From: Caballeronia turbans | GTDB lineage: Bacteria > Pseudomonadota > Gammaproteobacteria > Burkholderiales > Burkholderiaceae | NCBI GenBank assembly: GCA_001544655.2 | Contig: FCOD02000017.1 | Coordinates: forward strand, 62,001-126,000 | DNA: 64,000 bases | Direction of reading: 5' to 3' | In this document: positions 1 to 64,000 of the stretch, one piece after another | Position numbering within the stretch: the first letter of the stretch is position 1 | Layout of the letters: each line of letters starts with the position of its first letter | The notes under the pieces: generated by a model | Told to the model about the DNA's origin: nothing | The model's database searches: none | The model's input: the letters and a program-made list of their open reading frames with translations, nothing else | Made by a program: the position numbers and the translations under genes

Positions 1-206
1 AGCTCGGCGATGCGGATTCGAACGCAGTCATTCCTCGCCTGACTCTCGGCCGTTGGCGCGACCGCCTCTTTCCACCGCCTTGTCGCTTGAATGGTCCGTG
101 ACTTATAGCGCGGTGTCACCACGTTCAATCCCGCGCATTCGGGAAGCCGTCTTAACCGCTCGAGCGTGTCCTGCCAGACAAGAAAGTCGTTTTCTCGATC
201 ATTCAT
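1..206 (-). CDS. hypothetical protein, cut by window edge
   Basis: On the minus strand an open frame begins at an ATG at 204-206 and stays open to the window edge, giving about 68 visible residues (MNDRENDFLVWQDTLERL and onward). The start is preceded by a weak purine-rich stretch. The visible part is rich in Arg and Glu and matches no family I recognise. It could be a genuine gene whose 3' part lies outside the window, or a chance frame in GC-rich DNA. Only its length and reasonable codon choice support it. The 207-412 stretch after it shows nothing. Confidence 0.3.
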   Translation of the reverse strand, partial: MNDRENDFLVWQDTLERLRRLPECAGLNVVTPRYKSRTIQATRRWKEAVAPTAESQARNDCVRIRIAE

Positions 207-412
207 TCCTGACATCCCTCTGTGGCGACTGGTCAGCGTTTGATAGGAGCCGCTCCTCGCATGTTTTCACACACAAAAGCTGTCGGTCTTTCAATCCCGC
301 GCGCTGCGTGGGGCATGAATTTCAAAAAAAGAAGAGCGGCCGCGGACATCTACAAGCGTCGTTCTCACATCGTGGGCAAACCGAACATCAGTCGAGGGGA
401 CCGACCGGCTGG

Positions 413-1381
413 TCACGGTGCTTCGACTTGGGCAGCGGAAGCGGCGCTCAGTCGCCATCGTTGCGGCGTCATGCCGGTCACTTTCCGAAACACGGTCGTG
501 AAGTGTGCTTGCGAATTGAAGCCGACAGATATCGCGATTTGAGCGATGGGCATACGATTTTCCGCCAGCAGGCCCTTGGCGGTTTCCAGTCGCATGACAG
601 TGAGGTATGTGTGAGGGCTTAGTCCTGTCAAGCGCTTGAACTGCGACGCGAAATGCATTCGGCTGAGGCCGGCGAGGTCAGCGATGTCACTGAGCGTCAC
701 CCGCTCGCCTAATCGGCTCTCCATATACGCGATCGTCCGTTCGAGCCACCACGGAGGCAGCGCTTGCCTCGGCTTGTCGTCAAGCTGCGACCCATTCTCC
801 ATCGCGCGGGTGAGAATGGCCATCGCGAGACTGTTAGAAAAAGCGTGTGCGTACGGGTTCCTGAGAGCCTCGGTCTCAAGCAGCATGCACGCGAGCTTGC
901 CCATCATCGTATCGGCCGCAAAACCCGGATCCACAAGCCGATAATCCGGCGCAGCCGCCTTTCCGTGCAACTGGAGATGCACCGAAGCAACCACCGACCG
1001 AGGCACAAACACGTGAATAGCTTCGGCACTCCGGGTGAAGCTTGCCGCTAGCTGATCCTCCGGCGCGGTTACTTGCGTGGCGCCAAACGCAACGGGGCCA
1101 TTACGCAGGTTTCTTCCGTTTTTGGAACACGTAATGGTGGTTGCCCGCAGCAGCACTTCAATGATGTAGTGCGAGCTCTGAGTCGGGGCGGAATACCGAC
1201 GTTCGACGTGCGTCTCGTCTTTCCAGTAAGCAATGTTTATTCGATCGCCGCGGTGATCCATCGACGCTGCGATGGATCTCCACGAAACCTCCTTGATCAG
1301 GACGGGCAATTCGAAGTGTGGCGAAAGAAAATCATAAGCGGCAGCACGGTCAACCAACACAGGATCAGTCGTAGTCACCAT
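413..1381 (-). CDS. AraC family transcriptional regulator
   Basis: This 322-residue protein has the layout of AraC/XylS regulators: an N-terminal sensing domain of about 200 residues and a C-terminal double helix-turn-helix. The second half shows the family hallmarks. A first helix pair lies around VTLSDIADLAGLSRMHFASQF, a second around PIAQIAISVGFNSQAHFTTVF, and the protein ends in the usual FRKVTGMTPQRWR signature. It should bind DNA as a transcription activator in the cytoplasm. It is transcribed in the same direction as the aldehyde dehydrogenase upstream but 414 bases away, so it is probably a separate unit. Its inducer and targets cannot be read from the sequence. Confidence 0.9.
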   Translation of the reverse strand: MVTTTDPVLVDRAAAYDFLSPHFELPVLIKEVSWRSIAASMDHRGDRINIAYWKDETHVERRYSAPTQSSHYIIEVLLRATTITCSKNGRNLRNGPVAFGATQVTAPEDQLAASFTRSAEAIHVFVPRSVVASVHLQLHGKAAAPDYRLVDPGFAADTMMGKLACMLLETEALRNPYAHAFSNSLAMAILTRAMENGSQLDDKPRQALPPWWLERTIAYMESRLGERVTLSDIADLAGLSRMHFASQFKRLTGLSPHTYLTVMRLETAKGLLAENRMPIAQIAISVGFNSQAHFTTVFRKVTGMTPQRWRLSAASAAQVEAP

Positions 1382-1795
1382 CGAGCGCGTAGTAGCTGAA
1401 GCAATGTTTCAATCGGCACTTGCGGACTATTCCGGCGAGAGCCGGATTGATTCCCTGCGAACCACAACGTCAGTCGGCGACGATGGCCAGGACTGGAAGT
1501 GCCACCCGAAGTCCGAGGAGCCAAGCTTTCAGCGAATCAACGCCGCCTGGCTCGCTCGATGATTGCAGCGAACGCATCGTCCAGACAAGCCGCGGCCGAA
1601 GACCGGCGGCGATCAACGTCCGGTTGATACTTACATTACTTGCGTTCGCAGAATAATGCAAACAATTTGATTCTATGCTGCATTGAGTGCATACATTTCG
1701 ACGCTGATCACATATTCGTCTGCATCGCGCTAACAGGCCGGCCACCGCAGCCCGGCGAAATCGCACGGAGATGTGGGTGGGCTTGAATCGCGGGC
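1382..1795. other. intergenic, no gene seen
   Basis: This 414-base gap separates the aldehyde dehydrogenase stop from the AraC start on the minus strand. Short frames occur on both strands but none has family features or a good ribosome binding site. The AT-richer part near 1625-1710 probably carries the AraC promoter, although no convincing -35/-10 pair is visible. Confidence 0.5.
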
Positions 1796-3217
1796 TTAAC
1801 GGACGCCCAGCAGTGCCTTCGGTTCGAGGAACGCTTCGATGCCGAACGTGCCGTATTCGCGGCCGATGCCCGATTGCTTGAATCCGCCGAACGGCGCAGC
1901 AGGTTCATGCGCGAGCGTGTTGACGAGCACGCGCCCCGCGTCGATGCGCGACGCCACTGCGTTCGCTCGCGCGGCGTCCGATGAAGCGATGTACGCCTGC
2001 AAAATATAAGGCGTATCGTTGGCGATCGCGATGGCATCTTCGATATCGCCGTACGCGATGATCGACAGCACAGGCCCGAAGATTTCCTCTCGCGCAATGG
2101 TCATGTCGTTGGTCACGCCGCTGAAGAGCGTCGGACGCACGAACCAGCCCGCGCCGACGTGATCCGGACGCCCCTCGCCACCCGCGATCAGTCGCGCGCC
2201 CTCATCGATGCCAATACGGATATAACGCTGCACGCGCTCCCATTGCTTGCGGCTCACCATCGGGCCGATGCTCGTATGCGGATCGCGCGGATCGCCCGAG
2301 AGAATCTTCTCGATGGCGCTCACGATTTTCTCTTCGAACTCCGCGAGCCGCGCACGCGGCACCAGAACGCGCGTGCCCGCGATGCATGCCTGACCGCTGT
2401 TCATGAAGCCAGCATCGAGCGCGAGCGGCACGGCTTCGTCGAAGTTCGCATCGTCGAGCACGATCGTCGGCGACTTGCCGCCGAGTTCGAGCGTCACGCG
2501 CTTGAGCGTATCGGCGGCTGTGCGCAGGATCGTCTTGCCGACGACCGTCGATCCCGTGAACGACAGCTTCGCGACATCGGGATGCGCGCTGATCTCCGCG
2601 CCCACAATATCGCCTCGGCCCGTGACGATGTTGAACACGCCTGCCGGAAGTCCCGCCTCATGCAGCGCTTCGGTGACGACGCGCGTTTGCATCGCGCTCA
2701 TTTCGCTCGGTTTGATGACCGCCGTGCAACCCGCCGCGAGCGCCGCCGCCAGCTTGCCGCAGATAAAGCCGGCGTCGCTATTCCACGGCGTGATCAGCCC
2801 GGCAACGCCGAGCGGTTGCATCACCACTTTTGCCGTACCCGCGTCACGCAGGAACGCATGGTCTTCGAGCACCTTCGCCGCTTCCAGCAGCACGTTGCTC
2901 GCGTGTCGCGCCATCCAGCGGCCGCGCGAAACCGGTGCGCCGTATTCTTCGACGATGGCCTCGAAAAGCTCATCCTCTTTCGCGATGACGGCGGCGTGCA
3001 TGCGCTTCAGCATGTCGATACGTTCGCGCTTGTCCGTCCGCGAGAATGCGGGAAATGCGCGCTTCGCCGCCGCAATTGCATTGCGCGCATCGTCCTTGTC
3101 TGCGAGGCGCACGCGGCCGATAACTTTTTCTGTCGCGGGATTGAAGAGTTCGAAAAGCTCGTTGCCGTGCGGCGTGACAAACGCGCCGCCGATATAAATC
3201 TGGTCGATGTCATGCAT
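1796..3217 (-). CDS. NAD(P)-dependent aldehyde dehydrogenase
   Basis: A 473-residue aldehyde dehydrogenase superfamily protein of normal length. It shows the family catalytic glutamate in LELGGKSP, the catalytic cysteine in NSGQACIAG, the cofactor-loop sequence FTGSTVVGK, and the C-terminal FGGFKQSGIGREYG signature. It should oxidise an aldehyde to a carboxylate in the cytoplasm. It is divergent from the LysR gene at 3318 with a 100-base gap, so that regulator is the likely controller. The substrate is unknown. The sequence looks closest to the broad benzaldehyde/betaine-aldehyde group, but that is not decisive. Confidence 0.9.
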   Translation of the reverse strand: MHDIDQIYIGGAFVTPHGNELFELFNPATEKVIGRVRLADKDDARNAIAAAKRAFPAFSRTDKRERIDMLKRMHAAVIAKEDELFEAIVEEYGAPVSRGRWMARHASNVLLEAAKVLEDHAFLRDAGTAKVVMQPLGVAGLITPWNSDAGFICGKLAAALAAGCTAVIKPSEMSAMQTRVVTEALHEAGLPAGVFNIVTGRGDIVGAEISAHPDVAKLSFTGSTVVGKTILRTAADTLKRVTLELGGKSPTIVLDDANFDEAVPLALDAGFMNSGQACIAGTRVLVPRARLAEFEEKIVSAIEKILSGDPRDPHTSIGPMVSRKQWERVQRYIRIGIDEGARLIAGGEGRPDHVGAGWFVRPTLFSGVTNDMTIAREEIFGPVLSIIAYGDIEDAIAIANDTPYILQAYIASSDAARANAVASRIDAGRVLVNTLAHEPAAPFGGFKQSGIGREYGTFGIEAFLEPKALLGVR

Positions 3218-3317
3218 GATGAATTCGCTCGGTCGATGTATTGAGCAAAAGATAAGGCGTTTGCATTGATTCGACTAGACGTACAATCCGGCATGACCTA
3301 TTGAACGATTTAGCATA

Positions 3318-4265
3318 ATGAAAACATCGGGGCTCACCGAACTCGAAGCGGTTCTTTCCGTCGCGCGGCATCGCAGCTTTCGCGCGGCGGCGAATGAACT
3401 GAGCGTATCGACGTCCGCGCTGAGTCATGCGATCGCCGCGCTGGAGGCTCGCATCGGCGTGCGGCTCTTCAATCGCACGACCCGAAGCGTGTCGCTTTCC
3501 GAGGCCGGCGCGCAATTCGTGCAGAACATCGCGCCCGCGCTTTCGACGATTCGCGACGCGCTCGAACAGGCCGGCAGCTTTCGCGACACGCCATCGGGTA
3601 CGTTGCGTATAAATACATCGGTGGGCGCGGCGCATCAGGCGATGCCGCTTTTCATCGCGTTCTTGAAGCGCTATCCGGACATGAAGCTCGATATCGTCAC
3701 CGAAGGCCGGCTCATCGATATCGTCGTCGAAGGTTTCGATGCGGGCATTCGTCTGCTGGAAACCGTACCGCAAGACATGATCGCGGTGCCGTTCGGCGAT
3801 CGCCAGCGCTTCGCCGTCGTCGGCAGTCCCGCGTACTTCGAACAGCACAAGCCGCCACGCACGCCTGCCGACCTCGCGACGCATCGCTGCATTCGCAGCC
3901 GCATGCCGAGCGGGTCGATCTATCAATGGGAATTCGAGCGGCATGGCGAATCCATACGCATCGATGGCGACGGCGCGCTGACGCTCGACGAACCGGGCAT
4001 GATGCTGACCGCCGCGCGCGCGGGGATCGGTCTCGCTTACCTGACCGAATGGAATGTCGCCGCGGATCTCGAAGCAGGCGCCCTCGTGCGCGTGCTCGAA
4101 GACTGGACGCCGCCGCTCGACGGACTATGCCTCTACTATCCCGGCCGTCGTCATGTGCCGGCGGGCTTGCGCGCATTGACGGACATGATCCGCGAATATG
4201 CCGACGCAAATCGAAAGCACCCGGCGCCGAAAAAGAAGCGTCGAAAGGTCAATTCAAAGACTTAA
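3318..4265 (+). CDS. LysR family transcriptional regulator
   Basis: A 315-residue LysR-type regulator. The N-terminal helix-turn-helix (about residues 8-65) reads LEAVLSVARHRSFRAAANEL followed by the usual SALSHAIAALEARIGVRLF pattern. The rest is a periplasmic-binding-like effector domain. The C-terminus carries a basic tail (KKKRRK) that is unusual for the family and could be a dispensable extension. It is divergent from the aldehyde dehydrogenase at 1796-3217 and probably controls it and itself. It is followed by a clear terminator, so it is monocistronic. It resembles the CrgA/DsdC-like group of LysR proteins often found beside dehydrogenases. Confidence 0.92.
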   Translation: MKTSGLTELEAVLSVARHRSFRAAANELSVSTSALSHAIAALEARIGVRLFNRTTRSVSLSEAGAQFVQNIAPALSTIRDALEQAGSFRDTPSGTLRINTSVGAAHQAMPLFIAFLKRYPDMKLDIVTEGRLIDIVVEGFDAGIRLLETVPQDMIAVPFGDRQRFAVVGSPAYFEQHKPPRTPADLATHRCIRSRMPSGSIYQWEFERHGESIRIDGDGALTLDEPGMMLTAARAGIGLAYLTEWNVAADLEAGALVRVLEDWTPPLDGLCLYYPGRRHVPAGLRALTDMIREYADANRKHPAPKKKRRKVNSKT

Positions 4266-4289
4266 CGCCGCCATCAGTTTCGGCGTTTT
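4264..4289 (+). terminator. Rho-independent terminator after LysR gene
   Basis: The stem AACGCCG (4264-4270) pairs with CGGCGTT (4281-4287) around a 10-base loop and runs into TTTT. The 5' arm overlaps the LysR stop codon. Confidence 0.6.
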
Positions 4290-4740
4290 GAGCGTGAGGC
4301 GTGCGATCGTCGCTTGAAAGCGTCGTCGTCGACGAGCTCGGTCGTGAAGGCACGTGTCGGGACGCCGTTGACGGCGCGACGGGCGCGCAAGGCTTATCGG
4401 AGCATGTAGTCGCGTACTCGTGCCGACGCGTTGTTGTGGGCCGTTATCCCGATGATCCCGGCAGCGCAGCAGGTCCCGATCGAATTACAGAACAGAAAGG
4501 ACGACCTGTAGATCGCAGGCACGGCGAGCAGTCGCTTGGGAACGTCTGGCGATATGCGTTCGGCACTATGTACCTCGCAAACGATGGAGCCGATGAGTGA
4601 CCCCCCCGCCGAACTCGCCGTCAATCGCGGCGCGACCGCGTGGAACGCACGCGTCACGAGCATGTGGTGTCCATTCCCACCGTAAATAGTCATCCGTGCG
4701 CGTCCTTCACCATCAAGATATCGCACTCCCAGCGCCGCAT
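4290..4740. other. intergenic, no convincing gene
   Basis: About 450 bases lie between the LysR terminator and the operator of the catabolic operon. A minus-strand frame at 4394-4753 (119 residues) and a plus-strand frame at 4301-4600 have no family features. The minus frame would start inside the operator. I treat this as non-coding or decayed sequence. Confidence 0.5.
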
Positions 4741-4768
4741 GTTGATCATACATTCAAGATTGATCAAC
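4741..4768. promoter_or_regulatory. 28-bp inverted-repeat operator, site 1
   Basis: GTTGATC (4741-4747) and GATCAAC (4762-4768) form a perfect inverted repeat with a 14-base spacer. An element with the same arms and the same spacer length sits at 18912-18939, between the helix-turn-helix/citrate-synthase gene and the thiamine-enzyme gene. The right arm overlaps the -35 box of the promoter at 4760-4788. I infer that it binds the fusion regulator encoded at 17476-18825. Confidence 0.75.
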
Positions 4769-4788
4769 GCCGAGAAGCGCCATATAGT
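4760..4788 (+). promoter_or_regulatory. sigma-70-like promoter of the meta-cleavage operon
   Basis: A -35 hexamer TTGATC (4760-4765) and a -10 hexamer TATAGT (4783-4788) are separated by exactly 17 bases, about 45 bases upstream of the first GTG start at 4834. The -35 box lies inside the right arm of the 28-bp operator, which would suit repression by occlusion or activation from the -35 region. Confidence 0.6.
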
Positions 4789-4833
4789 CGTCTCAACAGC
4801 ACTATAAAAGACTAAGCCAGTGGAGACGAGAAC

Positions 4834-5670
4834 GTGAGCGACAACCCTGAAATCGGACAGTCCATCCTCGCGCGAGAAATCCGGACGAATTATCATGACA
4901 TTGGAACCGGCAAACCGGTTCTGCTGATCCATGGCTCCGGACCCGGCGTCACCGCGTGGGCCAACTGGCGAGGCACCATCCCGGCGCTCGCCCAGTATGG
5001 CCGGGTGCTTGCGCCTGACATGGCCGGCTTCGGCTACACCGATCGGTTCGACGACGGCATTTACGGACTCGATCGATGGATCGACCATGTATTCGGTTTC
5101 CTCGATGCACTCGACATAGTGTCGGTCAGCGTCATCGGCAATTCGTTCGGCGGCGCGCTGGCGCTCGCCATGGCCGCGCGCCGGCCAAATCGGGTCGAAC
5201 GGCTCGTACTCATGGGAAGCGTTGGTGTCTCGTTTCCGATCACCGAAGGTCTCGACGCCGTCTGGGGCTACACGCCTTCGCTCGAAAATATGCAACGCAT
5301 CATGCAGTATTTCGCGTTCGATCAGTCCCGCCTCACCCCGGCGCTCGCCAGCATGCGATACGAGGCGAGTATTCGCCCCGGCTGCAGCGAAGCCTTCGCC
5401 CAGATGTTCCCGGCCCCTCGCCAGCGCTGGGTCGAAGCGATGGCGACGCCCGTTGCGGACATCCAGGCGCTTCCACATGAAACGCTTATCGTGCATGGCC
5501 GCGACGATCAGGTCATCCCGCCCGCCACTTCCCTCGCGTTACACGAGCACATTGAAAACTCGCAACTGCACATGTTCGGCCGCTGCGGTCACTGGACCCA
5601 GATCGAGCAGGCGGAGCGCTTCAACCGGCTTGTCGTCGAGTTTCTCTTCAACGAATCGAAAGATTCGTGA
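4834..5670 (+). CDS. alpha/beta hydrolase, meta-cleavage product hydrolase (CmtE/BphD type)
   Basis: A 278-residue alpha/beta hydrolase beginning at a GTG preceded by GGAG at 4822-4825. It has the oxyanion region HGSGPGVTAWANW, the nucleophile elbow GNSFGG with Ser104, the acid in GRDD near Asp224, and His253 in GRCGHW. These are the features of enzymes that cleave the C-C bond of 2-hydroxy-6-oxo-hexadienoates. The products would be a carboxylic acid and 2-hydroxypenta-2,4-dienoate, which the downstream hydratase consumes. It is the first gene of the operon, and its stop overlaps an in-frame GTG of the next frame. The side chain of the substrate is unknown. Confidence 0.88.
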   Translation: MSDNPEIGQSILAREIRTNYHDIGTGKPVLLIHGSGPGVTAWANWRGTIPALAQYGRVLAPDMAGFGYTDRFDDGIYGLDRWIDHVFGFLDALDIVSVSVIGNSFGGALALAMAARRPNRVERLVLMGSVGVSFPITEGLDAVWGYTPSLENMQRIMQYFAFDQSRLTPALASMRYEASIRPGCSEAFAQMFPAPRQRWVEAMATPVADIQALPHETLIVHGRDDQVIPPATSLALHEHIENSQLHMFGRCGHWTQIEQAERFNRLVVEFLFNESKDS

Positions 5671-5741
5671 CCCCTTATAAATTACCGGCTCCGCGCCGCG
5701 ACCGCGGCCGGGACATGAGCAAGCCGACGACAGGAGACATC

Positions 5742-6605
5742 GTGATCGAATTGAAGGATGTGTCATACGTGCGTCTTGGCACGCGCGATCTTGAAAGCGC
5801 GACCCGTTACGCGACCGAGGTCTTGGGTCTTCAGATTGCACGGCGTGGAGAGAAGAACGTCTATCTGCGCTCGGATGACCGGGACCACACACTGGTGTTC
5901 TCGGAAGGGGATCCGGCTCGACAGGTCAGTGGCTTCGAGGTCCCAACACCTGAAGCGCTCGATCATGCGGCTAAAGTGCTCGACGACGCGCGTATCGCGT
6001 TCACGCGCGGCAGCGCGGCCGAGGCGGAGCAGCGTTGCGTGCGTGACTTCATCAGCTTTGCGGATCCCAGTGGCAACCATATTGATCTGGTGGTGTCGCC
6101 GCATCATCGTGGACAGCGCTACTACGGTACGCGCGACGCGGGTATCACCGGTTTCAGCCATATCGGCCTGTGCACCACGGACGCGAAGCGCGACGAGAAG
6201 TTCTGGACCGAGGTACTCGGCGCCCGCGTGAGCGATCGAATCGGCGATGCAGCCCTGCTGCGCATCGATCCTGTGCATCACAAGGTCGCGCTGTTGCCAT
6301 CGCCGCACGCAGGCGTGCAGCACATTAATCACCAGGTGGAGAGCATCGACGACATCATGCGGGCCTGGTACATCCTGAAGGAGAAGAACATTCGAATTCG
6401 CTTCGGGCCGGGGCGACATCCGACCTCCGGCGCGATGTTCCTGTACTTCGAGGGACCCGACGGCATGGTCTACGAGTATTCGAGCGGCGTTCGCGTGTTC
6501 AGCGAGGAAGAGCATCTCACGCATCTTCCGCGACAGTTCCCGTTCGAGCCAAGTTCCTTCTGCATGTGGGGTTCGAAGCCCGAAGTGCTGGAGTTCGGCT
6601 CATGA
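5742..6605 (+). CDS. extradiol ring-cleavage dioxygenase, type I two-domain
   Basis: A vicinal-oxygen-chelate extradiol dioxygenase. From the chosen GTG at 5742 (AGGAG at 5732-5736) it has 287 residues. Upstream in-frame starts exist at 5715 (ATG) and 5667 (GTG), but the 5742 start gives the family N-terminus, MIELKDVSYVRLGTRDL. The Fe(II) ligands are His140 in FSHIGL, His197 in INHQVE and Glu245 in VYEYSS. The protein should cleave a catechol next to its hydroxyls. The cluster context points to a carboxylated or alkylated catechol such as 2,3-dihydroxy-p-cumate. It overlaps the next gene by four bases, so the two are probably translationally coupled. Confidence 0.88.
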   Translation: MIELKDVSYVRLGTRDLESATRYATEVLGLQIARRGEKNVYLRSDDRDHTLVFSEGDPARQVSGFEVPTPEALDHAAKVLDDARIAFTRGSAAEAEQRCVRDFISFADPSGNHIDLVVSPHHRGQRYYGTRDAGITGFSHIGLCTTDAKRDEKFWTEVLGARVSDRIGDAALLRIDPVHHKVALLPSPHAGVQHINHQVESIDDIMRAWYILKEKNIRIRFGPGRHPTSGAMFLYFEGPDGMVYEYSSGVRVFSEEEHLTHLPRQFPFEPSSFCMWGSKPEVLEFGS

Positions 6606-7297
6606 GCGCGATCGAAGCGTCTCCTGCGCAGCAGGCGACCGTGCGAATGGCGGCACGCGCATTAGGGCGCGCGGGACTGGTCCATGCCTACGGGCACTGC
6701 AGTCTACGTCTGAATCACGACTATCTGCTGGTGTGCGCGCCGATGCCGCCGGGATTAATCCAACGCGAGGCCGGCGTGGTCGTGCCGATCCGCGGCGAAT
6801 TGCCCGATGGCGTGCTGGGCGAAGTCCGGATCCATCAACAAATCTATGCGAGAAGGGATGACGTGGGCGCCGTCGCGCGCAGCATGCCTCCTTCAGTTAT
6901 GAGTCTCTCGACCGCCGGCATCACGCCGGTTCCGCGTCATGGGCCGGGCACCTATTTCGCGCCGTCTGCGCCGCTTTGGGACGACGTGCAGCTGGTTCGC
7001 TCCACGCCGCAGGCCGAAGGCGTGGCCCAAACCCTTGGCCACGCGCGGGCAGTCGTTATGCGCGGCAATGGTGCAGTCGTCGTGGGCGCCACCCTGGAAG
7101 AGGCGGTTGCCTTTACTTGGTTCCTCGAAGATGCTGCGCGGGTTGAATGCGCTGTTCGTGCAATGCGCCTTGAAAACGCGTCCGCGATGAGTGCGGAAGA
7201 CGCGGCGCGACGTGCGACGACAGCGGGACGCGTCATCGAGCGAATGTGGGACTATCTCAGCGCCGGTGACCTCGAGCTCGACAGTTCGCAGCCCTAA
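6602..7297 (+). CDS. class II aldolase/adducin-like protein, CmtD-type decarboxylase candidate
   Basis: A 231-residue member of the class II aldolase fold, starting at an ATG that overlaps the previous stop (ATGA). In p-cumate pathways a protein of this fold decarboxylates the ring-fission product, and its place between extradiol dioxygenase and hydratase fits that role. The general acid-base glutamate of the fold appears as Glu74 (GEVRIHQQIY). By motif alignment all three usual zinc histidines are replaced: the HxH pair by Arg93 and Met95 (ARSMPPS) and the third by Asn156 (MRGNGAV). It may therefore use another mechanism, a different metal site, or be a non-enzymatic partner. Confidence 0.7.
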   Translation: MSAIEASPAQQATVRMAARALGRAGLVHAYGHCSLRLNHDYLLVCAPMPPGLIQREAGVVVPIRGELPDGVLGEVRIHQQIYARRDDVGAVARSMPPSVMSLSTAGITPVPRHGPGTYFAPSAPLWDDVQLVRSTPQAEGVAQTLGHARAVVMRGNGAVVVGATLEEAVAFTWFLEDAARVECAVRAMRLENASAMSAEDAARRATTAGRVIERMWDYLSAGDLELDSSQP

Positions 7298-7322
7298 CCG
7301 ACAATCAAGATCAGGAGAAGAC

Positions 7323-8108
7323 ATGGAGTCGATGCAGATCGGCACGGTTGCGCACGCGCTGTTCGATGCCCTTGAGGGTTGTGAGCCGATCGCGCCGCTC
7401 ACGATGACCGAGCCTGGCATGACCATCCCCGATGCCTACGAGATTCAACGCCGCATGATCGCCACGCGACTCGCGAAGCGAGGCGAGCGCATCGTCGGCA
7501 AGAAGATCGGAATCACGAGCGAAGCCGTAATGAACATGCTCGATGTTCGGCAGCCGGATTTCGGGCAGCTCACCTCGGGCATGCAGTTCGCCAACGGCGC
7601 GACGATTCCGCTGTCGCAATTCATTGCGCCGCGCGCCGAAGGGGAAATTGCGTTTCTGCTGGCAAAGGAGTTGAGTGGGCCGGGGCTCACCGCGCATGAC
7701 GTGCTGGACGCAACCGAGTGGGTCATGCCTTGCTTCGAGATCGTCGACTCGCGCATCCGCGACTGGAAGATCCGCATTCAGGACACGGTCGCCGACAACG
7801 CCTCGTCGGGTGCCTTCGTGATCGGCGAGGGGCGGGCAGATCCGCGCGCTCTCGACCTCGCGGGAATCACGATGAGATTCTCGCGCAACGGCGAAACCGT
7901 CGGCACCGGCCAAGGTTCTGCCGCGCTGGGGCATCCGATCAATGCGGTCGTCTGGCTCGCCAATCAGCTCGGCGAGTTCGGGATGCCGTTGCGTGCGGGC
8001 GAGATCATCTTGTCCGGTGCGCTTTCGGCGATGGTGCCGGCGCGCGCGGGAGACCACATGCGTGTCGAGTTCGACGGTCTGGGTCACGCCGACGTCGCTT
8101 TCGCATGA
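7323..8108 (+). CDS. mhpD: 2-oxopent-4-enoate (2-hydroxypenta-2,4-dienoate) hydratase
   Basis: A 261-residue hydratase of the MhpD/BphH/CmtF family. The start is ATG 7323, with AGGAG about eight bases upstream; the open frame extends further 5' but without a ribosome binding site. Family features include VGKKIGITSEAV and the metal-binding carboxylate cluster in APRAEGEIAFLL. The sequence VDSRIRDWKI, the VADNASS segment and the C-terminal ILSGALSAMVPARAGD are also typical. It adds water to the dienoate released by the hydrolase to make 4-hydroxy-2-oxovalerate. Together with the next two genes it forms the standard lower meta-pathway trio. Confidence 0.93.
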   Translation: MESMQIGTVAHALFDALEGCEPIAPLTMTEPGMTIPDAYEIQRRMIATRLAKRGERIVGKKIGITSEAVMNMLDVRQPDFGQLTSGMQFANGATIPLSQFIAPRAEGEIAFLLAKELSGPGLTAHDVLDATEWVMPCFEIVDSRIRDWKIRIQDTVADNASSGAFVIGEGRADPRALDLAGITMRFSRNGETVGTGQGSAALGHPINAVVWLANQLGEFGMPLRAGEIILSGALSAMVPARAGDHMRVEFDGLGHADVAFA

Positions 8109-8156
8109 CGCGTGCTCATCACGCGTTCGAATCAAACAGGACCAGAGGAAACGACA

Positions 8157-9149
8157 ATGGATTCGAAAGAGGCAAATAGGCCACTCAAGGCGGCGATCAT
8201 CGGTTCCGGGAACATCGGTACCGATCTGCTGGTGAAGATATTGCGTCATGGGCGAAATGTGGAAGCCGCGATCATGGTCGGAATCGATGCAGCTTCTGAT
8301 GGCCTTGCGAGAGCACGGCGGCTTGGCCTGCAAACTTGCGACAGTGGCGTGGACGGCTTGTTGTCGATGCCGGAGTTTGCCCATATCGACATGGTGTTCG
8401 ATGCCACGTCCGCGGCGGCGCACGTACGCAACGACGCGTTACTGCGCGCTGCAAAACCTGGCATCCGCTTGATCGATCTCACGCCCGCCGCCATTGGACC
8501 GTACTGTGTGCCCGTGGTGAACCTGGACATGCATCGCGACGTCCACAACCTCAACATGGTGACGTGCGGCGGTCAGGCGACCATTCCGGTCGTCGCAGCG
8601 GTGTCGAGCGTCACGCGTGTTCATTACGCGGAGATTGTCGCGTCGATTTCGAGCCGTTCGGCGGGACCTGGAACGCGCGCTAACATCGACGAGTTCACCG
8701 AAACCACGTCGCGTGCGCTGGAAACGGTGGGCGGCGCTGCACGCGGCAAGGCGATCATCGTGCTCAACCCCGCCGAGCCACCCTTGCTCATGCGCGATAC
8801 GGTCTTCACGCTTTCCGAAGACGCTGACGAAAGCGCCGTCGAAACGGCGATCGTGGACATGGTCGAGTCCGTTCGTGCGTACGTGCCCGGCTACCGGCTC
8901 AAGCAACGCGTGCAGTTCGAGCGGATTCCTTCTAGCCGTCCGGTCGAAGTGCCGGGGCTCGGTCTGCGCAGCGGGCTCAAGACCTCGGTATTTCTGGAGG
9001 TGGAAGGCGCGGCCCACTATCTCCCCGCCTACGCGGGCAATCTGGACATTATGACGTCGGCGGCGCTCGCGGCGGCCGAGGCCATCGCGGCGCGGCAGAC
9101 CGCTTCGGGGCAAGGCGCGTTCGACGACACCTTCGCGGGGATCCAATGA
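8157..9149 (+). CDS. mhpF: acetaldehyde dehydrogenase (acylating)
   Basis: A 330-residue CoA-acylating acetaldehyde dehydrogenase (MhpF/BphJ/DmpF). ATG 8157 is preceded by AGAGGAA and gives the usual N-terminus before the NAD-binding [10 protein letters not shown]. The catalytic cysteine is in [11 protein letters not shown]. The C-terminal region is rich in Ala and Glu and ends near the aldolase-docking region seen in the family. It converts acetaldehyde, channelled from the aldolase, to acetyl-CoA with NAD and CoA. It overlaps the aldolase gene by four bases, as is common for this obligate two-enzyme complex. Confidence 0.95.
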
Positions 9150-10177
9150 AGCAGAAGCTCTATATCTCGGATGTCACATTGCGCGACGGCGCGCACGCGA
9201 TTAGACATCGCTACAGCCTGGATCAGGTGCGGCGCATCGCGCGCGCGCTCGACGAAGCACGCGTCGATTCGATTGAGGTGGCTCACGGCGACGGCCTGCA
9301 AGGCTCGTCCTTCAACTATGGCTTCGGCGCGCACACCGATGCCGAATGGATCGCCGCTGTCGCCGAAGTCGTCCAACATGCGCGTGTGGCGACCCTGCTG
9401 CTTCCAGGGATCGGCACTGTGCATGATTTACGCGAGGCCTACGATGCGGGTGCGCGCGTGGTGCGCGTCGCCACGCATTGCACGGAGGCGGACGTGTCGA
9501 AACAGCATATCGAGGCGGCGCGCAACCTCGGCATGGATACGGTCGGTTTTCTGATGATGAGCCACATGGCGTCGCCGCAGGTACTCGCGGAGCAGGCGCG
9601 CCTGATGGAAGGCTACGGGGCAACCTGCGTCTACGTCGTGGATTCTGGCGGCGCACTGACGATGAACGACACGCGCGATCGCGTTCGCGCGCTCAAGGAC
9701 GCGCTGCACGCCAATACCGAAACCGGCATCCACGCGCATCACAACCTGAGCCTCGGTGTCGCGAACTCGATCGTGGCCGTCGAGGAGGGATGCAACCGGG
9801 TCGATGCCAGTCTCGCGGGGATGGGTGCTGGCGCGGGCAACGCGCCGCTCGAAGTCTTCATCGCAGCGGCGAACCGGCTGGGCTGGCTGCATGACTGTGA
9901 CCTGTATCAACTGATGGATGCCGCCGACGACATCGTGCGGCCTTTGCAGGAGCGGCCGGTGCGCGTGGATCGAGAGACCCTAGCGCTCGGTTACGCAGGC
10001 GTCTATTCGAGCTTCCTGCGGCACGCGGAACGCGCGGCGCAACACTACGGCCTCAAGACGGTGGACATTCTCGTCGAGTTGGGCCGGCGCCGCATGGTCG
10101 GTGGTCAGGAGGACATGATCGTCGATGCAGCGCTCGATCTGCTGTCGAAGTCCGCCGTCGACGCGAGCACACATTAA
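9146..10177 (+). CDS. mhpE: 4-hydroxy-2-oxovalerate aldolase
   Basis: A 343-residue aldolase of the DmpG/BphI/MhpE family (HMG-CoA lyase-like TIM barrel). It begins with the hallmark [16 protein letters not shown], where the DxH motif supplies metal and catalytic residues. The HxH metal motif lies in [15 protein letters not shown]. The C-terminal region is the communication domain that docks the acylating dehydrogenase. It cleaves 4-hydroxy-2-oxovalerate to pyruvate and acetaldehyde. The ATG overlaps the stop of the dehydrogenase gene, so the partner proteins are probably translated in a coupled way. Confidence 0.95.
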
Positions 10178-10206
10178 CGCCGATTGAAGAATCAGCCGGA
10201 GGCAAC

Positions 10207-11568
10207 ATGGAACAAGGATGTACGCATTTCGAGGGCGGCAGTGCCGGAAGCCCCGTGCGTTTCGTGTGTAACGCGCAATCGGTCGATGCCGCGACGCTGC
10301 GCCAACTGGTGCAGCCCGGTCGCGTTCACTCGGCCGTCTATACCTCGCCCGATATCTTCGAGGCGGAAATCGAGCGCATCTTTCATGGTTCGTGGCTCTA
10401 CGTGGGTCACGCCAGCGAAGTGCCGCAGAAAGGCGACTATCGGGTACGCCGTCTCGGACGCCAGCCGGTCATCATGGTGCGCGGTCATGACGACGTCGTA
10501 CGTGTGCTGATGAACCGCTGTCGGCATCGCGGCGCGGCAGTGTGTGAGCAGGAAGCGGGACGCGAAAAGTTTTTTCGCTGCTGGTTCCACGGCTGGACCT
10601 ACGACAATACCGGCAAGCTCATCAATGTGACGGACCCGGCCGGCTATGGCGACGACTTCCGCATGGAAGAGTATTCGCTTACCAGCGCGCCGCGCGTCGA
10701 GATTTATCGGGACTTCGTGTTCGCGTCGCTGTCGCCTAAGGTCGGCTCGCTTGCGGAGTATCTCGGCCCTGCTGCGCAGATGATCGACCTGTTGGTCGAC
10801 GCGTCACCGACGCGCCGTATCAAGCTGTCGGCGGGCGTCCACAAGACTGTCTACAACGGCAACTGGAAGATGGTCGGCATGGACGGGTATCACCCGCATT
10901 ACGTGCACGCGTCGGTCGTGTCGATGTGGCAGCGTCAGGCGGACAGCGGCATCGGCGCCACGCATCGTGCCGACCCGTTCGACGGCAAGGCGAAAACCTA
11001 CACGCGCGATCTGGGGCACGGCCACGCCATGCTCGACATGCGCGAACACCGCGTCGAGCACTACGCCGACTATGAAACGTACCTCAAGGGCGTACAGGGC
11101 GGTGCGGAATATATCGAAGCGCTTGCAGCGCGCGACGGTGCCGAGCAATCGAAGCTGCTTGTTGCGATCGCCGGCGATCCGCATATCGGCGTGTTTCCGA
11201 ACATGCAGATCATCAATAACCAGGTGCGCATCATGGTGCCGTTGGAACCGGGACGCACCGAGGTGCTGATGTTCCCCGTGCTGTTCGACGGCGTGGACGA
11301 CGCCATCAACACAATGCGCCTGCGGCAGCACGAGTCCTTCTACGGCCCGGCGGGCGCAGGCTCGCCTGACGACGCTGAAATCTTCGAGCGGGCGCAGCGC
11401 GGGATGAACGCGCAGGTCAATCCGTGGATCGACATTTCCCGCGGCATGACTCGCGAGCAGGCCCATCCCGACGGAACCATCACCGGGCACATCTCGGATG
11501 AAGTACCGCAACGCGGCCAGATGCGCTACTGGCTGGAACTCATGACCGAGGGAGCCGAACTTGAATAA
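10207..11568 (+). CDS. aromatic ring-hydroxylating dioxygenase, alpha subunit
   Basis: A 453-residue large subunit of a Rieske non-heme iron dioxygenase, with CGGAGG just before its ATG. The Rieske [2Fe-2S] motif is CRHRGAAVC and then CWFHGW (CxH...CxxH). The mononuclear iron site is in MDGYHPHYVH, with the bridging Asp and the two His in the D-x2-H-x4-H pattern. It should dihydroxylate an aromatic acid to a cis-dihydrodiol, working with the beta subunit, ferredoxin and reductase encoded downstream. The genes around it resemble a p-cumate 2,3-dioxygenase system, although the true substrate is open. Confidence 0.93.
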   Translation: MEQGCTHFEGGSAGSPVRFVCNAQSVDAATLRQLVQPGRVHSAVYTSPDIFEAEIERIFHGSWLYVGHASEVPQKGDYRVRRLGRQPVIMVRGHDDVVRVLMNRCRHRGAAVCEQEAGREKFFRCWFHGWTYDNTGKLINVTDPAGYGDDFRMEEYSLTSAPRVEIYRDFVFASLSPKVGSLAEYLGPAAQMIDLLVDASPTRRIKLSAGVHKTVYNGNWKMVGMDGYHPHYVHASVVSMWQRQADSGIGATHRADPFDGKAKTYTRDLGHGHAMLDMREHRVEHYADYETYLKGVQGGAEYIEALAARDGAEQSKLLVAIAGDPHIGVFPNMQIINNQVRIMVPLEPGRTEVLMFPVLFDGVDDAINTMRLRQHESFYGPAGAGSPDDAEIFERAQRGMNAQVNPWIDISRGMTREQAHPDGTITGHISDEVPQRGQMRYWLELMTEGAELE

Positions 11569-12076
11569 CGCCGTTCATCCTCAATGGCTGTCGTCGGAGG
11601 CGGGTGTTTCGCCGATCGAGCAGGCTTCGCAGTTCCTCTATCACGAGGCCGCCTTGATGGACGCGCACCGCTTTGATGAGTGGCTCGCACTGTGGCACGC
11701 AGACGGCTTCTATTGGGTCCCGTGCAATACCGAAGATCTCGAACCGGACAAATCGATCTCGCTCATCTACGAAAGCCGACGGCAGCTCGACGATCGCGTC
11801 TATCGGCTCAAGGGCCGTCATGCTCACGCGCAGAGTCCGCGTTCGAGGTTGCTGCGCGTCGTGTCGAACGTGACCATCGAAAGCGCGAGCAAGGAGGCGT
11901 TGATCGTGCATTCAAACTTCGTGCTCGGCGAGGTACGCAGCGATCGTCAGGAGACCCTGTTCGGACGCTGCCGCCATGTGTTGGCACTCGACGAAGGCGC
12001 GATGCTGATTCGCGAGAAAAAGGTCTTTCTGCTGAACAACGACACGCCGATGAGCAACCTCACGTTCCTGATTTGA
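11561..12076 (+). CDS. aromatic ring-hydroxylating dioxygenase, beta subunit
   Basis: A 171-residue small subunit (scytalone-dehydratase/NTF2-like fold) of the Rieske dioxygenase. The family pattern AxQFLYHEAALMDAHRFDEWLALW is recognisable, as is the later RLLRVVSNVTIE segment. It starts at TTG 11561, eight bases inside the alpha gene, with GAGGGAG upstream. No ATG lies in this frame near the start. The subunit is structural, forming the alpha3beta3 oligomer, and has no cofactor. Its overlap with the alpha gene indicates coupled translation. Confidence 0.92.
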   Translation: MNNAVHPQWLSSEAGVSPIEQASQFLYHEAALMDAHRFDEWLALWHADGFYWVPCNTEDLEPDKSISLIYESRRQLDDRVYRLKGRHAHAQSPRSRLLRVVSNVTIESASKEALIVHSNFVLGEVRSDRQETLFGRCRHVLALDEGAMLIREKKVFLLNNDTPMSNLTFLI

Positions 12077-12083
12077 GGCCGAC

Positions 12084-12440
12084 ATGGACGCACACGCGAT
12101 GGAAAGTGGAACATCGACCGATGCAAGCGAATTGACGCCGCTCTGCCAGCTCGACGACGTGACAGATGGCGACGGTCTTCAGATAAAGATCGGCGAGAGG
12201 ATGCTCGCGGTATGGCGTGTGGACGATCTCGCCTTCGTCACGGACGACACCTGCACGCATGGCGATGCATCACTCGTACTGACCGGCATGCTCGACGGTT
12301 TCTCGATCGTTTGCGGCCTGCATCAAGGCGAGTTCGATATTCGCACGGGCGAAGTCCGCGCGGCACCGTGCAGCAAACCGATACGCAGTTACGCGGCCAC
12401 GGTGCGCGAGGGCGTTGTGCTCGCGCGACTCGCCGAATGA
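12084..12440 (+). CDS. Rieske-type ferredoxin of the dioxygenase
   Basis: A 118-residue Rieske ferredoxin. The cluster ligands are in CTHGDASL and VCGLHQGEF (CxH and CxxH, 17 residues between), with a Gly-rich tail typical of BphF/CmtAd proteins. It should shuttle electrons from the reductase at 13477 to the alpha subunit. The first 20 residues are a little longer than usual, and a later start is possible but lacks an alternative ATG. It sits 7 bases after the beta-subunit gene in the same operon. Confidence 0.92.
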   Translation: MDAHAMESGTSTDASELTPLCQLDDVTDGDGLQIKIGERMLAVWRVDDLAFVTDDTCTHGDASLVLTGMLDGFSIVCGLHQGEFDIRTGEVRAAPCSKPIRSYAATVREGVVLARLAE

Positions 12441-12462
12441 CGATGACTGAAAGGGCGCAGAA

Positions 12463-13464
12463 ATGAACGAGACGACAACGTCTGGGACTTCGCTGCCGAT
12501 AATCGCGGTGATGGTCGGCGACCCGGCAGGTATCGGTCCGGAGGTGGCGGTCAAGGCAGCGGTGGACGCGTCGGTGCGCGCGGTGTGTCGGCCGATGCTG
12601 ATCGGCGATATCGGGTCGATCAGGGCTGCCGCGCGAGCGGTGCCTCTTGGCGACGAAACGGAAGTAATTCAGTCGTTCGAGGCGCGCGCCTTCGCGTCGG
12701 GGCGCATCGTCGTGCTGGATCCGCTCGATCTTGCGCCGCACGAGTATGCAACGGGCCAGCCTTCCGCCGCGGCGGGGCGAGCCGTCGTCCGCTGGATGAC
12801 GCTCGCCGACCGGATCGCGCATAACGGACTGATCGGCGGATGGATCATGGGGCCAGTCGATTCGATGTCGCTCAAGCTCGCGGGCGAAGTTGCGAGCATC
12901 GACGATCTCCAGCCCGACCATACCTTCATGTTTCGCATGAGCGGCAAACTGCGCGTGGTGCCACTGACGGAGCACATCCCGCTGCGCGACGTGCCCGCCA
13001 CGGTGACTTTCGATGCGGTATTGAACCTGGTCACGCTGGTGAATGAGCGTCTGAAGAACTGGGGAATCGAGACGCCGCGCATCGCGGTTGCGGGACTCAA
13101 TCCGCACGCCATGTTTGAGGAGGAGGAGCGGATCATCGGCCCTGCGGTCGAACAGGCCAGAGCGCAGGGCATCGATGTGCGGGGTCCTGTTTCGCCCGAC
13201 TCCGTATTTCGCCACGGACTCGACGGGCGCTATGACGTGGTTGTCAGCATGTATCACGATCAAGGGCAGATCGCGCTCAAGTCGGCGGCTTTCGAAGGGG
13301 CGTGCACGCTCTATCTGGGGGTTCCTTATGTGCGCGCGACCGTCCCTCATGGGACCGCCATGGATATCGCGGGAAAGAATCTGGCGCAGCATCGCAGCAT
13401 GGCCGCGGCATTGAGGACTGCGGCGGCGCTCGCCGCTAAGCGTGGCTTCCTCAACGAACAATGA
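12463..13464 (+). CDS. PdxA-family dehydrogenase, probable cis-dihydrodiol dehydrogenase
   Basis: A 333-residue member of the PdxA (4-hydroxythreonine-4-phosphate dehydrogenase) family. It begins with the typical MVGDPAGIGPEV and has the metal-binding histidines in DHTFMFRM, VSMYHDQGQ and the C-terminal PHGTAMDIAGK. In aromatic clusters, PdxA paralogues such as TphB dehydrogenate, and often decarboxylate, cis-diol carboxylic acids. Its position between dioxygenase genes supports that use here rather than vitamin B6 synthesis. Known p-cumate operons, as I recall, use an SDR enzyme for this step, so this is a variant arrangement. Confidence 0.85.
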   Translation: MNETTTSGTSLPIIAVMVGDPAGIGPEVAVKAAVDASVRAVCRPMLIGDIGSIRAAARAVPLGDETEVIQSFEARAFASGRIVVLDPLDLAPHEYATGQPSAAAGRAVVRWMTLADRIAHNGLIGGWIMGPVDSMSLKLAGEVASIDDLQPDHTFMFRMSGKLRVVPLTEHIPLRDVPATVTFDAVLNLVTLVNERLKNWGIETPRIAVAGLNPHAMFEEEERIIGPAVEQARAQGIDVRGPVSPDSVFRHGLDGRYDVVVSMYHDQGQIALKSAAFEGACTLYLGVPYVRATVPHGTAMDIAGKNLAQHRSMAAALRTAAALAAKRGFLNEQ

Positions 13465-13476
13465 CGAGTCGCCGAT

Positions 13477-14772
13477 ATGACGAACCACCAAACCGATCCG
13501 CTGTACTCGCGCGTGGTGATCGTCGGAGCGGGGCAAGCCGCTGCGGCGGTCGCTAGGACACTGCGTGCGGAAGGACATCAGGGCGGGATCATCATGCTAG
13601 GCGAGGAGCGCGTAGGGCCGTACGAGCGGCCACCCTTGTCAAAAGCATGGCTGAGCGCCGAGAACGTGCCGGAAGTTGCGGCTCTGCTTGATCGGTCGCA
13701 ACCGGAGCAGTTTGACGTCGATTTACGCACCGGTACGCACGTGACCCGCATCGACCGTCCGTCGCGTACCGTGCACGTCGACGATGGAACGCAGATTCAC
13801 TTCGATCGCCTCGTGATCGCAACCGGGGGCCGCGCGCGGCGGCTCGCGGTGCCTGGCGACGCGAGTGACGATATCGCCTATCTGCGCACCATCGACGACG
13901 CTTTGCATATCCGCCGCGGGTTGATAGCAGGCAAGCGGCTGCTGGTGATCGGAGGTGGATGGATCGGACTCGAAACCGCATGTAGCGCCCGAAAGCTCGG
14001 CGTCGACGTGGTCCTGGTCGAAGCGGCGCAGCGGTTATGCGAACGGACCGTGCCGTCGATCGTGGGTCAGCATCTGCTCGAGATTCAGCGCTCGCTTGGC
14101 GTCGACGTGCGCCTGGGTGCCGGCATCGAGCAACTGTCGAAGCTGCCCGGCGAACGTTATGCCGCTTCGCTATCGGGCGTTCGCGAGGAATTCGACCTCG
14201 TGGTCGCGGGCGTGGGCATGGAAGCGAACGATGAACTCGCGGCTGAAGCAGGCCTCCCTTGCGCGGGCGGCGTGCTGTGCGACGTCGAAGGCCGCACGGT
14301 CGATCCATATGTCTTCGCGTGCGGGGATGTGGCGTCGTTCGAGCATCCGTTCGGACCGGTCGGAATGCGGCGCCTGGAATCGTGGGACAACGCGGAGCAA
14401 CAGGGCGCGGCATGTGCCAGGGCCATCCTCGGCAAGCAGGCGGTGGCGCATTCGCTGCCCTGGTTCTGGTCCGATCAGGGCGACGTGAATGTGCAGATCC
14501 TCGGGTTCCCGAATGCGACCGCCACACCGGTCGTGCGAGAAGGCGACGGCAAGGTGACGCTGGTCTGGCTGGAGGAGTGCGCAACCGACGAACCCGCGCG
14601 AATTGTCGCGGCGGTCTGCATCAACGCTGCGGCAGACATGCCGGTACTGCGCCGCATATGGCAGAAAGGCGTGCGTGTCGATCGAGAGACGCTCGCCGCG
14701 AAGGACGTAAGTCTCAAAAGCCTTCTGCAGCGGACGGTCGGCGGGGCAAAGAATGGAGGTGCGAATAATTAG
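13477..14772 (+). CDS. FAD-dependent ferredoxin reductase of the dioxygenase
   Basis: A 431-residue NAD(P)H:ferredoxin reductase of the glutathione-reductase-like (BphG/CmtAa/TodA) class. The FAD-binding motif is VIVGAGQAAAAVARTL near the N-terminus, then the ERPPLSKAWL segment. The NADH-binding motif is VIGGGWIGLETA near residue 155, and the second FAD motif VFACGDVA lies near residue 280. It should feed electrons from NADH to the Rieske ferredoxin. It is slightly longer than the usual 400-410 residues because of its C-terminus. It closes the enzymatic part of the operon. Confidence 0.93.
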   Translation: MTNHQTDPLYSRVVIVGAGQAAAAVARTLRAEGHQGGIIMLGEERVGPYERPPLSKAWLSAENVPEVAALLDRSQPEQFDVDLRTGTHVTRIDRPSRTVHVDDGTQIHFDRLVIATGGRARRLAVPGDASDDIAYLRTIDDALHIRRGLIAGKRLLVIGGGWIGLETACSARKLGVDVVLVEAAQRLCERTVPSIVGQHLLEIQRSLGVDVRLGAGIEQLSKLPGERYAASLSGVREEFDLVVAGVGMEANDELAAEAGLPCAGGVLCDVEGRTVDPYVFACGDVASFEHPFGPVGMRRLESWDNAEQQGAACARAILGKQAVAHSLPWFWSDQGDVNVQILGFPNATATPVVREGDGKVTLVWLEECATDEPARIVAAVCINAAADMPVLRRIWQKGVRVDRETLAAKDVSLKSLLQRTVGGAKNGGANN

Positions 14773-14876
14773 AGGCGCCTGAGGCATCGGGCTTTTGCAT
14801 TTACATCGACAGAGCACATCAGAGCGTGGTGGTACCGGGGTCCGGCTGACCGTCCATGCCGAAAAAGGAGACAGGC

Positions 14877-16226
14877 GTGAAAGCTTTTGAAACCTCGCAG
14901 GAGTGGCACGACGCAGTCGCGAGCACGGGATCAGCTCCCGGCGCGAGCGCAACGGAATCGGGATCACGACGACTATTCTTTGCCAGCTTTCTCGGCACGA
15001 TGGTCGAGTGGTACGACTTTTTTCTCTACGGCTTCATCGCGCCGCTCGTCTTCGAAGAGTTGTTCTTCCCAAAGTTGAACGCGCTCAGCGGCACTATTGC
15101 CGTGTACGCGACGTTCGCCGTCGGCTATGCGAGTCGGCCTCTCGGCGGACTTGTGTTCGGTCACTTCGGCGACAAGATCGGCCGCAAGTCGATGATGCTG
15201 GTAACCCTGCTGATGATGGGTATCGGTACGGCGGCCATCGGGCTCTTGCCAAGCGTCGCGCAAATCGGCATGACCGCGACCTGTCTGCTCGTCGCGCTGC
15301 GTTTCGTCCAGGGCTTTGCACTCGGGGGTGAGTCGGCGGCTGCCAGCCTGATGGTGCTGGAGAGCGCGCAGCAGCGTCGCCGGGGCCTGCTGGGGGCAGC
15401 GCTTCAGGCGGCAGGACCGCTGGGCGTGCTGCTGGCCTCGCTCGCGGTATTCGTCGTATCGCGTCTGCCGCACGAAGCCTTGCTTGCCTGGGGCTGGCGG
15501 GTGCCGTTCCTGGTGAGCGCCGTACTGGTGGTAATCGGCCTGTATATTCGTCTGCGAGTCGAGGAAACAGTCGCGTTCCGCAAGCAGCAGAGTCAGCACG
15601 ACCTCACCCGCATCCCGGCGTGGGAGACCTTGCGCAGCTACAAGTGGCCTGTTTTCGTCGTGCTCGTGGTCAGCATCATGGAGAGCACGTTCTACTATCT
15701 GACGGGCGTCTATTCTATCTCGTACGTTACGAAGACGCTCCATATGCCCGGCTCCGTCGCGATCGGCGCGATCGCCTGCGCGAACGCTTTCGCCCTGGTA
15801 TCGGTACCGCTCTACGGCGCGCTGTCGGACCGCCTCGGGCGCAAGGGCGTGTATTTGCTGGGCATCGTGGCGTCGGCGATCTACCTGAACTTCTTCTTTA
15901 CGATGCTCGACGGCCGCTCGCCAATGGTCGTAGTGCTGACGGTCGTGGCCGCCGTCGGCGTGATTCATGCACCGATGTACGCCATGTTCGGCAGCTTCTA
16001 CGGCGAACTGTTTCCCACGCGAGTGCGCTTCACCGGCTTCTCGATGGGCAAGGCGTTCGGCACGGTGCTCGGCGGCGGAGTCGCGCCTATGATCGCGGCC
16101 TCGCTCGCGGCGCGCAATCACGGCGACCCCTCCGGTATCGGTCTCTACTATCTGTGCCTCGCCTTCGTCGCGCTGTGTGTGGTGCTGCGCGTGCGCGAAA
16201 CGCGGCACGACGACATCACCGTCTAG
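14877..16226 (+). CDS. MHS-family MFS transporter for an aromatic acid
   Basis: A 449-residue major facilitator protein with about 12 membrane segments. The start is GTG 14877 with AAGGAG at 14865-14870; an in-frame ATG at 14856 lacks a site. The metabolite:H+ symporter subfamily signature GTMVEWYDFFLYGF follows a 35-residue cytoplasmic N-terminus, and FGHFGDKIGRKSMM is the loop 2-3 motif. It likely imports the aromatic acid degraded by this operon across the inner membrane. A 104-base gap with a strong hairpin separates it from the porin gene. Confidence 0.9.
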   Translation: MKAFETSQEWHDAVASTGSAPGASATESGSRRLFFASFLGTMVEWYDFFLYGFIAPLVFEELFFPKLNALSGTIAVYATFAVGYASRPLGGLVFGHFGDKIGRKSMMLVTLLMMGIGTAAIGLLPSVAQIGMTATCLLVALRFVQGFALGGESAAASLMVLESAQQRRRGLLGAALQAAGPLGVLLASLAVFVVSRLPHEALLAWGWRVPFLVSAVLVVIGLYIRLRVEETVAFRKQQSQHDLTRIPAWETLRSYKWPVFVVLVVSIMESTFYYLTGVYSISYVTKTLHMPGSVAIGAIACANAFALVSVPLYGALSDRLGRKGVYLLGIVASAIYLNFFFTMLDGRSPMVVVLTVVAAVGVIHAPMYAMFGSFYGELFPTRVRFTGFSMGKAFGTVLGGGVAPMIAASLAARNHGDPSGIGLYYLCLAFVALCVVLRVRETRHDDITV

Positions 16227-16264
16227 CAACCCCTCAGTTCTCACGTATCCATTGGACGAGCGTC

Positions 16265-16286
16265 GTGCGCCTCGCTGGAGGCGCAC
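16265..16286 (+). terminator. strong hairpin between transporter and porin genes
   Basis: GTGCGCCTC and GAGGCGCAC form a 9-bp stem with a GCTG loop. There is no U-tract, so it may be an attenuator, mRNA stabiliser or processing element rather than a true terminator. Confidence 0.4.
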
Positions 16287-16330
16287 CGGACGCTGCTTTA
16301 GTTCGTCTCCAACTTCTCGAACAACACATC

Positions 16331-17455
16331 ATGAAGAAGAACAGGCTTCTCCTCGGCATGCTCGCGCTCGGCGCCGGCGCCGCACACGCGGACAGCAGCG
16401 TGACGCTCTACGGCCTCATCGGTACAGGCCCCGCGTATGTGAACAACGTAAAGGGCAGTCATTTGTTCGAATCCGCAAGCGGCCTCATTCAGGGTAATCG
16501 TTTCGGTCTGAAGGGGCGCGAAGATCTTGGCGGAGGCATGTCGGCCATCTTCACCTTGGAGAATGGCTTTGACGGCAACACTGGCGCGCTGGGGCAAGGC
16601 GGGCGCATGTTCGGACGGCAGGCGTTCGTGGGTCTTGCGACCAGACAATACGGGACACTGACCCTGGGTCGCCAGTACGACACCAATTACGATTTCATGG
16701 CCGATACGGGCGCGGCCAAACTCTTCGGTGGCAATGGCGCGCATGTATCAGATAATGACAACCTGTTCGGCACCGTGCGCTTCCAGAACTCAGTCAAGTA
16801 CACGAGCCCGAGCTGGGGCGGCTTTAGCTTCGCTGCCATGTACGCGATGAGCAACGCTGCCGGCGACTTCGCAAATAATCGCGCCTACAGCGCGACGGCG
16901 GCATACCGCAACGGCAGTCTGAAGCTTGCGGTCGGCTATCTGCAGATGAACCATCCGAATGCGGCTGACAATCCCAACGGCGCCGCCGGCAGCGATTATC
17001 CCGCACCGTTCAGTCTGTTCAAGACCAGCGCACTGGGCCCGCGAACCGCGCTCGTGGACGAGCAGCAGGTGATCGCCGCGACGGCGTCGTATGCCATCGG
17101 GCCGACGCAGGACAATCTCGTGTACTCGCACGCCAAATACCGCTATTTCGACGGTAGCCATCTACGGCTCGACAATGCTGAATTGAACGGTACCTGGCAC
17201 ATCACGCCGGATTTTTACACCGGCCTGGGCTACATGTTCACTTTCGGTCGCTATGAGGAACTGAATCAGTCACCGAAGTGGCATCAGGTCGATCTGGGCA
17301 TCGACTATCTGCTATCGAAGCGCACTGACCTGTATGCCTTCGCGATCTATCAACGTGCGGTCGGTTCGGCCAGCAACGCTGCCATCTTCTTCATGCAGCC
17401 GTCGAGCACGAAGTCCCAGGTGGAAGTGTCGTTCGGTATTCGACACCTGTTCTGA
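16331..17455 (+). CDS. Gram-negative trimeric porin
   Basis: A 374-residue porin of the Burkholderia/Bordetella OmpC-like family. It begins with a signal peptide (MKKNRLLLGMLALGAGAAHA) followed by SSVTLYGLI, the standard first strand. Internal motifs GNRFGLKGREDLGGGM and FGRQAFVGL, and the C-terminal FGIRHLF with terminal Phe, are all typical of outer-membrane beta-barrels. The frame runs open for 237 codons upstream, but ATG 16331 is where the signal peptide begins. No strong ribosome binding site is visible. It probably lets the aromatic substrate through the outer membrane. Confidence 0.93.
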   Translation: MKKNRLLLGMLALGAGAAHADSSVTLYGLIGTGPAYVNNVKGSHLFESASGLIQGNRFGLKGREDLGGGMSAIFTLENGFDGNTGALGQGGRMFGRQAFVGLATRQYGTLTLGRQYDTNYDFMADTGAAKLFGGNGAHVSDNDNLFGTVRFQNSVKYTSPSWGGFSFAAMYAMSNAAGDFANNRAYSATAAYRNGSLKLAVGYLQMNHPNAADNPNGAAGSDYPAPFSLFKTSALGPRTALVDEQQVIAATASYAIGPTQDNLVYSHAKYRYFDGSHLRLDNAELNGTWHITPDFYTGLGYMFTFGRYEELNQSPKWHQVDLGIDYLLSKRTDLYAFAIYQRAVGSASNAAIFFMQPSSTKSQVEVSFGIRHLF

Positions 17456-17475
17456 CCAAGACGTTCACGGCCGGC

Positions 17476-18825
17476 TCACTTGCCTTTGGCAGCAGATGAG
17501 CCGATGAACTGCGCACGCGGACGGAGAACGCTTCCATACATGCGTTGTTCCTGCACATGGGCGAGCCATCCGGCCACGCGCGCGAGCGCGGAAATCGCGC
17601 CGCTCGTGCGTCGCGGCAGACCTATGGCGCGCGTGAGCACCACGGTTCCAAGCTCCTGACGCGGAAGTAAGCCGTGCTCCTTCGCTATTTGATCGACGAA
17701 CTGATAGATCGCGTTCATTTGGCGGCTGTTGTCGCTCCGTCGGCGTGCGAGATCGAGCATGTAGCGGGCTCGCGGATCGCCCCTGGGATAGATTGGATGC
17801 CCGAAACCGGGAACCGCGACGCCGCGTTCAAGCAGTGTATTGGCGCGGCGCATCAATGCCTGCATCGTGCTAGCGCTGTCAAAGAATTCCTCGACGCGGT
17901 CGTACAACTGGCCGGTCAGCGAACCAGTGCTCGCAGCGATGCCGGATACGACACAACGTTGCAGCGTGCAGCCCGTCGATGCCGACACGCGGGCGGCGAC
18001 CGTCGCGGGCGAGAGTTCGTGATCGGCGAGCAGGATCAGCAAAGCTTCCATCGACTCGCGATTAATTTCGGTCGATTCGACGGCAAGCGAGGACAGGATG
18101 CCCTGTGCCACCGACTGACCGGTCTCCATCGACTTGAAGTGGCTGCGTGGCGACATCAGTCCGCAACATCCGACCAGCATCTGGATGATATCGATCCCGG
18201 CGGACGCCATGTCGAGGTCGGCCGGCTCGGCCGTCGCCGTCCTTCCACGGCGCTGTGACGGCTGCATGCCGAGGTGCAGCGTAACGATGGAGAAAACGTC
18301 GAGCAAATTGCCGGGCTGCATGCGCCACGATGCTTCAATGAGCGCGTTCAGTTCATGCCATGGTTTGCGCTTCGGCCATTCGAGTTCGACGTTAGTGTCG
18401 TTGAGCATTCCGGTCCATAGCAACTGCGCGACGGCCTCGAATGGAAGGCGTGCACGCGCAAGGTCGGTCGCGAGCCTGCCTCGATAGCGTGGTCCGTCAG
18501 GCGTGATCTCGGTCACCGAGGTTGGGATGATCGGCTCGCCAAAATTCATAGCGGATGCCGCGACCGCGCCGTGCCCATGCCGCGCGAGCGAACGCGATTC
18601 GAGACGCCTGAGGTCATCGCGCCAGTAGAGGCGGCCCTTGTGTCCCGCTTGTCCGATGCTGCGGATCAAACCGCGGCTCACGTAGGCATACAGCGTCTGT
18701 TGCCGGACGTTCAGGATCTTCATTGCTTCGGCAGCGGTCACGTAGTCCGTGTGGTCGGAGTTCGCCGCCGCGTGTTCGTCTTTAGTTGCCCGCCGTGCGG
18801 GACCGTTCGTGATGACGTCGGACAT
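17476..18825 (-). CDS. helix-turn-helix/citrate-synthase fusion, candidate metabolite-sensing regulator
   Basis: A 449-residue protein with an N-terminal MerR/excisionase-like DNA-binding domain (about 28-75: YVTAAEAMKILNVRQQTLYA and YWRDDLRRLE) fused to a citrate synthase fold (about 95-445). Family landmarks are LADHELSPATVAARV (His269), VPGFGHPIYPRGDPRA (His343) and ARVAGWLAHVQEQ. By alignment to E. coli GltA, catalytic His264 of the GPxHGG motif is Thr304 (GSLTGQ), and catalytic Asp362 is Glu391 (RQELGTV). Catalysis is therefore doubtful. The gene is divergent from the thiamine-enzyme gene, with a 28-bp inverted repeat between them that recurs at the meta-cleavage operon promoter. I infer that it is the regulon's regulator, sensing an acyl-CoA or oxoacid. 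Confidence 0.85.
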   Translation of the reverse strand: MSDVITNGPARRATKDEHAAANSDHTDYVTAAEAMKILNVRQQTLYAYVSRGLIRSIGQAGHKGRLYWRDDLRRLESRSLARHGHGAVAASAMNFGEPIIPTSVTEITPDGPRYRGRLATDLARARLPFEAVAQLLWTGMLNDTNVELEWPKRKPWHELNALIEASWRMQPGNLLDVFSIVTLHLGMQPSQRRGRTATAEPADLDMASAGIDIIQMLVGCCGLMSPRSHFKSMETGQSVAQGILSSLAVESTEINRESMEALLILLADHELSPATVAARVSASTGCTLQRCVVSGIAASTGSLTGQLYDRVEEFFDSASTMQALMRRANTLLERGVAVPGFGHPIYPRGDPRARYMLDLARRRSDNSRQMNAIYQFVDQIAKEHGLLPRQELGTVVLTRAIGLPRRTSGAISALARVAGWLAHVQEQRMYGSVLRPRAQFIGSSAAKGK

Positions 18826-18911
18826 GTTGATTGGCTGTCGATATTGATCAATAGAACTCTACGGCGAAGCCGTCGTCGTGTCCATCAGTTCGGTGGGATC
18901 GCGCATCGCGC

Positions 18912-18939
18912 GTTGATCTAACAATCAATCTTGATCAAC
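18912..18939. promoter_or_regulatory. 28-bp inverted-repeat operator, site 2
   Basis: GTTGATC (18912-18918) and GATCAAC (18933-18939) with a 14-base spacer repeat the architecture of 4741-4768. It lies in the 207-base region between the divergent genes at 18825 and 19033. As at site 1, a TTGATC that could serve as a -35 box sits in the right arm (18931-18936), with TACCGT 17 bases further on as a poor -10 box towards the thiamine enzyme. A further palindromic ATTGATCAAT occurs at 18843-18852. Confidence 0.7.
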
Positions 18940-19032
18940 GGAACTGAAAACCTTACCGTTGGCTCCGCATGGGGCCCGCGATCCATCCTTGGCGTCGGCC
19001 ACAACAACAGAGACTGATCAGGAGGAGGCACC

Positions 19033-20967
19033 ATGACGGCTCGAAGAACCTTCCTCAAGGAAGCGATCGCCGCCGGAGCATCTACCGCGCTCTTAAAGCC
19101 GAATGCAGGCGTAGCGCAGCCTGTCAACAAGGCGCCGTCGGTCGCTAAGCCCGGCGCGCGTCTGATTGCCGCCGAGACGCAGGTGCCGTCGCTTCAGGAA
19201 GCGCCTTCAGCAGACGCGGCACACATCGGCAATCCGGGCTCCGACTTCATGGTGGATCTGCTGCGCATGGCGGGCATCGACTATGTCGCCGCCATGCCGG
19301 GCTCCACGTTTCGCGGCATCCATGAGTCGATCGTGAGTTATGCGGGAGACCAGCACCCGGCGCTCGTCGTCTGCACGCACGAAGAGGCGTCGGCGGCGAT
19401 CGCGCATGGCTATGCGAAGGTCGCAGGCAAGCCGATGGCCTGTCTCGTCCACAGCACCGTGGGGCTTCAGCACGCCTCGATGGCGATCTTCAACGCCTGG
19501 TGCGACCGCGTGCCGATGATCGTCATCGCGGGAAACATCGCGGATGCGACGAAGCGCCGTCCCGGCGTCGAGTGGTATCACACCGCGCTGGATCTTGGCG
19601 CGCTGGTGCGCGACTTCACCAAGTACGACGACGCGCCTGTGTCGCTTCAGCACTATGCGGAGTCGTTCGTCCGCGCTTACACGCTTTCGATGACGCCGCC
19701 GATGGAGCCGGTGCTTCTTGTCGCGGACGGCGAGCTGCAGGAGCGCCCGATCGAGAACCCGAGGGAGATTTCGGTGCCGCCGTTTCGTCCGGTCTCGCCG
19801 CCCGTTGCGGGCCGAGCTGCGCTGGAAGAGACCGCACGCATGCTTTGCGGCGCGACGAATCCGGTCATCGTCGCGGACCGCGCGATCCGTTCGCAGGCTG
19901 GCATGGATGCGTTGGTGGCGCTTGCGGAAGCGGTGAACGCGCCGGTCGTCGACCTGCTCGGACGGCTGAATTTCCCGACCGGGCATTTCCTAAATCAAAC
20001 CTATCTCAAGACCCAATTGATATCGCGCGCCGATGTCATCCTTGCCCTCGAAGTATCGGATCTTTGGGGGTTGACGGGAACGGTAGCGGACGTCATCGGG
20101 CGACCGACCAAAAAGTTTACGAAACCCGATGTCGATCTCGTGAGTGTGTCGACGTCCTATCTCTATTCGAAGTCGAACATGCAGGACGCGGAGCGGTTCA
20201 TCGCGCCCACGCTTGCAATCGGCGGAGATGCGCAGGCCTCGCTCGGGCCGTTGCTCGAAGCGGTGAACGCGGTGTGCACGGCTCCCCAGCGTGAGACGAT
20301 GAGAAAGCGTGCACCCGCACTGCGTCAGGCTCATACGCTGATGCGCGAGACCGCGCGACACGACGCGACGCGCGCCTGGGATGCGAGTCCGATCAGCACG
20401 GCAAGACTCTCGCAAGAAGTCTGGAACGTGATCCGACATGAAAATTGGGCGCTGGTGTCGTCGTCGTTGTTCATCAGCCAGTGGCCGCAGCGGTTGTGGG
20501 ATTTCGACAAGACCTGGCAGTACATCGGCGGCGAAGGCGGCTATGGCGTCGGTTACGGCGCGCCGGCCGCAGTTGGCGCGGCGATCGCGCATCGGGATGC
20601 GGGACGCATTCCGGTCAATATTCAGACCGACGGCGATCTAATGGTGCTGCCCGGTGTGTTGTGGACCGCTGCGCATCACAAGATTCCCCTGCTCACCGTG
20701 ATGCATAACAACCGCGCCTACCACCAGGAATCGATGCACATTCAGCGCATGGCTAACTGGCGCGACCGAAAACCTGAAAACGGCACGGCGGGCACGCTCA
20801 TCAACGATCCGCCGATCGACTATGCCGGGCTCGCCAGAAGCATGGGCATGTGGGCCGAGGGACCGATCTCGAACCCGGCCGATCTCGGACCGGCTCTCGC
20901 GCGCGCGATGCAGCGAGTGAAGGCGGGCGAACCGGCCTTTCTCGACGTCCTCACGCAACCTCGCTAG
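19033..20967 (+). CDS. Tat-signal thiamine-diphosphate-dependent enzyme, periplasmic candidate
   Basis: A 644-residue protein with the three-domain plan of acetolactate synthase and benzoylformate decarboxylase enzymes. The first residues (MTARRTFLKEAIAAGASTALL) form a twin-arginine signal with a possible cleavage site near AGVA-QP, which would send the folded enzyme to the periplasm. The N-terminal domain has the catalytic glutamate in CTHEEASAAIAHGYA (Glu117 or 118). The cofactor motif GDG-x24-NN appears as T532-D533-G534 and N559-N560, so the first Gly is Thr. GGAGGAGG precedes the ATG. The next gene encodes a diheme cytochrome c, suggesting oxidative decarboxylation of a 2-oxoacid with electrons passed to it. 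The substrate is unknown. Confidence 0.8.
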   Translation: MTARRTFLKEAIAAGASTALLKPNAGVAQPVNKAPSVAKPGARLIAAETQVPSLQEAPSADAAHIGNPGSDFMVDLLRMAGIDYVAAMPGSTFRGIHESIVSYAGDQHPALVVCTHEEASAAIAHGYAKVAGKPMACLVHSTVGLQHASMAIFNAWCDRVPMIVIAGNIADATKRRPGVEWYHTALDLGALVRDFTKYDDAPVSLQHYAESFVRAYTLSMTPPMEPVLLVADGELQERPIENPREISVPPFRPVSPPVAGRAALEETARMLCGATNPVIVADRAIRSQAGMDALVALAEAVNAPVVDLLGRLNFPTGHFLNQTYLKTQLISRADVILALEVSDLWGLTGTVADVIGRPTKKFTKPDVDLVSVSTSYLYSKSNMQDAERFIAPTLAIGGDAQASLGPLLEAVNAVCTAPQRETMRKRAPALRQAHTLMRETARHDATRAWDASPISTARLSQEVWNVIRHENWALVSSSLFISQWPQRLWDFDKTWQYIGGEGGYGVGYGAPAAVGAAIAHRDAGRIPVNIQTDGDLMVLPGVLWTAAHHKIPLLTVMHNNRAYHQESMHIQRMANWRDRKPENGTAGTLINDPPIDYAGLARSMGMWAEGPISNPADLGPALARAMQRVKAGEPAFLDVLTQPR

Positions 20968-20975
20968 GAGCGCAC

Positions 20976-21593
20976 ATGAAGCCGATACGCATGATCGCGC
21001 TGGCCGTAAGTGCGCTTGCCTGCTTGATCGATATGACCTCGCCGCCTGCGATGGCTGTACAGGCGGACGTTCATGCCGGACAGGGGCTGTACATGAAAAA
21101 GGGCTGTTACGAATGCCATGGTCCCGTGGGGCAGGGCAGCATCATGTCCGGGCCCGCCCTCGCACCGTCCCCGTTGCCGGTAGAGGCGATGACGGCCTAC
21201 GTCCGCTCGCCGAAGGGGCAAATGCCTCTCTACAGCAGCAAAATCCTGTCTGATCGCGATCTGGCGCAGATTCAAGCGTATCTCGCGGCGGTTCCGGCGT
21301 CACCGGACGCGGACAGTATTGCACTGCTCGGCGGAGCCTCTACGGCATCGTCGTCTAAAGACGACTCCGAACGCGGACAGCAGGTATATGTCGCACGATG
21401 CGCGTCCTGTCATGGCGCATCGGGAGGCGGTGCGGTCGGGCCGTCGCTCGTCGATGTCGCGAAACGTCGTGGTGTGTCGGGCATCGAGTCATTCGTGCGC
21501 AATCCGTCAGGTGCCATGCCAAAGCTTTTCCCGGAAGTTCTGACCGAGTCGGATGTTCAGGCCGTCGCCCAATACGTAGCGAGGCTCAGGTAG
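20976..21593 (+). CDS. diheme cytochrome c
   Basis: A 205-residue exported protein with a signal peptide (about residues 1-28) and two class I cytochrome c domains. Heme sites are C44-YE-C47-H48 and C142-AS-C145-H146. Likely Met axial ligands lie in KGQMPLY (Met83) and SGAMPKLF. ATG 20976 follows TAGGAG, which includes the stop of the thiamine enzyme, so the two genes are tightly coupled (8-base gap). It should accept electrons in the periplasm, most simply from that enzyme, and pass them to a terminal oxidase. A decayed stretch resembling its 3' end is found at 31291-31341. Confidence 0.92.
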   Translation: MKPIRMIALAVSALACLIDMTSPPAMAVQADVHAGQGLYMKKGCYECHGPVGQGSIMSGPALAPSPLPVEAMTAYVRSPKGQMPLYSSKILSDRDLAQIQAYLAAVPASPDADSIALLGGASTASSSKDDSERGQQVYVARCASCHGASGGGAVGPSLVDVAKRRGVSGIESFVRNPSGAMPKLFPEVLTESDVQAVAQYVARLR

Positions 21594-21615
21594 GCCGCTG
21601 CGCGCGTCAGGCAGA

Positions 21616-21638
21616 CGCTCCGGGCCGATACCGGAGCG
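21616..21638. terminator. hairpin between convergent cytochrome c and nagR genes
   Basis: CGCTCCGG (21616-21623) pairs with CCGGAGCG (21631-21638) around a 7-base loop. It lies 22 bases after the cytochrome stop. It lacks a T-run, so termination is only probable. Confidence 0.4.
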
Positions 21639-21751
21639 CACGGCCGCAGTTCAACTTCTTGAAGCTCGGCCCTCGAATCTGTCTCATGAGAGACGCGTGT
21701 TCAGGTTCGCGCTGAACTCGCGGAGCACGTGCAGTACGCGTGGCGACGACG

Positions 21752-22654
21752 TCAGGGCGCGAAGGTTTCAAACATCGTCTGCCTGAGCCATTGATTGCCC
21801 GGATCACGATGGTTTCGCCCGTGCCATAGCACGGTGATGGTGATGTCGGGAATCTTGATCGGGCACGGGGCGCTGACGAGTCCGAAAGGCGCGAGCGTAC
21901 TCATCGCATAGGCGTGCGGCACCACGGCGATCAGATCGGTCGTTTGCAGAATATGCCCAACTGCAACGAAATGCGGCACGCGCAAGCGGACGTTACGGCG
22001 TATGCCGGCCCGCTGAATGACGGTATCGACCATGCCGTGTCCGGTCCCCTCGGCCACGATCGACACATGCTCGGCGTCCGAGAACGTCTTGCTCGTCATG
22101 CCCGCGCCTGCCAGCGGATGATCGGCGCGAAACAGACAGACGTAACGCTGACGGAACAAGCGGCGCTGGAAAAATCCCCCCTTCAGATCAGGTAGAAAGC
22201 CGATGGCAAGGTCTACCTGGCCGTGCTCCATGTCCGCGCGAAGTGTGTCGGACTGGTTGCGCACCGTGCTGATCGTCACACCCGGTGCGATCAACGCGAG
22301 CTTGCGCATCAGGACCGGCAGGAACGAGATCTCGCCGATGTCTGTCATCGCGACTGTGAATGCTCGCGTGCTCGATGCCGGATCGAAAACCGACATCTGG
22401 TTCAACGTATGGTGAATCGCGCCCAGTGCATTGGCGATCGGCTCGGCCAGCGCCTCAGCGAACGGCGTCGGAACCATGCCTTTCGAGGTTCGCAGAAACA
22501 GTTCGTCGCCAAGCACCTTTCTCAGCCTCGCCAGCGCATTGCTGATGGCCGGCTGAGACGTGCCGAGCGCGGTGGCGACGGCCGAAACACGTCGCTGCTG
22601 CAATAGCTCCTGAAAGACGACAAGCAGGTTGAGATCGATATCGTGAAGTTCCAT
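21752..22654 (-). CDS. nagR: NahR/NagR-type LysR activator of salicylate catabolism
   Basis: A 300-residue LysR regulator that closely follows NahR from memory. It starts MELHDIDLNLLVVFQELL, contains the FTVAMTDIGEISFLP block, TGHGMVDTVIQRAGIRRNVR, and VPHFVAVGHILQTTDLIAVVP. These are effector-domain landmarks of the salicylate-responsive NahR group. It is divergent from the nag operon, with a symmetrical LysR box in the 128-base gap. It should activate nagAaGHAb-IK transcription with salicylate (or a close analogue) as inducer. Confidence 0.88.
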   Translation of the reverse strand: MELHDIDLNLLVVFQELLQQRRVSAVATALGTSQPAISNALARLRKVLGDELFLRTSKGMVPTPFAEALAEPIANALGAIHHTLNQMSVFDPASSTRAFTVAMTDIGEISFLPVLMRKLALIAPGVTISTVRNQSDTLRADMEHGQVDLAIGFLPDLKGGFFQRRLFRQRYVCLFRADHPLAGAGMTSKTFSDAEHVSIVAEGTGHGMVDTVIQRAGIRRNVRLRVPHFVAVGHILQTTDLIAVVPHAYAMSTLAPFGLVSAPCPIKIPDITITVLWHGRNHRDPGNQWLRQTMFETFAP

Positions 22655-22680
22655 CGGCTGCCCCTTTTGGCAAAAGCATT

Positions 22681-22695
22681 ATCAATCTGAGTGAT
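22681..22695. promoter_or_regulatory. LysR box between nagR and the nag operon
   Basis: ATCAATCTGAGTGAT is an ATCA-N7-TGAT dyad containing a T-N11-A LysR core. It lies 27 bases upstream of the nagR start and 88 bases before the nagAa ATG. NagR-type regulators bind such sites near -60 of the target promoter. Confidence 0.55.
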
Positions 22696-22782
22696 TTTGC
22701 GTATCAAGGAGATTCTATTTATCGATTTCGCGGCTCCGTGCATCATGCATCAAACGCAGAACAGCATGGAGACACGGAAGTG

Positions 22783-23817
22783 ATGAAGGTTTCTGTCCTG
22801 CCGCTAGAGCGCGATATCGAGGCGACGAGCGGCGCCAATCTGCTTGACGCACTGCGCGCTCATGCGATCCCGATTTCGTACAGCTGCATGGCAGGCCGTT
22901 GCGGCACGTGTCGTTGCACCGTGGTCGCCGGCTCAGCTGTGACGCTCGGCACCGAAGCAGGCGGTTCGCGCGTCACGGGCGGCCAGTCCGTGCTCGCATG
23001 CTGCACGACGCTCATCGAGGATTGCGTGATCGAGATTCCTGAGGTCGACGAGATCGTGGTTCATCCGCCGAAGATACTCAAGGCGACGGTCATCGACATA
23101 GAAGACCTGACGCACGATATCAAACGGGTGCGGCTGGCGTTGTCCAAACCATTCAACTTCTCTCCCGGTCAGTACGCGAACGTGCAGTTCACGCCGGAAC
23201 ACATTCGTCCTTACTCGATGGCGGGCACGGCGAACGGCCAGGAAGTGGAGTTTCATATACGGCTGGTGCCCAATGGGCACGTGACGTCCTTCGTCGCGGC
23301 CGATCTCAAGCCGGGCGATGCAGTTCGCATTAGCGGACCTCTGGGTACCGCCTACCTTCGCAGAAAGTCGGATGACCCGGTTCTGTGCATTGCCGGTGGC
23401 ACCGGGCTGGCGCCGATCCTGTCAATTCTTCGCGGCATGGCCGAGTCGCAGACAAGCCGGCCGATCCATCTGTACTTCGGCGTGCGTTCCAAAGCGGACG
23501 TCTATGGCACCCACTGGCTCGACGCGTTGCGCGAAAGCCTGCCCGGCCTGCGTGTCCATGTCGTGCTGGCTTCCGGCGAACAGCGCGTTCCGTATCGCAC
23601 GGGCATGGTGACCGATGCTGTCGACGGGGACTGGAACACGCTCGACGGATGGCGCGCGTATGTGGCGGGCGCGCCGGCGATGGTCGACGCTTCGTCCGCG
23701 CTGCTGCGCAGGAAGGGCGTCGACCCCGGCCGGATTTACGCCGATGCTTTTCATGCAAGCGAGTCTCGATCAAGCAGTTCCCAGTTGCCGCACCAGAGGA
23801 GACGTCATCATGAATGA
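22783..23817 (+). CDS. nagAa: ferredoxin-NAD(P)+ reductase with plant-type [2Fe-2S] domain, salicylate 5-hydroxylase electron transfer
   Basis: A 344-residue reductase with an N-terminal chloroplast-type ferredoxin domain (cluster motif SCMAGRCGTC, fourth Cys in VLACC). It is followed by an FAD domain (IRPYSMAG) and a NAD-binding domain (CIAGGTGLAPILSIL). This is the layout of naphthalene dioxygenase reductase and NagAa. I chose ATG 22783; an in-frame ATG at 22738 adds 15 unlikely residues. It moves electrons from NAD(P)H to the Rieske ferredoxin encoded at 25550. It overlaps the next gene by eight bases and is the first gene of the operon. Confidence 0.9.
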   Translation: MKVSVLPLERDIEATSGANLLDALRAHAIPISYSCMAGRCGTCRCTVVAGSAVTLGTEAGGSRVTGGQSVLACCTTLIEDCVIEIPEVDEIVVHPPKILKATVIDIEDLTHDIKRVRLALSKPFNFSPGQYANVQFTPEHIRPYSMAGTANGQEVEFHIRLVPNGHVTSFVAADLKPGDAVRISGPLGTAYLRRKSDDPVLCIAGGTGLAPILSILRGMAESQTSRPIHLYFGVRSKADVYGTHWLDALRESLPGLRVHVVLASGEQRVPYRTGMVTDAVDGDWNTLDGWRAYVAGAPAMVDASSALLRRKGVDPGRIYADAFHASESRSSSSQLPHQRRRHHE

Positions 23818-25066
23818 GAGCCCGATCGACTTTATCCGGCCTGTCTGGAAGGGGGACGATACCAGCCAGATTCCGTTCTGGGCGTACAGCCAGGAAGCGG
23901 TCTACCGGAAGGAGCTCGATCGTTTCTTCTATTCCGGTCACTGGTGCTACGTGGGTCTGGAAGCGGAGATTCCCAACGCCGGTGACTTCAAGCGCACGTC
24001 CATCGGCGAGCGCTCGGTGATCGTGACGCGCTCTCAGGATGGCGAAGTAGCTGTGGTGGAAAACGTGTGCGCGCATCGCGGCGTGCGCTTCTGCCGGGAC
24101 AAGTTCGGCAATCGAAAAGACCTGACGTGTCCATATCACCAGTGGAACTATGACCTTAAGGGCAATCTGATCGGTGTGCCGTTCCGGCGAGGCGTGAAGG
24201 CGGACGGCAGGGTCAACGGCGGCATGCCTGCGGACTTTGATCCGAAACAGCATGGTCTGACGCAACTGAAAGTGGCGACCCGCAACGGTGTGATCTTCGC
24301 TTCCTTCGACCACGATGTCGAGCCGCTCGAAGCATTCCTCGGACCGTCGATCCTTGCGCTATTTGACCGTGTATTCGACGGACGGAAGCTGAAGATTCTA
24401 GGCTACAACCGGCAGCGAATTCCGGCAAATTGGAAGTTCATGCAGGAGAACATCAAGGATCCGTATCACGCGGGCTTGCTGCATACCTGGTTCCTCACGT
24501 TCGGACTGTGGCGCGCTGACAGCAAGGCAGCGCTAAAGATGGACGAGAAGTTTCGCCACGCTGCAATGATCGGCGTGCGCGGTGCACAGGGAAAGAGCGA
24601 AGTGACCACGGGCGTGTCGAGCTTCAAGGAAGAAATGAAACTGAACGACGACCGCTTTCTCGACATCGTTCACGAACCGTGGTGGGGCGATCTGACCGTC
24701 GCCATGCTGACGATCTTCCCGAGCCTCATCATCCAGCAGCAGATCAATTCGGTGTCGACGCGCCAGATCGTGCCGAACGGCGTCGGATCGTTCGATTTCG
24801 TCTGGACGCACTTCGGCTTCGAGGACGACAGCGAGGAGATGACGCGCCGGCGTTTGCGCCAGGCGAATCTCTTCGGCCCGGCGGGATTCGTGTCGGCCGA
24901 CGACGGTGAGGTCATCGAGTTCTCGCAGGAAGGCGTCGAACAAAAGCCGTTCTATCAGGCGCTCGCACAACTCGGCGGACGGGATATCGCCGATGCCGAT
25001 CACAACGTCAGCGAGACCCTGATTCGGGGCATGTTCGAGTACTGGCGCAAGGTGATGGAGATTTGA
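23810..25066 (+). CDS. nagG: salicylate 5-hydroxylase, large (alpha) subunit
   Basis: A 418-residue Rieske oxygenase large subunit starting at ATG 23810 behind GAGGAG. The Rieske motif is CAHRGVRFC then CPYHQW. The mononuclear iron site is [13 protein letters not shown] (D-x2-H-x4-H). Gene order (reductase, large subunit, small subunit, ferredoxin, gentisate dioxygenase) matches nagAaGHAb of Ralstonia U2-type salicylate 5-hydroxylase, which makes gentisate. An anthranilate-type dioxygenase is the main alternative, but the neighbouring gentisate genes and NahR-like regulator favour salicylate or a substituted salicylate. Confidence 0.85.
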
Positions 25067-25067
25067 C

Positions 25068-25541
25068 ATGCTCGATTTCGAGACCTATCAGGAACTTATC
25101 GGGCTTTACGCCGAGTATGCGGCCGTGCTGGACAGCGCCGACTGGGATCGCTGGCCTGAATTCTTCACCGACGAGTGCCTGTACCGCGTTCAGCCTCGCG
25201 AGAACTTCGATCGAGGCCTTCCGCTCGCAACGATGTCCTTCGAAAGCAAGGGCATGTTGAAAGACCGGGTGTATGGCATGACAGAAACGATCTTCCATGA
25301 CCCGTACTACCAGAGGCATGTCGTCGGCGCACCCATCGTCCGGGAAGTCGACAGCCGTCATATCCGGTCGGAAGCGAACTACGCCGTGTTTCGTACGAAG
25401 CAGGACGAGTTGACCACCGTATTCAACGTCGGCCGCTATATCGATGTCATTCAGCGCACGCCGCAAGGCCTCAGGTTGAAAAGCCGAACCTGCGTGTTCG
25501 ACAGCGAAATGGTCGCGAACTCGCTCATTTATCCGATTTGA
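25068..25541 (+). CDS. nagH: salicylate 5-hydroxylase, small (beta) subunit
   Basis: A 157-residue ring-hydroxylating dioxygenase small subunit. It shows the family opening [20 protein letters not shown] and the central [19 protein letters not shown], and ends in [16 protein letters not shown]. It begins one base after the large-subunit stop. The subunit is structural in the oxygenase oligomer and carries no cofactor. Confidence 0.88.
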
Positions 25542-25549
25542 GGTGCTCG

Positions 25550-25870
25550 ATGACAAAGACCTGGGCGAAAGTGATCGAGCTTGCTGCAGTGCCCGCCGAT
25601 GACGTGACCGCGGTTATCTCAAAGGGCCGGGAGATTGCACTTTATAGCGTCGACGGCTTGGTCTACGCGACCGACAATATCTGCACGCACGGCCACGCAA
25701 GGTTATGCGACGGCTTTCTTGATGGCCACGAGATCGAATGTCCGCTGCATCAGGGAAGGTTCGATGTGCGCAACGGCAAGGCCATGTGCGCGCCGCTCTC
25801 CGTGGATATCCGGACCTACCCCGTGCGGATAGAGGAGGGCCAGGTCTATATCGAACTGGAAGACGCCTGA
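25550..25870 (+). CDS. nagAb: Rieske ferredoxin of salicylate 5-hydroxylase
   Basis: A 106-residue Rieske ferredoxin. Ligands are in CTHGHARLC and CPLHQGRF (CxH and CxxH). The ATG at 25550 follows GAGG at 25540-25543, which overlaps the small-subunit stop; an upstream in-frame TTG is less likely. It couples the reductase NagAa to the oxygenase NagGH. A terminator-like hairpin and a 164-base gap follow it. Confidence 0.9.
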   Translation: MTKTWAKVIELAAVPADDVTAVISKGREIALYSVDGLVYATDNICTHGHARLCDGFLDGHEIECPLHQGRFDVRNGKAMCAPLSVDIRTYPVRIEEGQVYIELEDA

Positions 25871-25884
25871 TCCTTGCTTGGGAA

Positions 25885-25925
25885 AAATGGAAGAGCAGTG
25901 TGTCAGGACATTCCATTTATTTTTT
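25885..25925 (+). terminator. possible terminator or attenuator between nagAb and nagI
   Basis: AAATGGAA (25885-25892) can pair with TTCCATTT (25911-25918), and the tail ATTTTTT follows. The stem is AT-rich and the loop is 18 bases, so it would be weak. It may set the ratio of oxygenase to gentisate dioxygenase transcripts. Confidence 0.35.
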
Positions 25926-26034
25926 CGGATGCCTATCCAATATATCGCGATAGGAAGGGGCACGGCGCTTCATCCATCGTCACAGTGAAAGCCCTTTCAC
26001 CTATCGCCGCCCCACGTTACAGAAGGAGTTCGCC

Positions 26035-27102
26035 ATGAGCGCGCACGCAGACAGCGCCGTAAGAGCGCAGGAATCAGACCGTTCGGTTTCATATCGGGAG
26101 CGACTCGCAGCACTCAACGTCGCGCCGCTGTGGGACGTCTTGAAAGGGCTTGTCCCTAATGAGCCGCGGCCGAAGGCCAGGCCGCATGCGTGGAAGTGGG
26201 CCGTGATGCGTGACCGGCTAATCGAATCCGGCGCTGTGGTGAGCGCGGAAGAAGCGGAGCGGCGCGTTCTGATGCTGATGAATCCCGGGTTGGAAGGTTT
26301 GCCTAATGCGACCGATACGATCTATGCCGGCCTCCAACTGATTCTTCCGGGTGAGATAGCGCGGGCACATCGTCATAGCCAGTCTGCGTTGCGCTTCGTG
26401 CTCGAAGGCACGGGCGGCTATACGTCGGTTGACGGCGTTCGCACTGAAATGCTGCGCGGCGATTTCATCGTGACGCCCGCGTGGACCTGGCACGACCACG
26501 GCAACGACGGCGATGGACCGGTCGTCTGGCTGGACGGACTCGACGTTCCGCTCGTCAGTTTCCTGCGGGCCGGATTTCGCGAGGAATACGAGGAATCGAA
26601 TCAGTTTCCCCGCACCGGCGAATCCGATCAGGTGCTGACACGTTACTCCGACGCTTTGCTGCCGATCGGTAGCAGCCACGCTGGGCCGACATCGCCGATC
26701 TTCAACTATCCCTATGCGCGCACGCGCGAAGTGCTCGACCGGCTCGCGCGCTACTCGGACGTCGATGCCTGTCACGGCGTCAACGTTCGCTACGCCAACC
26801 CGCTCACCGGCGGCTGGGCCATCCCGACCATTGCCGCGTCGATGCGCTTGATTCCGCGTGGCCTTACCACGGAGTTCTTCCGATCGGTGGAGGGTACGGT
26901 CATCGTCGGCGTCGAGGGTTCGCCTGCCGTCGAGATAGAAGGTGCCGGGCGCTTCGATATCGCCGAGAACGACGTCTTCATCGTGCCGGGATGGAGCCGC
27001 TGGCGCATGAGTGCCGGCGACATCAGCGACGCCGTGATGTTCACCTACTCTGATCGTCCCGTGTACGAGAAGCTCGGCCTTTACCGCGAAACGCGCGGTT
27101 GA
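26035..27102 (+). CDS. nagI: gentisate 1,2-dioxygenase
   Basis: A 355-residue bicupin. The N-terminal cupin has the iron-binding HxH in ARAHRHSQSALRFVLEG followed by YTSVDG and the TPAWTWHDHGND segment, a hallmark of gentisate dioxygenases. Its length is usual for NagI/GtdA. AGAAGGAG precedes the ATG. It opens gentisate between the carboxyl and the adjacent hydroxyl to give maleylpyruvate. It follows the salicylate 5-hydroxylase genes and precedes the hydrolase, so the operon takes salicylate through gentisate. Confidence 0.93.
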   Translation: MSAHADSAVRAQESDRSVSYRERLAALNVAPLWDVLKGLVPNEPRPKARPHAWKWAVMRDRLIESGAVVSAEEAERRVLMLMNPGLEGLPNATDTIYAGLQLILPGEIARAHRHSQSALRFVLEGTGGYTSVDGVRTEMLRGDFIVTPAWTWHDHGNDGDGPVVWLDGLDVPLVSFLRAGFREEYEESNQFPRTGESDQVLTRYSDALLPIGSSHAGPTSPIFNYPYARTREVLDRLARYSDVDACHGVNVRYANPLTGGWAIPTIAASMRLIPRGLTTEFFRSVEGTVIVGVEGSPAVEIEGAGRFDIAENDVFIVPGWSRWRMSAGDISDAVMFTYSDRPVYEKLGLYRETRG

Positions 27103-27125
27103 CTCACCCTGACGCAGGATAAGCC

Positions 27126-27983
27126 ATGAAGATTTGCCGCTTTAACGATAACCGTATTGGCGTTGTCCGTGGGGACAGGATTCACGACATCACGCCGCTG
27201 TTCCACGCTCTGGGTGAGCCGGGCTGGCCATATCCGCCTTACGACTGGATCATCGGAAACTTTCCTCGTATCGAGGACCAGATCGAAACGTTTCTTCGCC
27301 ACGCGGATACGGTGCGGCTGTCGGCGGCCAAGCTGCTCGCGCCGGTCGCCAATCCGGGCAAGATCATCGGGGCGCCGATCAATTACCGCGATCATATCGA
27401 CGAGGCCAATGCGGATCAGCAGATCGCACACGGTAAGACCTTCACCACGCTCGAACAGTTTGGTTTGTTCATCAAGGCACCGACGTCGCTGAACGGACCC
27501 GAAGGTATCGTCGAGTTTCCGTTTCCGGACCGCCGCACCGATCACGAGGTGGAACTCGGCGTGGTCATCGGCAGGCGGGCCAAGAAAGTCTCGAGAGAGA
27601 AGGCGCTCGATTACGTGTTCGGTTATTGCGTGGCGCTGGACATGACGGTACGCGGTCCCGAGTTCGCGGGCTTCCGCAAGTCGGCGGATACGTTCGCGGT
27701 GATCGGTCCGTGGATCACGACCGTCGACGAGATCGAGGATCCCAACACGCTCGACCTGGAACTTACGGTCAATGACGCGCCGCGCCAGAAGTCCAATACG
27801 CAGTACCTGATCTACAACGTTCAGCGGCTCATCGAATACGCATCGGCGATGTACACGCTGCATCCGGGCGACGTCATCATGACAGGCACGCCGGCGGGCG
27901 TCGGCCCCGTGACGCCCGGCGACGTCGTCAAGGCGCGCGTCGAAGGCCTTGGCGACTTGACGATCCGGGTGGCGCGGTCATGA
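27126..27983 (+). CDS. nagK: fumarylpyruvate hydrolase (FAA hydrolase family)
   Basis: A 285-residue fumarylacetoacetate-hydrolase-family enzyme. It has the NYRDHIDEAN segment, the metal carboxylates in TDHEVELGVVIG and the C-terminal GDVIMTGTPAGVGPV motif. In nag/gen clusters this protein splits fumarylpyruvate into fumarate and pyruvate. The isomerase that makes fumarylpyruvate (NagL) is not in this window, so the enzyme may act on maleylpyruvate directly or the isomerase lies elsewhere. It starts 24 bases after gentisate dioxygenase. Confidence 0.88.
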   Translation: MKICRFNDNRIGVVRGDRIHDITPLFHALGEPGWPYPPYDWIIGNFPRIEDQIETFLRHADTVRLSAAKLLAPVANPGKIIGAPINYRDHIDEANADQQIAHGKTFTTLEQFGLFIKAPTSLNGPEGIVEFPFPDRRTDHEVELGVVIGRRAKKVSREKALDYVFGYCVALDMTVRGPEFAGFRKSADTFAVIGPWITTVDEIEDPNTLDLELTVNDAPRQKSNTQYLIYNVQRLIEYASAMYTLHPGDVIMTGTPAGVGPVTPGDVVKARVEGLGDLTIRVARS

Positions 27984-28309
27984 GCCCGGAGACATCTCAC
28001 AGGTGGGTGCCGGCGGCGGAACGATCCTGGTCGAGACGCTCCGGCGTCGTCACGTCGTGCGTGGACCGGATTACGGCTCCGGCGTTGCTGATGCGCGGCA
28101 AGGCGCCGTTCATGTGACCGGTCCGGAGCAGGGCGCGACGCTGCCCGGCAAACCGTGGTGGCGGGCGCTCGAGCCCTGCATCTTCGACAGCAACTAGCGT
28201 GTAACGAACAACACCATTGAAGAGACCGACCCGACTCAAAAACAGGCATCCCACAAGAGGACGACTGCTCCACGAAGTCCGTCGGGGCAGCAATACTGGA
28301 GGAAGACAA
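27984..28309 (+). other. gap after nagK with an unrecognised coding-like stretch
   Basis: A plus-strand frame at 28003-28197, starting with GTG and ending at TAG, gives 64 residues rich in Gly and Arg (VGAGGGTILVETLRRR and onward, ending CIFDSN). I do not recognise it. It has no clear ribosome binding site. It could be the end of a decayed gene. Nothing in it resembles a maleylpyruvate isomerase. Confidence 0.35.
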
Positions 28310-29659
28310 ATGAAACACAAGCTGACGAAGGCCACGAACGAGGGCCGAATGAGCTCGTTCCAGAAGATGGTGCTCGTCGTATGCGTCGCGCTGAGCATGC
28401 TGGATGGCTTCGATGTGCTGGCCGTCGCGTTTTCGGCATCGCACTTGGCATCGGACTGGCATCTCAATGGTAGCCAGCTCGGCGCGTTGCTCAGCGCCGG
28501 CCTGTTCGGCATGGCGGCCGGAGGCTTCATCGTTGCACCGTGCGCCGATCGCATCGGGCGCCGGCCGCTCGTGCTGCTGTGCCTGCTTGCGATCGTCGCG
28601 GGCATGCTGGCTTCCGCATGTGCTCAGACGCTGGAACAACTTGTGGCATTGCGCGTCATGACGGGACTCGGCATCGGCGGCATGATGGTGAGCGTCGCGG
28701 TCATCGCCTCGGAGTACGCGTCCGACAAGTGGAGAAGCGCAGCGATCAGCATGCAGTCGGCCGGCTATACGCTCGGCGCGACGCTGGGCGGCGCTGTGAG
28801 CGCACTGCTGTTGGCACGCTATGGCTGGCGAAGCGCCTTCCTGTTTGGCGGCATCAGCACGGCGCTGGTGATTCCGCTTGCATGGTACGGCCTGCCCGAG
28901 TCCCTGGATTTCCTGATTGCACGGCGACCACAACGTGCGCTGGACAAGGTGAACGCCATCTTGCGGCGCATGAAGCAGGACACGATCGATGAACTGCCGC
29001 GCATCGAGGACTCTCGGGAAGCAAGCGCTGGGTCGGACGAACTGACCACGGCGCCGTCGCTGATCGGGTTGCGGACGCTCCTGATCTGGCTTGCGTTCTC
29101 GCTTGTGATGGCCGGATTCTATTTCGTCATGAGCTGGACGCCGAGGCTTCTGGTCCAGGCGGGCATGTCCGCTTCGCAAGGCGTGACCGGCGGCGTCCTG
29201 CTGAATGCGGGCGGCATTATCGGGTGTACGTTGTTCAGCCTGGTCTCGGGCCGCGGGAAACTTAGAACGCTGCTGACCTCGGCTCTGGTGGTCAGCGGCG
29301 TGCTGCTCTTAATGTTCGGTGCGAACGCTTCGCAACTCCAGTTCGCCATGCCGGCAGCGATCGCATTGGGCGCCGCGATTACCGCATGCGTCGGCGGCCT
29401 TTATTCGCTGACGCCGCTTCTCTATCCGCCGAAAACTCGCGCCACCGGCGTGGGTTGGGCAGTCGGCATGGGCAGACTCGGCGCGATCGCGGCACCGCTC
29501 CTCGTCGGCATGCTGATCGACCACGGCTGGCAGGTCCATCACCTTTACTACCTGTTCGCAGCGCCATTTCTGCTGGCAGTTATCCCTGTAGCGGCCATCT
29601 TCTTCTTCATGAAGCGACAGAAGCACTGGCGTCATTCCGATGCAGTCGAAGCCGTCTAA
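28310..29659 (+). CDS. AAHS-family MFS aromatic acid transporter
   Basis: A 449-residue, 12-segment major facilitator. The aromatic acid:H+ symporter signature LDGFDVLAVAF lies in the first membrane segment, with CADRIGRRPLVLL as the loop 2-3 motif, as in PcaK, BenK and GenK. The ATG at 28310 follows GGAGG. The C-terminus is basic and cytoplasmic. It most likely imports salicylate or gentisate for the nag enzymes upstream, although the 326-base gap allows a separate promoter. Confidence 0.9.
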   Translation: MKHKLTKATNEGRMSSFQKMVLVVCVALSMLDGFDVLAVAFSASHLASDWHLNGSQLGALLSAGLFGMAAGGFIVAPCADRIGRRPLVLLCLLAIVAGMLASACAQTLEQLVALRVMTGLGIGGMMVSVAVIASEYASDKWRSAAISMQSAGYTLGATLGGAVSALLLARYGWRSAFLFGGISTALVIPLAWYGLPESLDFLIARRPQRALDKVNAILRRMKQDTIDELPRIEDSREASAGSDELTTAPSLIGLRTLLIWLAFSLVMAGFYFVMSWTPRLLVQAGMSASQGVTGGVLLNAGGIIGCTLFSLVSGRGKLRTLLTSALVVSGVLLLMFGANASQLQFAMPAAIALGAAITACVGGLYSLTPLLYPPKTRATGVGWAVGMGRLGAIAAPLLVGMLIDHGWQVHHLYYLFAAPFLLAVIPVAAIFFFMKRQKHWRHSDAVEAV

Positions 29660-29717
29660 TTCCCATACGAGAACGGCGCAATTCGCTTATCGATTCACCA
29701 CTTTGTTTGGAAATCAC

Positions 29718-30854
29718 ATGAAAAGGACTTGCCTGGTTGCGGCGGGAGCCGTCTGCTTGCTTGCGGGAGCGGCACACGCGCAAAGCTCCGTCACGCTTTA
29801 CGGCATCATCGACACAGGGCTCGAATATGTGTCCCATGCGAATGCGTCGGGCGACCGCGTTATTCGCATGCCCGCCATCACCGGCTCACTGCCTTCGCGA
29901 TGGGGCCTTCGCGGCAGCGAGGATCTTGGCGGAGGATATCGCGCACTATTTGTTCTTGAGAACGGCTTCAACGTGCGCGCGGGCGATGCGGGTCAAGGCG
30001 GCCGTCTTTTCGGACGGCAAGCCTGGGTAGGCCTCGGTTCGGAATACGGCACGCTGACGTTCGGCCGTCAGTACACGATGACGTTCTACGCGCTGCTCGA
30101 GAACGACGTGATGGGTCCGGCCATCTACAGTCTCGGATCGCTGGACAGCTACATTCCGAATGCCCGAAGCGACAACACCATCGCCTACAAGGGAACATTC
30201 GCGGGATTCACGCTCGGCGCAACCTATTCATTCGGGCGCGACGCGGCAGGAACCGGCAATCCGCCCGGACAGGGCACGTGCGCCGGATCGGTGCCAGGCG
30301 ACTTCCAGCAATGTCACCAGTGGTCCGTGATGGCCAAGTACGACACGCGGAATTTTGGCGCGGTGGTCAGCTATGACCAGCAACGGGGTGGTACGAACGC
30401 AGTCGCCAACTTCTTTGATGGCGTGGCGACGACACCGATTCCCAGCAGCGGCGACAAGGACACACGGGCTCAGGCCAATGCGTACGTCAAATTCTTCGGC
30501 GCGACGATCTCGGGCGGATGGCTTGGACGCTGGGTCGATCCGGCGGCGCAAGCAGCCGCGAGCGTCAAGTCGAACATTTTCTATCTGGGCGCCAGCTACG
30601 TCATCACGCCTTCTCTCTATGTCGATGGAGCGGTCTACCGGATTCTCAATCACGATCACGACACTAGAGCGACGCTCAGTACGATTCGCGGCATCTATTC
30701 CCTATCGAAACGAACGGCCGTCTACGCGCAGGTTGGCTTTCTTGGCAATAGCGCGAGGGCGAGATATACGCCGAGCGCCGGTGGCCCGGGAACGACGCCG
30801 CCGCCCGGGGCGAATCAGACCGGCGTCATGATGGGGCTTCGACAGCTCTTTTGA
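29718..30854 (+). CDS. Gram-negative trimeric porin
   Basis: A second Burkholderia-type porin, 378 residues. It has a signal peptide (residues 1-21, ending AAHA), the first strand QSSVTLYGIIDTGLEY, SRWGLRGSEDLGGGYRALF, FGRQAWVGL and the C-terminal MGLRQLF. A Pro/Gly-rich loop (GGPGTTPPPGAN) near the end is probably extracellular. It parallels the transporter-plus-porin pair at 14877-17455, so each aromatic cluster here carries its own outer- and inner-membrane uptake genes. Confidence 0.92.
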   Translation: MKRTCLVAAGAVCLLAGAAHAQSSVTLYGIIDTGLEYVSHANASGDRVIRMPAITGSLPSRWGLRGSEDLGGGYRALFVLENGFNVRAGDAGQGGRLFGRQAWVGLGSEYGTLTFGRQYTMTFYALLENDVMGPAIYSLGSLDSYIPNARSDNTIAYKGTFAGFTLGATYSFGRDAAGTGNPPGQGTCAGSVPGDFQQCHQWSVMAKYDTRNFGAVVSYDQQRGGTNAVANFFDGVATTPIPSSGDKDTRAQANAYVKFFGATISGGWLGRWVDPAAQAAASVKSNIFYLGASYVITPSLYVDGAVYRILNHDHDTRATLSTIRGIYSLSKRTAVYAQVGFLGNSARARYTPSAGGPGTTPPPGANQTGVMMGLRQLF

Positions 30855-30973
30855 AGATCAGGCGTCCGGCGCTCACGAGTCTGAGGGCAAGGGAGAGTCC
30901 GGACTTCCGAGGACGGAGCTGCCAGCCCGGACAAGCGCCATCGTTGAAATCCACCCAGACTTGGAGATACATA

Positions 30974-31150
30974 ATGAATGTCAGCTCTCATACTGCGGCT
31001 TCACGGGCCTCGACGTTGAACGAACGTGCGGAGCGCTGGAACCGCTTTCGCTGGTCTTGGTCCCCCGCCACGTTTCAGTGGGACTGGATGGACCATCACG
31101 AAGTGCCGCTCGAATCGCATCGCTCGAACGATGGAACCGAACGACGCTGA
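30974..31150 (+). CDS. small hypothetical protein, 58 residues
   Basis: A short frame beginning at ATG 30974 with GGAG at 30963-30966. It encodes a Trp-rich basic peptide (SRASTLNERAERWNRFRWSW and onward). I recognise no family. The spacing and ribosome binding site are good, but the surroundings contain decayed sequence, so it may be the remains of a longer gene. Confidence 0.25.
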   Translation: MNVSSHTAASRASTLNERAERWNRFRWSWSPATFQWDWMDHHEVPLESHRSNDGTERR

Positions 31151-31290
31151 TTGCTTACTCGACGATTTGGGCGATCGTTACCTTGGCTACCGGTTCGCGC
31201 ACCGCAGGCTCAGGTTGCAGCACAATCAGAAGTTGCGTGCAGGGTGCGCTAGCCTCGCGATTGAGCAGCACTGACCGGCGCGCCGGTGAC

Positions 31291-31341
31291 GGCCGAGTTG
31301 GATGGGGAGGCCGTCGCGCATACGTAGCGAAGCTTGAGTAA
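31291..31341 (+). pseudogene. remnant of a cytochrome c gene 3' end
   Basis: The stretch around 31295-31341 and the bases just after it match the end of the cytochrome c gene at about 21544-21600 closely. Examples are GAGTTGGATG against GAGTCGGATG, and ATACGTAGCGA shared by both. The translated end AYVAKLE is like QYVARLR. One base is missing relative to the intact gene and nothing upstream keeps the frame. It appears to be a decayed paralogue, so the 31151-31526 stretch is otherwise non-coding. Confidence 0.45.
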
Positions 31342-31526
31342 GGCGGTGCGAGCGCCGGGCTACACCCTCCCGCCGTGCCGAAGCGCTCGTGGCATGGCGA
31401 GCGATTTTCCCATTTCTAGCGACAAACTGTCTCGCAAATCGGTATTTACCCTCATGAGACTAGCTCATAGAATTCGGGGGCAGCACTTAGAAGATGAATT
31501 GCTGCCACTCGAATCACGGAGGTTTC

Positions 31527-31787
31527 ATGAAGGCGCTCGCCCGAATCGTTATAGCTGTTTCTTTTTTCTCTTTCGCGCTCGGTGCTTCGGCTCAAGCTGC
31601 GGGGGAACGCACCCGCGCTGAAGTCCGCGCAGAGCTCGCTCAGTACGAAAAAGCTGGGTATAACCCAGCCGACTGGATGCATTTTTCAGAGAACCTTCAG
31701 AGTGCCCGCGCGAAGATTGAAGCAACCGGAAAAGGGGCGCAGACCGACAACGAGCAATTCAATGTGACAAGGGAGCCGATTCGGTGA
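31527..31787 (+). CDS. DUF4148 family small exported protein
   Basis: An 86-residue protein with a signal peptide (residues 1-24, FALGASAQA) and the typical DUF4148 body. That body is TRAEVRAELAQYEKAGYNPADW followed by a short hydrophilic tail. These small exported proteins are abundant in Burkholderiaceae and have no assigned function. The start is ATG 31527 behind GGAGG at 31519-31523. It stands alone. Confidence 0.85.
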   Translation: MKALARIVIAVSFFSFALGASAQAAGERTRAEVRAELAQYEKAGYNPADWMHFSENLQSARAKIEATGKGAQTDNEQFNVTREPIR

Positions 31788-31970
31788 CCGGTTCAGCTGC
31801 TAATCGCATAGGGACGTTGAAGCTGCGTTGAACGCACCTCCTGGTCTGCGCCAAGTGGGTCCAGGCGAGCAGGTATCTCTTGCTCTTACCCAAGATCTAT
31901 GCATCGCGGAATGCCGGTTCCTCGTTCACGAGCCCACGCCGGCACTCAGCGCAGACTTTTTGAGGACACA

Positions 31971-32363
31971 ATGCCCAATTTCAGAGCGCTTCTCTTGTCA
32001 GCAGTAGTTCTCGCCTCTGCATTAACCGGAAATGGTTGGGCGCAGCAGCCTCCGATCAACCCAGGACCTGCTGCGCGAGCATCGGACGTTCCGTCGACCG
32101 ACGCTTACAGAACTGCCAACCAAGCCATGATTCAAGGCAAGACGAATTTGCCATACACCGGAGATGCCGACTACGATTTCGTGGCTCAAATGACGCCGCT
32201 TTACCAAGGAGCCGTAGATGTAGCAAAAGTGGAGCTCCAGTATGGAAAGGATCCGGAGCTACGCAAGCTGGCTCAGAGCATGGTGTATTCGCAGCAGGCG
32301 CAGCTAAATTTCATGCGTACGTGGCTTCAGACACACCAGCCAGCACGGACGTCAAAGCAATGA
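31971..32363 (+). CDS. DUF305-like exported protein
   Basis: A 130-residue protein with a signal peptide (about residues 1-24) and a helical body resembling DUF305. The body contains YDFVAQMTPLYQGAVDVAKVEL and SMVYSQQAQLNFMRTWL. In canonical DUF305 proteins the first helix reads MIPHHQGA; here the two His are Leu-Tyr (TPLYQGA), so the presumed metal site is altered. The ATG at 31971 follows TGAGG. It is probably periplasmic. Function is unknown, and the family is sometimes linked with copper. Confidence 0.7.
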   Translation: MPNFRALLLSAVVLASALTGNGWAQQPPINPGPAARASDVPSTDAYRTANQAMIQGKTNLPYTGDADYDFVAQMTPLYQGAVDVAKVELQYGKDPELRKLAQSMVYSQQAQLNFMRTWLQTHQPARTSKQ

Positions 32364-32810
32364 GCCTCTGCTCGCAGACGCAACGCACGCGGGCATCTTC
32401 GTGTGGAACCGCCGCGCGCCACCCCGAAAAACACGACGCCACATATCAGTTCTAGAAGTAACCGGCGAATGAGGAGTCGGTCTCAACTAGTACAATCGCC
32501 GTTAAATTTCGTGGCTTTCCTAGCGACGCTCGGGCAATACTCAAGACGCATCTCTTCGAGACAGCGACGAGCTGCGCCCCGGCTCGCCCTGCCTTGGCGA
32601 CTCCCCGATAAGCAACGGCGCTCAGATGCGCCGCATGCGTTTCCGAACAGCGGAGTAGGTTATTGAAGCGTAGCCGGAATATACATTTCCCCCGCAATGC
32701 CGACGTGCCAGTCGTAAGGATGATAGCAGCAGCGCTCGCTTTAGAGAGATGTCGCACTCAGACGACAGCCAAAGCGTCACTTCTTAGTAGGCTCGAGCGA
32801 TCTGAGCAAA
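32364..32810. other. intergenic, nothing recognised
   Basis: About 450 bases lie between the DUF305-like gene and the end of the LysR gene. Short frames on both strands lack starts with ribosome binding sites or family features. Confidence 0.5.
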
Positions 32811-33701
32811 TCACTGTTGCGCGGTGAGCCGCTTAATCAGCCACGAACCGGCCGGTCCCGGCGGCGCATCCGTGCGGTACATGATTTGTAATGGATACAT
32901 GCCGCCGGGAAGCTCGGGAATGTTGAGGCGAACCAAACGACCTGATGCAAGGTCGTCGCGCACCGAATGTTCGGGCATATAACCCCACCCTAGGCCTGCA
33001 TTCAACAATGCTCGCTTCGCTCCGAGATCGGAAAGCGACCACGTCTCCGGAGCGAACACAGCCATTGTCGTCTTGTCTTCAAAGGCGCTCCGCACGGTAA
33101 GTAGTATTTGCCGATGATGCTTCGATGCGCCCACAACACCTCGTTCCGGCCCGGCTAAAGGATGAGATGGAACGGCGACCGGCATCATCTCGACGGCGCC
33201 AATCGCCACGCGCTCAAGATCAGTTTCGGAGCTATGCAGCAGTCCTCCAATACCTAACCGCGCCACCCCTTGCTGAACTAGCCGCGACACCGCGCTTAGG
33301 GCCTCGACATTGAGCCTTATCGTGACGGTGGGGAATTCTTCTTCAAAGGCCCGGATGGCGTCAATCAGCCTTTCAACCGGGAGCATGACATCAACGACCA
33401 GCGTTAATTCGGGCTCTAAGCCTTCAAGAATGCCGGCGACGCGTGCTTTTAAGTCGTTGAGTCCCCCTGCAAGATTGCGCGCCTGTGCAAGCACGATTTT
33501 CCCGTTATGGCTCAGAGTCAGTCGTCTTGAATTGCTTCGATCAAACAGTTCGATCCCAAGTTGCTCTTCAAGTGCCGCTACCGAGTAGCTAATTGCCGAG
33601 GTAGCGCGGTTCAGTCGCCGCCCCGCAGCAGCGAAACTACCCTCGTCCACCACGGTTATGAAGACGCGAAGCTGGTCAAACGTGGGCGTGCCTACGATCA
33701 T
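32811..33701 (-). CDS. LysR family transcriptional regulator
   Basis: A 296-residue LysR regulator. I placed the start at 33701, where MIVGTPTFDQLRVFITVV gives the usual short lead into the helix-turn-helix (GSFAAAGRRLNRATSAISYSV). The open frame extends 72 codons upstream but crosses a palindrome and has no family sequence. The effector domain is complete. It is divergent from the isochorismatase-like gene at 33831 and probably controls the three-gene unit 33831-36295 through the dyad at 33706-33720. Confidence 0.9.
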   Translation of the reverse strand: MIVGTPTFDQLRVFITVVDEGSFAAAGRRLNRATSAISYSVAALEEQLGIELFDRSNSRRLTLSHNGKIVLAQARNLAGGLNDLKARVAGILEGLEPELTLVVDVMLPVERLIDAIRAFEEEFPTVTIRLNVEALSAVSRLVQQGVARLGIGGLLHSSETDLERVAIGAVEMMPVAVPSHPLAGPERGVVGASKHHRQILLTVRSAFEDKTTMAVFAPETWSLSDLGAKRALLNAGLGWGYMPEHSVRDDLASGRLVRLNIPELPGGMYPLQIMYRTDAPPGPAGSWLIKRLTAQQ

Positions 33702-33705
33702 CGTA

Positions 33706-33720
33706 TTCAAAAGTTTTGAA
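33706..33720. promoter_or_regulatory. perfect palindrome, likely LysR operator
   Basis: TTCAAAAGTTTTGAA is a perfect 7+1+7 dyad and contains a T-N11-A core. It sits four bases upstream of the LysR start and 110 bases upstream of the divergent hydrolase gene, which fits autorepression. Confidence 0.6.
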
Positions 33721-33830
33721 CAACAAGAACGGCATTTTACGGCTATTTCGAAAACGCGATCAAGGTTAAATTTGAAGCGTGCCCAGGCGAGAAGCGCCTT
33801 GGCAAAAATCTCAAAAGATAGGAGTTGGCC

Positions 33831-34406
33831 ATGCATAAGAAAGCCTTTACCCCGGAAAATGCCGCAATTCTGTTGATCGATCACCAAGTTGGGACTCTTG
33901 CCTGGACGCATTCGCACGACTTGAATCTGGTGCGGGAAAATACCTTCAAGCTGGCGCGGATCGCAAAAGCGGCCAAGATTCCTGTGGTGCTCACATCAAG
34001 CATGGAGGACCGTGCTCAGGGGCCTTTGCTCCCTGAGCTACAGGAGATACTTCCGGAAGCCTTCGCTGCCCGTATTAAGCGGCCGGGCATTGTGAACGCT
34101 ATGCACCACGACGGGTTCAATGAAGCGGTTGCCGCTACTGGACGTACGAACCTAATTGTCGCAGGTGTCACGACGGACATCTGTGTCAACTTTCCGGTCC
34201 TTCAGATGCTCGATGAAGGCTATGAAGTCCAGGTGTCGGCGGACGCATCAGCATCGAACACCAAATTCGGTAATGAGATCGCGCTGCGCCGCATGGAAAG
34301 GGCCGGCGCTGTCATTACGACGGTCGACCAGATCATCGCTGAACTTGCTGTCGATTGGACTACTCCTGTCGGCCAGCAACTTGTCGCCATTCTGAACTAC
34401 CACTAA
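33831..34406 (+). CDS. isochorismatase-family cysteine hydrolase
   Basis: A 191-residue isochorismatase-like hydrolase. The catalytic triad is visible: Asp in LLIDHQVG, Lys in RIKRPGIV and Cys in GVTTDICVNFPVL, with a cis-peptide before the Cys region. AGGAG precedes ATG 33831; the TTG six bases earlier is less likely. Family members hydrolyse isochorismate, nicotinamide, ureidoacrylate or act as hydrolases of unknown substrate. The group with a following old yellow enzyme and pirin is common in proteobacteria and probably relates to electrophile handling. Confidence 0.85.
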   Translation: MHKKAFTPENAAILLIDHQVGTLAWTHSHDLNLVRENTFKLARIAKAAKIPVVLTSSMEDRAQGPLLPELQEILPEAFAARIKRPGIVNAMHHDGFNEAVAATGRTNLIVAGVTTDICVNFPVLQMLDEGYEVQVSADASASNTKFGNEIALRRMERAGAVITTVDQIIAELAVDWTTPVGQQLVAILNYH

Positions 34407-34475
34407 ACAACCGTCTTACCGGCACGCCTAACTGCATCGTCCGCGGACGCTTAAAGCAATCATGGAGTACCCATC

Positions 34476-35549
34476 ATGAATCAATTGTTTTGCCCGGTGC
34501 GCATCGGCCGGAATCAACTGTCGAATCGAATGGTCATGGCACCGATGACGCGCTCGCGAGCGCTTGGCGATGGAACGCCCGGCCCGCTTGCAGCGCAATA
34601 CTACGCACAGCGCGCGGGCGTCGGTCTGATCGTGGCGGAGGGCACTCAGCCGTCCGACGATGGTCAGGGCTATCTGGCGACACCCGGCATCTATACCGAT
34701 CGGCATGTAGCAGGCTGGCGAACTGTCATCGAAGCTGTACATGCAAAAGGCAGCCGCATGTTCATTCAACTGATGCACGTCGGTCGCATGTCGCATCCTG
34801 ATAATACGCCCCACCATCGTCAAGGCGTAGCCCCGTCCGCCATTGCTCCGGGAACCGGAATGTTCACCGCCACCGGTATGCAGGATATTCCGGTGCCGCG
34901 AGCGTTGCAGACGGATGAGATCGCCGGAGTAGTAGATGAATTTCGTATCGCGGCCCGTCGCGCCATCGAGGCCGGTGCGGACGGCGTCGAAATCCACGGT
35001 GCGAATGCCTATCTCGTTCACCAATTTCTGGCGCAGAGCGCTAATACACGCACGGATCAGTATGGCGGGTCGATCCAGAACCGCAGCAGGTTCGCACTCG
35101 AAGTCGCTCGCGCGGTTGCCCACGAGATTGGAGCCGACAGAACGGCTATTCGATTGTCGCCGGGCCTGTCGATCTGGGGTATCGACGAGGGTGACGAGGG
35201 ACCGGATTTGTATCGCTATCTCGTATCCGAACTCGATAAGATCGGGCTAGCGTATTTGCACATTACGATCAAGGACAACGACGCCTTGCTGACGGAGCTT
35301 CGACAGCGGTGGTCGAACCCACTGATGCTGAACCGGCCCGGTCGCACACCGGCCGAGGCAGGAAGCGATGTGGCATCGGGCCTGGCCGAACTCGAGTCCT
35401 TCGGGCAACTCGTGCTGGCGAACCCCGACTTTCCCGAGCGGCTGAAGCTCAATGTGCCGATGAACAAGCCGGACCCGGCTACGTACTACGGCGGAACGGA
35501 CGTAGGGTACACGGACTACCCTTCGCATAACGAAACGTTGGTTGCGTAA
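34476..35549 (+). CDS. old yellow enzyme family alkene reductase
   Basis: A 357-residue FMN-dependent TIM-barrel enoate reductase (NemA/XenB group). It begins with the substrate-and-FMN opening LSNRMVMAPMTRSRA and has GADGVEIHGANAYLVHQFL with the Tyr proton donor. NTRTDQYGGSIQNRSRF and the C-terminal FMN phosphate site region VLANPDFPERL are also typical. It reduces activated C=C bonds of quinones, enones or nitroesters with NADPH. The start is an ATG 69 bases after the previous gene. Confidence 0.93.
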   Translation: MNQLFCPVRIGRNQLSNRMVMAPMTRSRALGDGTPGPLAAQYYAQRAGVGLIVAEGTQPSDDGQGYLATPGIYTDRHVAGWRTVIEAVHAKGSRMFIQLMHVGRMSHPDNTPHHRQGVAPSAIAPGTGMFTATGMQDIPVPRALQTDEIAGVVDEFRIAARRAIEAGADGVEIHGANAYLVHQFLAQSANTRTDQYGGSIQNRSRFALEVARAVAHEIGADRTAIRLSPGLSIWGIDEGDEGPDLYRYLVSELDKIGLAYLHITIKDNDALLTELRQRWSNPLMLNRPGRTPAEAGSDVASGLAELESFGQLVLANPDFPERLKLNVPMNKPDPATYYGGTDVGYTDYPSHNETLVA

Positions 35550-35557
35550 GGAATATA

Positions 35558-36295
35558 ATGTTCTCGCTTACACCACTGGAAGCGTTCACGCACGGCGATG
35601 ACTTCAGAGCGCTCTCCGTGCGCGATTCGGAACGCATCCTAAATCCGTTTCTCGGTGTTGATCATGCGTGGATGGGTGGCCCGACGTTCCCGCCTCATCG
35701 TCACGCCGGGATGTGCGCGGTCTCCTATCTCTTTGCCGATTCCGAAACCGGTGTGCTTAACCGCGATTCGATCGGCACACGCAACCTAATCAGGCCCGGC
35801 GGGCTGCACTGGATGACTGCCGGTTCAGGGATCGTTCATGAGGAAGTGCCGGCCGAGTCGGGAAAGACCGTTCACTCACTGCAGATCTTCGTCGACCTGT
35901 CGGACGAGAACAAGAGCCTCGATCCATTTGCATTGATTGTCGAGCCTGAAGACGTTCCAGTCGTCCAGCGAGGGGGAGCGACCATCAGGATTCCCGTCGG
36001 CAATTTCGACGGAGTGCGTTCGCCGGTAACTCCGCCAACGCCGGTGACGATCCTCGACCTTTCGCTCGCGGCAGGGGCCGAGATCCGCATTCCGCTTTTG
36101 ACTGCCGCAACCGGTCAGACGTTGTTCGTCTTGGTGATCAGCGGCGCAATCGCTTGTCTTGGTCGGCGCTTCGACGCCGACGGACCCGCGATTCCCGTAG
36201 TTCGTGGACCGCGGAAAGAGGAGGGCGTCACCGTCGCGGCGGCGGACGGACCCGCACAGGCAGTCGTCTTCATCGGTGCACAGCTGCCTTCATGA
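35558..36295 (+). CDS. pirin family protein
   Basis: A 245-residue bicupin of the pirin family. It has FPPHRHAGMCAVSYLF and HWMTAGSGIVHEEVP, matching the iron-site blocks. In standard pirins the first block reads HPHRG, giving two His ligands; here the first of those is Pro (PPHRH), with a new His two positions on. The second pair, His and Glu in VHEEV, is kept. Some pirins have quercetinase activity and others act as redox cofactors. It begins eight bases after the old yellow enzyme, so it is cotranscribed. Confidence 0.85.
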   Translation: MFSLTPLEAFTHGDDFRALSVRDSERILNPFLGVDHAWMGGPTFPPHRHAGMCAVSYLFADSETGVLNRDSIGTRNLIRPGGLHWMTAGSGIVHEEVPAESGKTVHSLQIFVDLSDENKSLDPFALIVEPEDVPVVQRGGATIRIPVGNFDGVRSPVTPPTPVTILDLSLAAGAEIRIPLLTAATGQTLFVLVISGAIACLGRRFDADGPAIPVVRGPRKEEGVTVAAADGPAQAVVFIGAQLPS

Positions 36296-36343
36296 AGCAT
36301 GAAAGCGCGAGTATCGCCTTTCCAGCCGTACTGAGGCCGTCAA

Positions 36344-36604
36344 TCAGCAGGCCTTAGCGATTGCCGGATTACGCGTGTCGGTTGACTCGATCAAGTCCAT
36401 CAATGCGCACGCGACGGCCAACTGTGCCGGTAAGAGGTGCCGCGCTTCGAGAATTCGCATGACACGACGCCGCCAGTAAGTAAGCGGCAGAACCGGTCTT
36501 GCGGCCGCGACTTCCAATGCGACGGCGCGGTGCAGATGCTCAAGATCCGCGTCGATCAGCAACAGTTCATAAGCGGCTGAGGGCGGCAGATGGTGTTGTT
36601 CCAT
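36344..36604 (-). CDS. small conserved-looking hypothetical protein
   Basis: An 86-residue protein from the internal ATG at 36604 (MEQHHLPPSAAYELLLIDAD and onward). The frame is open further upstream, but that part is Arg/Ser-rich and shadow-like. The body is mostly helical with several His and Leu and no signal peptide. It is convergent with the pirin gene. It resembles short soluble hypotheticals found across Burkholderia but I assign no function. Confidence 0.55.
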   Translation of the reverse strand: MEQHHLPPSAAYELLLIDADLEHLHRAVALEVAAARPVLPLTYWRRRVMRILEARHLLPAQLAVACALMDLIESTDTRNPAIAKAC

Positions 36605-36869
36605 GCCATCATATCGGCACTGGAGCGACTTTCCTAAGCCCTCGCCGATGAAATTCGATCGGATGCAGCGAAACCTTTGCGAGATCCTCGGGCTCCAGTA
36701 ACTGCGTGATGAACAGCAAGGCCGGTTAAGTCGCCGTCGATCTTTCACGGCGGGCGATCTGGTGTAGGTCGGTTGCATCGGATAGTTCAATCAGCGAGCA
36801 TGCGGACTGTACTCGCGCGGCGAGCGCCGCGCGACCCCTTCGACTCAATCAATGGGTGAGCGAGAGCCC

Positions 36870-37118
36870 TCACCGGAATAATTGTTTCGAAGCGCCTGCA
36901 CTGCCGATCAACAGACCTAGCAAAAAGCTCGAGACCGCAACGATGCCCAGCACGGCCAGCGGATTTTCGCCGGTCTGATCTCGAACAATGTCCACCGTGC
37001 GGCCCGCGAACTCTTGAGTGGTCCCGGCGACTTGCCCGACCCTACCTTTGATTTGACTCATCGCGTCGCCGGCACCGCTGCCGATGGCCTCCTGTACGTG
37101 ATTGCAGGCATGCACCAT
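36870..37118 (-). CDS. small membrane-anchored DUF883/CsbD-like protein, 5' end uncertain
   Basis: An 82-residue frame. The C-terminal part (VQEAIGSGAGDAMSQIKGRV and onward, then one hydrophobic segment AVLGIVAVSSFLLGLLIGSAG) resembles ElaB/YqjD/DUF883-like stress proteins that anchor in the inner membrane. The start could be at 37118 or the internal ATG at 37061. Position 37117 is exactly where the decayed proQ-like copy begins on the other strand, so the gene may have lost its true N-terminus at that junction. Confidence 0.55.
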   Translation of the reverse strand: MVHACNHVQEAIGSGAGDAMSQIKGRVGQVAGTTQEFAGRTVDIVRDQTGENPLAVLGIVAVSSFLLGLLIGSAGASKQLFR

Positions 37119-37622
37119 GGGGTTCGGACAGCTCGTTGCGCTTAAGGCGCAGCTGAACCAGGACGCGAAGGGCAAAAAGGCCGCATCGCGCCGACGTTGA
37201 CGCCAGTAGGCGTCGAAAGGGAAATTAAGCAGCCACCGAAGCGTCCGCGAACATCTGCTGACGCGGCCACGCGCGCAGTCACTACGCTGCAACGACGTTT
37301 TCCGCACGCCTTTCGCCCAGTCCCGCGCCAAAGGTTCCTCTCAAGGTTGGGATTCTCAAGGATGTGCTTGCCCGAGCGGCGTCGCTTGGCAGCGAGCGAG
37401 ACGCTGGTAATGGCGTCAAGCTCTGGTGTCGCGGCCAACGCTATTGGACCTGTCTCGTCGAAGGCAATATACGCGTTGATCTTACCGGCGCAATCACTGG
37501 TGTTGTCTCCGCTGCCGGAAGCGGAGTACGGCGCAAGTCGGGAGAAAGCTCGGCTCGCGCGCAGGCTAGAGCAGATTGCGAACCCATGGTCGACTGCGTT
37601 GACCGGCGAAAACACGCTTTAA
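37117..37622 (+). pseudogene. decayed ProQ/FinO-family gene copy
   Basis: Over about 500 bases this region matches the intact gene at 39156-39650. The start ATGGGGTTCGGACAGCTCG corresponds to ATGGGATTCGAACAGCTCG, AAGCAGCCACCGAAG is shared, and the VLARAASL and GQRYWTCL blocks are recognisable in changing frames. An in-frame stop (TGA, near 37198) and several indels break it. It lies in the same orientation as the intact gene, on the other side of the RES toxin-antitoxin pair. Confidence 0.85.
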
Positions 37623-37650
37623 TTGCAGACCATATTTGACATAAAAGGAA
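37117..37650 (+). repeat. left copy of a long direct repeat (proQ-like unit)
   Basis: The similarity with 39156-39690 extends past the coding end to a shared TTGACATAA about 20 bases after the stop (37637 and 39682 regions). The two copies are direct repeats bracketing 37650-39155, which holds the RES toxin-antitoxin module. Confidence 0.7.
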
Positions 37651-37768
37651 TGATCGTTCGCAATACGAAATGTATTCGCCGATAAAAGTGAGGCAAGTTA
37701 ATCTTTCGGCTATCCTCACATTAAGGATTGTCTCGAGCGGAAAGGGGGAAGCACCTCGGACCCTCGCC

Positions 37769-38368
37769 TCAAACTTTGGCCACCCCAATGCGATACTGAT
37801 TTACGAAAGCCGGCCAGTCGACGTGTTGCGCCAGCGGGAGATCGTCGACCACCACGACTTTCGCTCGTGCCCGGTAGAAGAGAGCGATGCATGTCGCGGG
37901 GAAATTATTCCGCGAGGGAAAGAGCAGACCGTCGAAGGCTGGTGTGCCGCTGCTGTCGAGCGCCTCGTAAATCTGCCGAGAGATACGCTGCGTGTGGATG
38001 TAACGGCGGCTCGCCAGTTGGCCGAGATTGAGGCCGAACTCCCGCGCCATCACGCCTGGCGCGGTCATGTCAGCCAAGTTCAGTGGCTCGACTACGCCGA
38101 CAGCACGCACAATGCGTCCACGAATCTCGCTTAGCGTAATGGTCCGCGAGCGGCTTCGGTGCCATTGGTGCTGACGAAAGACCGACTCCATCAATACGGT
38201 CGGAAGGTCAAAGCCCAAGTACAGAACTCCATAGTCACCCGTCGGATCATCGTATCGATTTGCGGAGCTTGTACCAAAATAGAGCGGCGTAGCGGCGTAT
38301 TCGGCTCGGCTAATGTGTTGGAGCAGTGCTCCGGCGGCAATGACGCGGCTTGGAATCGAAAAGGTCAA
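37769..38368 (-). CDS. RES-domain toxin (NAD+-degrading family)
   Basis: A 199-residue RES-domain protein. The three name-giving residues can be placed: Arg in ISRAEYAA or NRYDDP, Glu in LMESVFRQ, and Ser in LLFPSRNN. RES toxins such as MbcT and Res degrade NAD+ in the cytoplasm and arrest growth until neutralised. It overlaps the antitoxin gene by four bases, and antitoxin is encoded first, as usual for RES-Xre modules. Confidence 0.88.
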   Translation of the reverse strand: MTFSIPSRVIAAGALLQHISRAEYAATPLYFGTSSANRYDDPTGDYGVLYLGFDLPTVLMESVFRQHQWHRSRSRTITLSEIRGRIVRAVGVVEPLNLADMTAPGVMAREFGLNLGQLASRRYIHTQRISRQIYEALDSSGTPAFDGLLFPSRNNFPATCIALFYRARAKVVVVDDLPLAQHVDWPAFVNQYRIGVAKV

Positions 38369-38988
38369 ACCGCTTCCTCACCGTGAATACCGACCGCGTT
38401 CAGCACAACCTCGACAAGTTGATCGAAGTTGCCTAGCGTCACGGCTTCGATAGGTGAGTGACCGCCGAGCGTCTCATTTCGAGACGACAGCGCACGATAG
38501 AGCGTCCATGAGTCAACCGACGCCGCTCGGGTGAGCGCTTCGCGCGTGAATTTCAGCTTCAGTGGATCAAGCTGCCAGTCGGGCAGCCGCTGACCCCGAC
38601 GACCCACGTCTAATGACAGAAGGCGCCGAGGCTGTGCTGACAGATCTTTATAGATCTGTTGGCGCGACTTGTGTGCGAACCGAGCAAACTCCGGCAGCGG
38701 AATGTTCCCGGGTGCATCATATTCGCGCAACAACGCTGCACGTCCGCGTTGCACATCAGTCGCCGACGGCTGCCACGGTGAATCTGCCCGAAGGGCGCGT
38801 GCTTTCGCTCGCAGGTCCGTGGTGAGCTGGAGCGGCGAGGGCGCGGCCTCCGCAAATTTCTCTCGGATCAACGCGTTCAGTTCGGCGATGAAGGCTTCCT
38901 CGTCATCGATCCGTACGGCGCGTTCGAAACGATGGGCGTCTTCAGCCGTGATTTCAGGGAAGTCCATGGCGGGCATTGGCTTGGACAT
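38365..38988 (-). CDS. antitoxin of RES module 1 (Xre/MbcA/ParS-like)
   Basis: A 207-residue antitoxin partner. From ATG 38988 it begins MSKPMPAMDFPEITAEDAHR. A central helix-turn-helix (LPEFARFAHKSRQQIYKDL) is followed by a C-terminal toxin-binding part ending in FDQLVEVVLNAVGIHGEEAV. The open frame extends upstream without family sequence. The promoter region carries four TTTGTC-like units spaced nine bases apart (39032-39064), a likely self-binding site. It is longer than the minimal MbcA antitoxins. Confidence 0.78.
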   Translation of the reverse strand: MSKPMPAMDFPEITAEDAHRFERAVRIDDEEAFIAELNALIREKFAEAAPSPLQLTTDLRAKARALRADSPWQPSATDVQRGRAALLREYDAPGNIPLPEFARFAHKSRQQIYKDLSAQPRRLLSLDVGRRGQRLPDWQLDPLKLKFTREALTRAASVDSWTLYRALSSRNETLGGHSPIEAVTLGNFDQLVEVVLNAVGIHGEEAV

Positions 38989-39031
38989 GGTTCGGCCTCG
39001 GGCGAGACACAATACCAACATACTGACCGCT

Positions 39032-39064
39032 TGTGTCGCGTTTGTCAACTTTGTCGCCTTTGCT
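39032..39064. promoter_or_regulatory. 9-bp-phased TTTGTC repeats upstream of RES antitoxin 1
   Basis: TGTGTC (39032), TTTGTC (39041), TTTGTC (39050) and TTTGCT (39059) follow at exact nine-base steps. On the minus strand the same stretch holds a perfect -35 box TTGACA. The arrangement suggests cooperative antitoxin binding over the promoter shared with the divergent proQ-like gene. Confidence 0.5.
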
Positions 39065-39155
39065 TGGTCTTCCCGCGGCGAACGATGCAGATTGGGCTTG
39101 ACGACGGTGATGAAGGCGACTGGTAAAATGGGCCGATTGATTACAGGCACGCACG

Positions 39156-39650
39156 ATGGGATTCGAACAGCTCGCTGCGCTCCAAGCGCAGCTGAAACGA
39201 GGCGAAAGCAGCAAAACGGTTGCTTCACGCTCGACGTCATCGCAAGTGAATGTCAAACGAGAAATCAAGCAGCCACCGAAGCCTCCGCGAACGTCCGCTA
39301 ACGCAGCGGCGCGCGCGGTGACCACGCTGCAACGACATTTCCCGCGCGCCTTTCCGCGGAATCCCGCCCCGAAGGTGCCGCTCAAGGTGGGGATTCTTAA
39401 GGACGTGCTTGCCCGAGCGGCGTCGCTCGGACTGAGCGAGCGAGACGCTCGCAATGGCGTCAAGCTATGGTGCCGCGGCCAACGCTACTGGACCTGTCTC
39501 ATCGAAGGCACGGTTCGCGTAGACCTTAACGGTGCTAATGCTGGCGTCGTTACCGCGGCCGAAGCCGAGTATGGGACCAGTCAGGAGAAGACTCGGCTCG
39601 CGCGCCGGCGTGAGCAGATCGCGAGAAGCGCTCAGGGCCAACCGCGTTGA
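39156..39650 (+). CDS. ProQ/FinO-family RNA-binding protein
   Basis: A 164-residue ProQ/FinO-domain protein. After a 40-residue Lys/Arg/Gln-rich leader comes the fold with HFPRAFPRN, PLKVGILKDVLARAASL and NGVKLWCRGQRYWTCL, the last two being family hallmarks. Such proteins bind structured RNA and chaperone small RNAs. This is the intact copy of a duplicated unit; the other copy at 37117-37622 is decayed. It is divergent from the RES antitoxin gene. Its genomic setting differs from the single housekeeping proQ, so it is probably an accessory paralogue. Confidence 0.85.
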   Translation: MGFEQLAALQAQLKRGESSKTVASRSTSSQVNVKREIKQPPKPPRTSANAAARAVTTLQRHFPRAFPRNPAPKVPLKVGILKDVLARAASLGLSERDARNGVKLWCRGQRYWTCLIEGTVRVDLNGANAGVVTAAEAEYGTSQEKTRLARRREQIARSAQGQPR

Positions 39651-39690
39651 CCGGCAAAGCACTCCGCAACGGCACAGCCAAGTTGACATA
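39156..39690 (+). repeat. right copy of the long direct repeat (proQ-like unit)
   Basis: Counterpart of 37117-37650, same orientation. Recombination between the copies would delete the RES toxin-antitoxin pair and leave one proQ-like gene. Confidence 0.7.
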
Positions 39691-40026
39691 AGTAACATCA
39701 GCACTTTGTCTGTAGGTATCCTAATGTTTTTTTGATGATACCCCATCCTAGTGATCCTCAACATTGACGGCCCCCCTGGAAGCGGAAGGAATAGGGCGTT
39801 AGCAAGCTGCCCCTGGGCACCCATCTTCAACAGCATTCTCGCATGCAAGTAAAGGCCGCGTCGCTAGCAGCTGACCACGTGGCGTCGAGGGCCTCACCGC
39901 GGGGCATGACATCGCCAAATAATATGGCGCCACGGTGCGTTCAAGTCTCTTCGCGGGCCCTCTGAATTGCGAGTCGAAACTTCCTACGCAGGAATATCAG
40001 GCACGTAAGGTAACATCCATAAACGC
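39691..40026. other. intergenic, nothing recognised
   Basis: About 335 bases of mixed composition separate the proQ-like unit from a small membrane-protein frame. No gene or clear repeat was seen. A T-rich stretch near 39722-39736 is the only notable feature. Confidence 0.5.
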
Positions 40027-40218
40027 CTAAATTAATGGGCAACAACAACACCGGGAGGCGCCAACCTTCGGTGATGCCTTCGCTTCAGCTTTCGCCTTCC
40101 TGATTTCGTATTGCCATTTCATCGCACCGCCAAACGCTGTGAGGACAGCCCCCAGGCCGACAAAATATGGCACCCATGACTGATACTCTCCAGCGACGCT
40201 TGAAACCCATTCGAGCAT
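40027..40218 (-). CDS. small single-span membrane protein, hypothetical
   Basis: A 63-residue frame from ATG 40218 (MLEWVSSVAGEYQSWVPYF and onward). It has one hydrophobic segment (VPYFVGLGAVLTAFGGAM), then a Lys/Ala-rich cytoplasmic stretch and an odd CCCC near the C-terminus. No ribosome binding site stands out. It may be a real small membrane protein or the holin-like remains of a mobile region. Confidence 0.35.
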   Translation of the reverse strand: MLEWVSSVAGEYQSWVPYFVGLGAVLTAFGGAMKWQYEIRKAKAEAKASPKVGASRCCCCPLI

Positions 40219-40285
40219 GCCATACCTCCGCAATTTTCCACGGAGTTGACCAGCAATCAATGCGTCAGAAAGGTCACGCCTTTTT

Positions 40286-40461
40286 CTAATCGAACTCGCG
40301 AAGATAAGCCAGAGAGGCCTCCACCGTATCCGCTGCCTGCTGGTGCAGTCGAATCAACGCGTCGTCGATCTCCGCTCCGGTCGGTCGCTTTCTCCACTCC
40401 GCAGAGTCGAATAGCAGGTTGATCGCGGCCCGCAGGCGAGTGCCAGGGTTAGGTCTGCCAT
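40286..40461 (-). pseudogene. frameshifted small gene remnant beside vapC
   Basis: On the minus strand ATG 40461 starts MADLT, but the frame with sensible sequence (NPGTRLRAAINLLFDSAEWR and onward, ending ASLAYLREFD at the stop 40286) is offset by one base and has no start of its own. A single indel near 40450 would join the two into a protein of about 58 residues. It is too short for a confident call but looks like once-coding sequence. It lies just downstream of the VapC stop. Confidence 0.4.
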
Positions 40462-40479
40462 CTTAGCGTTTCCCAATTT

Positions 40480-40860
40480 TCAAACTGTCATGACCAGCTT
40501 GGAGTAGGCCGATAGGTGGCCATCGGCCGTCAGCAGGATCAGCGGTTCCGACATGGCTTGTGCCACCAGCAGTCTGTCGAAGGGGTCTCGATGAATGTCC
40601 GGCAGGTCGCGAACCAACACCGCATGTTTTCCAAGCACTGGCAGTTCACGAAAGCCGCTGCCCTCGATCTCCGCTACCAGCATCTTCGGATCCGCGTCGA
40701 GCTTCCCCAGCCCCGCTTTAATCGACGCTTCCCAAATCGACGCGCTGCTGACGAAAACCTCGTCGGCCTCGGTTATCAGGCCGCGGGCGATGTGGCTCAG
40801 TTGCGGATCGTCTTGAAGCACCCACAGGTAGATGTGCGTATCCAGGAGCACGCGCACCAT
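40480..40860 (-). CDS. vapC: VapC-type PIN-domain toxin
   Basis: A 126-residue PIN-domain ribonuclease. The acidic metal-binding residues are in LLDTHIYLWVL (Asp), SIWEASIK (Glu), HRDPFDRLL (Asp) and LLTADGHL (Asp). As a VapC toxin it would cleave a tRNA or rRNA target until bound by the antitoxin. Its ATG overlaps the antitoxin stop by one base (TAATG), giving coupled translation. Confidence 0.92.
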   Translation of the reverse strand: MVRVLLDTHIYLWVLQDDPQLSHIARGLITEADEVFVSSASIWEASIKAGLGKLDADPKMLVAEIEGSGFRELPVLGKHAVLVRDLPDIHRDPFDRLLVAQAMSEPLILLTADGHLSAYSKLVMTV

Positions 40861-41096
40861 TAACGACCCTCAAAAGAAGCGAGCACGTCGTCTGGCAACG
40901 GCGCGTCGAAATCATCGGCAATGTGCAGTTTTCCTTTTAGCCGGCCAAAAGTGCGCGTCGGCCGCGCCGGCTCGATCGGAACGAGCTTGGCCGTCGGCTT
41001 TCCTGCTTTGGCGATGATAATTTCTTCTCCGCCCGCCGCAGCGTCGACCAACTTCGAAAAGTTCGTCTTGGCGTCGTGAATATTGACGGTTTGCAT
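40860..41096 (-). CDS. vapB: VapB/Phd-YefM-type antitoxin
   Basis: A 78-residue antitoxin with the family opening MQTVNIHDAKTNFSKLVD and then GEEIIIAKAGKPTAKLVP. The start is ATG 41096 behind GGAGGAAATC, not the upstream ATG at 41108 that contains the ribosome binding site. The N-terminal part binds DNA and the C-terminal tail (FDAPLPDDVLASFEGR) should wrap the toxin. An inverted repeat lies 15 bases upstream. Confidence 0.92.
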   Translation of the reverse strand: MQTVNIHDAKTNFSKLVDAAAGGEEIIIAKAGKPTAKLVPIEPARPTRTFGRLKGKLHIADDFDAPLPDDVLASFEGR

Positions 41097-41110
41097 GATT
41101 TCCTCCATGT

Positions 41111-41131
41111 GGACTAAGGTTAGTCTAGTCC
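41111..41131. promoter_or_regulatory. inverted repeat at vapBC promoter
   Basis: GGACTA (41111-41116) and TAGTCC (41126-41131) form a perfect dyad with a 9-base spacer just upstream of the VapB start. A minus-strand TTGACC -35 box lies about 10 bases further out. Binding by VapBC would autoregulate the pair. The next 280 bases to 41410 show nothing else. Confidence 0.6.
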
Positions 41132-41410
41132 ATATTAGCCCACTCGGTCAATCTTTCTTGGCCGCGGCCGAGGGGACTAATGACATGACGCGGGGCTGAA
41201 CGGCCGCGTATAAGTGGACGCAAGACCAGCGGCTCGCAAACCGCTATCTTGCATATTGCGCCGCGCCGGGCCTGAATTCGAAGCGCCGCAGCCGCCCGAG
41301 CAATTTCGGACGATAGCGCGGCTAAGTTCACCTTTCATTTTACATAATAAGTATTATCGGTTTTTTAGTAAATGACTAACTCGTACCTTGCTTCGCTAGC
41401 CTTTCCCATT

Positions 41411-42061
41411 CTAAAGTGTCGGCGTGACGGTGGCGCCCATCTCGGCCAGCAACTCGACGATCAGATGCTCGTAGTGCTCGATGTGCCGGGTCCGCTTCAA
41501 ATCGACGATCGGCGCTGACACCCGGTCGCCGAATAGCATCACAGCCAATGACTGGTTGTCCTGCTTTGACATCCACATCAGCCCTTGCGCATCGGGCATG
41601 TTCTGCCATACCCATAGCGCCCATTCACGCGTGCGTGGATAGTCGGTCTTGTCGCCATCGAACAGATCCGATGGCGCCAGGCCCGGTCCACGCAATCCCG
41701 TCGCGGTCAGATTGGCCAGTTTCAGGTCGGCTAACCCGATCTGGCTTAGATGCAAAGACGAAGCAAGATCCCGCTCGAGGTCGTGCTGATAGCCGGCAGA
41801 CGGCGTTGGCACGTCATGCAGAACCACTTCCATGATCGCCCCTCGCTCAGATGCGGCGGCGTAGATTGTCGGGATGACTTGCCCGTTGTCCGGTCGATGT
41901 AGAGGACTGAAACGAGCGTTGCCCAGACCGGAATCGTTGAAAGCGTCCGGCGCGTAGTTGCCTGTCGCCGAGTCGAGCGGATGAACACGGAACCACGTAC
42001 CAGAAGAAACCTTGCCGAGCGTGAGCGCAGACGCAGGCGGCGGAAACACCAGACTACCCAT
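41411..42061 (-). CDS. RES-domain toxin, module 2
   Basis: A 216-residue RES-domain protein, unlike module 1 in sequence but with the same plan. It has WFRVHP (Arg), a NARFSPL block, TIYAAASERGAIMEVVLHDV (Glu), and a later Ser-containing stretch. The start is ATG 42061, eight bases inside the antitoxin gene; an earlier in-frame ATG at 42076 is possible. It should degrade NAD+. Two distinct RES modules in 5 kb is notable. Confidence 0.82.
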   Translation of the reverse strand: MGSLVFPPPASALTLGKVSSGTWFRVHPLDSATGNYAPDAFNDSGLGNARFSPLHRPDNGQVIPTIYAAASERGAIMEVVLHDVPTPSAGYQHDLERDLASSLHLSQIGLADLKLANLTATGLRGPGLAPSDLFDGDKTDYPRTREWALWVWQNMPDAQGLMWMSKQDNQSLAVMLFGDRVSAPIVDLKRTRHIEHYEHLIVELLAEMGATVTPTL

Positions 42062-42743
42062 GCACCGCCCCCACAACGTGGTCCTTCGCCGCTTCGATCA
42101 CCGCTTGCGGATTCGTTGCGAGCACCTCACGCGGGCGCTTGCCGCGCAGCATACTGTTCGTCGACTCGAACCAAGAAGCGATTCGAAACGGCCGGTAGCC
42201 CGCGAAAATTCTGAGGATCTCCGCAACTTCGGGGATCGGGTTGCCGAGCTCGTCAAAGGCATACTTGGGATAAAGCGTCTGGCCTGCGCGTTCAATCGAA
42301 AAAATCTTGCCCTCCCGCTTCCACCTGCTCGTCACTGCATGCTGATTCGTCGCGTCAGGATTTTGCCGCTCGCCGACCCTTTGTGCAGTCAACCACGTCG
42401 TCCCGTTGAGTACCGCTTTCACCGACTTCGCTTCCAATTCTGCCCGCGAGTCAGTCAACAGCGTGACCGGAGACGCGTCGATAAGCCCCTGCAACACAAG
42501 CCCTTCCTGCTCACTGACGCTTAGGCGGACCTGGCGTGTCATCTCAACCTTCGCTGCCGGCGTGAAATCCGCTGTCTGGATCTTGTCGATTAGCATTGTC
42601 GCAGCCGCTCGAGTGGCGTCGAGCGCCATCACGTAGCGACCGACATCGCTGGCGACCGCCTGGGTGGTATTCCCCAGCGGCGATACTGACGCAATGTGCG
42701 CGGCGGCCGCACCCTTCCGATCCGCCGATTGCGCTTTGGCCAT
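42054..42743 (-). CDS. antitoxin of RES module 2 (MbcA/ParS-like C-terminus)
   Basis: A 229-residue protein starting at ATG 42743 behind CTGAGG. The first two thirds are helical (KIQTADFTPAAKVEMTRQVR, then EQEGLVLQGLIDAS) with a DNA-binding-like TWLTAQRVGERQNPD. The end ASWFESTNSMLRGKRPREVL followed by AVIEAAKDHVV is typical of MbcA/ParS/Xre toxin-binding antitoxins. It precedes and overlaps the RES toxin gene. Confidence 0.8.
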   Translation of the reverse strand: MAKAQSADRKGAAAAHIASVSPLGNTTQAVASDVGRYVMALDATRAAATMLIDKIQTADFTPAAKVEMTRQVRLSVSEQEGLVLQGLIDASPVTLLTDSRAELEAKSVKAVLNGTTWLTAQRVGERQNPDATNQHAVTSRWKREGKIFSIERAGQTLYPKYAFDELGNPIPEVAEILRIFAGYRPFRIASWFESTNSMLRGKRPREVLATNPQAVIEAAKDHVVGAVHG

Positions 42744-42763
42744 GTTCGTCCTCAGATTAGGAT

Positions 42764-42788
42764 TGTGATGATTTCTATATGTATCACA
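42764..42788. promoter_or_regulatory. inverted repeat upstream of RES antitoxin 2
   Basis: TGTGAT (42764-42769) and ATCACA (42783-42788) form a dyad with a 13-base spacer, 21 bases before the antitoxin start. It is a likely autoregulatory operator. Confidence 0.5.
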
Positions 42789-43310
42789 CTTCTCACATTG
42801 CAAGTGATCGCGGCGTGAAGCGCTGGAATCTTTCCGATCGTTCGTCGCCGAAGCAAACGTTTCCCGTGAAACTAATAACGTTTCGACCCTAAATCGCGAA
42901 TGGCGGCGTAACGCGTGGCTGCTGCTGAAGTACTCGCGCTACCAGGCGTCGACGCGCGTCATGACCCGCCTGATCGACGCGGGAGATCCGCTCGACGAAC
43001 GCGCGCAGCGCGGCGAAGTGATTGCGCGTGTACGCGGCGCGGGTTTTGGTGACGATCTGCGGTTTGGTTGGCCATGCGCCGCGGCTTCTTTTTTGTTCGC
43101 TGGGAGGCCGTTTAGACAGAATGTAGATGCCCTACCCCATTTCGCCCATTAAACCCAATGGTGATCATACGAATTATCACCATTAGGCAATGTGGTTTTG
43201 GTGGCGCTTCCTCGCGTTGCGCAGCGAGCGACGCGATGGGTTAGAAGCAACTGGACCCGTGTCAACGCCTTCAGCGTTTGAAATCTTTGCATTGCTTTCT
43301 TCGGGAGCCG
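42789..43310 (+). other. gap with a coding-like remnant of unknown origin
   Basis: From about 42840 to 43150 one plus-strand frame has no stop. It reads FVAEANVSRETNNVS, then NREWRRNAWLLLKYSRYQ and TRLIDAGDPLDERAQRG, with protein-like composition but no upstream start or ribosome binding site; the only ATG (42961) is internal. It may be the 3' part of a lost gene. I do not recognise the family. Confidence 0.35.
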
Positions 43311-43314
43311 ATGC

Positions 43315-43695
43315 ATGATCGAGATCAACCGGCCGGACGTGCTCGCTGAGGTAGACGCGGCCTTCGACGCCTACGAGCACGCACTCGTCACCAACGACGT
43401 CGCCGTGCTCGATACGCTTTTCTTCGACTCGCCGCACACGCTGCGCGACGGCGCAACCGAAAACCTCTACGGCTACGACGCGATCCCGGCGTTTCGCGCC
43501 GCGCGGCCGGCCAAAGGCCTCGCGCGGGAGATCACGGCGCGCCTCGTGACGACATACGGCGACGCGTTCGCCGTCGCCAATATCGAGTTTCGGCGCGATG
43601 GCGAACCGCGCATCGGCAGACAGAGCCAGACGTGGGTGAAGATGCCGGACGGCTGGCGCGTGGTAAGCGCGCATGTGAGCTGGATGGGCGCGTAG
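43315..43695 (+). CDS. hpxZ: HpxZ/AtzH-like NTF2-fold protein
   Basis: A 126-residue protein of the AtzH-like (DUF3225) group. It opens with INRPDVLAEVDAAFDAYEHA, followed by FFDSPHTLRDGATENLYGY and the C-terminal RQSQTWVKMPDGWRVVSAHVSW, all typical of HpxZ. The fold is NTF2-like. HpxZ normally sits beside amidase genes of oxalurate or cyanuric-acid-type pathways and is thought to support the amidase; no such neighbour is present here. Start ATG 43315 follows GGGAG. Confidence 0.8.
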   Translation: MIEINRPDVLAEVDAAFDAYEHALVTNDVAVLDTLFFDSPHTLRDGATENLYGYDAIPAFRAARPAKGLAREITARLVTTYGDAFAVANIEFRRDGEPRIGRQSQTWVKMPDGWRVVSAHVSWMGA

Positions 43696-43714
43696 ACGGT
43701 TTGCTCGCGTCTCA

Positions 43715-45175
43715 TTAGCGATATCGGTCGATGATCTCGAACAGTCGCTGACACGATGTGGCGAGGTGCTGTTCAGGTGCCGTCGCAACCCCGAGCAAAA
43801 GGCCGGGTAGCGTCCAGGATGGATTCGCGAACCATACAGACAAGGGCGATGGCGCCATGCCGACGGTCATCGCCTCGCGAACGATTCGCACATCGGGCGC
43901 GCCGTCGGGGAGGCGGAGAAGCACTGCCAGGCCTGCATTAACCCACTCCGCGTCGCGCATTCTCAACTGCTCGCATAGTGCGTCACGCTGAGCGGAATAC
44001 AGACGCTTGAGCCGACGCACGCGGCGGACGAAGTGGCCGTCATGCATGAATTGAGCCGTGGCAAGCTGAACTACGGGCGATGGCGCGGGAGCGAGTGTTG
44101 CGGCTACCTCGGCGAACGCGTTGGCCAGCTCGATTGGCGCCACGACGAAACCAAGTCGCAGAGCCGGGCTAACCGTCTTGCTGAAGGAACCGATGTGAAC
44201 GACTCGCCTGCCCTCGCCCAAAGACGCCATAGCCGGTGCCGGCCTACCTTGCAGCTGAAGCTCGCCGAGGTAGTCATCTTCAATGATCCAGGCGCCGCTC
44301 GAGGCCGCCCACTCGAGCAACTGAAGACGTCGCCTTAACGACAGGGTCGAGCCCAGGGGAGCCTGTTGACCCGGTGTCAAGACAGCCAAGGCAGCGTCCG
44401 CGGCGTTCTCGATGCCATAGTCTACGTTCAGGCCGTCTGCATCGACCGGGACCGGCACGATATTCAGGCGAGCGAGCTCCAACCCTTTCCGGGTAACCAT
44501 GAAACCGGGCTCCTCCATCCAGACTTTCTTGCCGTCCAGACTCAGCACTCGCAGCGCCAGGCCCAGGCCGGAGCTGTATCCCGATGTAATGAACACCTGC
44601 TCAGGGTGGCAGTGAAAGTTTCTGGCGATGGAGAGATTGCCCGCGACCTCCCTGCGCAGTTCAAGCTCCCCTCTTGGATCGGGATAGAGCAGTGACGACA
44701 GACATCCGGTTTTCAGCAGATTGGACGAACGCGCTCGTGAAAAGAGGTTGTCCGGCAACCCACCGAACGCCGGAACGCCGAGTTGGAAGATCGCCGGCCC
44801 CGCGTTCATCTCCTCATAAGCCTTCATGAACGCGCCAAGTCGCGGCGCTTTGGGTCGAGTCGCCGCCACGTAGGGTCGTGGGGCCACGCGTGTGCCCCCT
44901 GCCCCGAATGTTTCAATCATCTGGGCGTCGGACAACCGTTCATATGCCGCCTGAACCGTACCGCGTGCCACACCGAGCTGCGCAGCCAGGTCCTGCCACG
45001 AGGGAAGTCGAGTGTCGGGCGCGAGCACGCCCGACTCGATGGCCCTGCTGATGCTCTCGCGAATCTGTTCCGCCAAGGGCAGCTTCGCTGTCCGGTCTAG
45101 CTCAATCTGAAAGCCTGGGTCCACGATCTTGGTACACACAAAATTGATTGATCTTGGTTCTTCATCCCGCACCAT
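43715..45175 (-). CDS. MocR-type GntR/aminotransferase fusion regulator
   Basis: A 486-residue MocR-family regulator. The N-terminal GntR helix-turn-helix (about 25-90, LPLAEQIRESISRAIESGVL and RGTVQAAYERL) is joined to a class I aminotransferase-like domain. The aminotransferase landmarks include the PLP-stacking segment, the Asp in WIIEDDYLGE, and the Schiff-base lysine in HIGSFSKTVSPALRLG, so the PLP site looks intact. Such proteins act as PLP- or amino-compound-responsive regulators. It is divergent from the azoreductase locus. Confidence 0.92.
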   Translation of the reverse strand: MVRDEEPRSINFVCTKIVDPGFQIELDRTAKLPLAEQIRESISRAIESGVLAPDTRLPSWQDLAAQLGVARGTVQAAYERLSDAQMIETFGAGGTRVAPRPYVAATRPKAPRLGAFMKAYEEMNAGPAIFQLGVPAFGGLPDNLFSRARSSNLLKTGCLSSLLYPDPRGELELRREVAGNLSIARNFHCHPEQVFITSGYSSGLGLALRVLSLDGKKVWMEEPGFMVTRKGLELARLNIVPVPVDADGLNVDYGIENAADAALAVLTPGQQAPLGSTLSLRRRLQLLEWAASSGAWIIEDDYLGELQLQGRPAPAMASLGEGRRVVHIGSFSKTVSPALRLGFVVAPIELANAFAEVAATLAPAPSPVVQLATAQFMHDGHFVRRVRRLKRLYSAQRDALCEQLRMRDAEWVNAGLAVLLRLPDGAPDVRIVREAMTVGMAPSPLSVWFANPSWTLPGLLLGVATAPEQHLATSCQRLFEIIDRYR

Positions 45176-45191
45176 CGATGGTACAGAATTC

Positions 45192-45207
45192 TTCCATCAT
45201 AGTGGAA
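45192..45207. promoter_or_regulatory. dyad upstream of the MocR-type gene
   Basis: TTCCA and TGGAA with a 6-base spacer (45192-45207) lie 17 bases before the MocR start. GGTACA occurs at 45131 and again at 45180, as a possible direct repeat of the kind MocR proteins use. Confidence 0.35.
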
Positions 45208-45385
45208 ACAAAAGCAAGGCTAACGCGGACTTTGCGAGCGCAGGCGCTGCCGCACTCGGAACCAGCTAAATCGTGAAGCATAACCAATGAATGGTGCAAG
45301 CGGCGGCGTGGGGAAGGTACGCGGCGAGACCCGCCCACCTGATCCTATACGCGCACTCGTCTTTGAAGCAGTCGGAGAAAGCGTC

Positions 45386-46035
45386 ATGAATATCCTGCAT
45401 ATCGATTGCAGCCCGCGACCGGAGTGCAGAGTCGGCAACTGTCGGCAGCGGTCGTTCGCAAGCTTATCGAGATCCTCCCGGACGCGCATGTGCAACGCCG
45501 CGATCTGGGGTGTGAACCGATACCCCATACGGGAGGCGCCTATGCTGCGGCGCTCTCGACGCCGGCGTCGCTGGCTGCGGCCGGGCGGTCCGCCGATGCG
45601 CTGCTCCTGGCCGAGCAACTCATTCATGAGGTCGAGCGCGCCGATGTCATCGTGATCGGAACGCCGATGAACAACTTTACGGTCCCGTCCGTCCTGAAGG
45701 CCTGGATCGATCAGATCCTCCGTGTCGGCCGGACGATGAAGTCGACACCAGCCGGCAAGGTCGGAATGCTTCGGGACCGTCCTGTATTCGTCGGCATCGC
45801 TTCGGGTGGTGTGTTCACGGGCGAACGAGCCAATCAGCCGGATTTCCTCACCCCCTACCTTTCCGCTGTGTTCGGTTGCATCGGACTGCACACAGTCCGT
45901 TATCTGCCGATGCAGGCCACCGCTTTCATCGATGAGTCACGCGCAGCCGAACTTCGCGGCTCGCTCATCGCCACGATTGAACCGGCAATGTCGAGCCTCG
46001 TGCGCCGTCCCGTTTGCATGAACGAGAGTCGGTAA
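45386..46035 (+). pseudogene. azoR: FMN-dependent azoreductase (AzoR family), frameshifted near the N-terminus
   Basis: The N-terminus MNILHIDCSPRPE is encoded from ATG 45386, and the rest (VQSRQLSAAVVRKLIEILP and onward) continues in another frame. One base appears to be missing around 45415-45430. The remaining frame keeps the FMN-site block TPMNNFTVPSVLKAWIDQIL and ASGGVFTG and runs to 46035. An intact version would be about 215 residues and would reduce quinones and azo compounds with NADH. It is either a fresh pseudogene or a sequence error. Confidence 0.75.
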
Positions 46036-46067
46036 AGCCCGCCCACCATGATGAACGATACCCCGCC

Positions 46068-46370
46068 ATGCCAAACGAACATTCGCCCTTGCATATCTCA
46101 ATTGTGGAAAAGCTTTCGTCGACGACCATTAGCGTGTGCTGGAGCGATCCTTGTCTGGGTCATTACGCGAATCAGATCTGGGGAATCGGTTCTGCGCGCG
46201 GAGATGCGATTTGTGCGCTGTCAGGTGAGCGAATCCGCCGCGGAGATTCCATCTTTCGCCCGCGTGCCTATGGTTCGCAGGTGCCCATCAATCGCCATCG
46301 GATGATGCTGGCTTCCGCGGTTTCTGGCCTGTTCCGGAAACCATCACCCTTGGAACATACCGAATCATGA
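46068..46370 (+). CDS. DUF3331 domain protein
   Basis: A 100-residue protein from ATG 46068. It has the DUF3331 core TISVCWSDPCLGHYANQIW, then ARGDAICALSGERIRRGDSIFRPR, a CxLSG-type motif that looks like a small structural or zinc-ribbon-like module. DUF3331 is nearly confined to Burkholderiaceae and has no known role. Its stop overlaps the start of the SDR gene by four bases, so the two are translated together. Confidence 0.8.
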   Translation: MPNEHSPLHISIVEKLSSTTISVCWSDPCLGHYANQIWGIGSARGDAICALSGERIRRGDSIFRPRAYGSQVPINRHRMMLASAVSGLFRKPSPLEHTES

Positions 46371-47077
46371 GCACATCACCAAAGGTTGTCGTCGTCACCG
46401 GCGCGTCGCAAGGGATCGGTGCCGGAATCGTGCAGGCATTTCGCACGCTCGACTATGCCGTCGTTGCAACATCACGTTCGATCGAGCCGTCGAACGACTC
46501 GAACGTCCTGACGGTAGCCGGCGACATCGGCGATCCCGCGACTGCCCAACGCGTCATTTCCGAAGGCCTCACGCGATTCGGCCGGATCGATACGCTGGTG
46601 AACAACGCCGGCATCTATGTCGGAAAGCCTTTTACCGAATACACACGTGGCGACTATGCCGCAGTGATGAACGTGAATATGGCTGGCTTCTTCTACATCA
46701 CGCAACTCGCCATCGCCGAAATGGAGAAGCAGGCAAGCGGCCATGTGGTGAGCGTGACCGCCAGCATCGCTGACACCGCGTACAGCGGCGTGTATTCGGT
46801 ACTGGCAGCGTTGACGAAAGGCGGTGTGAACGCCGCTACGAAGTCTCTCGCGATCGAGTACGCGAGGAAAGGTATCCGTGTGAATGCCGTTGCGCCGGGA
46901 ATCATCAAGTCGCCCATGCACCCACCGGAAACGCATGACGCGCTCCGCGCGCTTAACCCGCTGAAACGCATAAGCGAGGTGAACGATATCGCGGACGCGA
47001 TTCTCTATCTCGATGCCGCACCGTTCATCACCGGAGAAATACTGCACGTCGATGGCGGCCAATATGCTGGCCGCTGA
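46367..47077 (+). CDS. SDR family oxidoreductase lacking the usual Tyr
   Basis: A 236-residue short-chain dehydrogenase-like protein. The cofactor motif is VVTGASQGIGAGIV, NNAG is present, and the C-terminus AVLYL-type / FITGEILHVDGG is normal. The catalytic stretch reads SVLAALTKGG, so Lys is kept but the residue four before it is Ala rather than the Tyr of YxxxK. I recall this ALTKGG form as a recurring subfamily. The catalytic mode or substrate is therefore uncertain. It is coupled to the DUF3331 gene upstream. Confidence 0.85.
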   Translation: MSTSPKVVVVTGASQGIGAGIVQAFRTLDYAVVATSRSIEPSNDSNVLTVAGDIGDPATAQRVISEGLTRFGRIDTLVNNAGIYVGKPFTEYTRGDYAAVMNVNMAGFFYITQLAIAEMEKQASGHVVSVTASIADTAYSGVYSVLAALTKGGVNAATKSLAIEYARKGIRVNAVAPGIIKSPMHPPETHDALRALNPLKRISEVNDIADAILYLDAAPFITGEILHVDGGQYAGR

Positions 47078-47141
47078 CGCGTGGCGGCGCAGTAGACCGC
47101 ACTACCACCGCCTTTCACGTACCGACACAACAGAAAGTCCT

Positions 47142-48098
47142 ATGTCCCAAGTCGACTGGCTGAGCCACCTGCTGAAAATGATAACCGTCACTGGCCGGCC
47201 GGAGGTGCGCTGCGCCTATGGTGCACCTTGGCGTGTGACTTGGGGTCGGTCGGCCGCGCATGAGATTCCCTACCACGTCGTGCTAAAGGGCCGGGCCATC
47301 ATCGAGGATCGGGAGACAGATACGGCGATGGAACTGGTGGCCGGCGATATCGTCCTGCTGCCCCACGGGTCGGCGCACGTTCTGCACGATGGCAGTGGGC
47401 AGGCGCCCGGACCTACGCGCGAACGCGAAGGTGCTGCCGGATTGACGTTCAGCGAGAATGACGGCCAGGGTGAGCATCTGGACATGCTGTGCGGGCGATT
47501 TTTCATCGGATCACTCCATGATCGGCTCATTCGCAATTACTTGCCCACCAATCTCGTGGTGCGGACCGCGATCGGCGATGATGAAACGCGTAGCACGTCC
47601 GCTTCGAGCCATCTGGCCAGTTTCGTCGAGCTTATGCGCGAGGAGTCTACCGGCGACAGGGTGGGCGGATACGCGATCCTCAACGCGCTCAGCTCGGCGC
47701 TATTCACGCTGGTTCTGCGCGAAGCGAGCAAATCCGATCAGGCACCGGCGGGCTTGTTGGCACTCGCCGGCCATCCACGGCTGACTCCGGCCATTTCGGC
47801 CCTATTGGGGGATCCCGCGCGGCCCTGGAATCTGCCTGATCTCGCCGCCCTGTGCAGCATGTCACGCGCCACCTTCATGCGGCACTTTCAGGACACGCTG
47901 GGGCGCTCGGCCATCGACTTCCTGACCGATATCCGCATGAGCATGGCTGCCAACGAACTGAAGAAGCCGGAGATGACCACCGAGGCCGTGGCCGAGTCGG
48001 TGGGGTATCAGTCCGTGTCGTCATTCCGACGTCTGTTTGCCGACAGGATGGGCATGACGCCGGGCCAATGGCGCCGTCTCGCGCGCCAAGATCAGTAG
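47142..48098 (+). CDS. AraC family regulator with N-terminal cupin
   Basis: A 318-residue AraC regulator from ATG 47142. The N-terminal half is a cupin_6 domain (YHVVLKGRAIIED, VAGDIVLLPHGSAHVL). The C-terminal double helix-turn-helix has WNLPDLAALCSMSRATFMRHF and ending AESVGYQSVSSFRRLF then GMTPGQWRR. Proteins of this form often answer to electrophiles or reactive oxygen or chlorine species (RclR is one). It lies just upstream of the redox-type genes 48225-52660 and is their likely regulator. Confidence 0.9.
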   Translation: MSQVDWLSHLLKMITVTGRPEVRCAYGAPWRVTWGRSAAHEIPYHVVLKGRAIIEDRETDTAMELVAGDIVLLPHGSAHVLHDGSGQAPGPTREREGAAGLTFSENDGQGEHLDMLCGRFFIGSLHDRLIRNYLPTNLVVRTAIGDDETRSTSASSHLASFVELMREESTGDRVGGYAILNALSSALFTLVLREASKSDQAPAGLLALAGHPRLTPAISALLGDPARPWNLPDLAALCSMSRATFMRHFQDTLGRSAIDFLTDIRMSMAANELKKPEMTTEAVAESVGYQSVSSFRRLFADRMGMTPGQWRRLARQDQ

Positions 48099-48224
48099 TG
48101 ACCGCATCTCGCCGGGATGGAACTTGATCCTTTTGGATATTTTATTGAGTAAATCCAGTCTCGAGATTGTTGAACGGTAGGCCTAAAGTGGAAGCTCCTA
48201 ACCGCCTGATGAGTACCTCGAACA

Positions 48225-48761
48225 ATGAGCCGAATCGCTATCCCTGCTATTGAGTCCGCCACCGGCGCTGCCGCTGATATCTACGCGCGGATCAGAAAGA
48301 ATACTGGCCGCGTTTCGAACACATACGCCGCGTTAGGCTACCTCGTACCGGCGTCTTTGGCCGCGGTACTCGATGCACAAGGCACGTTGAATTCAGGCAG
48401 CCTGAGCAGACAAGAACATGAAACCATCAAGCTGGTAGTCAGTGTGAAGACGGGTTGTGATCGTTGTGTGGCGGCCCACAGCTTTTTGGGCAGGATCGCA
48501 GGCCTTCCGGTCGATACGCTGCGCGCCATTCGAGCGGGGCAGCCCACGGGTGATGCCAGGCGTGATGCTCTGGTGCGCTTCGTGTCCCACCTGTACAGCA
48601 CCAGTGGCACGATCAGCGACGAGGAATTCACTGCGATTCGTGCGACCGGCAAGACCGACATCCAGTTGGCGGAGATCTCGCTGACGTTTGCACTTGGCAT
48701 CTTCACCAATACCTTCAACCGTATCAACGGTACCGACATCGATTTTCCGGCCGTTGAGTAA
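48225..48761 (+). CDS. carboxymuconolactone decarboxylase family (AhpD-like) protein
   Basis: A 178-residue AhpD-like protein. The redox motif is VKTGCDRCVAAHSFLG (CxxC with His three on), placed after a helical N-terminus, and the C-terminus ends FALGIFTNTFNRI. AhpD-like proteins act as thiol peroxidase partners or as uncharacterised reductants. There is a second copy two genes downstream (49582), on the same strand. Confidence 0.88.
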   Translation: MSRIAIPAIESATGAAADIYARIRKNTGRVSNTYAALGYLVPASLAAVLDAQGTLNSGSLSRQEHETIKLVVSVKTGCDRCVAAHSFLGRIAGLPVDTLRAIRAGQPTGDARRDALVRFVSHLYSTSGTISDEEFTAIRATGKTDIQLAEISLTFALGIFTNTFNRINGTDIDFPAVE

Positions 48762-48866
48762 GGGCGCTTGCTAGCTAAGCGCGGTATCCGTGAATATCCA
48801 AGTCACTTCGCATACCGAAGTTCTTTTTTGTACCACAAACAATCTTTGTAGCCATAGGAAATCACC

Positions 48867-49484
48867 ATGACCAATGCAGTCATCGAATGCATCCTGAATC
48901 GCAGCGCCGCCAAGTATTACGATTCCTCCGCCACCTTGAGCGACGATCAGATCCGCGAGCTGGTGCGGATCGGCACCAGTGCGCCGACGTCCTTCCACTT
49001 GCAGAACTGGCGCTTCATTGCCGTGCGCACGCCTGAGGCCAAGGCGCGGCTGAGTCCGATCGCCTGGAGCCAGCCCGCCATCACCGATGCGGCTGTTACG
49101 TTCATCGTCTGCGGCCAGTTGGTCGACACGAGTGTCATTCCCGAGCGCCTCGCTCCGCTGGTGAAAGCGGGCGTCATGCCGGCCGCGATGGTGCCGGAAT
49201 GGGAGAGCCCGGCGCGCGAACTGTACATGGCGTATCCGCAGCGCCGGCGCGACGAGGCCGTACGCACCGCGACCTTTGGCGCGTCGGCAATGATCTATGC
49301 GGCCCGCTCCCTCGGTCTGGGTTCGACGCCGATGATCGGTTTCGATGCCGAAGCCGTGCATCACGAATTCGGACTCGCCACGGACGAAGTGCCGGTCCTG
49401 CTGCTGTCGGTAGGGCCGGAGCGGCCAGGAAACTGGGCGCAGAAGCCGCGCCGCCCCGTGGACGATGTGTTGGATCTCGTGTAA
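48867..49484 (+). CDS. nitroreductase family protein
   Basis: A 205-residue FMN-dependent nitroreductase-fold protein. It shows RSAAKYYDSSATLSDDQIRE, then RIGTSAPTSFHLQNWRFIAV (the FMN-binding and substrate loop), and the C-terminal LGLGSTPMIGFDAEAV. It should reduce nitro compounds or quinones with NAD(P)H. It lies between the two AhpD-like genes. Confidence 0.9.
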   Translation: MTNAVIECILNRSAAKYYDSSATLSDDQIRELVRIGTSAPTSFHLQNWRFIAVRTPEAKARLSPIAWSQPAITDAAVTFIVCGQLVDTSVIPERLAPLVKAGVMPAAMVPEWESPARELYMAYPQRRRDEAVRTATFGASAMIYAARSLGLGSTPMIGFDAEAVHHEFGLATDEVPVLLLSVGPERPGNWAQKPRRPVDDVLDLV

Positions 49485-49581
49485 GCCCGCGTCGCCGCGG
49501 CAGTGATCACGCTGAAAATCAAACGGCATTAGAGGCGACCCGGAATCCGGGCAGTCAAACCAGTAACTTACGGAGATTACA

Positions 49582-50127
49582 ATGACAAGGACTACTACTG
49601 TAAATGCGGATCAGGTGCCCGCCGATTCGAAACCGACACTCGACGCGTTCAGCAAAAATATCGGATTCACTCCGAATATGATCGCGAGCTTCGCGCAAAG
49701 CCCGATCGCGTTCAATGCATGGGCGACCCTGCTTGGCTCCCTGAGCAAAGCGCTCGACGTAAAGACGCGTGACAGCATCGGCCTCGCAGTCTCCGAAGTA
49801 AACGGCTGCAACTACTGCCTGACGGTTCACAGCTTTACAGCCGAGCACATGGCGAAGCTGCCGGCCGATGAAATCATCCTTGCCCGGAGAGGCCATGCGA
49901 CCGATCCCAAGCGGAACGCCGCTGTCCAGTTCGCGCGCAAGGTCATCGAGAGCCGGGGGCAAGTCAGCGACGCTGATCTGAATGCCGTCCGCGATGCGGG
50001 CTACACGGATGCAAACGTGATGGAGATCGTCGCACTGGTGGCCATGTACTCGCTGACAAACTTCTTCAACAACGTGTTCGATCCCGACAAGGACTTTCCC
50101 GCTGTCGCGCCGGCCGGCTCGATCTGA
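49582..50127 (+). CDS. carboxymuconolactone decarboxylase family (AhpD-like) protein
   Basis: A 181-residue AhpD-like protein, with the motif VSEVNGCNYCLTVHSF (E-x-N-G-C-x-Y-C-x-x-H). It keeps the full acid, CxxC and His set that the 48225 copy partly lacks. The ribosome binding site CGGAG precedes the ATG. The pair of related proteins may be peroxidase-system partners. Confidence 0.88.
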   Translation: MTRTTTVNADQVPADSKPTLDAFSKNIGFTPNMIASFAQSPIAFNAWATLLGSLSKALDVKTRDSIGLAVSEVNGCNYCLTVHSFTAEHMAKLPADEIILARRGHATDPKRNAAVQFARKVIESRGQVSDADLNAVRDAGYTDANVMEIVALVAMYSLTNFFNNVFDPDKDFPAVAPAGSI

Positions 50128-50164
50128 ATTCGGCGACGAGCGTGTACCTGGTAAAAGGAGATGG

Positions 50165-51085
50165 ATGATGAAGGCGATCATTGTGACAGACCAGGCCGCG
50201 GGAACGGCCGGGATGCAGTTGACGGTGCGGCCCGAGCCGGAGGCCGCGATAAACGATGTTGTCGTTGAGGTGCATGCCTCGGGGTTCACCTGGGATGAAC
50301 TGACGTGGCCCCCGACCTGGACCGATCGCCTCAACCGTGACCGGACACCGTCGATTCCTGGTCACGAACTCGCTGGCGTGGTGACCGCTCTCGGCTATGG
50401 CACGGCGGGGCTGTCAGTGGGACAACGGGTGTTCGGTCTCACGGACTGGACTCGCGACGGCACGCTGGCCGAGTATGTGGCCGTCGAGGCGCGCAACCTC
50501 GCGCCGCTGCCCGGTGACGTCGACTTCACGGTGGGCGCCAGTCTGCCGATGCCAGGCCTGACTGCGTGGCAGGGACTGTTCGAGCACGGCCGCCTTCGGT
50601 CGGGGCAGAGCGTTCTCGTGCACGGCGCGGCGGGCGTAGTGGGGTCGATGGCGGTCCAGCTTGCGCGTGAGTACGGCGCCCACGTCATCGGTACTGGACG
50701 CGCTTTGCACCGTGAGACGGCGTTCGACTTTGGCGTGCACGAGTTCATCGACCTCGAGAACGACACCCTGCAAGACGTCAGCGGCGTCGATCTGGTTTTC
50801 GATGTCTTCGGCGGCGACATTGCCAGGCGGTCCACAGGCCTGATTCGAGCCGGAGGAACGCTGGTGACCATCGCCGGGCCGACCGAGGCGCGGCCCGCCG
50901 ACGGCCTGACAATCGACTTCGTTGTCGAGTCCGATCGCGCGCAACTCGGCGAGATCGTCCGGCGGGTGCGGGACGGACGGTTGCGGACGCACATCGGCAA
51001 CGTCTCGACGCTCGACGATGCCATCGCGACCTTCAACGGGCCCAGGCGGCGCAATGGGAAGACGATTATTCGCGTTCGTCCTTGA
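50165..51085 (+). CDS. NADP-dependent quinone oxidoreductase, zinc-free MDR family
   Basis: A 306-residue medium-chain reductase/dehydrogenase of the quinone oxidoreductase type. It has PSIPGHELAGVVTALG, the catalytic-core ASLPMPGLTAWQGLF and the NADPH motif VLVHGAAGVVGSMAVQLAREYGAHVIG. It lacks zinc-ligand cysteines. It reduces quinones or alkenals with NADPH. ATG 50165 and 50168 both follow AAGGAG at 50154; either is possible. Confidence 0.9.
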   Translation: MMKAIIVTDQAAGTAGMQLTVRPEPEAAINDVVVEVHASGFTWDELTWPPTWTDRLNRDRTPSIPGHELAGVVTALGYGTAGLSVGQRVFGLTDWTRDGTLAEYVAVEARNLAPLPGDVDFTVGASLPMPGLTAWQGLFEHGRLRSGQSVLVHGAAGVVGSMAVQLAREYGAHVIGTGRALHRETAFDFGVHEFIDLENDTLQDVSGVDLVFDVFGGDIARRSTGLIRAGGTLVTIAGPTEARPADGLTIDFVVESDRAQLGEIVRRVRDGRLRTHIGNVSTLDDAIATFNGPRRRNGKTIIRVRP

Positions 51086-51169
51086 AGGCGGTGGGGATCA
51101 GCAGCGCTGCCCTTCCTGTGGCATGGAGGCGGAAAGCGACGACTCGCCAACACTCGGAAGGGGAAGTCA

Positions 51170-51589
51170 ATGAAGATCCGAACCATCATCGCTGCCAGTT
51201 ACGTGGTACTCGCCATCGTGACGGCCAGTTCCGCCTCGGCCCATGACAGCGAAGGGGAAACCGTCACCAGGAATTTCGATGCGGTTGTTCCCAATATTCC
51301 CGGCAAGTCGATGATTGTCGTGGAAGTCGATTACGCGCCGAGCGCGGCCTCGCCGCCCCACACTCATGCGAAGTCGGCCTTCATTTACGCCTATGTGATC
51401 AAAGGCGCGATCGAATCGAAGGTGAATGATGGTGAGACGCGCGTCTATCGGACAGGCGAGAGCTGGTCCGAACCGCCGGGCGCGACCCATTCGATCAGCC
51501 GCAACGCGAGTAAAACCGAGCCTGCAAAGCTGCTAGCAGTGTTCGTCCTCGACACGAATGACAAAGCACTGACCACGCCGATCGAATAG
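51170..51589 (+). CDS. exported cupin-domain protein
   Basis: A 139-residue protein with a signal peptide (residues 1-24, VTASSASA) and a single cupin domain. HTHAKSAFIYAYVIKGAI gives the HxH of the cupin metal site, and SWSEPPGATHSIS the second His. It is presumably periplasmic. Small periplasmic cupins of this kind are common next to oxidative-stress genes and have no set function. Confidence 0.85.
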   Translation: MKIRTIIAASYVVLAIVTASSASAHDSEGETVTRNFDAVVPNIPGKSMIVVEVDYAPSAASPPHTHAKSAFIYAYVIKGAIESKVNDGETRVYRTGESWSEPPGATHSISRNASKTEPAKLLAVFVLDTNDKALTTPIE

Positions 51590-51633
51590 CCGAAAGCTTG
51601 CCTATGAATCAATCCGAGTTTCAGGAGCATTCA

Positions 51634-52083
51634 ATGCAATCGATTGAGATCAAAGCCATTGATAGCAACGATTTCGATATCTGGCTTCCTCTGTGGAAAG
51701 GCTATCAGCGATTCTACGAAGTGGATATCCCCGAGTCCGTGACGCTCGAGACATGGGCGCGGTTCCTGGATCCGATCGAGCCGATGCATGCCGCGCTCGC
51801 AATGGTGGGCGAACACGGCTTCGGCCTGGTGCATTCGATCTACCATCGCTCCACCTGGACAACGAGCGACTACTGCTATCTTCAGGACCTGTTTGTCGCG
51901 CCTGATGTACGTGGCGGCGGCATTGGCCGCGCGCTGATCGAGCATGTTTATGCCGATGCGAACCGTCGCGGGGTGTCTCGTGTTCACTGGCTGACGCACG
52001 AAACCAACTATACCGGCAGGCGGCTTTACGACGGAGTCGGTGATCGCTCGGGTTTTATCCAGTACCGGAAACTATTCACCTGA
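51634..52083 (+). CDS. GNAT family N-acetyltransferase
   Basis: A 149-residue GNAT protein. ATG 51634 has AGGAG at 51623-51627; an in-frame ATG at 51604 lacks one. The acetyl-CoA-binding motif A is QDLFVAPDVRGGGIGRALIE, with VHWLTHETNYTGRRLYD following (motif B). The substrate is unknown. It sits between the cupin and RclC-like genes. Confidence 0.88.
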   Translation: MQSIEIKAIDSNDFDIWLPLWKGYQRFYEVDIPESVTLETWARFLDPIEPMHAALAMVGEHGFGLVHSIYHRSTWTTSDYCYLQDLFVAPDVRGGGIGRALIEHVYADANRRGVSRVHWLTHETNYTGRRLYDGVGDRSGFIQYRKLFT

Positions 52084-52153
52084 AATGCACACGCGAGCCG
52101 TCCCCAGGACTCTTGCGACGACCGGTTGAACAACCTTGAATTGGAAACTCAAT

Positions 52154-52660
52154 ATGAATGCTCGCGCAAATCAGTACCGTCTTCAAATCGCCGAAAAGAG
52201 CGTGGGCTCGCTCTCTGTTTTCGCCATGCTCAGATGGGCGCTGGTCGTCGTCTTTCTTTGGTTCGGCGCGATGAAATTCACCGCTTACGAAGCCAACGGG
52301 ATCGCTCCGTTCATCATCAACAGTCCCATCATGAGCTGGTTGCACGCTCTATTCGGAACTCAGGGCGCAAGTTACGTGATAGGTGTACTTGAACTGTCGA
52401 CGGCCGCCGCTCTGATTATCGGAGCCTTCCAGCCCATTTTCTCCGCATTGGGAGCAGCGATGTCGGCTGCGACTTATTTCATCACGCTCACCTTCTTCTT
52501 GAGCACCCCGGGCGTGGCAGAAGCGATGGCGGGTGGGTTTCCGGGGATTTCAGCCATGCCCGGCCAGTTCCTTCTCAAGGATGTCGTTCTGCTGGCTGCA
52601 TCGCTTTGTCTGCTTCTCGCGTCCGTCCAAACCTCGAAGCCCGACGCTCAGAGATCGTGA
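52154..52660 (+). CDS. rclC: DUF417 family membrane protein (RclC/YkgB-like)
   Basis: A 168-residue inner-membrane protein with four hydrophobic segments. WFGAMKFTAYEANGIAPF after the first segment is the DUF417 hallmark, and later GVLELSTAAALIIGAF and GFPGISAMPGQFLLKD are conserved. RclC belongs to the E. coli reactive-chlorine-resistance set. I use ATG 52154 as start; the upstream in-frame TTG adds six residues. Confidence 0.85.
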   Translation: MNARANQYRLQIAEKSVGSLSVFAMLRWALVVVFLWFGAMKFTAYEANGIAPFIINSPIMSWLHALFGTQGASYVIGVLELSTAAALIIGAFQPIFSALGAAMSAATYFITLTFFLSTPGVAEAMAGGFPGISAMPGQFLLKDVVLLAASLCLLLASVQTSKPDAQRS

Positions 52661-52719
52661 ATTGCGGTGTCGCTTATGCGCCTTTAAGGCGTCGCAACCA
52701 AGACAAAAAGGAAAGCAAC

Positions 52720-53175
52720 ATGGAACATGCCCCCCAGATCGGCGACAGAATCGCCGACAAATCCTCACAACCCGATGAGCGTGCTGTCCGCGAGTGGATG
52801 GGGCCGGAGGCGTTTCAGCATTGGGTCGAACTGCGGACTTGGATCGAGGCATCCTATCCCGGTGTTTTCGCGCCGGATTGGCTATATGGTGGAAAGACGC
52901 GCGGCTGGTCACTGCGCTACAAGAAGACCAAGGCCTTCTGCACCCTGCTGCCGGCATACAGGCTTTTATCGGTGTTGGTAGTCTTGGGACGAGTGGAGCG
53001 AGAGAATTTCGAGGCGCGGCGCTATTCCTGGAGCCCGCAGTTGGTCAAGCTCTACGATGAAACCCGGGCATATCCCGACGGAAAATGGCTGACTGTTCCG
53101 ATCTCATCCGCGGATGATCGGGATGAGGTGACAGAGCTTATGAGTATGAAGCGCCCTACACTTACATGCGCTTGA
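52720..53175 (+). CDS. DUF3788 family protein
   Basis: A 151-residue protein of the DUF3788 type. It shows WVELRTWIEASYPGVFAPDW, then LRYKKTKAFCTLLPAY and SVLVVLGRVERENFEA, typical of this family. The start is ATG 52720 behind AAAAAGGAAAG. Function is unknown. It is cytoplasmic, and is convergent with the LysR gene downstream. Confidence 0.8.
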   Translation: MEHAPQIGDRIADKSSQPDERAVREWMGPEAFQHWVELRTWIEASYPGVFAPDWLYGGKTRGWSLRYKKTKAFCTLLPAYRLLSVLVVLGRVERENFEARRYSWSPQLVKLYDETRAYPDGKWLTVPISSADDRDEVTELMSMKRPTLTCA

Positions 53176-53232
53176 ATCTCGCGACGGACTCAAGGCCCGC
53201 GACACGTGTTCGCACTCGATTCAGTGCGAACC

Positions 53233-54123
53233 TCAGGACTTGAACGATGCTTCCATCCTGTCTCCGAGGCGCGCCACCGCGCGGCTGAGATTCCCGAGGT
53301 GAGGCGCATGCAAAAGCCACACATCCAGTTGAGGCGCGAAGCGTGCGACCTTCACGACTTCGAGCCGACGCTGCCACACACTATGAGTCAGCACACTTCG
53401 CGGAACCAGACCTAATCCCAGACCGGAGGCGATGAGCTGCAACTGCATTTCGCTGCCGTGCGTATCCGCCTTGACGCGCAAGGCGTAGCCGGCCGCTTCG
53501 ACTGCGTGTTGCAGAGCCGCCCGATAACCGCATCCTTCGGGGTTCAGGATCCATCCACCGTCCGCGATGGCAGGGAGCGTCGCACGACTCGAAACCAGCG
53601 GGCGCCTTTTACTTTGCACGACGACGAGTTCCATGGTCGAGAGGTGTCGGCGCACATAGTTCTCGGCGGGTTCTCTGCCCTTCGGGCTCAGAATTGCGGC
53701 GACATCCAGTTCACCCGCATCGAGCAGACGAAGCAGGCCGGGACTCCAGTCCGACTTGAGTGTCACGTCGAGCGCCGGAAATGCATCTTCGAGCGCGGTC
53801 AGGGCATCGAACAGGACGATATTGGCGATACCCTGCGGCAAACCGAAACGCAGCTTTCCCGAAGGATCTCCGTCTTCCCGGGTGACATGCATCAGCCGGT
53901 CGAAGGCGGCGAGCAACGGCACGGCATGCTCGTGAATACGATGCGCAAGCGCAGTTGCACGCGGAGGTTTGGAATTGCGGTCGAGCAGTTGCGCACCGAG
54001 CACGTCTTCCAGTCGCTGGATGCGCTTCGATACCGCCGACTGTGTCACGCACAGCTTTTGTGCGGCACGCGTCAGAGAAGCTTCCTCGACCACCGTCACG
54101 AAAGATTTCAGTTCTTCGATCAT
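53233..54123 (-). CDS. LysR family transcriptional regulator
   Basis: A 296-residue LysR regulator. The helix-turn-helix lies at EEASLTRAAQKLCVTQSAVSKRI near residues 13-35, and the effector domain is complete with ESVGLGLGLVPRSV-type ends. It is divergent from the tautomerase gene at 54228, with a symmetrical GTGAT-N4-ATCAC site in the 104-base gap. It likely governs the tautomerase and enolase-superfamily genes 54228-55790. Confidence 0.9.
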   Translation of the reverse strand: MIEELKSFVTVVEEASLTRAAQKLCVTQSAVSKRIQRLEDVLGAQLLDRNSKPPRATALAHRIHEHAVPLLAAFDRLMHVTREDGDPSGKLRFGLPQGIANIVLFDALTALEDAFPALDVTLKSDWSPGLLRLLDAGELDVAAILSPKGREPAENYVRRHLSTMELVVVQSKRRPLVSSRATLPAIADGGWILNPEGCGYRAALQHAVEAAGYALRVKADTHGSEMQLQLIASGLGLGLVPRSVLTHSVWQRRLEVVKVARFAPQLDVWLLHAPHLGNLSRAVARLGDRMEASFKS

Positions 54124-54191
54124 TATTCCATTCCGTCATTCAAAGCAGTCTTAATATTCGCTTTTGGAAAGCATCGATTAAGTCTAGCCTA

Positions 54192-54205
54192 GTGATCGTT
54201 ATCAC
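54192..54205. promoter_or_regulatory. dyad between divergent LysR and tautomerase genes
   Basis: GTGAT (54192-54196) and ATCAC (54201-54205) with a 4-base spacer lie 22 bases upstream of the tautomerase ATG, a likely LysR binding site. Confidence 0.45.
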
Positions 54206-54227
54206 GCACTCTCGTTTTGAGGCCACT

Positions 54228-54620
54228 ATGCCACTCGTCCGAATCGACCTTTCGAAAGCCACGCCACCCGCCGTCGTTCAGGCTGTCAGCGACACCGTCT
54301 ACGAGGCGATGACTTCGATCGCCAACGTTCCCGTCAACGACAAGTTTCAGATCGTCACCCGACACGACACTGATGAACTAGTCTATCCGGCCGATGGCTA
54401 TCTCGGCATCTCTTACTCTGCGTCGATCGTTTTTATCCAGATCACCTGGAATACCGGTCGTTCGATCGATGTCAAGAAGGCTTTCTACGCCGCCGTGGCC
54501 AACGGCATTTCCTCGAAGACGGGACTTCGAAAAGAAGATATCTGGATCAGTCTGGTCGAGGTCGCCCGGGAGAACTGGTCATTCGGCAACGGGGAAATGC
54601 AATACGCGCCTGCCGATTAA
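54228..54620 (+). CDS. tautomerase family protein, long form
   Basis: A 130-residue tautomerase-superfamily protein starting MPLVRIDLSKATPPAVVQAV, so Pro1 is the catalytic base after removal of Met. It is longer than the 62-residue 4-oxalocrotonate tautomerase and matches the Tautomerase_2 form. The ATG at 54228 gives Pro in position 2, which fixes the start. It lies between the LysR gene and an enolase-superfamily gene on the same strand. Confidence 0.88.
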   Translation: MPLVRIDLSKATPPAVVQAVSDTVYEAMTSIANVPVNDKFQIVTRHDTDELVYPADGYLGISYSASIVFIQITWNTGRSIDVKKAFYAAVANGISSKTGLRKEDIWISLVEVARENWSFGNGEMQYAPAD

Positions 54621-54689
54621 CCCTGTATCGGTAGCGGCATTGAACCGCGCCAGGCCGGCTGAAGAAATGACATCGGCATGGAGGAAGAC

Positions 54690-55790
54690 ATGAAACCGCT
54701 TGAGCAATTGACCTTTCATTCGGTCGAGTTACAGCCCGTGCTGATACCGTTGAAGCGACCCATCGTGTCGAGGGTTGGAAGCTTCTCGGACTGGCCGGTC
54801 GTCGCCATTACACTCAGGACAAACGAAGGCGTAAGCGGATGCAGCTATCTCGAACCGTATCTCGCTCATTCGATGAAGTACATCGTCTCGATCATGAGCG
54901 ATCTGGCGGCCGATAAGAGAGGTAAGCGCATCGCGCCTCTGTCGGATTTTCCGGCCGACCGCAAGTCGTTGAGTCTGGTCGGTTACGAAGGTCTTGCGAT
55001 GATCGCCATCGCAGGCCTGGATATGGCGGCCTGGGACGCGTTGGCGAAAGCCGCGAATCTCCCGCTGGCGCGACTGCTGGGCGGGGACATCGGCACGGTG
55101 CCCGCTTATAACAGCAATGCATTGTGGCTCACCGATCCCGGGAAGCTGGCCGACGAGGCGCTTGCGCTGATCGCGGAAGGAGGCTTTGGGGCAATCAAGC
55201 TCCGGCTCGGACGCGATCGATTGCAGCAGGATATCGACGCCATCGAAGCGGTCCGCCATGCCGTGGGCGCCGACATCAAACTCATGGTCGATTTCAATCA
55301 GGGCATGAGATTCGGAGATGCCGTGCGCCGCTGCCATGAACTGGATGACTTCGGGCTCTACTGGTTCGAAGAACCCATCGCCTACGACAACATCGACGGC
55401 TACTCGGATCTGGCTGCCGGGCTGAAGACCCCGCTTTGCCTTGGTGAGAATTTCTACGGGCCGCGCGCGCTGTCGCGTGCGGTCACGGCAAAAGCGGGAA
55501 CCTTCATGATGCCGGACATGATGCGCATCGGCGGCGTATCGGGCTGGCTTCGCTCGGTACCCATTGCAGGCGCGCTGGGCATCGACGTCGCGAGTCATCT
55601 GTATCCGGAGATTTCCGCGCACCTTCTACGCGTTACCGAGACAGCCGATTGGCTCGAATGGCAGGACTGGGTGGACCCGATTCTGGAGGCGCCGTTTGCT
55701 ATCAAAGACGGATTGATTGAGATTCCAGACCGGCCAGGCACGGGATTCGACTTCGATAAGGAGGCGCTCTCCCGTTTTGCGTTTGGCTGA
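54690..55790 (+). CDS. mandelate racemase/muconate lactonising enzyme family protein
   Basis: A 366-residue enolase-superfamily protein. GGAGGAAGAC precedes ATG 54690. The acid-base residues of the mandelate-racemase subgroup are visible: GAIKLRLG (Lys-x-Arg in place of KxK), metal ligands in MVDFNQ, FEEPI and LGENF, an Asp in PDMMRIGG, and His in VASHLYPEISAH. It could be a racemase or an acid-sugar dehydratase. The nearby MHS transporter and SDR suggest sugar-acid or hydroxyacid degradation. Confidence 0.9.
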   Translation: MKPLEQLTFHSVELQPVLIPLKRPIVSRVGSFSDWPVVAITLRTNEGVSGCSYLEPYLAHSMKYIVSIMSDLAADKRGKRIAPLSDFPADRKSLSLVGYEGLAMIAIAGLDMAAWDALAKAANLPLARLLGGDIGTVPAYNSNALWLTDPGKLADEALALIAEGGFGAIKLRLGRDRLQQDIDAIEAVRHAVGADIKLMVDFNQGMRFGDAVRRCHELDDFGLYWFEEPIAYDNIDGYSDLAAGLKTPLCLGENFYGPRALSRAVTAKAGTFMMPDMMRIGGVSGWLRSVPIAGALGIDVASHLYPEISAHLLRVTETADWLEWQDWVDPILEAPFAIKDGLIEIPDRPGTGFDFDKEALSRFAFG

Positions 55791-55845
55791 TTGGAGCCCG
55801 GACATATCTGCGCGGAGAACCGGCCCGTGTTACGAGACGCGGCGC

Positions 55846-56604
55846 CTACTGCGCCGTCCATCCTCCGTCGATACGCAAACTCGTTCCGGTGATCATCGCG
55901 GCGGCAGGAGACGCAAGATACAGCACCGCCGCAGCGACGTGATCGCTTGAGAGCAGACGGCCCATCGGGATCCGGTCGAATACCCAACCCCTGAATTGCT
56001 CGTTCTCGAAGAACGGCTGCGTCATCGGTGTATCGACGAAGGTTGGTGCTACCGTGTTCACACGTATTCTGGGCGCGAGTTCAACAGCGGCTGCTTTCGT
56101 GAGACCTTCCATCGCGTGCTTCGTCATGCAATACACCGATCGATCAGGCGCGCCCACGTGCCCCATCTGCGACGAAATGTTGATGATGGCGCGGTCGTCC
56201 GTTGCTTCACCTTCGAGCATCTTGCGGACGGCCGCTCGTGTCGCCAGGAACGTCGCTCTGACGTTCAGGCCGATCACGAAGTCCAGATCTGAAGTCCTGA
56301 CATCCGCGAGTCGCGCAGGGATGTTGGTGCCCGCGTTGTTGACGAGGATGTCCAGCCGGGGTAGTTCGCTGAACGCCCGCTCCAGTTGATCGTCTTTCAG
56401 GAGGTCACATACGACAGGCGTGCACGCGCCACCGTTTCGGCGGATGCGAGCGGCCACTTCATCCAGTTCTCCCGCATCCTTGCTGAGAAGATAGACGTGA
56501 GCGCCGGATTGCGCGAGCAAAGAAGCGATGTCCGCGCCAAGGCCCCGCCCCGCGCCAGTCACGGCAGCGCTCTTTCCTTCAAGGTTAAAAAGTCCGTCAG
56601 ACAT
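55846..56604 (-). CDS. SDR family oxidoreductase
   Basis: A 252-residue classical short-chain dehydrogenase. It has VTGAGRGLGADIA for the cofactor, NNAGTN, the catalytic Ser in INISSQMG, Tyr and Lys in YCMTKHAMEG (YxxxK), and SLRIDGGW at the end. It oxidises or reduces a hydroxyl/keto group with NAD(P). It is followed downstream of the MHS transporter and tautomerase in the same minus-strand unit, and is convergent with the enolase-superfamily gene. Confidence 0.93.
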   Translation of the reverse strand: MSDGLFNLEGKSAAVTGAGRGLGADIASLLAQSGAHVYLLSKDAGELDEVAARIRRNGGACTPVVCDLLKDDQLERAFSELPRLDILVNNAGTNIPARLADVRTSDLDFVIGLNVRATFLATRAAVRKMLEGEATDDRAIINISSQMGHVGAPDRSVYCMTKHAMEGLTKAAAVELAPRIRVNTVAPTFVDTPMTQPFFENEQFRGWVFDRIPMGRLLSSDHVAAAVLYLASPAAAMITGTSLRIDGGWTAQ

Positions 56605-56646
56605 ATGTTCCTCCAGGATTTCAAATTCGGTTGAGCATTAGTTCGG

Positions 56647-58008
56647 TCAGCCTTCACGCGTCGTGCCGGCTGGAATCAGGGTCGCCGCTGGCGACGCTCT
56701 TCGCTCCTCGGCGACCCTCGCGAACAACGCACAAACCAGCGTGATGCCTGCCGCGACCATCGCGAAGATAGCCACGGGGGTGTAGTCGCCGTATTTTGCG
56801 AGCAGCGCCGTAGCGATCAGCGGCGTCGGCGCGCCGGCGAGCAACGCACCCAACTGAAATCCGATCGTCACCCCGCTATAGCGGACTTCGGGGCTGAACA
56901 TTTCGGCGAACCACGCAGCCATCGGCGAGAACACGGCCGCATGAGCAATCGTGATCACCATGATCTCGGCAAGCAGGATCATCGTCGGATTCCCGGTTCC
57001 TACCATGTGGAAGAACGGGAATGGCGCTACCACCGCAACCAGCGCGCCGAAGATCACCACCTGCTTTCGGCCGAACTTGTCCGATAGCGCACCGAAGAGC
57101 GGATTCGTCAGCAGTTCAAGCGCGGCGGCCATCAGAATGGCGACCAGCACCGTCTTTCTCGGCAAGCCAAGATGGCTCGTCATGTACGTCAGGCCAAAAG
57201 TCGTAAATACGTAGTACAAAATATTGTCCGCAAAGCGAAGTCCGGCAGACATCAGAATCGCCCTCGGAAACCTGCGCACCGCCTCGACGATAGGGAGCTT
57301 GACGGTCGAGTCGGAGTCCAGCACCTTCCTGAAGGCAGGCGGTTCTTCAATGCGGAGTCGGATGACGAGACCGACCGCGACGAGCACCGCGCTGAACAGA
57401 AACGGAATGCGCCAACCCCACGCAAGAAACTCCGTTTCAGGCAGACGGCTCGCCAGCTCCATCCCGCCCACCGCCATACACAGGCCGGCGGGAAGTCCCA
57501 TCTGTGGAAAGCTGCCATAAAGGCCGCGTCGATTCGGGTTGGCATGTTCGACCGCGATCAGCGCCGCTCCGCCCCATTCTCCGCCCACGGCCAGTCCTTG
57601 CACGATGCGCAGCAGTATCAACGCGATCGGCGCGGCGAGTCCGATGCTGTTGTATGACGGCACGAGACCGATCAGCGTGGTCGACACGCCCATTGCCAGC
57701 AGCGTCGTCACCAGCACGAACTTGCGCCCGACGCGGTCGCCGAGATGGCCCGCGACGATGCCGCCGAATGGTCGCGCGATGAAGCCCACCGCAAACGTGC
57801 CGAACGCCAGAAGCGTCCCCGTCAACGGGTCTCCACCGGGGAAATAGAGCTTGCCGAAAACAAGTGCCGAGGTGATGCCGTAAAGAAAGAAGTCGAACCA
57901 CTCAATGGCACTTCCCATGAAACTGGCGATGGCAATCGTCATCATCTTCGGTGACGAATGCGCTGTCGCAGTCGAGTGCTTAGTATTCAAACCCGCCTCC
58001 TGATGCAT
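56647..58008 (-). CDS. MHS-family MFS transporter
   Basis: A 453-residue, 12-segment major facilitator of the metabolite:H+ symport family. It has the signature GSAIEWFDFFLYGITSALVF and loop motif GHLGDRVGRKFVLV. It starts MHQEAGLNTKHSTATAHSS, with a short cytoplasmic tail. It lies between the SDR and tautomerase genes. It probably imports a carboxylic acid handled by these enzymes. Confidence 0.92.
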   Translation of the reverse strand: MHQEAGLNTKHSTATAHSSPKMMTIAIASFMGSAIEWFDFFLYGITSALVFGKLYFPGGDPLTGTLLAFGTFAVGFIARPFGGIVAGHLGDRVGRKFVLVTTLLAMGVSTTLIGLVPSYNSIGLAAPIALILLRIVQGLAVGGEWGGAALIAVEHANPNRRGLYGSFPQMGLPAGLCMAVGGMELASRLPETEFLAWGWRIPFLFSAVLVAVGLVIRLRIEEPPAFRKVLDSDSTVKLPIVEAVRRFPRAILMSAGLRFADNILYYVFTTFGLTYMTSHLGLPRKTVLVAILMAAALELLTNPLFGALSDKFGRKQVVIFGALVAVVAPFPFFHMVGTGNPTMILLAEIMVITIAHAAVFSPMAAWFAEMFSPEVRYSGVTIGFQLGALLAGAPTPLIATALLAKYGDYTPVAIFAMVAAGITLVCALFARVAEERRASPAATLIPAGTTREG

Positions 58009-58059
58009 AGGTATGCAATATGTATGAACTTATTGACCGTCTACTTTCCGTTCCGGCAA

Positions 58060-58431
58060 TCACGCGTAGGGAGGATCGGGCAATTGCTGGCCGCCGCGAA
58101 TGATGAACTTGGGATTGAATTCGAGCAGACCGGTCTCGATGCGGTCTTCCGAAATGCCCGCATAGTCACTGAAAATGGCGCTCACTTTCCTGACCAGCGA
58201 AAGCTTCGCGTCGTCCGATCGGCCCGCGCGGATGTTGCACATGATGAGTGTGTCGCCACCCCGTTCTCCGCCCACGTAGCTGCTTTCTGAAGCAAGGTCG
58301 TTGAAGACGACGCTGATGATTTCCAGCGGGGACTTGATGGTCTCGTTCACGGCGATGGTGATCGCCTTGGCGATCTTCCGCTTGATGTCGACGTCCAGTC
58401 CGGCGCGCGTGTTGCAAACGATGATGGGCAT
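58060..58431 (-). CDS. tautomerase with two fused 4-OT-like halves
   Basis: A 123-residue protein starting MPIIVCNTRAGLDVDIKRK (Pro1). Two halves resemble each other: IIVCNTRAGL...ISVVFNDL and LIMCNIRAGR...ETGLLEF, as in cis-CaaD- or MSAD-type fused tautomerases. The second half lacks its own N-terminal Pro. It is first in the minus-strand unit tautomerase, transporter, SDR. It shares a 398-base promoter region with the MarR gene. Confidence 0.85.
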   Translation of the reverse strand: MPIIVCNTRAGLDVDIKRKIAKAITIAVNETIKSPLEIISVVFNDLASESSYVGGERGGDTLIMCNIRAGRSDDAKLSLVRKVSAIFSDYAGISEDRIETGLLEFNPKFIIRGGQQLPDPPYA

Positions 58432-58505
58432 TTCCAGGAACTCCTTAAGCTAGTTGGGGGGATGCGGTGTGGCGGTCCGGCTTGACTATGCCTGCCCGAC
58501 GTTCT

Positions 58506-58801
58506 GTTGCATATACATCTATATGGGCGCGGCGTAGCCGAACAAAGCCGATGCGCACGACAATCGTGTCTTGCCTCGACTCTTCGCCAGCCTATCTTCC
58601 GCGCCGGACCGTTGCAACGGTGCCGGCCTAAAACAGATGCAGCTAAAACCGATGTATATGCAACAGTCTAGTAAGAATCGATGCCTCTTCAACCTGGTGA
58701 GAACCCGTACCTGCCCCTCCTCCGGAAAACCTGTGCAAGGCTGACACGGCTCCTCCACTCAACGTGTCCCGTCAGGAAGTGCTACGATAGTTGCATATAC
58801 A
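58506..58801. promoter_or_regulatory. three copies of a 12-bp motif in the tautomerase/MarR intergenic region
   Basis: GTTGCATATACA occurs at 58506-58517 and 58790-58801 in one orientation and as its reverse complement at 58653-58664. A related TATGCAATATG lies near 58011 at the transporter start. The intergenic region 58432-58829 is otherwise without genes. The motif is most simply the operator of the MarR protein at 58830, the last copy overlapping its promoter. Confidence 0.65.
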
Positions 58802-58829
58802 CTGATCATTCTTTCAAAAGGGATCGTCG

Positions 58830-59261
58830 ATGTTCACCGAATGCTATTGCACCCAGTTCAGGCGCTCCGCGAATGCCCTGACGAACATTTACGACGAGGC
58901 TTTGCGCCCGGTGGGCCTGAAAATCACACAGCACACCCTGCTTCGCGGCCTCGATCGACTTGGCTCGGCAACCTATAACGAGATTGCGGCCGAGCTGTCG
59001 CTCGACAAAACTACGATCTCGCGCAACATCAAATTACTCATCGATGCGGGATGGGTCGAGGTCTCCAGCGACGACGATGCGCGCTACAAACTGGCGACGC
59101 TCAGCCCTGCCGGCACCCGCGTATTGAAAGAGGCTGAGCCGCACTGGCGCGCGGCGCAGACTCAGGTCGAGAAAGAACTCAGGAAGTACCTCAAGGGGCC
59201 GGCCAGGAACGTGCTTCTGGAGGCACTCGAGACGCTGCAGAACGTGGGCGGTCAACGGTAG
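58830..59261 (+). CDS. MarR family transcriptional regulator
   Basis: A 143-residue MarR-type winged-helix repressor. The DNA-binding part is TYNEIAAELSLDKTTISRNI followed by the wing (VEVSSDDDARYKLATLSPAG). The N-terminus has a Cys pair (CYCTQFRR) that could make it redox-sensing. It is divergent from the tautomerase-transporter-SDR unit and surrounded by repeated GTTGCATATACA sites, so it likely represses that unit and itself. Confidence 0.92.
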   Translation: MFTECYCTQFRRSANALTNIYDEALRPVGLKITQHTLLRGLDRLGSATYNEIAAELSLDKTTISRNIKLLIDAGWVEVSSDDDARYKLATLSPAGTRVLKEAEPHWRAAQTQVEKELRKYLKGPARNVLLEALETLQNVGGQR

Positions 59262-59293
59262 ACCGCTTTGCCGCGTGTCGTCGATGCGCATTT

Positions 59294-59731
59294 TCAAAGT
59301 CCCTGAATCTGATGAACCGCTTGCCGCAATTCGTCAGGCAGCGAAACAGGCCTGCGCGTAACACGGTCGACGTAGGCGTGAACGAAAGTGCCATGCGCGA
59401 ACGACTGAGCTCGGTCGTTTCTGAACAGGCTGATCTCGTATGTCACGCTGGTCGTCCCCACTCGGCTTACGCACAATCCGCAGGTGACGAGGTCCGGAAA
59501 GACAACCTCGTCGAAGTACTCGCAACTCGTGCGCACGACCAGACCGACAGCCACGCCGCGAACCGGATCGAGAAGACCGCGATCGATGAGCCATCCATTG
59601 ACTGCGGTATCGAACCACGTGTAATGAACGGCGTTGTTCACGTGCCCGTAGATGTCGATGTCTTTCCACTGGGTGTTCATCTGACAAAACCAGTGGAAGT
59701 CGCTTCGAGGCCGCGGCCTGCTCCGTGTCAT
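59294..59731 (-). CDS. hotdog-fold acyl-CoA thioesterase
   Basis: A 145-residue 4-hydroxybenzoyl-CoA-thioesterase-type protein starting at ATG 59731 behind AAGGAGG. The active block is DIDIYGHVNNAVHYTWFDTA, where the Asp near residue 24 is the catalytic base position and GHVNN the conserved loop. It should release free acids from acyl-CoA. It follows the histidinol-dehydrogenase-like gene by 20 bases and is probably cotranscribed with it. Confidence 0.88.
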   Translation of the reverse strand: MTRSRPRPRSDFHWFCQMNTQWKDIDIYGHVNNAVHYTWFDTAVNGWLIDRGLLDPVRGVAVGLVVRTSCEYFDEVVFPDLVTCGLCVSRVGTTSVTYEISLFRNDRAQSFAHGTFVHAYVDRVTRRPVSLPDELRQAVHQIQGL

Positions 59732-59751
59732 GAGCGCCTCCTTAGCGACAA

Positions 59752-61065
59752 TTACGCGGGAACGGCCGTACCGTACGGCACATCGCGCTTGCCGAAGCGG
59801 CGCACACGGATGTTGGCTTGCTCGCCGTGCGCGATCATGCCTTCGATCGCGCACAACCGCGAGCAATACGAGCCAATCAGCGCGCTCGCCTCATCCGTCA
59901 GCACCTTCTGGTACGTGCAGGTCTTGATGAACTTGCCGACCCACAGACCACCGGTGTAGCGCGCGGCCTTGCCCGTCGGCAATGTGTGGTTCGTGCCGAT
60001 GACCTTGTCGCCATAGGCGACATTGGTGCGGGCGCCGAGAAAGAGCGCACCATAATTTTTCATGTTCTTCAGGAGGTAATCCGGGTCGCGCGTCATCACC
60101 TGAACGTGCTCGGATGCGATGCGATCGGCCACCGAAACCATCTCTTCGAGCGTATCCGCCACGATCACTTCACCGTAGTCGCGCCACGAAACCCCTGCGG
60201 TGTTGGCGGTCGGCAGAATCTCGAGCAGGCGTTCGACCTCGGCGATGGTGTCCTTCGCCAACTGCATCGAGTTCGTGAGAAGCACGGCCGGTGTGTTGAA
60301 GCCGTGCTCCGCCTGGCCCAGAAGGTCCGTCGCACACAGTTCCGCATCGACGCTGTCGTCGGCGATCACGAGCGTTTCGGAAGGCCCGGCAATCAGGTCG
60401 ATGCCGATGCGGCCGAACAATTGACGCTTCGCTTCCGCGACATAGGCGTTGCCCGGTCCGACCACCATGGCAGCCGGATCGATCGTCTGCGTGCCGAGCG
60501 CCATCGCCGCGATCGCCTGAACACCGCCGAACGTGTAGATCTCGTCGGCGCCACCGAGGTGCATGGCCGCGACCACAGCCGGATTCGGCTTGCCACCTAC
60601 CGGCGGCGATGCGGTGATGATGCGCGGAACGCCCGCCACCTTGGCCGTCACGACACCCATGTGCGCCGATGCAACCAGCGGAAACTTGCCGCCGGGGACG
60701 TAACACGCCACGCTGTCGACCGGCATGTTCCTGTGGCCCAGCACCACGCCCGGCAACGTTTCGATTTCGACATCGCGAATCGACTCGCGTTGTGCCTGGG
60801 CGAAGTTGCGCACCTGAGCCTGCGCGAATTTGATGTCCTCGAGTTGGCCCGGAGACAGCGTGCGAATACAGCTTGCAATCTCGTCCTCCGACAGTCGGAA
60901 GCGCTCGGGCGACCAGTTGTCGAATTTCGCCGAGAGTTCGGCGACTGCAGTGTCGCCGCGCGACGCGACATCGGCGAGGATGCCTGTGACCACATCACGA
61001 ACTTTTGCCGCGTCCTGTGATGACGCTTCCGCGCTGCGACCATGCTTCAAGTATTGGATTGCCAT
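59752..61065 (-). CDS. histidinol-dehydrogenase-like enzyme (HisD paralogue)
   Basis: A 437-residue member of the histidinol dehydrogenase family. The ATG at 61065 follows AAAAGGGA. Conserved blocks are [62 protein letters not shown] (Gln/His zinc ligands), and GTNHTLPTG. It is not in a his operon and is under a LacI regulator, so it more likely oxidises a sulfonated or other polyol, as sulfopropanediol dehydrogenases of this family do, than histidinol. Confidence 0.85.
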
Positions 61066-61134
61066 TTGCATTTCCCTTTTTGCGAGGTGAGGAAGAAGCA
61101 GCGTGCGCCGGTTGCTGGAAGGCGGGCTGCGTTG

Positions 61135-61176
61135 ATGCAAATGTAGCGCAACTTTTTATGCAAATTTTGCGCAAAT
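61135..61176. promoter_or_regulatory. GCGCAA repeats and palindrome between the HisD-like and LacI genes
   Basis: TTTGCGCAAA (61166-61175) is a perfect 10-bp palindrome with a central CG as LacI-family operators often have. A related GTAGCGCAAC lies at 61143-61152, and each is preceded by ATGCAAAT. A further TATGCAAA occurs near 61251. The cluster fits a LacI-type operator controlling both divergent genes. Confidence 0.6.
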
Positions 61177-61251
61177 GCTCGATACTTTCCCTAGATGGCC
61201 GAATTCAAGCTGAAAGACAGCGTCGCATTCACACTGTATCTGTGCAAATTT

Positions 61252-62298
61252 ATGCAAACGAAACCTCGTACCGGCATTCGCGTAAAGGCCTCGAAGGTCC
61301 GACTCGAAGATGTTGCCGAGCGCCTTGGCATATCGGTATCCACGGTGTCACGGTCATTGGCCGGTCACCCCGCCATCAGTAGCGAAACCCGTGGCGCCGT
61401 GCAGGCGGTTGCGGCTGAAATTGGCTACCGAATGCCGTCGCAGGGTCGATCCACGCGCAAGTCGGCGACGAAGCTGATCGGTGTGGTCGTCGGCGCGCTG
61501 CACAACCGGTTCATGACCTTGTTGCTGACGCATCTTCATGACGCACTGCTGGAGTTCGACTATCAGATCACCTTGATGATCGACCCGATGAACGACTCGA
61601 ACAACCTGCTGGCATTTCGGCCCTTGATAGACGGCTATCTCGACGGGATGATCTTCGCCACCGCGACGCTCGACTCACCCGTCGTGGCAGAGATGCAAAG
61701 ACGCGGCATTCCCCTGGTGCTCGTCGTCCGGTCCGTGGACGATGTGAAGGTCGACACGGTCGAGATCGACAACGTTCACGCCGGCGCCCTCGCAGCCGAG
61801 CATCTCTATCAACTGGGGCATCGCCGGATCGGGCTGGTCATGGGTTCACAAAACACGTCGACCAGCAGAGACCGTGTCAAAGGGGCCTTGCAGTGGCTCG
61901 CAGGCGCGGGCATACCGCCGACATCGGTGCCATTGATATATTGCGATTACACCAGCGAGGCGGGTTATTCGAGTGCCATCGCGATGCTGGGCGAGGAAAA
62001 CCGGGTCACGGGCATCGTCGCCGGGAACGACACGATCGCACTGGGTGTGCTCGAAGCGGCCAAAAGGCAGGGCATCGCGGTGCCCCAGCAACTCTCGATC
62101 ATCGGCTTTGATGACATGCCTCTGGCCGGATCGCCGCTGGTAGGATTGACGTCCATTCGACAGCCCGTCGAAGCCATGGCGCGCACCGCTGCCCGCAGGC
62201 TCGTCGAGCGCATACGAGCCGGAGGGATGAGTGCACCCGTCCACGATGTCCTGCCCATCCAGCTGGTCCGGCGCGATACGACAGGACCGTTAGGCTAA
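61252..62298 (+). CDS. LacI family transcriptional regulator
   Basis: A LacI-type repressor of 348 residues from ATG 61252. An in-frame ATG at 61195 would add 19 residues. The helix-turn-helix VRLEDVAERLGISVSTVSRSLAG lies near residues 16-40, followed by the hinge and a periplasmic-binding-like domain (DGMIFATATLDSP, GHRRIGLVMG, IAGNDTIALGVLEAAKR, SIIGFDDMP). It is divergent from the HisD-like and thioesterase genes and most likely represses them. Confidence 0.92.
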   Translation: MQTKPRTGIRVKASKVRLEDVAERLGISVSTVSRSLAGHPAISSETRGAVQAVAAEIGYRMPSQGRSTRKSATKLIGVVVGALHNRFMTLLLTHLHDALLEFDYQITLMIDPMNDSNNLLAFRPLIDGYLDGMIFATATLDSPVVAEMQRRGIPLVLVVRSVDDVKVDTVEIDNVHAGALAAEHLYQLGHRRIGLVMGSQNTSTSRDRVKGALQWLAGAGIPPTSVPLIYCDYTSEAGYSSAIAMLGEENRVTGIVAGNDTIALGVLEAAKRQGIAVPQQLSIIGFDDMPLAGSPLVGLTSIRQPVEAMARTAARRLVERIRAGGMSAPVHDVLPIQLVRRDTTGPLG

Positions 62299-62405
62299 CT
62301 CCGCCGCGAAGCGCGCCGGCTCTCGCAATTAAGGTGTCTTGCCATCGATGATTCGTGATCCACTCAGCGTGACCGCTCGCTCGATCGGGTCATCGCGAGG
62401 CCAAT

Positions 62406-62438
62406 AAAAAAGGACTGGATTCAACGCATCCAGTCCTT
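62406..62438 (-). terminator. Rho-independent terminator for the DJ-1/PfpI gene
   Basis: On the minus strand AAGGACTGGAT (62438-62428) pairs with ATCCAGTCCTT (62420-62410) over a 7-base loop, then a T-run follows. The 11-bp stem is perfect. Confidence 0.85.
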
Positions 62439-62463
62439 CGCCATGCAAGCCCAGGCTCAGACG

Positions 62464-63330
62464 TCAGTGAGCGTGCGCATTCAGCTTCGCCACCAGCACG
62501 TCGCCGAATTCCGGCGCGGACATCGGCTGCTGACCCGTGATCAGTTCACGGTCGACGACCACGTTGCTATGCCAGTTCGCGACCGTATCGACATGCGCAC
62601 CCGCTTCCGCGAGCGCATTCACCGGATAAAACTGGACATTGCCGCCGAGTCCGCTCGGGCCTTCAAGTTGCTGCTCCTCGCCCGTGGAGAAGACGGTCAG
62701 GCGATAACCGGCATACGGCCAGCCGGTCGCAAACGAGTTCGCCTTGCCGTCATTGGCGATCATCGACGCAATGAAGGCGTCCGGAACATGGAGCGTCGAC
62801 AGCAGCACGATCGGTCCGTGACAGATGATGCCGGTCGGACGGCCGCTGTCATGGAAGCTGACCAGTATCTTGCCGAGATTGCGATCCTTCAGCAGATCCG
62901 CCATCGGCGCGTGGCCTCCGGGAATGAACAGGCCGACATAGCCGCCCGTTCCCTCGGCGACCACCGAGGCAAGCGTTTTCGGATGCTTCAGTTGAGCGAT
63001 GCCTTGCGCGTACTTGAATGCATCCGCGCGCGCCGTGTCATCGCCGCCGAAAAACATCTTGTTGTTCGAATTGGCGTCCATGACGGGCATGTCGCCTTTC
63101 GGGTTCGCGATGACGGGCTCGTAGCCTGCCTCGACGAGCTTTCGATACGGCACGACGAACTCGTTCAGGTAGTAGCCGGTTTCATAGTGCTTTCCATCGC
63201 GCAGGTCGAGCTCATGCGCACTCGACATCACGACAAGTACCTTGCCGCGCGACTGTGCCGACGCGCTCGCCGGCAACGCAAAGGCAGTGGCCATCGCGAG
63301 CGCGGCCGCGCCGAATTTAAGGATGTTCAT
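62464..63330 (-). CDS. periplasmic DJ-1/PfpI (type 1 glutamine amidotransferase-like) protein
   Basis: A 288-residue protein with a signal peptide (about residues 1-27, ALPASASAQS). It is followed by a DJ-1/PfpI core: VLVVMSSAHELDLRDGKHYE, GYEPVIANPKGDMPV, LFIPGGHAPMADL, and the nucleophile elbow GIICHGPIVLLS with Cys. The start is ATG 63330; six codons upstream are in frame but weak. It resembles Hsp31-like glyoxalase III or chaperone proteins. Periplasmic location is unusual for this family and predicted from the leader only. It is monocistronic with a strong terminator. Confidence 0.85.
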   Translation of the reverse strand: MNILKFGAAALAMATAFALPASASAQSRGKVLVVMSSAHELDLRDGKHYETGYYLNEFVVPYRKLVEAGYEPVIANPKGDMPVMDANSNNKMFFGGDDTARADAFKYAQGIAQLKHPKTLASVVAEGTGGYVGLFIPGGHAPMADLLKDRNLGKILVSFHDSGRPTGIICHGPIVLLSTLHVPDAFIASMIANDGKANSFATGWPYAGYRLTVFSTGEEQQLEGPSGLGGNVQFYPVNALAEAGAHVDTVANWHSNVVVDRELITGQQPMSAPEFGDVLVAKLNAHAH

Positions 63331-63362
63331 GGTGGTTCTCTTTCGCAACAGGGTTGGCGGGG

Positions 63363-64000
63363 TTACTCGGCCGTCTCAGCATTCGACGCATAACGCGGCG
63401 CAGCCTTGGCATTTGCGAACCGGGGCGCGAGCGCGCGACGGTCGGCTTCCCACTTCGTCCATTGGTCGCCGTCATGCAGCGTCGGGATGGTCACCAGTTC
63501 GCCCTGGTCGAGCCCGACGAGCGCGGCATCCACAAGATCGTCGGCCGTCATCGTGCTCGCCGCTTCCTTTTGCTTCGCATAACCCGCGACGTCCCAGAAC
63601 TCGGTCGCGGTCGCGGCCGGCAGCACGGTCTGCACGCGCACGCCCTTGCCTGCGAGGTCGCGCTGCAATGCATGGCCGAAGCTCAGCACATAGGACTTCG
63701 ACGCGCTATAGACACCGTTCAGCAGTTCGACCGCAATGCCGACCACCGAACTGATGTTGACGATGGTGCCCGAGCCCTTCGCGGCGAACGCGGGAGCGGC
63801 TGCATAGGTGAGGCGGGTCAGCGCGGTGATATTCAGGCCGATCATCGATTCCATGGCGTCGACATTGCCGTCGAGCACCGATGCAACCGAACCGACGCCC
63901 GCGTTATTCACCAGCATCGTGATGCGCGGGTCGTCGCGAAGCAGGGATTCAATTTTCGCGAGCGCAGATTTGTCGTTGAGATCCGCGGCAACGGTCTCGA
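63363..64000 (-). CDS. SDR family oxidoreductase, 5' end outside window
   Basis: The minus-strand frame runs from the stop at 63363 to the window edge, giving about 212 residues of a short-chain dehydrogenase. It has MLVNNAGVGSVASV, the catalytic Ser in VNISSVVG, YSASKSYVLSFGHALQRDL (YxxxK) and VQTVLPAATATEF. The N-terminal NAD(P)-binding motif lies beyond position 64000. It sits 33 bases upstream of the DJ-1/PfpI start and could share its transcript. Broad SDR function only. Confidence 0.85.
   Translation of the reverse strand, partial: ETVAADLNDKSALAKIESLLRDDPRITMLVNNAGVGSVASVLDGNVDAMESMIGLNITALTRLTYAAAPAFAAKGSGTIVNISSVVGIAVELLNGVYSASKSYVLSFGHALQRDLAGKGVRVQTVLPAATATEFWDVAGYAKQKEAASTMTADDLVDAALVGLDQGELVTIPTLHDGDQWTKWEADRRALAPRFANAKAAPRYASNAETAE

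Follow-up and report, generated by a model that had tools for sequence, protein, structure and literature searches.

The P0001 gene of the soil bacterium Caballeronia turbans very probably encodes a one-component transcription regulator whose sensor is a pseudo-citrate-synthase, and it appears to be a switch for the adjoining genes of aromatic-compound breakdown. The gene lies in a 64,000-nucleotide stretch of C. turbans DNA, which we call the window. Its open reading frame, domains and altered active-site codons are located as follows:

17476..18825, minus strand: helix-turn-helix (HTH)-pseudo-citrate-synthase gene, the proposed regulator (open reading frame with ATG start, 449 aa, label P0001)
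18604..18744, minus strand: HTH_17 domain, residues 28-74 (Pfam)
17515..18531, minus strand: citrate synthase domain, residues 99-437 (Pfam)
17914..17916, minus strand: Thr304 codon, at the place of the catalytic His of GPxHGG (alignment)
17653..17655, minus strand: Glu391 codon, at the place of the catalytic Asp (alignment)

An earlier note on this DNA had read the gene as an HTH fused to a citrate-synthase fold. Pfam recovers both parts, with residues 28-74 matching HTH_17 (29.0 bits against a cut-off of 27) and residues 99-437 matching Citrate_synt (PF00285; 168.5 bits, E 2.8e-49). The coordinates given there, 17476..18939, contain the gene, but the open reading frame covers only 17476-18825 and the remainder is intergenic DNA with two operator-like sites. 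NCBIfam citrate synthase models match P0001 far below their curated cut-offs, the best being TIGR01800 with 124 against 421.3 bits, and the closest solved structures in a sequence search are citrate synthases (6s6f, E 2.2e-22). An AlphaFold model made from a five-sequence alignment reached a pLDDT of 39.8 and a pTM of 0.28, and we built no structural claim on it. Besides P0001, the C. turbans genome (7.35 Mb, 120 contigs) holds one full-length PF00285 protein and two 21-residue PF00285 fragments, both of which end at contig ends. The nearest named relatives of P0001 come from Caballeronia cordobensis (99%), a Caballeronia zhejiangensis plasmid (92.5%) and Burkholderia peredens (89%). The dN/dS values of the gene against these three orthologues are 0.11, 0.10 and 0.09, respectively, indicating that it is under purifying selection and is a maintained gene; the comparison with locus L037 is saturated.

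We interrogated the active site by alignment. Thr304 occupies the position of the GPxHGG His and Glu391 that of the catalytic Asp, and P0001 retains His269 (the DHE His) and His343 (the GFGH His), all in agreement with the positions assigned in the earlier note. The three substrate-binding arginines, Arg352, Arg416 and Arg435, are also retained. In pig citrate synthase, we take the equivalents of His269, Thr304, His343 and Glu391 to be H238, H274, H320 and D375, and those of the three arginines to be R329, R401 and R421, respectively. The retained His and Arg residues are the oxaloacetate-binding ones, and the missing GPxHGG His/Asp pair is the one that activates acetyl-CoA. Loss of this pair suggests that turnover is presumably gone in P0001. 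Glu391 is a weaker sign of inactivity than had been assumed: among plain citrate synthases, 11 of 28 have Glu at the Asp position together with an intact GPxHGG His, so Glu391 alone is no evidence of an inactive P0001. As far as the alignment can indicate, Thr304 and not Glu391 is the telling change for a predicted loss of activity. By domain content and active-site residues, P0001 is thus a citrate-synthase-like protein that lacks key catalytic residues and carries a putative DNA-binding head.

A genome search for the HTH-citrate-synthase (HTH-CS) fusion, which the earlier note had suggested, uncovered a clade sharing this loss and a sister group with an intact site. We labeled an HTH-anchored protein "live" if the GPxHGG His and the Asp are both present and "dead" otherwise, a label that reflects residues rather than an assay and that is built from the very positions counted below. 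The non-redundant dead set comprises 51 proteins, including P0001, and the live set 32. The GPxHGG His is found in 0/51 dead proteins and the Asp likewise in 0/51; every dead-labeled protein lacks both residues, never just one. The His is replaced by Thr, Ile, Val, Leu, Ser, Gln or Met. The Asp position holds Glu in 18 proteins, Ala in 28, Ser in 3 and Phe in 2, leaving 33 of the 51 with neither Asp nor Glu; P0001 (Glu391) and its close relatives are among those with Glu. His343 is kept in 48/51, Arg352 in 51/51, Arg416 in 50/51 and Arg435 in all 50 proteins in which the position is present (one gap), and the His269 position is His in 24/51, Asn in 26/51 and Phe in 1/51. In the live group, all 32 proteins contain the GPxHGG His and the Asp, with His343 and all three arginines also present. 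The live group has 44 positions with conservation of 95% or more, and seven of them drop below 20% in the dead group. Both catalytic residues are among these seven, and the three arginines stay at 95% or above. The TLYAYVSRG stretch of the HTH_17 core is nearly invariant across the 83 dead and live proteins.

In a maximum-likelihood tree of 111 proteins (quick method, SH-aLRT support, midpoint root, several long branches flagged), the dead group forms one branch (SH-aLRT 100), the live group forms one branch (SH-aLRT 97), and the two together separate from plain citrate synthases (SH-aLRT 99). The dead label falls on one supported clade, and the tree is most simply explained by the active site having been lost a single time. 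Within the family, matches to P0001 of at least 209 bits, not all of them residue-checked, occur in 51 of 398 sampled genomes including C. turbans. In a class sample (369 genomes, E 1e-45), matches are found in the C. turbans genome and G049 only. A phylum sample (398 genomes, E 1e-35) yields 11 matching genomes, namely C. turbans, G049 and nine with weaker matches from one genus; the non-redundant set includes seven of the nine, all with the triad retained. Matches of dead-clade strength are confined to Burkholderiales in the sampled genomes. The search listings include L008 (one in-frame stop) and L068 (two), and open frames alone were used.

By comparing upstream regions side by side, we found a putative operator of three half-sites, TTGAT-N5-7-ATCAA-N2-TTGAT. 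It was scored as matches out of 15, allowing a gap of 5 to 7 between the first two half-sites, with a threshold of 13. The window contains three sites by this score:

18913..18935, plus strand: operator site 1, TTGAT-N6-ATCAA-N2-TTGAT, 15/15, towards the ThDP gene (motif score)
18827..18848, plus strand: operator-like site 2, gap 5, 13/15, directly upstream of the regulator ATG (motif score)
4742..4764, plus strand: operator site 3, gap 6, 14/15, 70 bp before the GTG at 4834 (motif score, genome scan)

Site 1 sits upstream of both divergent genes, 98 bp from the ThDP gene and 88 bp from the regulator gene. The dyad reported earlier between these genes is real: its arms, 18911-18918 and 18933-18940, span 30 bp overall, pair at 8/8 positions and enclose site 1. 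Site 2, weak at 13/15, could possibly mean autoregulation.

Across the dead set, an operator of at least 13/15 is present upstream of 39 of the 51 non-redundant genes, counting 38 of 47 anchored loci plus the window (15/15); the set is completed by the second copy in L105 and the unanchored L093 and L135, none of which has it. The 12 dead loci without an operator are L037, L043, L044, L068, L070, L085, L091, L107, L010, L093 and L135 (best scores of 11 and 10 for the last two) and the second copy in L105, and several of them are co-directional. Upstream of live genes the operator reaches the threshold in 29/32, the exceptions being L055, L056 and L066. Because the loci are related, these operator counts are not independent events. 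In control stretches it was found in 0/159 (dead 0/47 and 0/48, live 0/32 and 0/32, with one duplicate included in the dead rows). Where a site is present, it points away from the regulator and towards the neighbour in 37/39 dead and 25/29 live loci.

We then scored a held-out set of 32 further live loci, of which 31 are anchored (L058 has no anchor). The operator scores at least 13 in 27/31, and in 25/29 once two loci known from the motif comparison are set aside (L013 and L096 correspond to the previously seen L144 and L143, respectively), although many of these loci come from two genera and are not independent. Stretches of equal length gave 0/31 downstream and 0/31 further upstream. With 60 dinucleotide shuffles per locus, one or more shuffles reached 13/15 in 7 of 65 loci. 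A "dead extra" set has the operator in 28/34, and it overlaps loci seen earlier, so it is no held-out test; its downstream control contains 4/34 at 12/15 and none at 13. A gapless 27-column position weight matrix drawn from 16 dead-clade loci had failed on most held-out loci, owing to overfitting and to a half-site spacing that ranges between 5 and 7, and it was replaced by the variable-gap half-site score.

When the C. turbans genome is scanned for the gap-6 form of the operator alone, with at most one mismatch, two sites appear, both intergenic, and the reversed control pattern gives 0 matches. The two sites lie 70 and 98 bp before the operon starts of the P0001 gene cluster. Downstream of site 3 are 13 same-strand genes, 4834-17455, which we infer to be one operon. 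On the other side, P0001 adjoins, and is divergent from, a gene pair that the earlier note had described as catabolic and that we find to consist of a ThDP-dependent enzyme and a c-type cytochrome. The genes in the two proposed target groups are:

4834..5670, plus strand: alpha/beta hydrolase, BphD/HsaD-like, first gene of the proposed target operon (GTG start)
5715..6605, plus strand: extradiol-type dioxygenase
6602..7297, plus strand: class II aldolase/adducin family protein
7323..8108, plus strand: 2-oxopent-4-enoate hydratase-like protein
8157..9149, plus strand: acetaldehyde dehydrogenase (acetylating)
9146..10177, plus strand: 4-hydroxy-2-oxovalerate aldolase
10207..11568, plus strand: ring-hydroxylating dioxygenase alpha subunit
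11561..12076, plus strand: ring-hydroxylating dioxygenase beta subunit
12084..12440, plus strand: Rieske-type ferredoxin (position and C. zhejiangensis annotation)
12463..13464, plus strand: PdxA-family dehydrogenase
13477..14772, plus strand: ferredoxin reductase (Pyr_redox_2)
14856..16226, plus strand: MFS transporter
16331..17455, plus strand: porin, last gene of the proposed operon
19033..20967, plus strand: ThDP-dependent enzyme with a Tat-like N-terminus, divergent target gene (profile search)
20976..21593, plus strand: c-type cytochrome, second gene of the divergent pair (profile search)

The site at 4742 and the large operon behind it are absent from the earlier note.

The arrangement of sites recurs in part in other Caballeronia genomes. 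G207 has both sites at identical spacing, together with one match inside a gene and one intergenic match elsewhere. G223 has no ThDP pair beside the gene and site 1 is missing; the operon site is kept, site 2 is present in a better version, and the remaining gap-6 match lies inside a gene. In G235, the dioxygenase genes are preceded by a site. Four matches are found in G232: one at the front of a ThDP/aldehyde dehydrogenase operon, one in front of a regulator of the P0001 type, one in a gene and one unexplained. In a scan of 58 Caballeronia genomes, 27 of them contain the gap-6 pattern, with 39 matches in all versus 4 for the reversed control. As 26 of the 39 lie outside the four genomes above and C. 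turbans, a single match is not specific, and it is the position before cluster genes that matters. Among 13 of those 26 that were examined, 12 are inside predicted genes, including a mismatch-free one in G220.

The third half-site often coincides with a -35-like hexamer, including at both gap-6 sites of the window:

4760..4788, plus strand: promoter-like TTGATC-17-TATAGT over the third half-site of site 3 (consensus match only)
18931..18959, plus strand: promoter-like TTGATC-17-TACCGT over the third half-site of site 1 (weak consensus match only)

The latter was not recovered by a separate promoter scan. A TAnnnT motif follows the third half-site at 17 bp in 32/37 dead and 8/25 live sites, many of them related sequences, and at the other spacings from 14 to 20 it is found in 0 to 6 sites. 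This peak at a spacer of 17 indicates that the regulator probably occupies the -35 and the DNA immediately upstream. In the MerR family, the operator is located inside a 19-20 bp spacer between -35 and -10. We discarded a MerR-type promoter mechanism on account of the best spacer, 17; in these consensus-match promoters, moreover, the site runs over the -35 and extends upstream of it. For the mode of control, we mildly favour repression lifted by ligand, which the fairly good promoter-like match at 4760-4788 would fit, over activation from about -46.

We surveyed the neighbourhoods of dead genes at 41 loci, as the earlier note had proposed, and found them beside varied, often divergent operons. 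The C. zhejiangensis arrangement around the gene is the same as in the window. Other dead genes neighbour Rieske dioxygenases, ferredoxins, ThDP enzymes, and cupin with DHDPS-family genes, and further ones are next to MFS and class II aldolase genes or a TctC protein. Non-catabolic neighbours also occur, namely a transposase (L112), SelB (L106) and a glycosyl hydrolase (L114). In 34/41 dead loci, near-identical orthologues included, the first predicted gene upstream is encoded on the opposite strand; with the annotation of L092, which is divergent, the count becomes 35/41, with 6 co-directional. At L112 and L114 the upstream opposite-strand gene is more than 1.5 kb away. The gene caller misplaced genes at some loci (L092, L117), and annotated plasmid records were preferred where existing (the L094 record is unannotated). 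L109 and L127 were excluded from the neighbourhood counts since no citrate-synthase gene was found there.

Taken together, we consider it likely that a model holds in which the HTH acts on the three-half-site operator over the -35, the dead citrate synthase is the sensor, and two operons and the regulator's own gene are the targets. The N-terminal HTH would bind TTGAT-N6-ATCAA-N2-TTGAT overlapping the -35 box of the target promoters, and the C-terminal citrate-synthase domain would no longer form citrate and would act as a sensor. The old oxaloacetate pocket probably accommodates a small 2-oxo or carboxylic acid from the aromatic pathway. Citrate synthases are dimers that undergo an open-to-closed domain movement, and in P0001 such a movement of the fold may alter DNA binding. 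The targets would be the operon 4834-17455 (dioxygenase, meta-cleavage and transport genes), the divergent ThDP enzyme/cytochrome c pair and P0001 itself. The idea of an enzyme-dead citrate synthase giving transcriptional control, already raised in the earlier note, is well supported at the sequence level by a single clade without both residues, a conserved operator and two sites at cluster fronts; the Asp-to-Glu change contributes little to it.

The class of ligand can be narrowed by the same residues. As the oxaloacetate-binding His and Arg residues are kept and the acetyl-CoA-activating pair is lost, the pocket would favour a 2-oxo or carboxylic acid over an acyl-CoA as ligand, and the kept arginines suggest that a carboxylate ligand is still bound. 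P0001 keeps His269, but the Asn or Phe at this position in 27/51 dead proteins weakens the oxaloacetate-pocket argument for the clade as a whole. The neighbouring operons also differ widely, some being non-catabolic, which makes a single ligand class uncertain. With somewhat better than even confidence, we propose that DNA-binding HTH-CS proteins with an intact site gave rise a single time to the dead Burkholderiales clade, which spread to many catabolic operons, keeping its arginines to read a 2-oxo acid of the pathway, and that the operator grammar, with its three half-sites and the last serving also as -35, did not change from enzyme to regulator.

We weighed this sensor model against other roles for the protein. 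P0001 might be a bifunctional trigger enzyme, in which the citrate synthase domain carries out an altered Claisen or aldol reaction via Thr304 and Glu391 and the HTH regulates. The occurrence of Glu at the Asp position in plain synthases, the retention of Glu391 in P0001 and its close relatives and of the substrate-binding arginines, and the presence of the same operator at live relatives with a full triad are all compatible with such an enzyme. However, the GPxHGG His is replaced in 51/51 by seven residue types and 33/51 have neither Asp nor Glu, a variety that argues against a new shared catalytic residue, and no single reaction is common to the neighbouring operons; we regard the trigger enzyme as improbable. 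We see even less room for a metabolic subunit, in which P0001 would partner and modulate an active citrate synthase while its HTH is a remnant used for protein interaction. Pseudoenzyme partners of active enzymes are known elsewhere, and a live HTH-CS adjoins a second citrate synthase in Agrobacterium C58 and at loci L096-L104. In 41 dead loci, however, no second citrate synthase is found near the gene (P0001 match, E 1e-12) except at L105, where it is another dead HTH-CS, and both the near-invariant HTH core and a conserved operator that accompanies the gene and is missing from control stretches speak against a purely metabolic role.

It is similarly far-fetched, in our estimate, that the operator is that of some other regulator, which would simply count the HTH-CS gene among its targets. 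The window does contain LysR genes that could be candidates, at 3318-4265 and 21752-22654. Yet even where neighbourhoods diverge the motif accompanies the HTH-CS gene, as far as a distant family within the phylum (29/32 live), and among the neighbours that could be named, many being left unnamed, no other regulator recurs at every locus. A one-component regulator with its own operator remains the reading that we prefer.

We recognised no paper on an HTH-citrate-synthase regulator in the open-licence PMC literature, which the broadest searches covered in part. A table row in the portion of PMC7324645 considered names sco5831, and "citrate" has 0 occurrences in the portion of PMC6449761 considered. 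On balance, we lean towards P0001 representing a new family of one-component regulators that use citrate synthase itself as the sensor. If so, plain citrate synthases, intact HTH-CS and HTH-pseudo-CS would form a natural enzyme-to-regulator series, whose shared operator is testable at each stage. Genes publicly named "citrate synthase" would also gain a predicted regulatory role, sites and a regulon, and such annotations of dead HTH-CS genes are probably wrong.

Compared with citrate synthase II/2-methylcitrate synthase (TIGR01800, NF009005; 6s6f, 1vgm, 2p2w), P0001 has the whole fold by sequence and the oxaloacetate-binding His and Arg residues, but it has lost the catalytic His, gained an N-terminal HTH and scores far below the curated cut-offs. 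The HTH-CS proteins with an intact triad, annotated as "citrate synthase family protein" (e.g., Agrobacterium C58 ATU_RS25370), share its architecture, HTH core and operator type, and differ in having the GPxHGG His and Asp in 32/32 and, in some cases, a second citrate synthase alongside. Other one-component regulators are built on enzyme domains, with an HTH joined to an aminotransferase fold in MocR and to a sugar-kinase fold in ROK; they resemble P0001 in this respect, but their folds and ligands are unrelated. The nearest precedent for the way P0001 would work, an HTH with a dead enzyme domain, is BzdR/BoxR of Azoarcus, in which an HTH-XRE is joined to an inactive shikimate-kinase domain in the control of aromatic catabolism, as described in the part of PMC3602430 considered here. 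P0001 has an HTH_17 instead of an XRE domain by Pfam, and it is not a member of the BzdR family because its C-terminal domain is a citrate synthase and not shikimate-kinase-like. The path proposed for BzdR in that part of PMC3602430, from enzyme to fusion to loss of activity, was rebuilt with synthetic chimeras, whereas among the HTH-CS proteins both intact-site and dead fusions are found in nature and share one operator type.

The ThDP enzyme gene divergent from the regulator encodes a Tat-like N-terminus, MTARRTFLKEAIAAGAS, and the protein encoded by its partner gene, a c-type cytochrome (pair, window 19033-21593), begins with a signal-like stretch. Export of a ThDP enzyme that feeds a cytochrome would be unusual, if true. 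In genome G223, this pair is replaced beside the regulator by a flavin-reductase-like gene (L177 10376-11228), the identity of which was taken from the orthologous locus L036. G223 is without operator site 1, the site towards the ThDP gene, and its site 2, just upstream of the regulator ATG, matches the putative three-half-site operator at 14/15 positions.

Further downstream lies another set of ring-hydroxylating dioxygenase genes, with a gene resembling gentisate 1,2-dioxygenase after it (window 23744-27102); the window scan found no operator site of the TTGAT/ATCAA type ahead of this set. In genome G232, an operator-like site with the six-nucleotide gap (L174 15108-15130) has a gene for a methyl-accepting chemotaxis protein approximately 219 bp away, and the next forward gene lies at a distance of 1.5 kb.

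Additional citrate synthase sequences were also seen. Two citrate synthase ends of 21 residues each (L003 and L004) are located at contig ends of the C. turbans assembly itself, and are perhaps one more synthase split by assembly. Locus L105 carries two HTH-citrate synthases classed as dead from their active-site residues, separated by about 7 kb on a single contig (G100:C91), and the region upstream of the second contains no operator site.

In L095 (4800-7176, Agrobacterium C58) and in L096-L104, an HTH-citrate synthase whose active site is intact adjoins a second citrate synthase, and in all of these pairs Glu replaces the catalytic Asp of the second synthase. Upstream of the HTH-citrate synthase, the operator scores 14/15 in Agrobacterium C58 and 15/15 in each of L096-L104. 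Judged from sequence, the L095-L104 arrangement may possibly represent a self-regulating citrate synthase pair.
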